Shown in pieces: positions 1-34,301 of a stretch of DNA of 34,301 nt. The notes beneath the pieces are model-generated. The model was not told the origin of the DNA. It saw nothing but the letters and a program-made list of their open reading frames with translations, and searched no databases. The translations under genes were made by a program, and so were the position numbers. The number at the start of each line of letters is the position of its first letter. The stretch's first letter is position 1. The stretch lies in contig JAMPFC010000024.1 of the NCBI GenBank assembly GCA_023664685.1, positions 1-34,301 of the forward strand. Reading direction: 5' to 3'. This DNA is from Roseburia sp. (GTDB lineage Bacteria > Bacillota > Clostridia > Lachnospirales > Lachnospiraceae).

Positions 1-1145
1 CACAGCCTCATATTAGATAACATTTTAATTCCTTCCATATAGTCCCGCGCGATCTCCTTGTTCCCGCTAAGAGTCATCCACCCGATCCGGAATCCGGCGA
101 TCATATGCGATTTGGACAATCCGCTAAAAGTCACGCAGAACAGATCCGGCGCCAGAGAAGCGATCGAAATATGCTTTTCTTCATCCATAACCAGACGGTC
201 ATAAATCTCATCGGAAAAAATGATCAACTGATGTTCCCTTGCCACATTGACAATTTCCTGCAAAATCTCTTTTGAATACAACGCACCAGTCGGGTTATTG
301 GGATTGATGACCACGATCGCTTTTGTCCTGTCATTGATCTTCTTCTTTATATCTTCAATGTCCGGATACCACTCCGCCTGCTCATCGCATACATAATGAA
401 CCACCTTTCCGCCCGCAAGCGTCGCACACGCTGTCCACAGCGGATAATCCGGAGACGGAATGAGAATCTCATCCCCATTATCAAGAAGTGCCGACATACA
501 CAGGTTGATCAGCTCACTGACACCATTTCCAGTATAAATATCTTCGATCGAAACATTCGGTATCTTTTTGATCTGCGCATATTGCATGATTGCTTTTCTA
601 GCAGAAAAAAGTCCCTTCGCCGGAGAATACCCCTCGCACTCCGTCAACTGCTGCCGCATATCATAAATCACCTCATCCGGAGTATGAAAACCGAACGGAG
701 CCGGATTCCCGATATTTAACTTTAATATCTTAGCCCCCTCTTTTTCCATCCGCTCTGCTTCCTCAACTACAGGCCCTCTCACATCATATAAAACATCATC
801 TAGTTTTGAAGATTTTTTAAATTCTCTCATTCTCTTTCCTCCAGAATTTTCCATATCCTTGTGTTCTATTTCCATTTTCCCCCGCCCTGCCTTGAACTGA
901 TTTTCCGGATCCTCATCCGCTCGGTTTACACCATCCCGAAGCCATTCCGCATCTACCTGTAGTGCCTCCGCCAAAAAATCAAGAATCTGCGCCCGTGGAA
1001 GCGTTTTCCCACTCACATACTGGCTCATATGGCTTTTCCCGAGCTTAATTCCCTCCCCTGCCGCCAACCGGATCAAGTCCACTTGCTTCATCCCCTGACG
1101 CTCCATCGCCTGTTTTAACCTGTCTGCAAATGTATCTTTCTGCAT
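1..1145 (-). CDS. HTH-regulator/aminotransferase fusion (AlaA-like), 3' end outside window
   Basis: The frame is open from ATG 1145 to the window edge. Residues 1-75 or so form a Cro/C1-type helix-turn-helix (GMKQVDL then KSHMSQYVSGKTLP). After a charged linker, residue 106 onward is a fold-type I PLP aminotransferase of the alanine/aspartate class: GNPAPFGF, INPNNPTG, SDEIYDRL and FSGLSKSHMIAGFRIGW, with the PLP lysine at about residue 345. The likely reaction is alanine + 2-oxoglutarate to pyruvate + glutamate in the cytoplasm; the exact substrate is inferred. The start at 1145 has an AGGGGGA ribosome site. An internal ATG at 830, exactly at the aminotransferase start, has its own GGAGG seven bases upstream, so a regulator-free enzyme may also be made. 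The HTH differs from the GntR type found in MocR fusions. The C-terminus is missing only because the window ends. Confidence 0.85.
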   Translation of the reverse strand, partial: MQKDTFADRLKQAMERQGMKQVDLIRLAAGEGIKLGKSHMSQYVSGKTLPRAQILDFLAEALQVDAEWLRDGVNRADEDPENQFKAGRGKMEIEHKDMENSGGKRMREFKKSSKLDDVLYDVRGPVVEEAERMEKEGAKILKLNIGNPAPFGFHTPDEVIYDMRQQLTECEGYSPAKGLFSARKAIMQYAQIKKIPNVSIEDIYTGNGVSELINLCMSALLDNGDEILIPSPDYPLWTACATLAGGKVVHYVCDEQAEWYPDIEDIKKKINDRTKAIVVINPNNPTGALYSKEILQEIVNVAREHQLIIFSDEIYDRLVMDEEKHISIASLAPDLFCVTFSGLSKSHMIAGFRIGWMTLSGNKEIARDYMEGIKMLSNMRL

Positions 1146-1183
1146 ATCATTCCCCCTGTCTTTCTGAATCAAACTTCACTAAA

Positions 1184-1240
1184 GTTCAATTTTGGTTCAA
1201 TTTTGGTTCAATTTGCGGTTCAGTTTATAGTTCAATTTTC
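1184..1240. repeat. Phased tandem GTTCA repeats, likely operator array
   Basis: Five copies of GTTCA(A/G)TTT begin at 1184, 1195, 1206, 1218 and 1230, that is 11, 11, 12 and 12 bases apart, about one helical turn. They occupy the predicted 5' leader just downstream of the promoter. Further GTTCAA and TTGAAC copies lie at 1270 and 1283, on and beside the -35. All half-sites therefore face roughly the same side of the DNA. Autoregulation by the fused HTH domain is an inference. Confidence 0.65.
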
Positions 1241-1246
1241 TTTTTG

Positions 1247-1275
1247 ATTATATCACCTTTCGAGGAAAAGTTCAA
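1247..1275 (-). promoter_or_regulatory. Sigma-A promoter of the HTH-aminotransferase gene
   Basis: Read on the minus strand, TTGAAC (1270-1275) is followed after 17 bases by TATAAT (1247-1252), preceded by TG to give an extended -10. It lies about 100 bases upstream of the start codon at 1145. The -35 is one half of an inverted GTTCAA/TTGAAC pair (1270-1275 and 1283-1288), so a repressor could cover it. Confidence 0.8.
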
Positions 1276-1321
1276 GGTTTATTTGAACTTTTCTCTCACA
1301 AAAAACATTTCTCCCATTCTG

Positions 1322-1969
1322 TCAAAAATATACCTTTCGTTTTCGGAAACAAATTTCTCCAATCACATGAAATGCGATGGCAAGGCCCAGATCAATCAAT
1401 AACTTCCGGACAGGTATCTGCAAAATTTCTTGTGAATCAGCAAAAATTGAGATTTTTCCTAATATATCCATTTGATCAAATTTCAAAAGAAACACACAAT
1501 AAACGACGACACCTCCTAATGCCAAACTAATGTTTCTCGTTAGTTGAATCAACAAAAATGCAATCCCATTCATAAAAAAACTTTCTGCCATCAAAAAATA
1601 AAGTAAACTTACCGGCAGCTGATATAAGTCACGCACCATAAAAAAATACAGTGAGACGCTTATCATATATAACATCTCCAAAAATAACTGGAAACCAATC
1701 ACACAATTTGTATGAAACCCCAAAAAGATCAATTCATTTCCCGGCTCCGAGATAAATCCAGAAAAAAACAGAACCGTCCACCATATGGACATCACCGAAA
1801 CGATCAGATGGAAATTAGGAAGCATATAAAAATGAATCGTATCCCAATCTCCAGCGTATAAATTACAATAATAATTACAGGAAAAACTCAAAACACAAAA
1901 ACCAATGATAACCGGAAAAAAGGCTAAAATCCATTTGTGCCGCAGGAGTAATTTCAAATAAGATTTCAT
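1322..1969 (-). CDS. ABC transporter permease, small
   Basis: This 215-aa protein is almost entirely hydrophobic, with about six predicted membrane segments (starting with WILAFFPVIIGFCVLSF) and a basic C-terminus (CFRKRKVYF). No catalytic motif is seen. It is the last gene of a three-gene ABC operon, five bases after the ATPase stop. ATG 1969 is preferred because GAGGTG lies ten bases upstream; the GTG at 1978 overlaps that site. The role as second membrane subunit is inferred from position and hydropathy. The substrate is unknown. Confidence 0.6.
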   Translation of the reverse strand: MKSYLKLLLRHKWILAFFPVIIGFCVLSFSCNYYCNLYAGDWDTIHFYMLPNFHLIVSVMSIWWTVLFFSGFISEPGNELIFLGFHTNCVIGFQLFLEMLYMISVSLYFFMVRDLYQLPVSLLYFLMAESFFMNGIAFLLIQLTRNISLALGGVVVYCVFLLKFDQMDILGKISIFADSQEILQIPVRKLLIDLGLAIAFHVIGEICFRKRKVYF

Positions 1970-1974
1970 AACTA

Positions 1975-2670
1975 TCACACCTCATTTTCATTTATAATAT
2001 TCAAGTATGCCTCCTCTAAGCCTCCCATAGAATCCTGATCTTGGCAAATTTCATGCAAGTTTCCCTCTTTGATGATCCGCCCTTTATTCATAATGATTAT
2101 CCTATCGCACACATCTTCTATATCGCCTACAATATGTGTTGAAAATAAAATAATACTATTTTTCTTTCGTTTCAATATCATGTCCTTAAAGCGCTTTCTT
2201 TCCTCTGGATCAAGACCAACTGTAGGTTCGTCAAACACGATTAGCGGCGGCGAACCTAATATCGCCTGAGCGATCCCCGCTCTTCGCTGCATTCCACCTG
2301 ACAATTTCGATATTTTTGTCTTTCTATTTTCTGTCAGATTAACCGAATCCAATGCCTGAACAATAGCTTCCTCCCGATCCGTTTTTGGTATCTTTTTTAA
2401 TTCACAAAAATAATACAACATATCATAAACTGACAATTCCCGAAACAGACCAAAATTTTGAGGCAGATACCCAATTTGCCAATTTGGAACATCCAACTGT
2501 ATCTCCCCCTGCCGGACAGGATATAACCCCAACATACAGCGGAGTAACGTCGTCTTCCCGGCACCATTCGGCCCCAGCATCCCATATGCCCCGCTCTCCA
2601 AACTCAGACAAACTTGATTTAATACTTCTTTTCTTCTGAACTTTTTCGATAAATTCGTTATCTCAACCAT
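1975..2670 (-). CDS. ABC transporter ATP-binding protein
   Basis: This is a 231-aa ABC ATPase of usual length. It has Walker A GPNGAGKTT (about residues 34-42), the Q-loop YLPQNFGLF, signature LSGGMQRR, Walker B LIVFDEPTVGLDP and the H-loop STHIVGDIE. It hydrolyses ATP on the cytoplasmic face and would drive the two membrane proteins encoded on either side. The overall pattern (CcmA/NatA-like, short, ABC-2 partner) suggests an exporter. ATG 2670 follows GAGGTGAT. The gene starts 15 bases after the upstream permease stop, so the three genes form one transcript. Confidence 0.93.
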   Translation of the reverse strand: MVEITNLSKKFRRKEVLNQVCLSLESGAYGMLGPNGAGKTTLLRCMLGLYPVRQGEIQLDVPNWQIGYLPQNFGLFRELSVYDMLYYFCELKKIPKTDREEAIVQALDSVNLTENRKTKISKLSGGMQRRAGIAQAILGSPPLIVFDEPTVGLDPEERKRFKDMILKRKKNSIILFSTHIVGDIEDVCDRIIIMNKGRIIKEGNLHEICQDQDSMGGLEEAYLNIINENEV

Positions 2671-2685
2671 CACATCACCTCATTT

Positions 2686-4638
2686 TTAAATCGATCGGAC
2701 AAACGATAACTCCGCATCGATATTTTCTTTGTAATCGTCGGAAGAAATATACTTCCAGATTTTTCTTGCTGTTTCCTTGACACCGGCCGTCTGCATCTGA
2801 TCTAAAACCGCATCATACAGTTCATCTCTTTTCGTATAACGCTCGCTACTGATAAAGTTCTTATGAGGTTCAATATTTTGAACATCAAAATTTTCTCCCG
2901 GCTCCAACTCAAAAAATATATTTTTCAAACTCTCATATGTACCTTTTCCGACTCTGTCTTTCAATATGCTGTACGCCCGACATTGCTCGCTCAATAGCAT
3001 ATAAGAATCCGTCGCATAAAAAACCTCTGTATGTGTGACAAATGTCGTACTATTGGGAATCACGATCACACAATCCGTTCCGACAAACATTTTAGAAAAA
3101 TCATCATCCAAAAAATTTTGCAGTTCCATGAGTTCTTTCTGAAAATTATTATTTTTATAAGCATTTATAAGCGAGTAACTGGACTTTTGCATCGGAAGTG
3201 CAATATACTTGCAGACCCCCTCCTCAATTTCTTCATAATTTCCATTTATTATCGTAAGATTTTCCACGTTTCCCTTATATCTTTCCTTCTCTTTCGGAAG
3301 ATTCATGATATATTTTCCTTTACCTTTAATTCCAATATCGAACTCTGCCTTCTTTTCTTTCCTCGTCGAAAACACCATATTATCTGTATCAAATATTTCA
3401 ACAAAACCACTTCTTGGATAATATGCAAAATATCCCGGCAAAAAACAGGCATTCGTGTTGGAATAAAAGATGTCTCCACTTCCAGAATAATACAGATCAA
3501 GATATTCCACAGGAGCATCCGCATAAACAGTAATGTAATCACCCTCCTGCTTAAAATCCATACGGTTTCCTTCCCCATTCCTGATATATTTAACCTTATA
3601 ACCATGATACAAAGTAAACAGATACTGTTTCTGATTCGTATTTCCCTGCAGATAAAGCCGGCACTCTGCGGATAACTTATTTGTAATCTCAAAGTTTATC
3701 TGGTAACTTTTAATTTCATAATCCTCTTCTTCCACTCTGCCTTCATGCTCCGCGTAATAAGAGGTCACATGACGTAATTCATCATCCATCCGTAACACAC
3801 TGCCCTGATTTGATCCAACTAGCAAAAGCGTCAGACAAGCTACTCCATAGAGACCTGTCATGACCATTTTCCCAATTTTCGATCGTATAAAACAAACTTT
3901 TATAAAAACAGCACTTCCCAATACGAACCAAAACAGCATACTCATTATCCGGTATCTCTCAAAAGGAAGTCCATACAGTGCATCATACGAATACGTGACG
4001 TCTTGCGGCAAAATACATAGCATACGATGGAACTTTTCCATAATTTCATGGCTAAAGGGCAGCGACTCCTGCATGATACTATAATAATCCGGAATCATAT
4101 AAAAAACCAAAAACAAGAAAATGGCATATCCCAAAAATTTTACCCTGATCCCAGAAACCAATAGTCCCATTCCCGCCGAAGCAACGGATAAAAGGAAAAC
4201 ATCAACAAATAATACTTTCACCATCTGCCACAAAACCAAAGAAGGGCATTCCAAAAAATAATATCCTATGACTGCATATGCTGCCACATTCGCAGTAAAT
4301 AGCAAAATTCCACACACCAAAACCAAAATCTGGCTAGCGTATGGAATAATGCTCCTGTTCCCCATTGCAACAAATATTTCTTTCACGGAATCAAATTTTT
4401 TCGCCGCTTCAAATGAAATAAAGAACCAACAAATAAAAAAGACAATACATATATGCCTCAGATCTCCATACAAATATATACTGTCCGTAGAAAGCGCGCC
4501 GGCAGTTTTAAATTCATCCAAAAATGCTTTGAAAATTTTGCACAGATAAATATTAGCAACGCCCAAGAGCAGCAAATAAGATAATAGTATTTGTGGTGTT
4601 TTTAAAAATAATTTTATTGATTTTCTAAAGTATTTCAT
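2686..4638 (-). CDS. ABC-2-type permease with large extracytoplasmic domain
   Basis: This is a 650-aa membrane protein. The first half has about six or seven hydrophobic segments in ABC-2 style; a further segment lies near residues 255-280. A soluble part of roughly 370 residues follows. Its beginning is beta-rich (YQINFEITNKLSAECRLYL, then LDLYYSGSGDIFY and CFLPGYFAYYPRSGF) and resembles the N-terminal domain of M1 aminopeptidases. No HEXXH zinc motif follows, so any such domain would be non-catalytic. The M1 resemblance is my impression from the pattern, not a proven homology. ATG 4638 is chosen over 4656 because GAAGG lies seven bases before it. First gene of the ABC operon; substrate unknown. 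Confidence 0.65.
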   Translation of the reverse strand: MKYFRKSIKLFLKTPQILLSYLLLLGVANIYLCKIFKAFLDEFKTAGALSTDSIYLYGDLRHICIVFFICWFFISFEAAKKFDSVKEIFVAMGNRSIIPYASQILVLVCGILLFTANVAAYAVIGYYFLECPSLVLWQMVKVLFVDVFLLSVASAGMGLLVSGIRVKFLGYAIFLFLVFYMIPDYYSIMQESLPFSHEIMEKFHRMLCILPQDVTYSYDALYGLPFERYRIMSMLFWFVLGSAVFIKVCFIRSKIGKMVMTGLYGVACLTLLLVGSNQGSVLRMDDELRHVTSYYAEHEGRVEEEDYEIKSYQINFEITNKLSAECRLYLQGNTNQKQYLFTLYHGYKVKYIRNGEGNRMDFKQEGDYITVYADAPVEYLDLYYSGSGDIFYSNTNACFLPGYFAYYPRSGFVEIFDTDNMVFSTRKEKKAEFDIGIKGKGKYIMNLPKEKERYKGNVENLTIINGNYEEIEEGVCKYIALPMQKSSYSLINAYKNNNFQKELMELQNFLDDDFSKMFVGTDCVIVIPNSTTFVTHTEVFYATDSYMLLSEQCRAYSILKDRVGKGTYESLKNIFFELEPGENFDVQNIEPHKNFISSERYTKRDELYDAVLDQMQTAGVKETARKIWKYISSDDYKENIDAELSFVRSI

Positions 4639-4678
4639 TATGTTACCTTCTTTCACACAACTATATCATAATCCTTTC

Positions 4679-4699
4679 ACTGTTTTTCGCGAAAACAGT
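4679..4699. promoter_or_regulatory. Palindrome upstream of the ABC operon
   Basis: ACTGTTTT (4679-4686) and AAAACAGT (4692-4699) form a perfect inverted repeat around TCGCG. It lies between the rdrB stop (4711) and the ABC operon start (4638). No convincing U-tract follows on the minus strand, so an operator is as likely as a terminator. Confidence 0.4.
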
Positions 4700-4710
4700 A
4701 CAAAAATTTT

Positions 4711-7263
4711 TCATCGAAAAATCTGCTCAATCCCCATTCGTCTGACATAATCTATCCATTCATATATATCTTCTAAATCATAAAGAGGTTGATTCTCATC
4801 ATTCGTTGCCTTTTTTAAAGCAAGAGCCATTAACGCATATTCATTCTCCAATAATGTATCAAAAACTCCCTGATCATCCGTATTAATTGAAACACTTAGG
4901 GACATATTCGGCTCAACTGCTTTCAATTTTCTAGAATTAAATCGAATAATCGGATGTTCTTCATATTTTTTAATCGTACCTATTAAATAATTAGATGACG
5001 GATTTGTCTCAACTCCAATACCTGTATTTACCAAATGCCGAATCATTTTATCCTGCAATTGACGTATAAGATCCATATAGGCTCGGCTAATCTTAAACTC
5101 TATAATCTCACTACCTTTCGCCCGTATTTTTTCATTAAAATGATACGCATAATATAATTCTTTATATTTTTCATTTTTCCTCAGATCATTATGTACTAGA
5201 TCATTAAACTGATATCGGTCAAACCTTTGAAGTTCTGTAACCGCAATTTTCTTTTTAAATGCTCTCATAGATAACCTATATAACTCTGGCCTATCTCCTC
5301 GCAACTTCCAACTTTGATAATACTCGTTTATTGATGGATGATGTCTATTTTCTGTATTCTCCCTAAAGATTTCTTCATACAAACTATAAAATTGATCTTT
5401 CAGTCTTGTTCTCAGCATTCCATCTATATAACACCCCCATTCATCTGCTTTGCATAGCATCCATGCAATATCATCCAACAATATTTGTTTAGATAATACT
5501 ATTTTGTAGCCTTTAAATTTATAATATTCCTCTGGAGCAATTCCCAATGCAAGAGCATGTCCAATCCTACTTCCCCTTTTTAATCCACAAAATAACAGTG
5601 CCTCGTCAATTGCACGTAAACCATCAACAATATCAAAAAAATCTTCCCCTACATGATACGTTGTATGCAGATTCCGCGTCTTACAATTCTTACTAAATCT
5701 ACTTTTCTTTTCTTCTTCACATACCACAGTAACATTCGACAAATACCGAAAAATCTGACCAAAGACCTCTGGTCTGCAGGCAATTTCACTGGAACATGCA
5801 TCTATTCCCCTGATATATCGATTAATCTCCTTACGTTTTTCTAACAACGCAACTAAACTTCTTGCTTGACGCATAGATACTTCTCGCACATTACTGTTTC
5901 TTGGAATTCCGGGGACAAAAGGCTTATCTGCTATTTTAGGGAAATGAAGTACATAAATTAATTTATTATATGTTTCATTCATTTCTTCTTTATCATTATT
6001 TTTCTCTTTATTTACAATATTTTCGTAATTTTTAAAAGCTTTCTCTAACTCAGATGAAGTTTTTTTAGGGCAAATGCGCGCTTCTAAAGAAACCATATTC
6101 TCCTTTCTAAGAGATTCATTTAATGCAAGACGTACTAATTCATCCTCATATGCTTTTTCACCTTCAATAAAATACTCTTTTCTATCCTGATACTCCAAAA
6201 AATTAGCAAAACCAACCTGCCTATTAATCTGGATGATTTCCCCACGAAAATCACCTCTAATCACTAAGTAAGCATAAAACAAATCTTTTTGTTCTTCTGA
6301 AAATCGGTCTGTTAACGTATATTTATAACAATCATATAAAAATTTACGCTCACCAGCTAGTAAGCGACATTCATTCCTGTTCTCATTTATAATACTCTTT
6401 TCCAATGCATAATCAAGAATATTCCCTTCAAGTTTTGCACCATAAAAACTCTTTGCCATTGTAACGGCATCCTGTATTTCTACTACTAATTCTTCCAATG
6501 TTGTTCCCTTATAGATTTTCGACAGCAATTCTTTTAGTTTCTTCTCCAAAAATCTATCTTTTTTCATTACTGAAAATAAGTACACCCTATATAGTGCTGC
6601 TCTTTGACACTCTGCATAAAAGCTTTCTTTTTTTACAGTATTGTCAAAACGATCCATGTGTCGTTCTTGAAGAGTTTTACGTATTTTTTTAAAATCATGC
6701 AATCGACCATCAATCAAGTTCATCAGGCAAAGCCAGTTCAATTCAAAGACTTTTGTTGATCCATTAAGATGAAAGTGATTCTCTGCAATTCCTTCTTTCA
6801 AAATATTATGAATCCTATCATTATTGCTTTTAATAATCGGCAGCCATGAAAAATATTTTGTTTCGTAACCTCTGTTCAGATCATAATTAGCTAAATATGC
6901 ACAAGTAAAAAAATCCTGACCAAGCTGAAAGGATATTTCTCGCCAACGCAACAACTGCTCAAATTCACACTTAATTTCTTCTCCATCCAAAACCAACATC
7001 CTTCGTGCCACATCTGTAATTAAGCGAAAAACACTTGGTTTTTTCCCCTGCTCATTGCACATTTGCTGTAGCATAAGTTTATAATTATTTTCTCTCTCGT
7101 CTAACGATTCATTTCCGAAAATTCCAACAGAATACCTCATATACAAGGCTTTATCGACCTTTTTATATGTATGCATTGGTTCATTTGAACCAAATCTTCT
7201 ACCAATATAATTATAAGGAATCCCTCGGAAAAGAATCTCTATATTACCCCTTTCCTTATCCAT
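4711..7263 (-). CDS. rdrB: RADAR adenosine deaminase RdrB
   Basis: This is an 850-aa divergent adenosine deaminase. The zinc and catalytic motifs are all visible: HFHLNGS at residues 163-169 (ligands H163, H165), GIDACSSE near 487, HVGE at 537-540 (H537 ligand, E540 catalytic), RIGHA with H569, and NTDDQG near 794 with D796/D797. It is far longer than housekeeping adenosine deaminases (about 340 aa), as expected for RdrB, which forms large shells and deaminates adenosine nucleotides or RNA during phage infection together with RdrA. ATG 7263 follows GGGGGA and overlaps the rdrA stop by eight bases (ATGGATAA), indicating coupled translation. The extended frame to 7323 lacks a ribosome site. The sequence is AT-rich compared with the element to the right. 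Confidence 0.9.
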   Translation of the reverse strand: MDKERGNIEILFRGIPYNYIGRRFGSNEPMHTYKKVDKALYMRYSVGIFGNESLDERENNYKLMLQQMCNEQGKKPSVFRLITDVARRMLVLDGEEIKCEFEQLLRWREISFQLGQDFFTCAYLANYDLNRGYETKYFSWLPIIKSNNDRIHNILKEGIAENHFHLNGSTKVFELNWLCLMNLIDGRLHDFKKIRKTLQERHMDRFDNTVKKESFYAECQRAALYRVYLFSVMKKDRFLEKKLKELLSKIYKGTTLEELVVEIQDAVTMAKSFYGAKLEGNILDYALEKSIINENRNECRLLAGERKFLYDCYKYTLTDRFSEEQKDLFYAYLVIRGDFRGEIIQINRQVGFANFLEYQDRKEYFIEGEKAYEDELVRLALNESLRKENMVSLEARICPKKTSSELEKAFKNYENIVNKEKNNDKEEMNETYNKLIYVLHFPKIADKPFVPGIPRNSNVREVSMRQARSLVALLEKRKEINRYIRGIDACSSEIACRPEVFGQIFRYLSNVTVVCEEEKKSRFSKNCKTRNLHTTYHVGEDFFDIVDGLRAIDEALLFCGLKRGSRIGHALALGIAPEEYYKFKGYKIVLSKQILLDDIAWMLCKADEWGCYIDGMLRTRLKDQFYSLYEEIFRENTENRHHPSINEYYQSWKLRGDRPELYRLSMRAFKKKIAVTELQRFDRYQFNDLVHNDLRKNEKYKELYYAYHFNEKIRAKGSEIIEFKISRAYMDLIRQLQDKMIRHLVNTGIGVETNPSSNYLIGTIKKYEEHPIIRFNSRKLKAVEPNMSLSVSINTDDQGVFDTLLENEYALMALALKKATNDENQPLYDLEDIYEWIDYVRRMGIEQIFR

Positions 7264-9985
7264 GAATGTTCCCCCTGCTGTTGTATTTAGACACGATTTT
7301 CTTATACTCCTCATACAATTCATCTGAAATATTTGTCGTAGGATCCACCATATAAGAATTCATAATCTTAGAATAAAATTTATGTAACTCTTCTATTTCT
7401 GATTCTAACAGTTCTTCCATATGATTTGAGTAATACGTTTGGAGATTGAGTGCTAAATTATCTATATTTATCTTTGCATTTTTCGCGCTCTTATTTCTCA
7501 AATAAGTTGACACCTCTCTTCGCGGGGTATCAGGATTACCTTTTTCTTTCAATTTTGAAAGGAACCTCTTTACTTCTTCTCCTTTTTTTGCATAATTCAT
7601 GCTCATCTGTTCATCCTGATAATTTTTCACGCTCTTTTCTACCAATAACCCATACAATTGCGCAATATCAACATCTCTCCCCTCTTCACCGCATTGTAAT
7701 TTATGTAAAGAAAGCTTGGTCTTCTCGTCAACATCTCCATATTCCCGCATAAACTTCTCAACATTTCTAAAAAAAACATTTACGACTGTTTTCGTTTTTT
7801 CTGTTTCGTCCTTGACACCGCGTTCTTTATTCTCCTTACGTTCCTGACAATATTCCTTAAATTTTAAAGCTAAATCAATATTCATCAAAATTCTTCTGAA
7901 CACTTTAATCGTATCTTTATTATATGTTTCTATAATATCAACAAATTCATCAAACTCCTTTTCAATCCCTAATGCTTCCACATTTATCTTCTCACGCAGG
8001 TTTTCTAAATTACAAAGACCTACCATATAGTTTTCCAAACTTATTTGTACATTAGGCAAAAGTGAATAATTAGAGTACACAATAGGTGTATTGTAAAATG
8101 TACAGACTGGTTGATTATTTGAAAAGGTGTTAGAAAGCAACCCCAATAATAACCATACCCATATTTTCTCTTCTCTATTTTCATCCGAAATCTTAGACAC
8201 ATAATTTTGTATTTTTCCTCCATCTGACAATAAAATACCCTCATCCGAACTAATCATTTTGGCGATAGTATTAAATGCACATATTGTCGATAGTTGAAAT
8301 CTTGAGCGGTCAATAGGTCTACCCTGCACACTTGGCAGAATATTTATAAATTTTCCTGCCCACATATATCCACCCATAAATCTTGTTATTTCTTCATTCC
8401 TTTTTTCTTCACTCATTCCGCCCCTCAATAATTGATTTAAACGAATCGTATAAAGTATATGAAATGCATATGCATATCTTTCCTCTGCATTTCCAAATAC
8501 ATTCATGTAATAATCCTCTAGCCAGTTTATAACTTTAGAAAAACTCTGGTCCTTTTCAAGAACATAATCTGTAATAGGCTTGGTAATTAATTTCTTCTCT
8601 ATTGCATCATAGAACTTGTGCAATGCAAATTCAGCCCCCTCATGTAACTTGATATAATTATTATGAATCAGTTCCTGAATCTCCTTACATTTTTCCGTAT
8701 CTAAATTTCCGGGAAGCCATTCTTTTTCATAATAACTACAAAACTTTTGAATATTTTCATAATAAATACTGTTATCTCCTTTGGGATCCTCCATCTCTCC
8801 TAAAAGAGCTATTATACTTATCATATCTCGTAAGTTATCTGGCAAAAGAAAATTTTCCTCTGACTTATTCTTTAAAAATTTCATCCCGGTTCTCAAAAAT
8901 ATACATTCTAAAACAGCTTCATTCATAGAATCTTTGATTTCACTTTTGTAAATAATTTTATCGCCTTCCCCATTGTTCTTCCCCTTGACCACATACAAAA
9001 TCCTCGCATGGAGGATTGTCTGTACTTTGGGAAGATAAATCCTTCTTGCCCTTGGAATTAATTTTGCCACATAACGTTCTGCCATATTACTTATTTCGCT
9101 AAAAACTCCCGGCTCTTGCGCCCCTATACGCAAAATCCCTTTGTAGTTTCTAAAGTTCTCTTCCTGCACACATAACCGCAGTTGCTCTACTTTAATTGCC
9201 ATCACAATTATCACATTCGGAATAATTAAATACTTTCTTATCTGCTCCGCCATTTTATAAGCATTAGAGCTACATAAATCCAAATCATCTATAGCAATCA
9301 GCAAGCTTTTATACTCTTTATCAAAATTCGAAGGACCTGACATAATTTTCAAATATAGCTCGATCAGTTTTCTTAATTCACTCTTTAATCTGGTACTTTC
9401 CCCAAGTTTGGTAAGTTTGCTGATATTGCCTTCATAATCATACTCATTATCCCGCATCTGCGCCTGATTATTAATTAATGATACATAGCGATACACTTTT
9501 TGAAACTGATCTAACAACTCTTCTCTTCTATCCACGCTAATAGACTGATTATCTGAATCATATTTTTCTCGAAATTTTCTATACAGCGTTGCAAGTACAA
9601 TATCCAACACATTATGTACATCGTCAAACGTCGAGGGATCTATAACCATAGGTTCAGAAAACAATGTTTTCTTTATATTCTCGCAATCAGAAAAAAGCAT
9701 GCTCTTTTCATCAGAACTCAAAGCATATACAGCATTAATAAAACTTATCATCGCACTACTTTTTCCTTCTCCTCGTTCCCCGCAAAAAGCAATGATATTA
9801 TTTTCAGTCTCAGTTTTAAGCCATTCCGCAGATTTCGATTTATGCTCAAGCCCAATTATATCATCAAGAATTCTGGCTGCCTTTACATACTGATCATAAA
9901 AAATATCGTTCTCAGCAATCTTCTCTCTTATATTTACCTTAAACTCTTCGCCCTTAACAATAGTTAAAATTTTCTCATTTGCCAT
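7256..9985 (-). CDS. rdrA: RADAR P-loop ATPase RdrA
   Basis: This is a 909-aa protein with a KAP/AAA-like NTPase domain at its N-terminus: Walker A GERGEGKSS at residues 69-77, Walker B LLIAIDDLD at 228-236, and YVAKLIPRARRIYLP at 305-319. The remaining 590 residues are helical and charged, with no recognised domain. In RADAR, RdrA is the ATPase that assembles with RdrB and acts in sensing infection and directing deamination. Identification rests on the ATPase motifs, the length (typical RdrA is about 900 aa) and the overlapping rdrB. ATG 9985 has AGGGGG ten bases upstream. The upstream SIR2 gene ends 129 bases away, so this pair may have its own promoter. Confidence 0.88.
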   Translation of the reverse strand: MANEKILTIVKGEEFKVNIREKIAENDIFYDQYVKAARILDDIIGLEHKSKSAEWLKTETENNIIAFCGERGEGKSSAMISFINAVYALSSDEKSMLFSDCENIKKTLFSEPMVIDPSTFDDVHNVLDIVLATLYRKFREKYDSDNQSISVDRREELLDQFQKVYRYVSLINNQAQMRDNEYDYEGNISKLTKLGESTRLKSELRKLIELYLKIMSGPSNFDKEYKSLLIAIDDLDLCSSNAYKMAEQIRKYLIIPNVIIVMAIKVEQLRLCVQEENFRNYKGILRIGAQEPGVFSEISNMAERYVAKLIPRARRIYLPKVQTILHARILYVVKGKNNGEGDKIIYKSEIKDSMNEAVLECIFLRTGMKFLKNKSEENFLLPDNLRDMISIIALLGEMEDPKGDNSIYYENIQKFCSYYEKEWLPGNLDTEKCKEIQELIHNNYIKLHEGAEFALHKFYDAIEKKLITKPITDYVLEKDQSFSKVINWLEDYYMNVFGNAEERYAYAFHILYTIRLNQLLRGGMSEEKRNEEITRFMGGYMWAGKFINILPSVQGRPIDRSRFQLSTICAFNTIAKMISSDEGILLSDGGKIQNYVSKISDENREEKIWVWLLLGLLSNTFSNNQPVCTFYNTPIVYSNYSLLPNVQISLENYMVGLCNLENLREKINVEALGIEKEFDEFVDIIETYNKDTIKVFRRILMNIDLALKFKEYCQERKENKERGVKDETEKTKTVVNVFFRNVEKFMREYGDVDEKTKLSLHKLQCGEEGRDVDIAQLYGLLVEKSVKNYQDEQMSMNYAKKGEEVKRFLSKLKEKGNPDTPRREVSTYLRNKSAKNAKINIDNLALNLQTYYSNHMEELLESEIEELHKFYSKIMNSYMVDPTTNISDELYEEYKKIVSKYNSRGNIHG

Positions 9986-10049
9986 TTTTTAGTCCCCCTG
10001 TCCGTTTCTCTCTCACTATATTTGATATAATTCGACTCTTTCGTTTTTT

Positions 10050-10055
10050 ATTATA
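10050..10055 (-). promoter_or_regulatory. Possible -10 box for rdrAB
   Basis: TATAAT on the minus strand lies 65 bases upstream of the rdrA start, in the very AT-rich gap after the SIR2 gene. No good -35 is found at 16-18 bases, so this is a weak call. Confidence 0.3.
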
Positions 10056-10114
10056 CAATACTATTATTAAAATTACTATAGATATATTAAAACATTCCTT
10101 ACTACAATTTATTA

Positions 10115-11926
10115 TCAAGCTATTCTAACGAATATATAAAAGATATACACAAATATCAAGCGTTTATAATATTTTTTCAACCCACATTCTTGAAATAATT
10201 TGCGAACAGCTTTCAAATCATTCCTAGCTTTTATAAGTGATTCAATATTCTTTTTGTCTTTGTAATCTAAAAGTAAAATAATTGCTTTATATAAAATTGT
10301 CAAAACAACACCATTTATTGAACTTACATCTGCATATGCATATAACGCAATATCTATATTCTTTATACACTCTTGTACATCTATATCAAGCAAACTTTGA
10401 CACAATGCAAGCGTTCTATATGCAGTCATAATCTGATGTATATCAATTACACAGTCATAACCTCCTTCTATAATAAGCTGAATGCTTTCTCTAGCAATTT
10501 TAATGTTTTCTGGTAATAAATTTTTATATTTTTTTCTATCACATAGCATAACACTTTTCAACTTTTCAAAAAATATATATTCCACATAACGGTTTATTTT
10601 TGTTGATACGGACCAATCTATCATTTTATTTGAAAGCAATAAACATTTAATATGTTGCGGCATCTCCTTATTGAACGAGCATACCGTTTTATAAGAATTA
10701 CCTCTAGCTACCTCATAATCACTTTTGGCTAGTTCATCGTTACCATTTATTCTTAACAAACATTTTCCTTGTCTTTTTACAATTCTATTTTGTTTCGTTA
10801 TAACTGCATTTTCAAACGAATAATAAATTTTATACCATGAATCTATATTACTACTTGTTACATTCTGTATCCATTTTTTTGTCCCTAGGATTTTCGTGAT
10901 TGACAATCCCAAACGATAACATAATCCTAGTATAAAAACATCGGAGTATTCTTTGCTATAACTTACTGCATATTCCTTAAAAGTATCCTGCCACTTACTT
11001 ATTTCCTTTTGAGGAGTCAATTTTTTCATTTGATGATAATCATTTAATGCAGAAAAAAATTCACTCGTCAAACATGGACATACCGTTTTCTCTTCAAATG
11101 GATTTAGTAAAATTTCTTCCTTCTTAGAAACTGGTTTTATCTTCGTTTCAGTACTATGTCTTACATAAACACCCTTAGTATGTTTTTCACTATAGAATGT
11201 TTTAAGAAATGGATTAACATCCAAAGAATCCAATCCGCTATATCCCATAAATATAAAAACACATTCTGTTTTTAACCAATATCGAAATATTTTTCTAAAT
11301 GACTTTGGCAAACTGTTTTTAACTGTTGTCAGGTTTGCTCCTATCGTTTCCAAGTCACTCGATATACCATGTATATGGTATATGCAACTTGACCACCTAT
11401 TCTTTGCCCTATATAAGTGCATATCCTTATTTTCATGAATAATTTGTCCCATGCCATACTTGTCCTCATACGCTTTTTTTATAAAATCTCCATAGTTAGT
11501 TGTTACAATATTAGCCCCTTTATGCAGATACTGCGCTAACAAATAATGCTCATTATTGTAACGAAATTCTTTTGATGAAAAACAATATAACCCTTGCATA
11601 ACTGATTGTTTTTTTATTTGATGATTTTCAAATTCACGAACAGTCTCTATAATTGTCTCCAAACGTGGTCTTTCATACAATTCCAATTCCTCGCCAACCA
11701 AAGATTTAATAGACCTACAGTTTTTCTCCCAGCCTTCTATTACCTTTGTTACCTTGTCACCACAAGACAACTGCAAAACAAGATCCGTAAGACCATACCC
11801 CAATGGCAAACCTGTTGGTTCTCCATGATCTATTCCAGCGCCAATCCAAAAAACAATTTTATTGGGAGGCGTCTTAGCCAAGCCATTTCTTAACTCTTCT
11901 ACTGACTTTAATCCAATTTCTTCCAC
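10115..11926 (-). CDS. SIR2-domain protein, probable defence effector
   Basis: This is a 603-aa protein with an N-terminal SIR2-like domain of about 270 residues: GAGID at 29-33, TTNYGDF at 142-148 and HIHG at 185-188. These match the NAD-binding and active-site positions of SIR2 proteins used in bacterial defence (ThsA, DSR and SIR2-HerA types), which deplete NAD+. The remaining 330 residues are basic and helical, with no recognised motif; a sensor role would fit. GTG 11926 is chosen because AAAGGTG lies eight bases upstream and because a TATAGT box at 11961-11966 makes the longer frame (GTG 11962) unlikely. The gene directly precedes rdrAB on the same strand and shares its AT-rich composition. 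Whether it works with RADAR is unknown. Confidence 0.8.
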   Translation of the reverse strand: MEEIGLKSVEELRNGLAKTPPNKIVFWIGAGIDHGEPTGLPLGYGLTDLVLQLSCGDKVTKVIEGWEKNCRSIKSLVGEELELYERPRLETIIETVREFENHQIKKQSVMQGLYCFSSKEFRYNNEHYLLAQYLHKGANIVTTNYGDFIKKAYEDKYGMGQIIHENKDMHLYRAKNRWSSCIYHIHGISSDLETIGANLTTVKNSLPKSFRKIFRYWLKTECVFIFMGYSGLDSLDVNPFLKTFYSEKHTKGVYVRHSTETKIKPVSKKEEILLNPFEEKTVCPCLTSEFFSALNDYHQMKKLTPQKEISKWQDTFKEYAVSYSKEYSDVFILGLCYRLGLSITKILGTKKWIQNVTSSNIDSWYKIYYSFENAVITKQNRIVKRQGKCLLRINGNDELAKSDYEVARGNSYKTVCSFNKEMPQHIKCLLLSNKMIDWSVSTKINRYVEYIFFEKLKSVMLCDRKKYKNLLPENIKIARESIQLIIEGGYDCVIDIHQIMTAYRTLALCQSLLDIDVQECIKNIDIALYAYADVSSINGVVLTILYKAIILLLDYKDKKNIESLIKARNDLKAVRKLFQECGLKKYYKRLIFVYIFYIFVRIA

Positions 11927-11960
11927 ATCAATCACACCTTTAGAAATTTGCAAAACAATC

Positions 11961-11966
11961 ACTATA
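11961..11966 (-). promoter_or_regulatory. Possible -10 box of the SIR2 gene
   Basis: TATAGT on the minus strand lies 35 bases upstream of GTG 11926. The -35 region is poor. Its main value is in arguing against the longer start at 11962. Confidence 0.3.
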
Positions 11967-12024
11967 CCACGATATTTTGTGCATAATTCTTTTATCTTCC
12001 CTTTAATATATCTCCTGTCGATAT

Positions 12025-12753
12025 TTATCTTGCGTCTCTGTCATTCTTCCTTTTTTCCAGTGCCTTTCTTATTATATCTTCCGCACTATCTTCTGTTATC
12101 TTTTGCTCTGTCTTTCTCTCTGCACGGAGTAAAATCTGCTGGGATGTTTCTTCCTCTTTCATCTGTTCTTCAAACAATTCCGGGAGATTTTCTGATGCCA
12201 GAGCAGTCTCCAAAAACTGTTTCGCATACTCGGAAATATCATTCCAATTTCCATATAATTCCTGTACTGCCCTGTCTATTTTTTCATAATCAAGAGGCTG
12301 TCCCTCTTTTTTCTGCTCATATAATATTCCTACCACATCAGAGAGATCCTTTTTATAAGAACGTCCCGACACTAATTTCATAGCTACCAGATACTCCGCA
12401 CGGACTGTCCGTATATGCAGCACATTGGAATATATGCGGTAATGTTTTGAATACTGCCGCAGTTTGGGAGTGTATGAATTTGTATTCTGAAAGTCTGCAT
12501 TTAGCCAGCGGTTAGGTAACTGAAATTTATCCCCGACGGCATTGATTGCCTCCTTCATAGTGGAAGATGCCGTAATTACAGCGTCAATATCATATGTCAT
12601 TTCACGGAATCCGTAGTTGGCAAGAATGGCAGCACCCCCAACTAAAATGATTTCCGCTGTCATTTTAGTCCCATTCCGTTTACGAAATTCCTTGCCAAGT
12701 TCTTTCAAATAATTCTCTAAATTGTCTTTCGTAAATGCACGGTCAATAGACAT
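12025..12753 (-). CDS. DUF6036/AbiEii-like nucleotidyltransferase, putative toxin
   Basis: This 242-aa protein has a nucleotidyltransferase core: ILVGGAAILANYGF followed by TYDIDAVI, which carries the paired Asp residues of the polymerase-beta fold, and a helical C-terminus rich in charged residues. Proteins of this type, next to an HTH gene, act as the NTP-transferring partner of AbiE/MenT-like toxin-antitoxin modules; the family assignment (DUF6036) is from pattern memory. ATG 12753 has AAGGGG nine bases upstream and lies inside the end of the XRE gene, overlapping it by 11 bases. A longer frame to 12828 has no ribosome site. Confidence 0.7.
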   Translation of the reverse strand: MSIDRAFTKDNLENYLKELGKEFRKRNGTKMTAEIILVGGAAILANYGFREMTYDIDAVITASSTMKEAINAVGDKFQLPNRWLNADFQNTNSYTPKLRQYSKHYRIYSNVLHIRTVRAEYLVAMKLVSGRSYKKDLSDVVGILYEQKKEGQPLDYEKIDRAVQELYGNWNDISEYAKQFLETALASENLPELFEEQMKEEETSQQILLRAERKTEQKITEDSAEDIIRKALEKRKNDRDAR

Positions 12754-13330
12754 TTCGGATTTCCCCTTCCACAATATTATATTCCAAAAATTCCGGTATC
12801 GCATTGTCCCAGCTTGATTTCCTTTCATCCAGTGCCGGATTCAGCTTTGCTGCCAGCATAACATCCTTCGGATAAATCGGTTCAGCCAGTTTATGGTCCC
12901 GTATATCATCATAATCCCGGCAGACCGGCAGATCATTTTCACGGCACAGATAGTCTACCATTGCAAGCAGGTAAAAACTTTCCGGGTACCATTTTCTGTC
13001 CCAGTATATCCGGATTTCATTTTCCCGCAAGATGTCAACAATAAAATCAATATCTCCTTTATCCTTTACCATGTGACAGATATTGCTCTTAAAAATTTCA
13101 AAGCTGCTCCGGTGCGGTATCTCCGGTTCATTTTTTGCATGGTTTTCCAAAAGTTCTTCCATTGTAACATGAAATACCTTCGACAGTTTATATACGGTTT
13201 CTGCGGAACATTTCCTAATATTTGACTTGCCGTTTACCAGATCAGAAAGGGTGGTATATGGCACTTTGCTTTCCTTTGCACACTGGTACACTGACAGATT
13301 TTGTGCCTTCAGCAGTTCTTTTAATACCAT
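12743..13330 (-). CDS. XRE-family regulator, putative antitoxin
   Basis: This 195-aa protein has an N-terminal Cro/C1 helix-turn-helix (residues 1-62: LSVYQCAKESKVPYTTLSDLV, then TVYKLSKVFHVTMEELL). A C-terminal region of about 125 residues (YWDRKWYPESFYLLAMVDYL) may contact the partner. ATG 13330 sits seven bases after GGGAGGTG. It is the first gene of the two-gene operon with the nucleotidyltransferase, and the promoter carries a near-perfect dyad that fits autorepression. Antitoxin function is inferred from gene order and overlap. Confidence 0.75.
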   Translation of the reverse strand: MVLKELLKAQNLSVYQCAKESKVPYTTLSDLVNGKSNIRKCSAETVYKLSKVFHVTMEELLENHAKNEPEIPHRSSFEIFKSNICHMVKDKGDIDFIVDILRENEIRIYWDRKWYPESFYLLAMVDYLCRENDLPVCRDYDDIRDHKLAEPIYPKDVMLAAKLNPALDERKSSWDNAIPEFLEYNIVEGEIRNVY

Positions 13331-13358
13331 GTCCTGCACCTCCCGGATTTTTTCTTTT

Positions 13359-13387
13359 AGTATAACGGTATTCCGTGACACTGTCAA
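13359..13387 (-). promoter_or_regulatory. Consensus promoter of the XRE/nucleotidyltransferase operon
   Basis: On the minus strand TTGACA (13382-13387) is followed after exactly 17 bases by TATACT (13359-13364). It lies 29 bases upstream of ATG 13330. Confidence 0.8.
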
Positions 13388-13391
13388 GGAA
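13371..13391. promoter_or_regulatory. Dyad operator overlapping the -35 box
   Basis: TTCCGTGACA (13371-13380), a central C, and TGTCAAGGAA (13382-13391) form an inverted repeat matching at nine of ten positions. It covers the -35 box and part of the spacer, as expected for autorepression by the XRE protein encoded just downstream. Confidence 0.65.
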
Positions 13392-13417
13392 TTACTTCAT
13401 TTGCTATCATGATATAT

Positions 13418-13765
13418 CTACCTCTCTTTCTCCGATAATATTTTCTCCGTCTTAACCATATAATCCTTATAATCGGTGATAATCTGACGCAGGGAATTTT
13501 TATGGCTGCCTTCTGTTTCAGACCATTCTTCATATATTTCATCCAGCAGATCAGGCGATTTCAACAAAGCTTTTGCTGCCTGCGGTGAATAATCCGGGTG
13601 GGAAAAACATCCTGCAATTTCCTCTTTTACCGCAATCTGGTATGCTGCATCATAAATTTCACATGATGTTCTGGTCTGCATTTCTCTCCTGAAAGAAAAT
13701 AATTCCTGCTGCACCTTATCAGCCAGCCTCTGGTTAAGGGATTTTTTATAGTCCTGATAATTCAT
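13418..13765 (-). CDS. DUF3848-like protein
   Basis: This 115-aa soluble, charged, helical protein (KVQQELFSFRREM, then EIYDAAYQIAVKEEI) resembles DUF3848 proteins found beside large helicase/methylase genes on Clostridia elements. Function unknown. ATG 13765 has GGAGG nine bases upstream; the upstream in-frame ATG at 13774 is too close to that site. It follows a terminator-like hairpin after the 233-aa gene and precedes the XRE promoter. Confidence 0.6.
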   Translation of the reverse strand: MNYQDYKKSLNQRLADKVQQELFSFRREMQTRTSCEIYDAAYQIAVKEEIAGCFSHPDYSPQAAKALLKSPDLLDEIYEEWSETEGSHKNSLRQIITDYKDYMVKTEKILSEKER

Positions 13766-13784
13766 TAAAACCATCCTCCTGTCA

Positions 13785-13828
13785 AAAAACAAGCCGGTGG
13801 ATTACTGTATAACAGTTTTCCTCCGGCT
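13785..13828 (-). terminator. Hairpin terminator after the 233-aa module gene
   Basis: Read on the minus strand, AGCCGG-a-GGA pairs with TCC-a-CCGGCT around a 17-base loop that itself contains ACTG/CAGT, followed by TTGTTTTTT. It begins nine bases after the stop at 13837. Its leading flank ACATAGCC recurs at the hairpins near parA. Confidence 0.6.
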
Positions 13829-13836
13829 ATGTACCA

Positions 13837-14538
13837 TCAACAAAACAACTCATTAAAATATCTCAGGAAATCTTCTTGCCCTATCCTGTACAATTCCAAC
13901 CCCCTGTATCTGTCCATGTTGAGCTGCAATGAAAAATATTCTTCAAATGCCTTTTGTTCTTCTACAGAAAGGGTGAGCTGGTTTTCTGCCGGATGTCCTT
14001 CAAGCAGTTTCAAAAGGTTCGGATGCTTTTGTAAAATCTCCTTCCCGTATTGTTCTAATCTCTGGTATTCCTCATTCTTCTTCAGCTTTTCTGCCTGAAT
14101 GATGTCCAGCCTCTCGATAAAATCATCCAGCCATCCCGGTAAATCCCTCCTGCCCTGCCGCATTTTACCATCCCCTGCCCTGCCACATTTATGTATATGC
14201 TTTCCGTTTGTAGTGCAGCGTTTCCGCTCTGCCAGTTCATTCTGGTATCTCTGTGCATGGACGTGTCCGAAACGGTAATATTCCCGCTTTTCTGCCGCCT
14301 CCTTTTTCTGCTGTATCTTCAGGTAATGCAGGACTGCCCCGTGTTCTTCCTCCGTTAAGGACACTTCTCCCCTGCCCTCTAAAAACCCGGCAATGCAGGG
14401 GAATTTCTTTTCATATTCACTCTGCTCCTTCTGCCATTTCCGGTAATATTCCTGCCTGCCCAGCCATTCCACCGTCCCGCTATCCACGTCATCAATCGCC
14501 ATGTCAAACAGAAAATCACCGCCATATTCTTCACTCAT
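13837..14538 (-). CDS. Two-module helical protein, unknown function
   Basis: This 233-aa protein holds two diverged copies of one module: residues 28-105 (WLGRQEYYRKWQ ... SLTEEEHGAVLHYL ... EYYRFGHVHAQRY) and about 145-233 (EYQRLEQYGKEIL ... TLSVEEQKAFEEYF ... ELYRIGQEDFLRYF). A basic, Cys/His-containing linker (KRCTTNGKHIHKCGRAGDG) joins them. The same module occurs once in each of the next two upstream genes. It looks like short acidic-helical families of Lachnospiraceae (DUF6809-like), which is a weak assignment. ATG 14538 follows GGAGGA. Seventeen bases separate it from the neighbouring gene. Confidence 0.6.
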   Translation of the reverse strand: MSEEYGGDFLFDMAIDDVDSGTVEWLGRQEYYRKWQKEQSEYEKKFPCIAGFLEGRGEVSLTEEEHGAVLHYLKIQQKKEAAEKREYYRFGHVHAQRYQNELAERKRCTTNGKHIHKCGRAGDGKMRQGRRDLPGWLDDFIERLDIIQAEKLKKNEEYQRLEQYGKEILQKHPNLLKLLEGHPAENQLTLSVEEQKAFEEYFSLQLNMDRYRGLELYRIGQEDFLRYFNELFC

Positions 14539-14554
14539 CGTTCCAGTTCCTCCT

Positions 14555-14890
14555 TTATAAACCGCCGTCCCCTTTCATCAGCCCGCACTTCAAAAGCAGT
14601 GAAATACAGTCATGGTATCCCCGGAGATAATACTTTATCTGTAAATCATCCTGCATATTTACCCTCCGTTCCACATACTCCTTTATGGCTGCCTGTACTT
14701 CCGCAGAAAGAACCATCTCCTGCCGGATATGGTTTCCTTCCAGAATTTCACGGATTACGGGGTATTGATTTTCCAGCTGCTCCGTCTTTTCCCTGTCCTC
14801 TCTGTAACCCTCCGTCTGCTTTAATTCCTTCAGTAATTCATCATACATACGGAACAGGTATTCACTCATCCCTTCCAGTATTCTCTGCAC
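14555..14890 (-). CDS. Single-module helical protein, GTG start
   Basis: This 111-aa protein has one copy of the module seen in the neighbouring genes: TEQLENQYPVIREILEG, VLSAEVQAAIKEYVERR, YYLRGYHDCISLLL. GTG 14890 is chosen because GGAGG lies eight bases before it, inside the last codons of the upstream gene, whose stop is four bases away; the longer ATG at 14947 abuts its only purine run. Translation is probably coupled. Function unknown. Confidence 0.55.
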   Translation of the reverse strand: MQRILEGMSEYLFRMYDELLKELKQTEGYREDREKTEQLENQYPVIREILEGNHIRQEMVLSAEVQAAIKEYVERRVNMQDDLQIKYYLRGYHDCISLLLKCGLMKGDGGL

Positions 14891-14894
14891 CGCA

Positions 14895-15275
14895 CTAGCC
14901 TCCTTCCATTTTCCTGCCGGATATGTCCTCTGGTTCCGTTCCGCCATCCTGCCCGCAGCAGATTTTCCGATGGTTCATCCATTCCAGAATGTACTGCTGT
15001 CCAATCCAGAAATATTCCCTGCGTTCATACTGGCTGACTGCAACCGTCAGTTCCATTTCCTCCCGCAGAATCCTGTGCTGCTCTTCCGTCAAGCTCATGC
15101 TGCCGTCAGAATCATACAGTTCATTGATAAACGGGTTCTGCCGTGACAGTTCTTCCCGCCACTCTTTGAGTTTCTGGTACTCTGTTTCTTCCCGCAGCAT
15201 CCGTACCGCACAAGCATCCACATTTTCAAACAGGATGTCTCCCAGCGGTTCCTTATTTTGCAAAATACTTTCCAA
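14895..15275 (-). CDS. Single-module helical protein, TTG start
   Basis: This 126-aa protein has one module copy (EYQKLKEWREELSRQNPF, SMSLTEEQHRILREEMEL, REYFWIGQQYILEWM). TTG 15275 lies ten bases after AAGGAGG; a longer frame from GTG 15359 lacks a ribosome site and would put that AAGGAGG inside the coding region. It is the first of three tandem module genes downstream of the giant helicase, with a 188-base gap. Confidence 0.55.
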   Translation of the reverse strand: MESILQNKEPLGDILFENVDACAVRMLREETEYQKLKEWREELSRQNPFINELYDSDGSMSLTEEQHRILREEMELTVAVSQYERREYFWIGQQYILEWMNHRKICCGQDGGTEPEDISGRKMEGG

Positions 15276-15403
15276 TGGTATCGCACCTCCTTTTTTCTTT
15301 CTGTGGGTAAAAATACCAGAGGAAAAGGAAGGCTGCCACTGTGCGATTTTCTGTTTCACACACTTGATTTGTATTCCATTATCCCGTTTGTTCGGAAGTA
15401 ACA

Positions 15404-15433
15404 GGCACCTACGGTACCGATTCCACCGGTGCC
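15404..15433. other. GC-rich inverted repeat after the giant helicase gene
   Basis: GGCACC (15404-15409) pairs with GGTGCC (15428-15433), with CGGTACCG inside. It lies 30 bases beyond the helicase stop in the 188-base gap before the module genes. No U-tract follows, so it may be an mRNA processing or stabilising structure rather than a terminator. Confidence 0.35.
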
Positions 15434-15463
15434 GCAGGCTCTAAAAAAGACTGGAAAACTCCG

Positions 15464-18400
15464 TCATCTCTCCCTTTCGTCGTTTCTTTTCTCCGGCATT
15501 TCTTCCAACGCCTCCGGAGCATTTTCATCAAGCAGTATCCGCTCCTTCTTATCCACGTCGAGCAGAATGTTCAGTTTTCCCAGTCTTTCTACCTTTTCCG
15601 CCAGCTCATCCTCCTTTTCAAACTCTTTTTTCACTTCTGCTCTGGCAGTTTCAAGCTGCCCCCACAGCGTTTTCAGTTTCTCCTTGCACTGCTCCATCCT
15701 GTCAGAAAATTTCTCGATCTCGTTGTCAATTCTCATGATATTTCCATAAATGTCCGTTCCCAACTGCACCTGATGGCGCATTCTCCCCTTTAATGTCACG
15801 ACAAAGTTCTTCCCGAAAACATTGTAGGAAAGCTCCATAGGAAATCCGCGGTAAGTTCCGAGCATCACACCGTCCAGGGATTTCATTGCCTTGCACGCTT
15901 CAATTAAAGCCTTCCCCGCCTCCTTCTTTTCATGGTATGCCATACCGTTTATCTGCATCGGCGGAAATGTCTCCCGGTCCGGCGGCGTATGCTCTCTCGC
16001 GCAGGCGATGTCTGCTTCATATTCCATGACATTCTGTTCCTGCCTTTTGATTTCTTTCGGGAAATACCTTGTTATCTTATCCTCCATCTCATAACGCTGG
16101 CTTAGGAAACTCTGTTTTAAAAGCTGCAGTTTTGATACTTGAATATCCAGTTCCATCTTCTCCCTGATATGCGGGTTGTCCGCCGCCAGTGCCTTGATCT
16201 CCGCATAGGAAAGCGCCACCTCATCAATGTCCTCCACGCTCCTTGCCGGGTTTTTTGATGTTATGACCTGTCCAATGTATTTCTGCTTGTTCTCGATCAG
16301 CTGGTACATGTACGCATCAAAAGTCCCCTCCGTCACATAGCGGATGATATACACTTTGGAATTCTTATTTCCCTGACGGATAATCCGCCCGCCCCTCTGC
16401 TCTAAGTCGCGGGGACGCCACGGTACGTCGAGGTCGTGTCCGCAGACTGCCAAATCCTGCACGTTTGTCCCAGCCCCCATCTTGGACGTGCTGCCGATCA
16501 GCACCCGGACCGCTCCGCGCCTTACCTTGGAAAACAATTCCTTCTTCTTTACCTCAGTGTTCGCATCGTGGATAAAGGCGATCTCCTCCGGCGGGATTCC
16601 TTTTGCAGCCAGTTTGTCCTTTACATCCGTATAGACATTAAACTCGCCCTCCCTCTTGGGCGTGGACAGGTCGCAGAATAAAAGCTGCGTCAGTTTTTCT
16701 TCCTTCCCCTCGTACCAGAAACGGTACACTTCCTTCACGCACGCATTGACTTTGCTCTCCGGTTCATCCGGCAGCATCCCATCGATCAGCCTCTGGTCGA
16801 GTGCCAGTTTTCTCCCGTCATTGGTAATTAAAAGCATGTTGTCCTGCGAGGGATCCACCATCCCATTCCGGATGCGCTCTGCACGGTCTCCGAGTTCCTC
16901 CACCATCTCTTTCTGTATCCTGCTCGGCTTTACCGTGATGACACGGTATTCCGCCTCCGGCACGGGAAGGTTCAGCATGTCCGCCGTCTGGATGTCTGCC
17001 GCCTCCCGGAACATCCGCATCAGCTCCGGAAGATTGAAAAACCTTGCAAACCTCGTTTTCATGCGGTATCCAGTCCCCTCCGGCGCAAGCTCGATGGCAT
17101 TCACGGTTTCCCCGAACGTGGATGCCCATGCATCAAAGTGCTGCAGTCCATTCTCCACAAGGGCATCATACTGCAGATACCTCTGCATGGTATAGAGTTC
17201 CACCATCGAATTGCTGATCGGTGTACCTGTCGCAAAAATGACACCCTTTCCGCCCGTTACCTCATCCAGATAACGGCATTTCATAAACATGTCCGAGGAT
17301 TTCTGTGCCTCTGTCTGTGCAATGCCGCCCACATTCCTCATCTTAGTGTAAAGGTAAAGGTTCTTATAATTATCTGCCTCATCCACAAACAGGCGATCAA
17401 TCCCCAGTTCCTCAAATGTCACAACCCCGTCCTTGCGGCTCTGGTCGTTAAGTTTTTTCAGCCTGCCCTCCAGTGTTTTTCTGGACTTTTCAAGCTGCCT
17501 GACAGTAAAACGCTGCCCCCTTTTTCCCTTTGCCATCTGGATTCCTGCCATGATCTCCTCACGCTGGCGTTCCAGTGTCTGCCTCTGGCGTTCCACGCTG
17601 AGGGGGATTTTTTCAAACTGGCTATGTCCAATGATGACCGCATCAATCTCGCTTGTGGCTATCCTCGCACAGAATTTCTTTCGGTTCCTTGTCTCAAAAT
17701 CCTTTCGGGTCGCAACCAAAAGATTTGCCGCCGGATAAAGCTGCAGCCACTCCGCCGCAAACTGCTCAATGATGTGGTTCGGTACGACAATCATGGACTT
17801 ACTGCATAGACCGAGCCGCCTGCTCTCCATCGCTGCCGCTGCCATCGTATAAGTCTTTCCTGCCCCAACCACATGGGCAAGCAGTGTATTTCCCCCATAA
17901 ATAATGCGGGCAGCACCGTTCTTCTGGTGCTGCCTCAGTTTAATCTCCGGGTTCATGCCGGGAAATGACAGATGACTCCCATCATATTCCCGCGGCCGTA
18001 TGGCATTGAAATGTTCATTGTAATAATCCGTCAGGCGCTTCCTGCGCTCTGGATCCTTCCATATCCAGTCCTGAAATTCCTGCTTGATCAAATCCTGTTT
18101 TCCCTGTGCGATGGCAGTTTCCTCTTTGTTGAGTACTGCCTTTTTCTTCCCCGCATCATCCATCTCGTAATCATAAATCCGGGTGTCACGGAGGTTCAGC
18201 GTATCTTCGATGATTTTGTAGGCATTGGCACGGCGGGTTCCATACATACTGTTTGCCTTTACATTCCCTTTATCCCGGCTCTTCCCCTCCACCTGCCACT
18301 CCCCGGTATGCCCTGACTTGTGTACTTTGATATTCCATCTGGCATAACCGGGCGTGTCCAGTAGTTCAAACATAAAGTCCGCAACATCATCTTCCGGTAT

Positions 18401-21400
18401 CCATGCCGTTCCGAGCCGGACGCTGATTTCTGCCGCTGCCAGCTCTTCCGGCTGCACTTTTTCCAGTGCCGCCACATTGGTCTGGTAGGCTTCTTCTTCC
18501 TGCGCCGCCAGTTTCGCCTCTTTCAGTTTTTTCCTGACATTGCCGGAAAGGTATTCATCCTCCGAGACAAACTGCGGCTCCTTCCCCTTTCTGTCTGGAA
18601 TCCGAAAGATTACCCCGGACAGTTCTTTTTCCAGTTCCTCCGCACTTTTTCCAGTAAGGGAAGACATATAGTCCATATCCACAAAGGCTCTTTCCGACAA
18701 AGAAACCGACAGTGCCTCGGATGCCGTATCCACTTTTTCTACCGCCTTATGCGGGCGGATAGTCCGCTTTGTGAACATATCTGCTTTCCGCTCCAGCGTC
18801 CCGTCCTCTTTTAAGATTTCAAGGGAACATAAAAGGGGATAACTGTTATCGTCTGAAAAGACCATGCTGTTTGCCCGTTCATTCAGCAGTCCGTATCGGC
18901 TCCGGAACACGTCATACAGACGGTTCAATTCTCTCTGGCACCGCTCCACCTCTTCATCCGGATACCCTTCCGCCTGAAGGAAGATCAGCTCACGCACGCA
19001 GTCCCGGATGGCAGCCATCCCCCTGACACGGTTTGCCCCGGTCACGGACAGTGCTGCCGGTTTCATGCGGCTGTTTTCGCGGTAATAAACCTTCCCCTCC
19101 GATATGGCATAGGAAAAATTGGGTATGTCCGGATCGGCCGGGATACTCCCGTCCGCCTCCTCCGCTGCCAGTTCATATTCCGGGATTTCTGCCTGTATAT
19201 TTTCCACTGCCTCCAGTAAAAGACTCTCCAGTTCCTTGTCCTCATAAGGGCGGCAGGCACTTGCTATTCCGTACTGCGTGGTCTCCATGACCATTTCGCC
19301 CAGCACCATCTCCGGGTGTTCCACAAAGTACCGGTTCTGCGTGATTCCGTTTTCGTCCACGTCAAGGTACATCCAATCCGGCTCCGTCTCCATAATGCGG
19401 TCACGTTTCTGCAAAAACAGAATGTCGGCGGTCACTTCCGTTCCCGCACTTTTAAACGTGTCATTCGGCAGGCGCACCGCCCCTAAAAGCTCCGCCCTCT
19501 GTGCGATATATTTCCGGATGGACGGGTTCTTTTTGTCCATCGTGCCGGAAGATGTGATAAATGCGATCACACCGCCCGATCTGACTTTATCGAGCGTCTT
19601 GGCAAAAAAATAATCGTGGATGAGAAAGTTATGCCTGCCATAGCGCCTGTCAGACATTTTGAACTGCCCGAATGGGACATTGCCTACCGCCACGTCAAAG
19701 AAACTGTCCGGCAGTTCCGCCTCTTCATACCCCTGTATAGCAACCGCAGAGTTCTGGTACAGATGCCTTGCAATCCTGCCTGATATCGGCTCGATTTCCA
19801 CGCCATACATCCTGCAACCGGACAGGCTCTCCGGTTTCATGCCGATAAAATTCCCCGATGCGCAGCTCGGTTCAAGGATGTTGCCGGATTTCAGCCCCAT
19901 GTTCTCCAGTACCTGATACATGGCTCTGATGACGGCGGGCGGGGTATAAAAAGCAGTCAGCGTGGATTCCCTCGCTGCGGCATATTCTTCTTCGGTCAGT
20001 ACGTCTTTCAGTTCCAGATACTCTGTACTCCATGCGGTTTTGGTTTCATCAAAGGCATCGGACAAACCGCCCCATCCCACATAGCCGGACAGCCATTTCT
20101 GTTCCCCCGGTGTGGCAAGCCGCCCCTCATCCTCACATTTTCTTAATATCTGAATAGCAGCAAGATTTGCCCGGAATTTCTCTTTCGGAGTCCCCCTCCC
20201 CGCTCCATCATCCGTGATGCGGTACTGGTTCCGCTTTTCCGGTGGGATTTCCGGATACAGAAAAAGATTTTCGCGGTTTCTCCGCTGCGACATCTCCTCC
20301 CATGCCGGGACCATGTCTTCCACCTTTTTCCCATTCTGCATTTTCTCTTGCTTTTCCGGCAGTTCTTCTGTCTGTTCCCGCAACAGCCTGCGGATGACGG
20401 AAACCGGCTCGGTCCTGAAAATAGGGAATCCTGTCGCATTTAGAAAATCCATATCCTTCAGGCTGGCGTTCCCCCTCTCCGTGTCCACACTGTCTACCTG
20501 AAAGTTCCGCCCATCCATGACAAACTCAGTGCCGACCGGAACATCCAGCTCCCCTTCTTCTGATAAGATTTCCTCCGCATCCATTTCCCCATGCAGCACT
20601 TCTGAGGCAGGCTCCATTACGGCATGAGCGTTTCCCTCTGCCACAGTAAAACTTTTTCCAGAAGCTTCTCCCTCTCCCGCATCAGTCCAGACTACCTCCG
20701 GTGTTCCGTCAGAAAGCGGGGTTTCCAGATTTTTGTTTTCGGCTGGTGGTATGGGAGTAAACAGGCTGTAAGTGCCGTCCCGGTAATCAGCCAGTTCTCG
20801 GCAGACTTTCTGCATGGAGGGATAATTTCTTGCAAAATCTGCCGTATTGTCAAGCACTGCCTCCATATTCCGCAGGATTTCCGCCACGCGTTGCGGCTCA
20901 TCAAGCTGCGGGCGTACCGCTTCCACTCCCGCAGGATAATCTGCCCCCGCCGGGTATGGACGCACGACTTCTTCCGGCTGGTTGCGAAAGAAATGGTAAA
21001 TCTCTCCCGCAAGGATGTCCTTTTCATACTCCGGGATATATTCCAGTTCCCCCTTTGTCATATACCGTCCGGCTGCCACCAGTTCGCCAATCCGTTTTGC
21101 TGCCTTATCCCATGTCAGCAATACTTCAGGTGCATCATCTGCAAATCCCCGGTACAGTCTCAGCCCCTTCCCGCCATGCTCCTCACCAATGCCTGTCCCC
21201 GCTAAAATCGAAGAGCGTCCTCCCATCCCATACTCTTTTTTCAGGAAATCTGCTCTTTCCTTTGCAGTATGTCCCTGCATGAAATAGGAATATATACGGT
21301 ATTTTCCATATTCAAAGCCGCTGCCTCCTGTCAGTGCATGGTCGATGATCTCCTGTGTAAAAGAAAAAGCAGAAGAGGTTTCCTCTGCCATCTCGTCCAG

Positions 21401-23005
21401 CATGCTGAGCTGCCCTTCCACGGTCGGTATCGGCTTATATTTATCCTGAAGCATCCCAAGCAGGCGCATCCCCCGGAAATCTTCTGAGACCACTCCCCAG
21501 TCATAATAGCTTTCTGCGGTACGGGACATATAACTGCCCTCCCACATATGCAGCACATTTTGATAGGTTTTATATCCGACACGCCTGCCATTCTCCAATG
21601 TATACTCCGTATATTCATGATTAAAGATGCCTTTTATATATTCCCTGCATTCCTTTTTATCTTCATGGGTTTCGTAAAATAAGCGGATCTCCTCTTTTGT
21701 GGCTTTCAGGTGGGGCGAGGAAAGAAGAATGGAATTGACAAGATTATCCCCGCCCAGAAATCGAATGCTTTTATCTTCGTTTCTCCGGTCAAACCACTCT
21801 AACGGAAAATCAGTTCCCTCATCACGGTCTCCTCCGCCGTCTGGCGGATGTTGTTCATCATTCCCACCCATACCATCTGGTCTGCCGCTTTGAGTTCCTC
21901 CGTCACGTTCTGCCCCGCTGCCATTTCCGCTATGATCTGCTCCATCCTTCTCTGTGCCGCCTCCTGCGTTTCGATGAGGTGCCGATTCAGTTTCCCCTGC
22001 GTCAGAAGGGTTATAAACATCCCGTACCTCTTTTCCTGAAGATACTTTCTCCGCAGGAAGGCGTATTTCCCACGGGGAATTTCCTTCTCCTCCGGCACGG
22101 TGATGTCCGGCAGGAGATAGTCTCCCTGTCTGCTGTATTGTATCTTCTCCATTTTTAAGACTCCTTTCAGTATCCGGTTTTGTTTCTGCACTTCCAGTAT
22201 AAACTTCTGCCTTCCGTTCCTCAACTGTGCGGTTTCCGTTTTTCCGTTCTGCCTGCAGCTGCACAACAGTATCAGAAATGGAAGCCAGTGCCATCTCCGC
22301 CACATCACTGATGGCAGCCCCCAGACTGTTGATCAGCAGCGGCGTGTTGAAATCCTGAACATCCCGGAAGTCCTCTGCCTCAAAATATGCCTCTGCCTCC
22401 ACGCCGCACCTTGCCATGACCATATAGGCGACGCTGGCTGCCAGAATCCTTTTTGCCTTCACTTCCACGTTCAGTTCGTCCAGTTCCTCCAGAAAACTGT
22501 CTGCCCTGTCCGCCAGCAGACTGTGCATATAGTCAGGCAGGTTGTCCTCCGCCGCATTTTTTCCCGCCTCCAGTATGGTTTCCTCGAATCCGCCGTTTTC
22601 TCCTGCGCCAAAGGTATTGCCAAGCGTCTCCTGCACTGCCCCTCTGTCCTCGTCCTCCATTTCCCACAATGGCACGGGACGCAAAAGACGCTTGTAACGC
22701 CCCTCCCTTGTGCCGGAAACATCATAATAGTATTTCAGCCGCACCGCCGGTGCCTGTTTATCAAATACTGCGATCCCGCCGGCATCCCTTTTTACCCACC
22801 GCCCGAATTGATTCCGCCATTCTTCCATGCTTAAGACTTTTACTGCATCCGGACGCTGCACATGGACAAGCACCTGCTCGTCAAAAGACAGACGGAAGTT
22901 ATGGCTGGCTGAACGCAGGAACGCCATCCAGTTTTCCGGTCTTTCCGTAATCTCTCGTATGCTCCGGTCATACAGTTCCGTGATTAAGTCAAATTTTTTT
23001 ACCAA
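15464..23005 (-). CDS. Giant SNF2-type helicase / N12-class adenine methylase
   Basis: This is a 2513-aa protein. The N-terminal 250 residues (FDLITELYDRSIREI ... FRLSFDEQVLVHVQRPDAV) are typical of element-borne helicase/methylases. A low-complexity Gly/Asp-rich linker covers about 290-400. The methylase has EPSCASGNF near residue 1046 and GNVPFG, the NPPF-like motif of the N12 class, near 1110. The SF2 helicase has Walker A VGAGKT near 1715, VDEADNYKN near 1873, ATGTPISNS, and motif VI QRGGRIIRQG near 2206. A coiled coil ends the protein. TTG 23005 lies seven bases after GGAGG. Such proteins travel with conjugative elements and are thought to protect or process incoming DNA. No frameshift is seen. 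It dominates the element. Confidence 0.9.
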   Translation of the reverse strand: MVKKFDLITELYDRSIREITERPENWMAFLRSASHNFRLSFDEQVLVHVQRPDAVKVLSMEEWRNQFGRWVKRDAGGIAVFDKQAPAVRLKYYYDVSGTREGRYKRLLRPVPLWEMEDEDRGAVQETLGNTFGAGENGGFEETILEAGKNAAEDNLPDYMHSLLADRADSFLEELDELNVEVKAKRILAASVAYMVMARCGVEAEAYFEAEDFRDVQDFNTPLLINSLGAAISDVAEMALASISDTVVQLQAERKNGNRTVEERKAEVYTGSAETKPDTERSLKNGEDTIQQTGRLSPAGHHRAGGEGNSPWEIRLPAEKVSSGKEVRDVYNPSDAGETESAPHRNAGGGTEKDGADHSGNGSGAERDGGTQSGRPDGMGGNDEQHPPDGGGDRDEGTDFPLEWFDRRNEDKSIRFLGGDNLVNSILLSSPHLKATKEEIRLFYETHEDKKECREYIKGIFNHEYTEYTLENGRRVGYKTYQNVLHMWEGSYMSRTAESYYDWGVVSEDFRGMRLLGMLQDKYKPIPTVEGQLSMLDEMAEETSSAFSFTQEIIDHALTGGSGFEYGKYRIYSYFMQGHTAKERADFLKKEYGMGGRSSILAGTGIGEEHGGKGLRLYRGFADDAPEVLLTWDKAAKRIGELVAAGRYMTKGELEYIPEYEKDILAGEIYHFFRNQPEEVVRPYPAGADYPAGVEAVRPQLDEPQRVAEILRNMEAVLDNTADFARNYPSMQKVCRELADYRDGTYSLFTPIPPAENKNLETPLSDGTPEVVWTDAGEGEASGKSFTVAEGNAHAVMEPASEVLHGEMDAEEILSEEGELDVPVGTEFVMDGRNFQVDSVDTERGNASLKDMDFLNATGFPIFRTEPVSVIRRLLREQTEELPEKQEKMQNGKKVEDMVPAWEEMSQRRNRENLFLYPEIPPEKRNQYRITDDGAGRGTPKEKFRANLAAIQILRKCEDEGRLATPGEQKWLSGYVGWGGLSDAFDETKTAWSTEYLELKDVLTEEEYAAARESTLTAFYTPPAVIRAMYQVLENMGLKSGNILEPSCASGNFIGMKPESLSGCRMYGVEIEPISGRIARHLYQNSAVAIQGYEEAELPDSFFDVAVGNVPFGQFKMSDRRYGRHNFLIHDYFFAKTLDKVRSGGVIAFITSSGTMDKKNPSIRKYIAQRAELLGAVRLPNDTFKSAGTEVTADILFLQKRDRIMETEPDWMYLDVDENGITQNRYFVEHPEMVLGEMVMETTQYGIASACRPYEDKELESLLLEAVENIQAEIPEYELAAEEADGSIPADPDIPNFSYAISEGKVYYRENSRMKPAALSVTGANRVRGMAAIRDCVRELIFLQAEGYPDEEVERCQRELNRLYDVFRSRYGLLNERANSMVFSDDNSYPLLCSLEILKEDGTLERKADMFTKRTIRPHKAVEKVDTASEALSVSLSERAFVDMDYMSSLTGKSAEELEKELSGVIFRIPDRKGKEPQFVSEDEYLSGNVRKKLKEAKLAAQEEEAYQTNVAALEKVQPEELAAAEISVRLGTAWIPEDDVADFMFELLDTPGYARWNIKVHKSGHTGEWQVEGKSRDKGNVKANSMYGTRRANAYKIIEDTLNLRDTRIYDYEMDDAGKKKAVLNKEETAIAQGKQDLIKQEFQDWIWKDPERRKRLTDYYNEHFNAIRPREYDGSHLSFPGMNPEIKLRQHQKNGAARIIYGGNTLLAHVVGAGKTYTMAAAAMESRRLGLCSKSMIVVPNHIIEQFAAEWLQLYPAANLLVATRKDFETRNRKKFCARIATSEIDAVIIGHSQFEKIPLSVERQRQTLERQREEIMAGIQMAKGKRGQRFTVRQLEKSRKTLEGRLKKLNDQSRKDGVVTFEELGIDRLFVDEADNYKNLYLYTKMRNVGGIAQTEAQKSSDMFMKCRYLDEVTGGKGVIFATGTPISNSMVELYTMQRYLQYDALVENGLQHFDAWASTFGETVNAIELAPEGTGYRMKTRFARFFNLPELMRMFREAADIQTADMLNLPVPEAEYRVITVKPSRIQKEMVEELGDRAERIRNGMVDPSQDNMLLITNDGRKLALDQRLIDGMLPDEPESKVNACVKEVYRFWYEGKEEKLTQLLFCDLSTPKREGEFNVYTDVKDKLAAKGIPPEEIAFIHDANTEVKKKELFSKVRRGAVRVLIGSTSKMGAGTNVQDLAVCGHDLDVPWRPRDLEQRGGRIIRQGNKNSKVYIIRYVTEGTFDAYMYQLIENKQKYIGQVITSKNPARSVEDIDEVALSYAEIKALAADNPHIREKMELDIQVSKLQLLKQSFLSQRYEMEDKITRYFPKEIKRQEQNVMEYEADIACAREHTPPDRETFPPMQINGMAYHEKKEAGKALIEACKAMKSLDGVMLGTYRGFPMELSYNVFGKNFVVTLKGRMRHQVQLGTDIYGNIMRIDNEIEKFSDRMEQCKEKLKTLWGQLETARAEVKKEFEKEDELAEKVERLGKLNILLDVDKKERILLDENAPEALEEMPEKRNDERER

Positions 23006-23061
23006 TGCACTGCCTCCTGTCTTTCATGCTCTTTCCATTTTATCTGCTGAAACTCCGGCGC

Positions 23062-23298
23062 CTACTCCCTACCTGCCGTACCGCCATCCCCACTGGTTCC
23101 ACTCTGGAGAAACGTGATGACCTTATTCGCCCTTACCGCTTTCTGTATCCCGTTTATCATCCCGATTTCCGCCACCGAGATGCCCGGAAGTGCTAGGATG
23201 TCATCCATTGTGATTCCCATGATTGCTTTTTCGTTGTCAAAGCCCGCCTCCATCAGTTTTGAGAGGGAACGGACTGCCTTGTTATTGATCTGTGCCAT
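23062..23298 (-). CDS. Small conserved-looking protein, unknown
   Basis: This 78-aa protein contains two or three short helices with ILALPGISVAEIGMINGIQ, which looks like a helix-hairpin-helix but is not diagnostic. ATG 23298 is preceded by GGAAAG. It sits between the giant helicase (57 bases downstream) and a small paralogous pair, in the same orientation, so it is probably part of the same transcript. Function unknown. Confidence 0.5.
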   Translation of the reverse strand: MAQINNKAVRSLSKLMEAGFDNEKAIMGITMDDILALPGISVAEIGMINGIQKAVRANKVITFLQSGTSGDGGTAGRE

Positions 23299-23348
23299 GA
23301 TCTTTCCATCCTTTCCATCCAATCTGCTATATTCCAGAGCAGTTTATA

Positions 23349-23618
23349 TCAGCGTTCTTTCCCCCGCTCCACCGGTTTCTGCCGGTTTTCCCTCTGCTCC
23401 AGATACACGATTTCTGCCATAGCCCGCTCACACAGGTCTCTTGCGGCTTTCAATGGGCTGTCTGTATAACGCCCCCAGAAATAATCATCCCTGCCTCTGC
23501 ATTCCCATGTGACAAAGGAACTGGCAGCCTTCCTGTTTACGCCTAAAACAAACTCCTTGTTCCCTACGGGAATTGCACCGGTAATGACAAAGCTCTCGTT
23601 TATTCTTTCGCCGCTCAT
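23349..23618 (-). CDS. Small paralogue of the neighbouring 196-aa protein
   Basis: This 89-aa protein has FVITGAIPVGNKEFVLGVN, then DDYFWGRYTDSPLKAARDLCERA. The same layout (YIGDKEVVIGVD, then DDYVEIVAIFAERIREQCE) opens the upstream protein, so the two share one domain. ATG 23618 directly follows the upstream TAA (TAAATG) and has GGAGCG before it, which indicates tight translational coupling. Function unknown. Confidence 0.6.
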   Translation of the reverse strand: MSGERINESFVITGAIPVGNKEFVLGVNRKAASSFVTWECRGRDDYFWGRYTDSPLKAARDLCERAMAEIVYLEQRENRQKPVERGKER

Positions 23619-24209
23619 TTAACGCTCCTTTCTTTCCTGCCGCTCTTTCCGTATCTCTTGTGCCCGTTTCCCCGCCCAGTCGGGCAGACACTCTGGTTTT
23701 ACCTCTCCCTGAATGTCCCTCCGTTCCCATCTGCACCGCTTTCCATCATAAAGGCTCGTGCAGAAACAGGCACTTCCGCGGGCATTTCCTAACGCTCCGT
23801 TCCCGCCTGTTACATAAAAAAGCTGGTAGGGGGCTGCCCGGTATTCCGGTCTCAGGGCATTTATGCGCACCGCTGCCACCTTTCCTGTCAGCCCCGTCTC
23901 ACTGTAGAGCGGCAGGCACATATCTGCCGTGACGGCATCCATCGGTACTGTTATAGCCTCCTTTTCCTTCCGCACGCTCTCACACTGCTCCCTGATACGC
24001 TCCGCAAATATCGCGACGATTTCCACATAATCATCCGACACGATGCATTCCTTATAAGAACTGCAGAATCCATTCATCGAAAAATAGGCGCACAGATAGG
24101 GCATTGGATCTGTCTCGTCCACGCCAATAACCACTTCCTTGTCTCCTATATAGACTGCCTGCCTGATTTCATAATGATCTGCCATCCGTTTTTCACTACT
24201 GTTTTGCAC
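23619..24209 (-). CDS. Element protein with N-terminal domain shared with next gene
   Basis: This is a 196-aa soluble protein. Residues 12-80 carry the domain shared with the 89-aa neighbour; residues 90-196 (MCLPLYSETGLTGKVAAV, YRAAPYQLFYVTGGNGALG, CFCTSLYDGKRCRWER) form a second part of unknown fold. GTG 24209 has GGAGG eight bases upstream. It may be expressed with the helicase downstream. I cannot name the family. Confidence 0.6.
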   Translation of the reverse strand: MQNSSEKRMADHYEIRQAVYIGDKEVVIGVDETDPMPYLCAYFSMNGFCSSYKECIVSDDYVEIVAIFAERIREQCESVRKEKEAITVPMDAVTADMCLPLYSETGLTGKVAAVRINALRPEYRAAPYQLFYVTGGNGALGNARGSACFCTSLYDGKRCRWERRDIQGEVKPECLPDWAGKRAQEIRKERQERKER

Positions 24210-24309
24210 TAATGCACCTCCTGCTACTATTGATAACTTTCCTATAAAAAGAAACTGTCTTCAGAAAACAAATAGATAAAAGTTTTTCCAGAATCTGCAG
24301 CGCCGGATT

Positions 24310-25107
24310 TCACGGTGCTTCCTCCCTCTCTTCTGCTGCCACCACTAACAAACGTGCATTCCGCCCCGCCCAGCTCCGGCAAGTGGAGAGGGTAAGGAAC
24401 TGGTACCTTCGGAAGAACTCCTCTGCGGTCAGGGATTCCATGCTCTCCCGTACTGCATCTCCCAGTTCCGTACGGTACAGGCTGCGGGACAGGATGGTTC
24501 TGACATAGCTGCGGTATTCTTCCCAGTTCCCCACGTCGGTAAAGGAATAGACAGAAGATGAGGTATCCGCATGCATGACCGATACAACCTGATAGCTCCG
24601 CCTTTCCCCTCCTGCCCGGAATGTTATCTCCGGGTGTTTCCTGTAATACTCCTCCTGCCCGTAGGCATGGAGCGCACCAAACATCCTTCCTCCATTGATG
24701 TTGTGTCCGTAAATGATGCAGTTGTCACTGTCCAATGTGCAGCGGGCATCCAAAAACGGGGTTCCATAAAAACTGTAATTCCCATCAAAATCCCGGTGCA
24801 GATAATACTCACTGTCTCCTTTTCTCTGCATGACAGGATAGGAAATGCTGCTATCCTTTATCCTAAGCCACCCGATCCAGTCCGGATTGTCTGCCTTTTT
24901 TAGAACAATGGAAGGAATGGGGTTATTTTCCCATTCCTCCAGTTCCCGGAACCGGTCCTCTTTCTCTGCATCCTCCCGGCAGTAATGATAAGCCGCATAC
25001 GCCGCCACTATAAGAGACAACAAAAAAAAGAGGCACATTGTCCTCTTCATCTGTTTTTTCATCTTCTGCCTTTTCCCTTTCTGTTTCTCCCGTTTCCTCA
25101 TCTGCAT
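24310..25107 (-). CDS. Class B sortase
   Basis: This 265-aa membrane-anchored transpeptidase has a basic start, one N-terminal membrane segment (residues 24-40), then the class B core: NPDWIGWLRI at 74-83, YPVMQ, YLHRDFDG, catalytic IIYGHN (H135), LSTC (C243) and RNARLLVVA (R252). It cleaves a sorting signal and attaches the protein to the cell wall or to another pilin subunit. Its frame overlaps the end of the adhesin gene by ten bases, so the upstream VPQTG protein is its evident substrate. Start choice among several Met codons in the basic leader is uncertain. Confidence 0.9.
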   Translation of the reverse strand: MQMRKREKQKGKRQKMKKQMKRTMCLFFLLSLIVAAYAAYHYCREDAEKEDRFRELEEWENNPIPSIVLKKADNPDWIGWLRIKDSSISYPVMQRKGDSEYYLHRDFDGNYSFYGTPFLDARCTLDSDNCIIYGHNINGGRMFGALHAYGQEEYYRKHPEITFRAGGERRSYQVVSVMHADTSSSVYSFTDVGNWEEYRSYVRTILSRSLYRTELGDAVRESMESLTAEEFFRRYQFLTLSTCRSWAGRNARLLVVAAEEREEAP

Positions 25108-28100
25108 GCTTTTTTCTTACGGTACAAAACAAGACCGGTGCCTCCTAACACAAGCAGAAGAAAAAACGCTATGGCAGCCGGTGTCGTCCCTCCGGTCTGG
25201 GGCACTTTCGGTTTTGGCGTCTTTTTGTCCATTACCGACACCTTCTGTATCTTGCCTGTGTCCTTTACCGTATATTTTACCGGTTCTGCCAGCTTGTACC
25301 CCTCTGGAGCCTCCACTTCTTTAAAAGTATAAGTTTCGCCAACTGCCAGTTTTCCAGTAATGTCATAGCCCTCTTCTTTCGACGTAAAATGAAATACCTT
25401 GTTTCCCTTACTGTCATACACCTCAAATTTTGCCCCGCGGAGTCCCTGTCCGGTATCCTCTGCCAGTTTGATAAGACGGATCTTTGTTGTTTCATCCTTC
25501 ATGCCGACGCTCTGGATCTCCCCGGTGTCCCTGACGGTAAATTCAATGCTGTCCGCTGTCACATAGCCATCCGCCGGTCTTTTCTCCATCAGCACATACG
25601 TCTTTCCGGCAACAAACTTCTGCTCAACCAGATGCTTTTTATCCGTGGATGTCCACGCATCGACCACGTTACCGCTCTCCTTTTCCCTGATTTCAAGTTC
25701 GCAGCCGGGAACTTCCCCGGAACCCGTGATCTCTGTCTTGGAGATTCCCACTTTCGTTGTGTCGTCCATCATACGGACGGTATTGTCTGGCTGACGCTTC
25801 ATGTTCGTTCCGTCGGACACCGCCGCAAGCGTCTGCCCGTTCTCTCCCTCCACCAGCTGAAAACAAATACTGTCCGCCGTCACAAAACCGTCTGCCGGTC
25901 TGGTCTCTGTCAGCGTATAGTCGGTATCATGGAGCAGTCCTTTTATCTGCATGGCACCCTTTTCATCCAAGCGGGCATCCACATGGCGGTATCCCATGTC
26001 CTCCAGTCTGTCATTTACCGTGATGCTGCCCGCATTTCCGGAAATCCATTTTACAATGACATTTCCCCCGGCATCCGCAACCTGCATTTCGCAGCCTGAC
26101 AGTTCCTCAGTGTTCGCCACAGATGTCTTGCTGACCGTGGTTACTGTCTGCGTGTTCTCCGCATGCACATCGGCGGCAGCCACTTCCGTATCTCGGTCCT
26201 GATACTGTAAGTGTACGGAATATTCCGTTTTGTCATCCAGATAATAGCTGGCGGATACAGACAATTCCTTCAGGTAATAGTCCCCGGAGTTCAGGGCGGC
26301 TTCCAGCTCTTCCCCTTCTGTACCGTCAGGTTCGCCAGTTTCCCCGTCTTCCTGTGTCCCACCGGTTTTCCCGGTATCCTCTGCCTCTTCCAGTACATCC
26401 GTTTTCTCCGGCTCCCCGGACATACCGGTCTTTTCCATCCCGGCTGGTTCCTCGGTTCCGCCCGTCTCCGCCGCAGGCACATAGCCTTCGCTCATCAGCG
26501 GGAAGCCAATGTCATACACCGCTTTTCCCTCTGCATCAGTAACGGCTGTACCTAACATCGTTCCGGCATCCACGATCTTCTCCCCGTCCACGTTATAAAT
26601 GTTGTGCCGAGTAAAAATTCCAAACTCTGCCCCTTCTACCGCCTGTTTTGTCTCCGCATCCGTCTTGGACAGGGACACCCTCGTTTTTACCCTTTTGTTC
26701 TCCACACGCAGCACGCCGCTTTCATCTGTTGCATCTGTGGCGTTCAGGACATATTCCCTGTCTTTGTTCTCCCAGTTAAATTCCACATCCCACTCTTTGT
26801 CCGGGAGTACATAGCCATACGGCGTGTCCTTTTCCTTTATGCAATATTTTCCCAGAGGAAGGTTTACTGTTACTGTCCCATCCTCGTCCACGTCATACCC
26901 CGTGATGTTCCGGCATTCCTTTTCAAACTCTGCTCCCTCTCCCGTAGTGACAGTGGCTGCCAGTTCACCCTTTTCATACCAGTGCGTTCCCTGATTATCC
27001 TGCGTCACGATGTCCTCAGCCGCATAGATCTCAAACTCTGCCCCTTTGAGGAAACGATTCTCGTAGACAAACCTTCCATCCTCAAACCCAGCCAGCATTT
27101 CCCCGGTCTTGTAGATTTTGAGTTTTCCATACGTCTCCGCATTCGTGTACTCTGCGGTAACGACAGAATGGGTATAACCGTCCTCATCTGTGAAACTCTC
27201 ATAATTTCCTGCCCCGCTATTGACCGATACCTCAATATATTTCTCCGTGATGTGGAGTCCGCTTGCCGCATCCGTCTCATAAATCCGGTAGGTCCCGGAT
27301 TTCAGCTCCTTTACGGTCATGATCTCCCCGGATTCATCCGTAACAAACAAGCTGATCTTTTCCTGCCGGTTCCCGTTACTGTAGGTCTGCTCCACCAGTT
27401 TTTCCCCATTATCCGTTACCCGGTAGATCTGATAAGCAGTCCCCGGCTTTAATACGGTTTTTTCCGTATTCCCATCCTTTTTCACAATCCGCAGGTATGC
27501 CTTGAAGATTAAGTTGTCCATCGCATACTCATAAATCTGCCCGTCCTCCCGTATTGTTACTGGAAAATCATCGACACGCATGACGTCCCTTCCCCCGGTG
27601 TCCACCTGATGGACGGTATAGTCTCCGTAATACAGGTTTCCGGAAATGCCGTATCCTTTCTTATCAGTCCGGATCACTGCCCGCTCGTACTCATCGCAGG
27701 CATCGTAGCTCTTCTTTCTGGTAAGGTAAACCTGAAACGTGGTATCTGCCTCATAATCCAAAAGCCCGGTCTGTCCCTCTGATACATACTTCCGGATCTC
27801 CACCCTGCCAAGAATCGGCTTATTTCCGTACTCCTTTGTGGCAAGGTGGTCTGTGTACTCTGCGGTTACCCCGGATGCGTCCACCGCAATCGGCAGCACG
27901 TCATTGGACAGTGTATAACCAACCGGCGCTTTGGTTTCTTTCAGATAATAAGTGCTGCCGCTGCGCAGATAGTCTGTTGTCAGTTTCCCGTCCCTCACAG
28001 TATAGGTTCCCGACGTCACTGCCGAGCCATTCTCACTGTAAACAGTTGCCGGACTAGTGCAGGAAACATCTGCATACAACTGGAACTCAGCACCATTCAG

Positions 28101-29447
28101 GTTGGCATCCCCATGAGCCTTTTTGTCCTTACTGTACTTATCAATCTTTACAACATCAATGGATGCCTTTTTGTAACGGTTCGTAACATCCGTGATATAT
28201 GCCCCGGAATAATCGGACGGTACTTCCTCCTGTGAATCCGCCCATGTGCCGTCACTGTTTCTCTCCCAGCTGTTCTCCTTGTTCAGTGTAATCTTTTTTC
28301 CTCCGGCATACTCCGGGTCTTTCACGATATGGCAGTTAGTCCCCGTGTTATCCTCCGTCAGCGTATACGTGTTGGAAATGTCATTTTTCATGCTCTGCAT
28401 CTCCTGCGCCATCAGCGTCTGTGCGGATGCCTTTGTCATGTCAGAGGCAAATTCCACGCCCTCATCCAGTTCCAATTCATCTGTCAGGAACTTTTTCGCC
28501 GCCTTTTTTTCATCATCTGACATCTTTTCTAACTGTGAGTCTGGATAATAATAGTATTCCATCGTCTCCAGCTTATAGGTCATGCGGAAAGCAAGCCGCC
28601 CGGTGTCCCGCGTATAACCCGTCATGCTGAAAGCCGTATCGTTATCCTCATCCGTTTCCGTCGCACTTACACCGTTGCGGTCTGACATGGAAAAGGAATA
28701 AAGGTCGTCCAGATTGTCTGCATCCAGCGTAAACTGGATGCCTCCCAGTCCGTTTCCGTCTTCATCTTTTTTCTTGACAGTAATCCGCTGGCGGTAATAG
28801 GTACTGTCGCTGATTGAATCCGGATTATAAATAATGGGTTCCCTATCCGCATCAACTGTCAAAAGACGCTGGTAACGCTTACTGTTTCCCGTTTTCTGCC
28901 AGAACGTAATGTCTGCTGTCCAGTTCCCGGACGGTTCAAAAATATCTCTGTAAATATCATCGACCGACTTACTCGGCGTAATGCCGATGTTGTCTTTGAC
29001 CTGCTTAATGACATCCTTTAACTGGCTTTCTGAGGTTCGCCCCTCGGAAACCGACCAGATGAGTGCCTGACCCATCACAAAACCCTTATTGGAGCGTTTT
29101 TTTACTATAACATACCAGCGGATTATTTTTGCATAATAACCATTTTTTCCACTGGTATCCTGATTCCACTGATGCGTTTCCTCCGCTGCATAAGTGTTAC
29201 CGGAATGGCACGTATACCCTAAGTCAACACAGAATGCCTTTTTCCCATTCAGGTTCATCTGCCACCATGTCCCCGACTTTGTTTTGGAGCCGATCGACAC
29301 CGTTCCTTTGCGTCCCAGTGAACCAAGTTTTACAGATGCAGTAACTGCCGCATCCGCCTCTGCTGCGTTTAAGGGGATGATGCCGAGAAGCATAACAGCC
29401 GCCAACACAAACGACAACATCCTTTTAAATTTTCTTTTTGTTTTCAT
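25098..29447 (-). CDS. Thioester-domain, Cna-B-repeat surface adhesin with VPQTG anchor
   Basis: This is a 1449-aa secreted protein. A signal peptide ends near residue 34 (NAAEADAA). A thioester domain follows, with AFCVDLGY (C73) and GQALIW (Q127), the Cys-Gln pair that forms an internal thioester able to bond host proteins. Eight or nine Cna-B-like domains follow, several ending ETKAPVGY, EKRPADGY or EVEAPEGY, which carry the isopeptide Glu. An acidic Gly/Thr/Glu-rich stretch (plus 26300-26470) interrupts the fifth. The C-terminus is VPQTGG at 1415, a hydrophobic segment and YRKKK. ATG 29447 has AAAGGA nine bases upstream. It is co-transcribed with the class B sortase from its own promoter. 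It is probably a cell-surface colonisation or mating-contact fibre. Confidence 0.9.
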   Translation of the reverse strand: MKTKRKFKRMLSFVLAAVMLLGIIPLNAAEADAAVTASVKLGSLGRKGTVSIGSKTKSGTWWQMNLNGKKAFCVDLGYTCHSGNTYAAEETHQWNQDTSGKNGYYAKIIRWYVIVKKRSNKGFVMGQALIWSVSEGRTSESQLKDVIKQVKDNIGITPSKSVDDIYRDIFEPSGNWTADITFWQKTGNSKRYQRLLTVDADREPIIYNPDSISDSTYYRQRITVKKKDEDGNGLGGIQFTLDADNLDDLYSFSMSDRNGVSATETDEDNDTAFSMTGYTRDTGRLAFRMTYKLETMEYYYYPDSQLEKMSDDEKKAAKKFLTDELELDEGVEFASDMTKASAQTLMAQEMQSMKNDISNTYTLTEDNTGTNCHIVKDPEYAGGKKITLNKENSWERNSDGTWADSQEEVPSDYSGAYITDVTNRYKKASIDVVKIDKYSKDKKAHGDANLNGAEFQLYADVSCTSPATVYSENGSAVTSGTYTVRDGKLTTDYLRSGSTYYLKETKAPVGYTLSNDVLPIAVDASGVTAEYTDHLATKEYGNKPILGRVEIRKYVSEGQTGLLDYEADTTFQVYLTRKKSYDACDEYERAVIRTDKKGYGISGNLYYGDYTVHQVDTGGRDVMRVDDFPVTIREDGQIYEYAMDNLIFKAYLRIVKKDGNTEKTVLKPGTAYQIYRVTDNGEKLVEQTYSNGNRQEKISLFVTDESGEIMTVKELKSGTYRIYETDAASGLHITEKYIEVSVNSGAGNYESFTDEDGYTHSVVTAEYTNAETYGKLKIYKTGEMLAGFEDGRFVYENRFLKGAEFEIYAAEDIVTQDNQGTHWYEKGELAATVTTGEGAEFEKECRNITGYDVDEDGTVTVNLPLGKYCIKEKDTPYGYVLPDKEWDVEFNWENKDREYVLNATDATDESGVLRVENKRVKTRVSLSKTDAETKQAVEGAEFGIFTRHNIYNVDGEKIVDAGTMLGTAVTDAEGKAVYDIGFPLMSEGYVPAAETGGTEEPAGMEKTGMSGEPEKTDVLEEAEDTGKTGGTQEDGETGEPDGTEGEELEAALNSGDYYLKELSVSASYYLDDKTEYSVHLQYQDRDTEVAAADVHAENTQTVTTVSKTSVANTEELSGCEMQVADAGGNVIVKWISGNAGSITVNDRLEDMGYRHVDARLDEKGAMQIKGLLHDTDYTLTETRPADGFVTADSICFQLVEGENGQTLAAVSDGTNMKRQPDNTVRMMDDTTKVGISKTEITGSGEVPGCELEIREKESGNVVDAWTSTDKKHLVEQKFVAGKTYVLMEKRPADGYVTADSIEFTVRDTGEIQSVGMKDETTKIRLIKLAEDTGQGLRGAKFEVYDSKGNKVFHFTSKEEGYDITGKLAVGETYTFKEVEAPEGYKLAEPVKYTVKDTGKIQKVSVMDKKTPKPKVPQTGGTTPAAIAFFLLLVLGGTGLVLYRKKKACR

Positions 29448-29471
29448 AAATAGATTTCCTTTCTTTTTTGA

Positions 29472-29500
29472 AATATAAACAAGTGTTTCCATTGTGTCAT
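29472..29500 (-). promoter_or_regulatory. Promoter of the adhesin-sortase operon
   Basis: Read on the minus strand, ATGACA (29495-29500) is followed after 17 bases by TATATT (29472-29477), 25 bases before ATG 29447. It lies after the terminator of the CAP gene. Confidence 0.55.
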
Positions 29501-29565
29501 GTCCCCGTGGCGGAGGACCCCGCAGGCAAAGTTTCATCTCTTCTCCCTTCATAAATTTCTGCACG

Positions 29566-29604
29566 AAAAAAAGCCCTTTCAGATTTCTGTACCCAAAAGG
29601 ACTT
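29566..29604 (-). terminator. Terminator of the CAP-domain gene
   Basis: Read on the minus strand, AAGTCCTTT pairs with AAAGGGCTT (one G-U pair) and runs into seven T. It lies 29 bases after the CAP-gene stop and separates it from the adhesin operon. Confidence 0.75.
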
Positions 29605-29632
29605 TTCAATCCGTATTTACTTGTTTCCGCCG

Positions 29633-30649
29633 TCAGCTGCTCAAGACAACCTCGCTGGCACCTTCTTCCGTAACAGTAATGCTTACCCGTTCCGCCTTAC
29701 TGTATCCATCCGGCGCCTTCTTCTCATAGATAACGTATGTCCTGCCAATCTCCAGATAGAGGGATTTCCCATCTGCCTCTGTGATGCTGGCTGACCGCTG
29801 CGTCCCCCACCGGTCATCTGCCTCATAGTACCCTATGGAACTGCCGCCAATATAAGTGCCGCCTGCAGCATCATACCGCTTTACCTTAATCTCTTTGATA
29901 CGGTAATTCCGCCAGTTCTCAATCCCGCTCTTATCCTCATCAAAAAATATAGCACACCAGACATTTCCGTAACGGGCAACCGCTCCGCAGACATGTTTTT
30001 GAGACAATAAGTTCTGATAATGTGCCGGACTGTTTTTCCATGCTTTCATGGCACTCTCTGGATCCATGTACCCATAATACATATTTTCCCCAAACATCAA
30101 CATCTTATATTTAGCATACATTCCAAAGTATGCATTGGTATCTCTGCCAAGATTTACATGTCTGTCAAATCCACTGGTCTTTAAGCGGTACAGACAAAAC
30201 TGATATAACTCATCCGACCACTCCAAAGCTGCCACACCCTTATCTCTCCGGTACTGGTTCTGTATCTCAAAGGCTTTTTTAGCCTTTTCCAGTACGGTAA
30301 CTTTCTTTGTCTTTATTACCCTGACTTTATACTTATAAGTCTTTATTTTGTTGTTCTTCATCCGGCATTTAACCGTTACCGTAGCCGTCCCCAGCTTTTT
30401 TGCCCTGAACATGACCTCCCTGACCCCTCTCCTTTTCCTGTACCCAGCCGCAACAACCGATTTCCTGCTACTTTTAACTGTTACCTTTTCTGCCTTGTCC
30501 AGTGCTGCCGGGTATTTGCAGAGCGTTTTCGCCCCGGTCAGGTTCATCGTAACACTCTTTGTCCTTGCAGATGCTGTCCCGCCCTGCATCAGCATCACCG
30601 TACAGAACAACACCACCGCAGCAGTAACCGTTCTTTTCCATTCCCTCAT
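29633..30649 (-). CDS. Secreted CAP (SCP/PR1)-domain protein with Ig-like and Cna-B-like ends
   Basis: This 338-aa protein has a signal peptide ending near GGTASA. A beta-rich Ig-like segment (about residues 32-115) is followed by a CAP domain (about 120-250) with IQNQYRRDKGVAALEW, MFGENMYYGY and SPAHYQNLLSQKHVCGAVARYG, then a Cna-B-like tail (RTYVIYEKKAPDGYSKAERV). No anchor motif is seen. ATG 30649 has GGGG nine bases upstream. CAP proteins are secreted, with varied and often unknown activity. The shared Cna-B-like tail links it to the adhesin next door. Confidence 0.8.
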   Translation of the reverse strand: MREWKRTVTAAVVLFCTVMLMQGGTASARTKSVTMNLTGAKTLCKYPAALDKAEKVTVKSSRKSVVAAGYRKRRGVREVMFRAKKLGTATVTVKCRMKNNKIKTYKYKVRVIKTKKVTVLEKAKKAFEIQNQYRRDKGVAALEWSDELYQFCLYRLKTSGFDRHVNLGRDTNAYFGMYAKYKMLMFGENMYYGYMDPESAMKAWKNSPAHYQNLLSQKHVCGAVARYGNVWCAIFFDEDKSGIENWRNYRIKEIKVKRYDAAGGTYIGGSSIGYYEADDRWGTQRSASITEADGKSLYLEIGRTYVIYEKKAPDGYSKAERVSITVTEEGASEVVLSS

Positions 30650-30674
30650 AACCATCAGCCCCTTTCCCATATTT

Positions 30675-30683
30675 ATTATAGCA
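30675..30683 (-). promoter_or_regulatory. Extended -10 promoter of the CAP gene
   Basis: TGCTATAAT on the minus strand lies 26 bases before ATG 30649. No -35 is visible, but the TGn extension can substitute for one. Confidence 0.45.
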
Positions 30684-30746
30684 CCCCGCAGACAGGATCT
30701 CTACTGTTTTCTCTGTCTTTATGATAACACAGAAAAGCCGGGGCTG

Positions 30747-30935
30747 CTATTCTGCCAGCCTTCCAGTCGCAGATTTCTTCCATCCCCCCCCGGACATGAG
30801 GACAGCCACAGACTGCTTATTTGCTTTTTCGGCTGATATTCGGCTGGTAATTAAGAGGGGGTAGGGTGTGGGAAGGGGGAAGGTCTGACTGAAACCCGCA
30901 GCCTTCTGCAAAAAAGGATAGCCAAAAACGGACAT
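30747..30935 (-). CDS. Possible small protein downstream of parB
   Basis: This is a 62-aa frame with ATG 30935 six bases after GGGGGGA and 23 bases after the parB stop, so it could be the third gene of the par transcript. The sequence (MSVFGYPFLQKAAGF ... PLPTPYPLLITS) matches nothing I know. A G8 run in its 3' half could cause slippage or sequencing error. It may be non-coding. Confidence 0.25.
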   Translation of the reverse strand: MSVFGYPFLQKAAGFSQTFPLPTPYPLLITSRISAEKANKQSVAVLMSGGGWKKSATGRLAE

Positions 30936-30958
30936 GGATATCCCCCCGGTACAGTCTC

Positions 30959-31891
30959 TCAGCGTTCCCGTTCCCGGCTCCTCTCCCTTTTCCGGTACAT
31001 TTCCAGTGCCTTGACAATCGTATCTTCCATTTCCTTTGAGGTCGTCCCCTTCGGGAAATATTTGTCGATACGCTTTTTCGGCATTCGGAACTGCTCTGCC
31101 TGATTCGGCTTTTCTTCCGTCATAATGGATAAGATCACGCTCTGGTTCAGGTCTCCCGTCCCCGCAAACCGCCTTAACTTAATCGCCTGCGCATGGCTCG
31201 GCGTACAGTCCTCCATCTCCATTATGTCAAAAAGTTCCTCCTGACTTTCTCCCGGCAGGTAGGATAATTCCACTGCGGGGCGCATGGCAATCCTTCCCTC
31301 ATCCACCATATCAAGGATGGATGGGATAAGGTCTGTTAGACGGATGTATCTTTTTATCTGTGTAACACTATCCTCTGAATGTTTAGCTAATTCTTCATTT
31401 GAACGAAACCTCGGTCCCTGTGGGACCGAAGTTAAATCTGTCCGTTGTCCCTGCCGTTTCATGGCATCTAACTTCATCTTATAGGCAAATGCCTTTTCCG
31501 ATGGCAGCACTTCCTCCCTCTGGAGATTGGAATCCACCATGATAATGGTAGCCTCATCATCCGTCAGATTCCGCACCAGACAGGGCATTTCTTTCTTCCC
31601 CGCCAGTTCACTCGCCATCTTCCGCCTGTGTCCGGCTACCATTTCATATCCGCCCTCCGGTTTCGGACGCACCAGAGCAGGCATTAAAATACCATGCTCT
31701 TTTACGCTTTCCACCATTTCAAGCATTTTTTCATCTGCCTTCACCTTAAATGGGTGGTCGGGAAAATCACAAATCTCCACAAGGGAAATTTCCCTGATAT
31801 TCTCCCTGTTGTTTTCGTCCCTTTGCTTTTGCGTGGTAAACAGGTCATCGACTGAGGGAAGCTTCATGTCTATTCCGCTGCTTTTCGCCAT
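30959..31891 (-). CDS. parB: ParB/Spo0J-family partition protein
   Basis: This 310-aa DNA-binding partition protein has an N-terminal ParB box with MVAGHRRKMASELAG (about 85-99) and LQREEVLPSEKAFAYKMKL, a helix-turn-helix near 165-185 (RSNEELAKHSEDSVTQIKRYI), and a C-terminal dimerisation region ending in Arg/Glu repeats. It binds parS sites and stimulates ParA. ATG 31891 follows GGAGGTGAT. It overlaps parA by 47 bases, so the two are translated together. On integrative elements such pairs stabilise the excised circle. Confidence 0.9.
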   Translation of the reverse strand: MAKSSGIDMKLPSVDDLFTTQKQRDENNRENIREISLVEICDFPDHPFKVKADEKMLEMVESVKEHGILMPALVRPKPEGGYEMVAGHRRKMASELAGKKEMPCLVRNLTDDEATIIMVDSNLQREEVLPSEKAFAYKMKLDAMKRQGQRTDLTSVPQGPRFRSNEELAKHSEDSVTQIKRYIRLTDLIPSILDMVDEGRIAMRPAVELSYLPGESQEELFDIMEMEDCTPSHAQAIKLRRFAGTGDLNQSVILSIMTEEKPNQAEQFRMPKKRIDKYFPKGTTSKEMEDTIVKALEMYRKRERSRERER

Positions 31892-32693
31892 CCCGTATCA
31901 CCTCCCCCGTAAAATCAGCATACGCCTTTGCCGCCGCCCCGTTTTTGTCATAACGGTAAATACTCTTTCCGGCAGCACTTGTTTCTGCCGCTTTGACTGA
32001 CACGGGAATGACCGTCTTGTACACCTTTACAATCCTTCCATAATTCTGCTTCAGGCTGTCTGCCGTGGCACGGGCAAGGTTAGTCCTCATGTCTGCCAGT
32101 GTCAGCACAACACCATCCACTTTCAAAGCTGGGTTAATCTGACGCTGTACCCTGCCTATCGTTTTCATAAGCTGTGCCATGCCCTTTAAGGGAAGATAAT
32201 GCGCCTGCACCGGAATAACCACGCTGTCTGCGGCAGCAAGGGCATTGATTGTCAGCATACCAAGACTCGGCATACAGTCAATCAGGATATAATCGTACTC
32301 CTTTTTCAGCCCTGACAGATAATTCTTCAGTGTATACTCCCTGCTCATGGCATTTACCAGCGTCATTTCCATGCCGGATAACTCGATGTTGGTCGGCACA
32401 AGGTCCACGCCCTCATCATGGTGCAGAATCCCCTCATGACAGTCAAACGGTTCATCACGGATTACCCGTTCCATCTGTGTTTTCAGGGTAATGTCAAAGT
32501 TATCTGCCTCTGTCCACCCCAGTGCGGTTGTCAGGTCCCCCTGCGGATCAGCGTCTACCAGAAGTACCCGCTTTCCCCTGTCTGCCAGTCCGACACCAAG
32601 ATTGACCGCTGATGTGGTCTTTGCCGTCCCGCCCTTCTGGTTCGCAATCGCAATCACTTTTGCCTCCTGCGGTTTTACTGGTCTTTTCGGCAT
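31845..32693 (-). CDS. parA: ParA-family partition ATPase
   Basis: This 282-aa ATPase has the deviant Walker A KGGTAKTT near residue 20, LLVDADPQGDLT near 48, and YILIDCMPSLGMLT (Walker B). It forms ATP-dependent nucleoid patterns that move ParB-bound DNA. ATG 32693 has GGAGG eight bases upstream; the longer frame to 32738 would run through an upstream hairpin and lacks a ribosome site. It is the first gene of the par operon. Confidence 0.92.
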   Translation of the reverse strand: MPKRPVKPQEAKVIAIANQKGGTAKTTSAVNLGVGLADRGKRVLLVDADPQGDLTTALGWTEADNFDITLKTQMERVIRDEPFDCHEGILHHDEGVDLVPTNIELSGMEMTLVNAMSREYTLKNYLSGLKKEYDYILIDCMPSLGMLTINALAAADSVVIPVQAHYLPLKGMAQLMKTIGRVQRQINPALKVDGVVLTLADMRTNLARATADSLKQNYGRIVKVYKTVIPVSVKAAETSAAGKSIYRYDKNGAAAKAYADFTGEVIRDGEKQRNRHEASLSR

Positions 32694-32724
32694 TCCATCC
32701 GCCTCCTTTCCTATAAAATGAAAC

Positions 32725-32749
32725 AGCCATTCCCGCAAAAGGAATGGCT
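32725..32749 (-). promoter_or_regulatory. Leader hairpin of parAB
   Basis: AGCCATTCC (32725-32733) and GGAATGGCT (32741-32749) form a perfect nine-base stem with a seven-base loop, 32 bases before parA and just after the terminator-like hairpin at 32766-32808. Only a weak T-rich stretch follows, so an attenuator or mRNA-stabilising role is possible. Its 5' flank TTTACATAGCC is the same as that of the next hairpin. Confidence 0.5.
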
Positions 32750-32765
32750 ATGTAAAAAAGGGCAT

Positions 32766-32808
32766 GAAAAAAAGCCGTCTGGTTCTCATTTTTGATTACC
32801 ACACGGCT
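32766..32808 (-). terminator. Terminator upstream of parA
   Basis: Read on the minus strand, AGCCGT-g-TGG pairs with CCA-g-ACGGCT and runs into eight T. It ends the 139-aa gene. A TATAAT at 32818-32823, without a good -35, lies just before it, so it could also act as an attenuator of parAB. Confidence 0.7.
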
Positions 32809-32888
32809 ATGTAAAGAATTATATAAGGCTCACAAAATACCTTGCTCATACATATAAAATCATTTTTGCCAAAACTTATTTATTGTAC

Positions 32889-33308
32889 CTATTCAAACTG
32901 GCTATCAGCAAACCACTCACCAAAATTTACATATTTCGTTTTTTCAAACACCTCGAAATTTTTATCAGAAAATAGCTTTTTTATAATTTTTTTATCCTCT
33001 ACTTCTGGTCTTCCATGATCCCCATCGTAAGTATAACTATATAATATATTTTGTGTGTACTTGTCGTATTTTTCTTTACTTAACTTATACTTTCTCCAAC
33101 CCGCTCTATATTCATCCTTATAAACATAATACTGACTATTTGTATTTCCATATACATCTGAATAAACAATCTCAATATAGCGATAATGAAAATATGGGCT
33201 AACACCCCAAAAATTAAAATTTTCTTCTTCACATTTTTTTTGTACCTTTTCTTCTAGCTCATTTAACCTGTCTGTACTTTCTGGCGACCAATGTTCACCT
33301 AAACTCAA
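32889..33308 (-). CDS. Soluble partner of the zinc-ribbon protein, unknown
   Basis: This 139-aa charged, Tyr-rich protein (YFHYRYIEIVYSD, SQYYVYKDEY, NILYSYTYDGDHG) has no recognised motif. The first in-frame start is TTG 33308, inside the last 14 bases of the upstream gene and without a clear ribosome site, so translation probably depends on coupling. No better in-frame ATG occurs in the first 100 codons. A sequencing or natural frameshift that split one longer protein is the alternative. Confidence 0.45.
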   Translation of the reverse strand: MSLGEHWSPESTDRLNELEEKVQKKCEEENFNFWGVSPYFHYRYIEIVYSDVYGNTNSQYYVYKDEYRAGWRKYKLSKEKYDKYTQNILYSYTYDGDHGRPEVEDKKIIKKLFSDKNFEVFEKTKYVNFGEWFADSQFE

Positions 33309-33783
33309 ATTTTTTATTATATTCTTCTACTTCTTCTTCAGAACAACTCATTTCTACATTGTTTCCTCGTTCCAAATAAATAGCATTATCTTCTTCTTGC
33401 AATTCTACACTGCTTATTTGAGATTCATCATCAGTCATTATTGCTATTGTTCTTACTTTTCCATATAAGACACGTCTTATCTTGAACATATCGTATGTTT
33501 CATGTCTAACTGATATTTTATCATTATCCCAATCTATATCTATATCCAATATAGGCTCTGTATTCAGAGAAGTACTTTTTAATGCTATTCTGGAAATTTC
33601 CATAGATTGCGTTGCAATGCAAATTGACATAATCGTTACAACAAGTGTACATATCGCTATAAATTGCGATAAAAATTTTTCCTTAGTTCCTTTTCTTTTC
33701 TTTATTTGAACTCCACAATTAGGACATTTTTCAGCCTTATTACTTACATCTTTCCAACATTCTGGACATTTAATTAAAGCCAT
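33295..33783 (-). CDS. Zinc-ribbon membrane protein
   Basis: This 162-aa protein has a zinc ribbon at the N-terminus (CPEC at 6-9, CPNC at 20-23), a basic stretch, one membrane segment at about 36-58 (FIAICTLVVTIMSICIA), and a 100-residue acidic C-terminal part (EPILDIDIDWDNDK). ATG 33783 is preceded by GGCAGGA. The layout resembles zinc-ribbon membrane sensors of Firmicutes, but no function is assigned. It overlaps the next gene. Composition is AT-rich compared with parA onward. Confidence 0.6.
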   Translation of the reverse strand: MALIKCPECWKDVSNKAEKCPNCGVQIKKRKGTKEKFLSQFIAICTLVVTIMSICIATQSMEISRIALKSTSLNTEPILDIDIDWDNDKISVRHETYDMFKIRRVLYGKVRTIAIMTDDESQISSVELQEEDNAIYLERGNNVEMSCSEEEVEEYNKKFEFR

Positions 33784-34083
33784 AGATATAATCCTGCCTT
33801 TCGCAATATACTCACACTCTACCACAAAAACATTAAATTATAAATAAAAATAGCTATGCTAAATATATGTTATTAAAAACACCCTTAGTTATTCATACAG
33901 TGTCATAATAAATGCTGGCAATTTCCGTGCATCCCATAGATATTTTGATAAGTTTCTAATTCCGCTTTCGTTTCACAATCATTGTCTGAACCCTCTCGGT
34001 TCACAGACTGTTCCCTGCTGTTTTTTCCGTAAAAAGTTCGTTTTCCCTGTAAGTCCGGGAAAGAAAAAAATCCCGCATAACGC
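33784..34083. other. 300-base gap, stem-loop only
   Basis: GTCTGAACC (33984-33992) pairs with GGTT-ca-CAGAC (33998-34008) in a stem-loop. The rest is AT-rich and shows no convincing gene. A 64-codon frame here starts in the tRNA terminator and is not accepted. Confidence 0.5.
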
Positions 34084-34109
34084 AAAAGCCGTTTCAACGA
34101 AACGGCTTT
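34084..34109 (-). terminator. Terminator of tRNA-Asn
   Basis: AAAGCCGTTTC (34085-34095) pairs perfectly with GAAACGGCTTT (34099-34109) around a three-base loop, followed on the minus strand by TTTT. It lies 21 bases beyond the tRNA 3' end. Confidence 0.8.
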
Positions 34110-34129
34110 GTTTACTGGATTTCTTTCAA

Positions 34130-34202
34130 CTCCCCGAGTAGGACTCGAACCTACGACAACTCGGTTAACAGCCGAGCGCTCTACCGACTGAGCTATCGAG
34201 GA
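34130..34202 (-). tRNA. tRNA-Asn (GTT)
   Basis: A full cloverleaf is visible: acceptor TCCTCGA/TCGGGGA (one G-U), D arm GCTC/GAGC, anticodon arm CTCGG-CTGTTAA-CCGAG with anticodon GTT, T arm GTAGG-TTCGAGT-CCTAC, and discriminator G. CCA is not encoded. Confidence 0.95.
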
Positions 34203-34217
34203 TTATTCTGTTTTTTC

Positions 34218-34274
34218 CCCTCAATTTCTTCGGTGTGCGACCGTGTCGTTGCACTACCGCTGAGCTATCGAGGA
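34218..34274 (-). other. tRNA-like remnant upstream of tRNA-Asn
   Basis: On the minus strand this begins TCCTCGATAGCTCAGCGGTA, like the tRNA-Asn 5' end, then forms a hairpin CGAC-ACG-GTCG, and ends TTGAGGG, which can pair with TCCTCGA with two wobbles. There is no anticodon or T arm. CTGAGCTATCGAGGAT is repeated exactly 72 bp apart (34188 and 34260), the length of the tRNA body. It is either a decayed tandem tRNA or a truncated one. Confidence 0.5.
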
Positions 34275-34301
34275 TCATTCTCCTGTACCTTCAAAACTGC
34301 A

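Follow-up and report, generated by a model that had tools for sequence, protein, structure and literature searches.

A SIR2-domain gene beside a divergent RADAR pair in an AT-rich island, probably a stand-alone defence gene, and a HAM1-SIR2 fusion in a distant RADAR operon

The window, i.e. the whole stretch of 34,301 nucleotides analysed here, represents one entire contig (C48) of a draft Roseburia genome. In order of transcription, its minus strand encodes a DUF3848 protein, a helix-turn-helix (HTH_3/HigA-like) regulator (12743..13387), a DUF6036 nucleotidyltransferase-like protein (12025..12828), a SIR2-domain protein of 603 amino acids (10115..11926; assigned from its ORF and Pfam SIR2_2), RdrA (7256..9985, 909 aa), RdrB (ORF at 4711..7323, 870 aa) and a three-gene ABC-exporter-like cluster (1322..4656). 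The order and spacing on which the original prediction was built were confirmed: the SIR2 gene lies 129 bp ahead of rdrA on the same strand, followed by rdrB. The 9986..10114 interval, which separates the stop codon of SIR2 from the start of rdrA at position 9985, is AT-rich and contains the Shine-Dalgarno sequence GGGGGA 5' of rdrA; a terminator-like site was sought in these 129 bp and not detected. The proposed common location of SIR2 and RADAR in one AT-rich island likewise holds, with GC contents of 0.31, 0.33 and 0.33 for SIR2, rdrA and rdrB, respectively, versus 0.46–0.54 per kb between positions 14 and 33 kb.

The DUF6036 gene is located 98 bp upstream of the SIR2 start and overlaps the regulator gene; both together (12025–13387) probably constitute a toxin-antitoxin module beside the SIR2 gene. 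No homologue of the DUF6036 gene was found in the available flanks of SIR2 homologues. The cluster 3' of rdrB codes for a 656-aa membrane-like protein, an ABC ATPase and a 218-aa membrane-like protein (membrane nature judged by eye) and probably represents an ABC exporter that is not part of RADAR. The two membrane-like proteins yielded no tblastn match at 1e-4 in the RADAR loci searched, and the downstream ABC genes were rejected as RADAR components; the ATPase query matched generic-looking ABC genes in three loci (L005, L021, L048). Between 15.5 and 33 kb, a Pfam scan revealed a 2513-aa methylase/helicase protein, a sortase, a SpaA-type protein, ParA and ParB, which give this stretch the appearance of a mobile element.

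The N-terminal portion of the NCBIfam RdrA model aligns with RdrA (residues 47–355, 9.9e-14, 50.7 bits, cut-off 600), which carries GERGEGKS as its Walker A motif (residue 69) and matched neither PADLOC RdrA nor any PDB chain. An RdrA with 51 % identity adjoins rdrB in another locus (L015). RdrB is matched by the models of NCBIfam (7.5e-55, 186.8 bits, cut-off 800) and PADLOC (8.9e-33) and by the solved structure 8fnv (5.8e-29). Its active-site motifs HxH, HVGE and DD align with those of solved RdrB and are intact as HFH (183), HVGE (557) and TDD (815). Since alignments with homologues begin at about Met21 of the rdrB ORF, translation probably starts near position 7263. Both proteins score below the NCBIfam cut-offs and the window RADAR is therefore divergent, but the pair, as the original prediction had it, is complete with intact RdrA and RdrB motifs and is predicted to convert (d)ATP to (d)ITP.

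The ORF of the SIR2 protein is open from a GTG at 11962 to the stop at 10115 on the minus strand. A second GTG at 11926, preceded by AAAGGTG, is the likely start and yields the 603-aa protein; residue numbers used here count from 11962 (P0001), 12 higher than in the 603-aa numbering. The signature motifs named in the original prediction, GAGID, TTNYGDF and HIHG, were verified (GAGI at 41, TTNYGDF at 154, HIHG at 196) together with GYSxxD at 240, and Pfam SIR2_2 matches above its cut-off (39.3 bits, 8.4e-10; cut-off 24.5 bits). The NADase-type SIR2 domain occupies about the first 290 residues, followed by a C-terminal region of some 310 residues, for which no family was found in Pfam or NCBIfam (E≤0.1) or in PADLOC (E≤0.001). 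SIR2_2 matches all seven aligned family members, and G41, G43, N156, H198, G199, G240, Y241 and D245 are invariant among them. TPR_12 was detected in three of these seven relatives at E≤1 (best 2.3e-6), whereas TPR models did not match the window protein itself. As such models match some relatives without matching this protein, a TPR-like sensor is something we only infer. In profile searches of the PDB, the SIR2 part of the family retrieved 7uxt (1.4e-7), FAM118B (5.1e-7), KomC (8.7e-6), 8in8 (5.8e-5) and ThsA (2.9e-4), while a second profile gave weaker values (ThsA 0.036). FAM118B is a vertebrate protein. A further SIR2_2 match of the window's own genome locates on another contig, within a 1162-aa open frame (G000:C61:16940-17254).

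A role outside defence, as a housekeeping or regulatory sirtuin or as an inactive gene, might be suggested by the YGD that follows TTN, unlike the Y/F-D of most aligned relatives, and by an NADase activity that is only predicted. The intact frame, the conservation of catalytic residues in 7 of 7 members and the presence of two phage-defence proteins, KomC and ThsA, among the profile matches speak against such a role and render it very unlikely.

DSR1/DSR2-type sirtuins resemble the window protein in combining an N-terminal SIR2 domain and conserved catalytic Asn and His residues with a long C-terminal region. DSR2, however, comprises about 1000 aa, and no sequence of this length occurs among the 13 from the PDB that the window SIR2 family profile matched at E≤10. 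In passages of the literature, the NADase activity of DSR2 is described to require N133 and H171, to which we read N156 and H198 of the window protein to correspond, and its C-terminal region to sense phage tail-tube protein (PMC10981675). KomC (PDB 8zsf) shares the SIR2 domain but has only 264 aa and a HAM1 partner. Thoeris ThsA (6lhx) likewise shares the SIR2 domain; its C-terminus is of the SLOG/STALD or macro type. Assignment of the window protein to ThsA was rejected: PADLOC ThsA covers the SIR2 part only (1.5e-4, residues 113–242), and the 19 scanned ORFs of the window contain no match to a STALD, SLOG or macro C-terminal domain or to a TIR (ThsB) partner. The 587-aa 8in8 (‘Sir2 superfamily protein’) is similar in SIR2 domain and length and is presumably the SIR2 subunit of a short-Argonaute system; no Argonaute-type match was present among the 19 ORFs scanned with Pfam, a set that leaves aside the 1503-aa ORF at 25098–29609 and small ORFs. 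RADAR variants are known with SLATT- or Csx27-like accessories, an initial statement that agrees with passages of PMC11676413. The window pair is instead preceded by a SIR2 gene, and neither SLATT nor Csx27 was matched among the scanned window genes.

Homologues of the window SIR2 were identified in nine distinct loci (L004, L005, L023, L025 identical to L029, L026, L027, L028, L030 and L031), three of them from the family and order samples, one from a phage record and five from a scan of genome contigs that returned six, including one duplicate. RdrA or RdrB was found in the available flanks of none of the nine; the flanks are short for four homologues, of which three are encoded on contigs below 9 kb and the fourth on a record of 9.6 kb. 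Eight genomes harbouring SIR2 homologues were also searched for RdrB, without positive control, and gave no match either. Homologues occurring mostly without RADAR, the distribution which the original prediction had itself set against a partnership, are hence what this sample contains. According to Pfam, the neighbours vary and include a ThsA-macro-domain protein (L004), a UvrD helicase (L027) and peptide-synthetase-type genes (L028). Searches of plasmids with the window SIR2, and of viral contigs with SIR2, RdrB and KomBC queries, returned nothing useful. In L004 (9460-12091), the ThsA-macro-domain gene follows the SIR2 homologue after 10 bp, possibly as a split Thoeris-like effector. A 6.9-kb contig carries two convergent SIR2 genes of the window family (L026:626-5478), the second of which overlaps a 484-aa gene without Pfam match.

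RADAR relatives were collected from a 299-genome family sample (RdrA query, eight other genomes), a 392-genome order sample (RdrB query, eight others) and a 291-genome class sample (two others). One genome (G028) was found twice, leaving 17 other RADAR genomes, to which six plasmid loci (from seven plasmid hits) were added to give 23 other loci. The place before rdrA is visible in 22 of these, since L043 ends inside rdrA, and in none was a SIR2 gene found there. The genome loci were searched with Pfam SIR2_2. For the plasmid loci, a narrower SIR2 profile and the HAM1 and SIR2 sequences of L048 served as queries, supplemented by the annotation of the records and by Pfam scans covering some of the neighbouring genes. 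The narrow profile, made from five window-like sequences, detected no SIR2 in the 23 other loci at E≤1; it missed the single SIR2 at RADAR, in L048, that was revealed by the broader SIR2_2 search of the 17 genomes. Above its cut-off, SIR2_2 matched nine times in these 17 genomes and twice in the window's genome, one of the two being the gene under study. RdrB was restricted to the window itself among 39 genomes of its genus, and searches of phages with RdrB, and of E. coli genomes with RADAR DNA from Aliivibrio as query, gave no match of use.

The four closest RADAR relatives (RdrB 66, 60, 58 and 47 % identical) carry other genes before rdrA, namely those for a MORN-repeat protein (L015), a DUF6088 protein (L042), an AAA_14/DUF4143 protein (L016, about 500 bp from rdrA with a short ORF in between) and an ABC2 transporter (L051). 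The MORN-repeat protein of the closest relative found (L015:10772-12580) comprises 602 aa with 13 matched repeats and is encoded immediately 5' of rdrA. In six more distant loci (L017–L022), and weakly in a seventh (L046), a TPR protein family occupies this place, and a SLATT gene does so in one locus. The TPR genes of L017–L022 (e.g., L018:7042-8418 and L021:10278-11894), loci of the same family, lie –32 to 119 bp from rdrA, and their products are candidate RADAR accessories. The N-terminal pattern IxH....EY..FFRLxGIFVxE of this family appears vaguely TIR-like to the eye, a putative assignment. That the C-terminal half of the window SIR2 is a version of this rdrA-adjacent TPR protein was rejected by profile comparison (probability 0.2 %).

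RADAR-SIR2 as a fixed, conserved system accordingly fails for the window SIR2 family in this sample. The original prediction had offered two readings: a stand-alone defence gene, which fits better, and a new NAD-depleting partner of RADAR, which receives no support from conservation among the four closest RADAR relatives, though a different SIR2 gene is present in L048. The variation in gene content before rdrA among related loci would also be in line with a back-up (guard) gene, which senses a phage counter-attack on RADAR or complements its phage range and is co-selected with it without biochemical coupling. Such a gene entails the same expectation as plain co-location, and with no direct sign of it observed, it is regarded as quite unlikely.

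Linkage within the window was assessed from promoters, composition and placement. Promoter-like sites over 4500–14000 numbered 45 versus 41.8 in shuffles (sd 6.6), i.e. without excess, and alignment of four regions upstream of rdrA disclosed no usable conservation of a promoter. SIR2 and RADAR are alike in base composition; this is weak evidence, since the unrelated AAA_14 gene before rdrA of L016 is equally close (0.347 vs 0.343). In codon use, the 656-aa gene of the window is closer to rdrA than SIR2 is. Under uniform placement, a model that ignores clustering of defence genes, the number of SIR2_2 genes expected at most 1 kb away from RADAR is 0.0013 for this genome and 0.0045 for the 17 other genomes, where one was seen. 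Because the SIR2 gene is close to RADAR and on the same strand, a functional link is kept open.

The one SIR2 gene located behind rdrB among the 17 other genomes (Pfam SIR2_2 search) belongs to genome G495. Its RADAR operon (L048:4481-11989; G495:C20) consists of rdrA (8672-11989), rdrB (5967-8657) and a gene for a 488-aa HAM1-SIR2 fusion, which starts 19 bp past rdrB after the stretch AGAGGAAAG. The first part of the fusion matches HAM1 (Pfam, 1.9e-36) and the last part SIR2 (6.3e-26); among solved structures, KomC (1.6e-52) and KomB (3.2e-37) are matched. An EHT motif is common to the fusion and KomB, at a position where we take ITP-cleaving HAM1 enzymes to possess acidic residues. In the Kongming system, as passages of PMC12948488 describe it, dITP bound by KomB activates the SIR2 protein KomC and NAD+ is depleted, and ITP and dITP accumulate upon infection in RADAR according to passages of PMC9994260. 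It is natural to read L048 as a RADAR operon that itself encodes the sensor for what it produces, the fusion probably representing an inosine-nucleotide-triggered NADase coupled to RADAR. The evidence comes from a single locus in one 73 %-complete genome. RdrB of L048 is 24 % identical to that of the window, and a search of 24 genomes of its family for RdrB of this type retrieved only itself. The nearest plasmid relative of this RADAR, from Cetobacterium (35 %), lacks the fusion, and among 219 genomes of the phylum the fusion found one match, restricted to the SIR2 part and without RdrA or RdrB hit within 16 kb. Many Pantoea plasmids carry separate HAM1-like and SIR2 genes resembling KomB and KomC (L060:7007-8358, L061:4995-6346); in the two regions read, no RdrA- or RdrB-like ORF was present near the pair.

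By analogy to Kongming KomBC, the window SIR2 could be an effector coupled to RADAR: RdrA and RdrB would turn (d)ATP into (d)ITP on infection, and the C-terminal part of SIR2 would read inosine nucleotides or the RADAR assembly and deplete NAD+. The build-up of ITP and dITP, the activation of KomC by dITP-bound KomB, the gene order of the G495 operon and the proximity, shared strand and similar base composition of SIR2 and RADAR in the window all point in this direction. On the other side, a phmmer search with the HAM1 domain of L048 detected no HAM1-like ORF in the window (ORFs of at least 80 aa, E<10), the four closest RADAR relatives have no SIR2 before rdrA, and the SIR2 homologues lack RADAR in their available flanks. 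Moreover, there is one case only of the window SIR2 family beside RADAR and one only of the KomBC type, and for RADAR of E. coli and C. rodentium, passages of PMC9994260 describe two proteins that protect unaided and a model of nucleotide-pool poisoning. Lacking both a HAM1 part and a HAM1 neighbour, the window SIR2 is not a Kongming effector, and its candidacy as KomC was dismissed. With no HAM1 part in the SIR2 protein, a wiring similar to that of L048 may exist in the window but is rather unlikely.

The explanation favoured here, with a probability of about 0.62, is that the window gene codes for an NADase of the SIR2 type that works on its own and bears a sensor at its C-terminus, located beside an independent, complete RADAR in a defence island. 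Its helical, possibly TPR-like C-terminal part would respond to a product of the phage or to a change that infection brings about, and would release the N-terminal SIR2 domain to hydrolyze NAD+, the loss of which would halt the infected cell. RADAR would act as an independent neighbour in the AT-rich defence island, which is carried by a probable mobile element. From the sequence we infer all four elements, namely NADase activity, C-terminal sensing, abortive infection and independence from RADAR. Independence is opposed by the shared strand, the 129-bp gap free of terminators and the similar base composition, by the SIR2 effector in one other RADAR operon (L048) and by plausible accessory genes (TPR family, SLATT) before rdrA elsewhere.

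A broader and rather unlikely view would regard RADAR as a signal-producing enzyme whose (d)ITP is read by SIR2 effectors, i.e. by the KomB-KomC fusion in G495 and, in the window, by a HAM1-less SIR2 whose C-terminal part has itself evolved to recognize inosine nucleotides or the RADAR complex. If true, RADAR and Kongming would represent variants of a single modular pathway, with a deaminase supplying an inosine nucleotide and a SIR2 enzyme consuming NAD+. The 2023 RADAR structure paper, in the passages available, proposed nucleotide-pool poisoning and left open the route from ITP/dITP to abortive infection (PMC9994260). Should SIR2 effectors read the product of RADAR, this route would become directly testable, and RADAR and Kongming would be combinable parts. 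Listings and passages of the open-access literature disclosed no description of RADAR operons that include a gene for SIR2 or HAM1-SIR2. Since the L048 operon carries a predicted inosine-nucleotide sensor fused to SIR2, a direct link between SIR2 and RADAR can now be tested; the G495 operon offers the clean test case, and the window raises the question of a second origin of this link without HAM1. If independent of RADAR, the window SIR2 would still belong to a SIR2 family whose C-terminal half is unmatched in Pfam, NCBIfam and PADLOC scans. On a Rhizobium plasmid, a gene annotated as adenylosuccinate synthetase, an IMP-acting enzyme, follows a RADAR-like pair after about 900 bp (L057:9043-10644) and thereby neighbours a system of the kind that produces inosine nucleotides.
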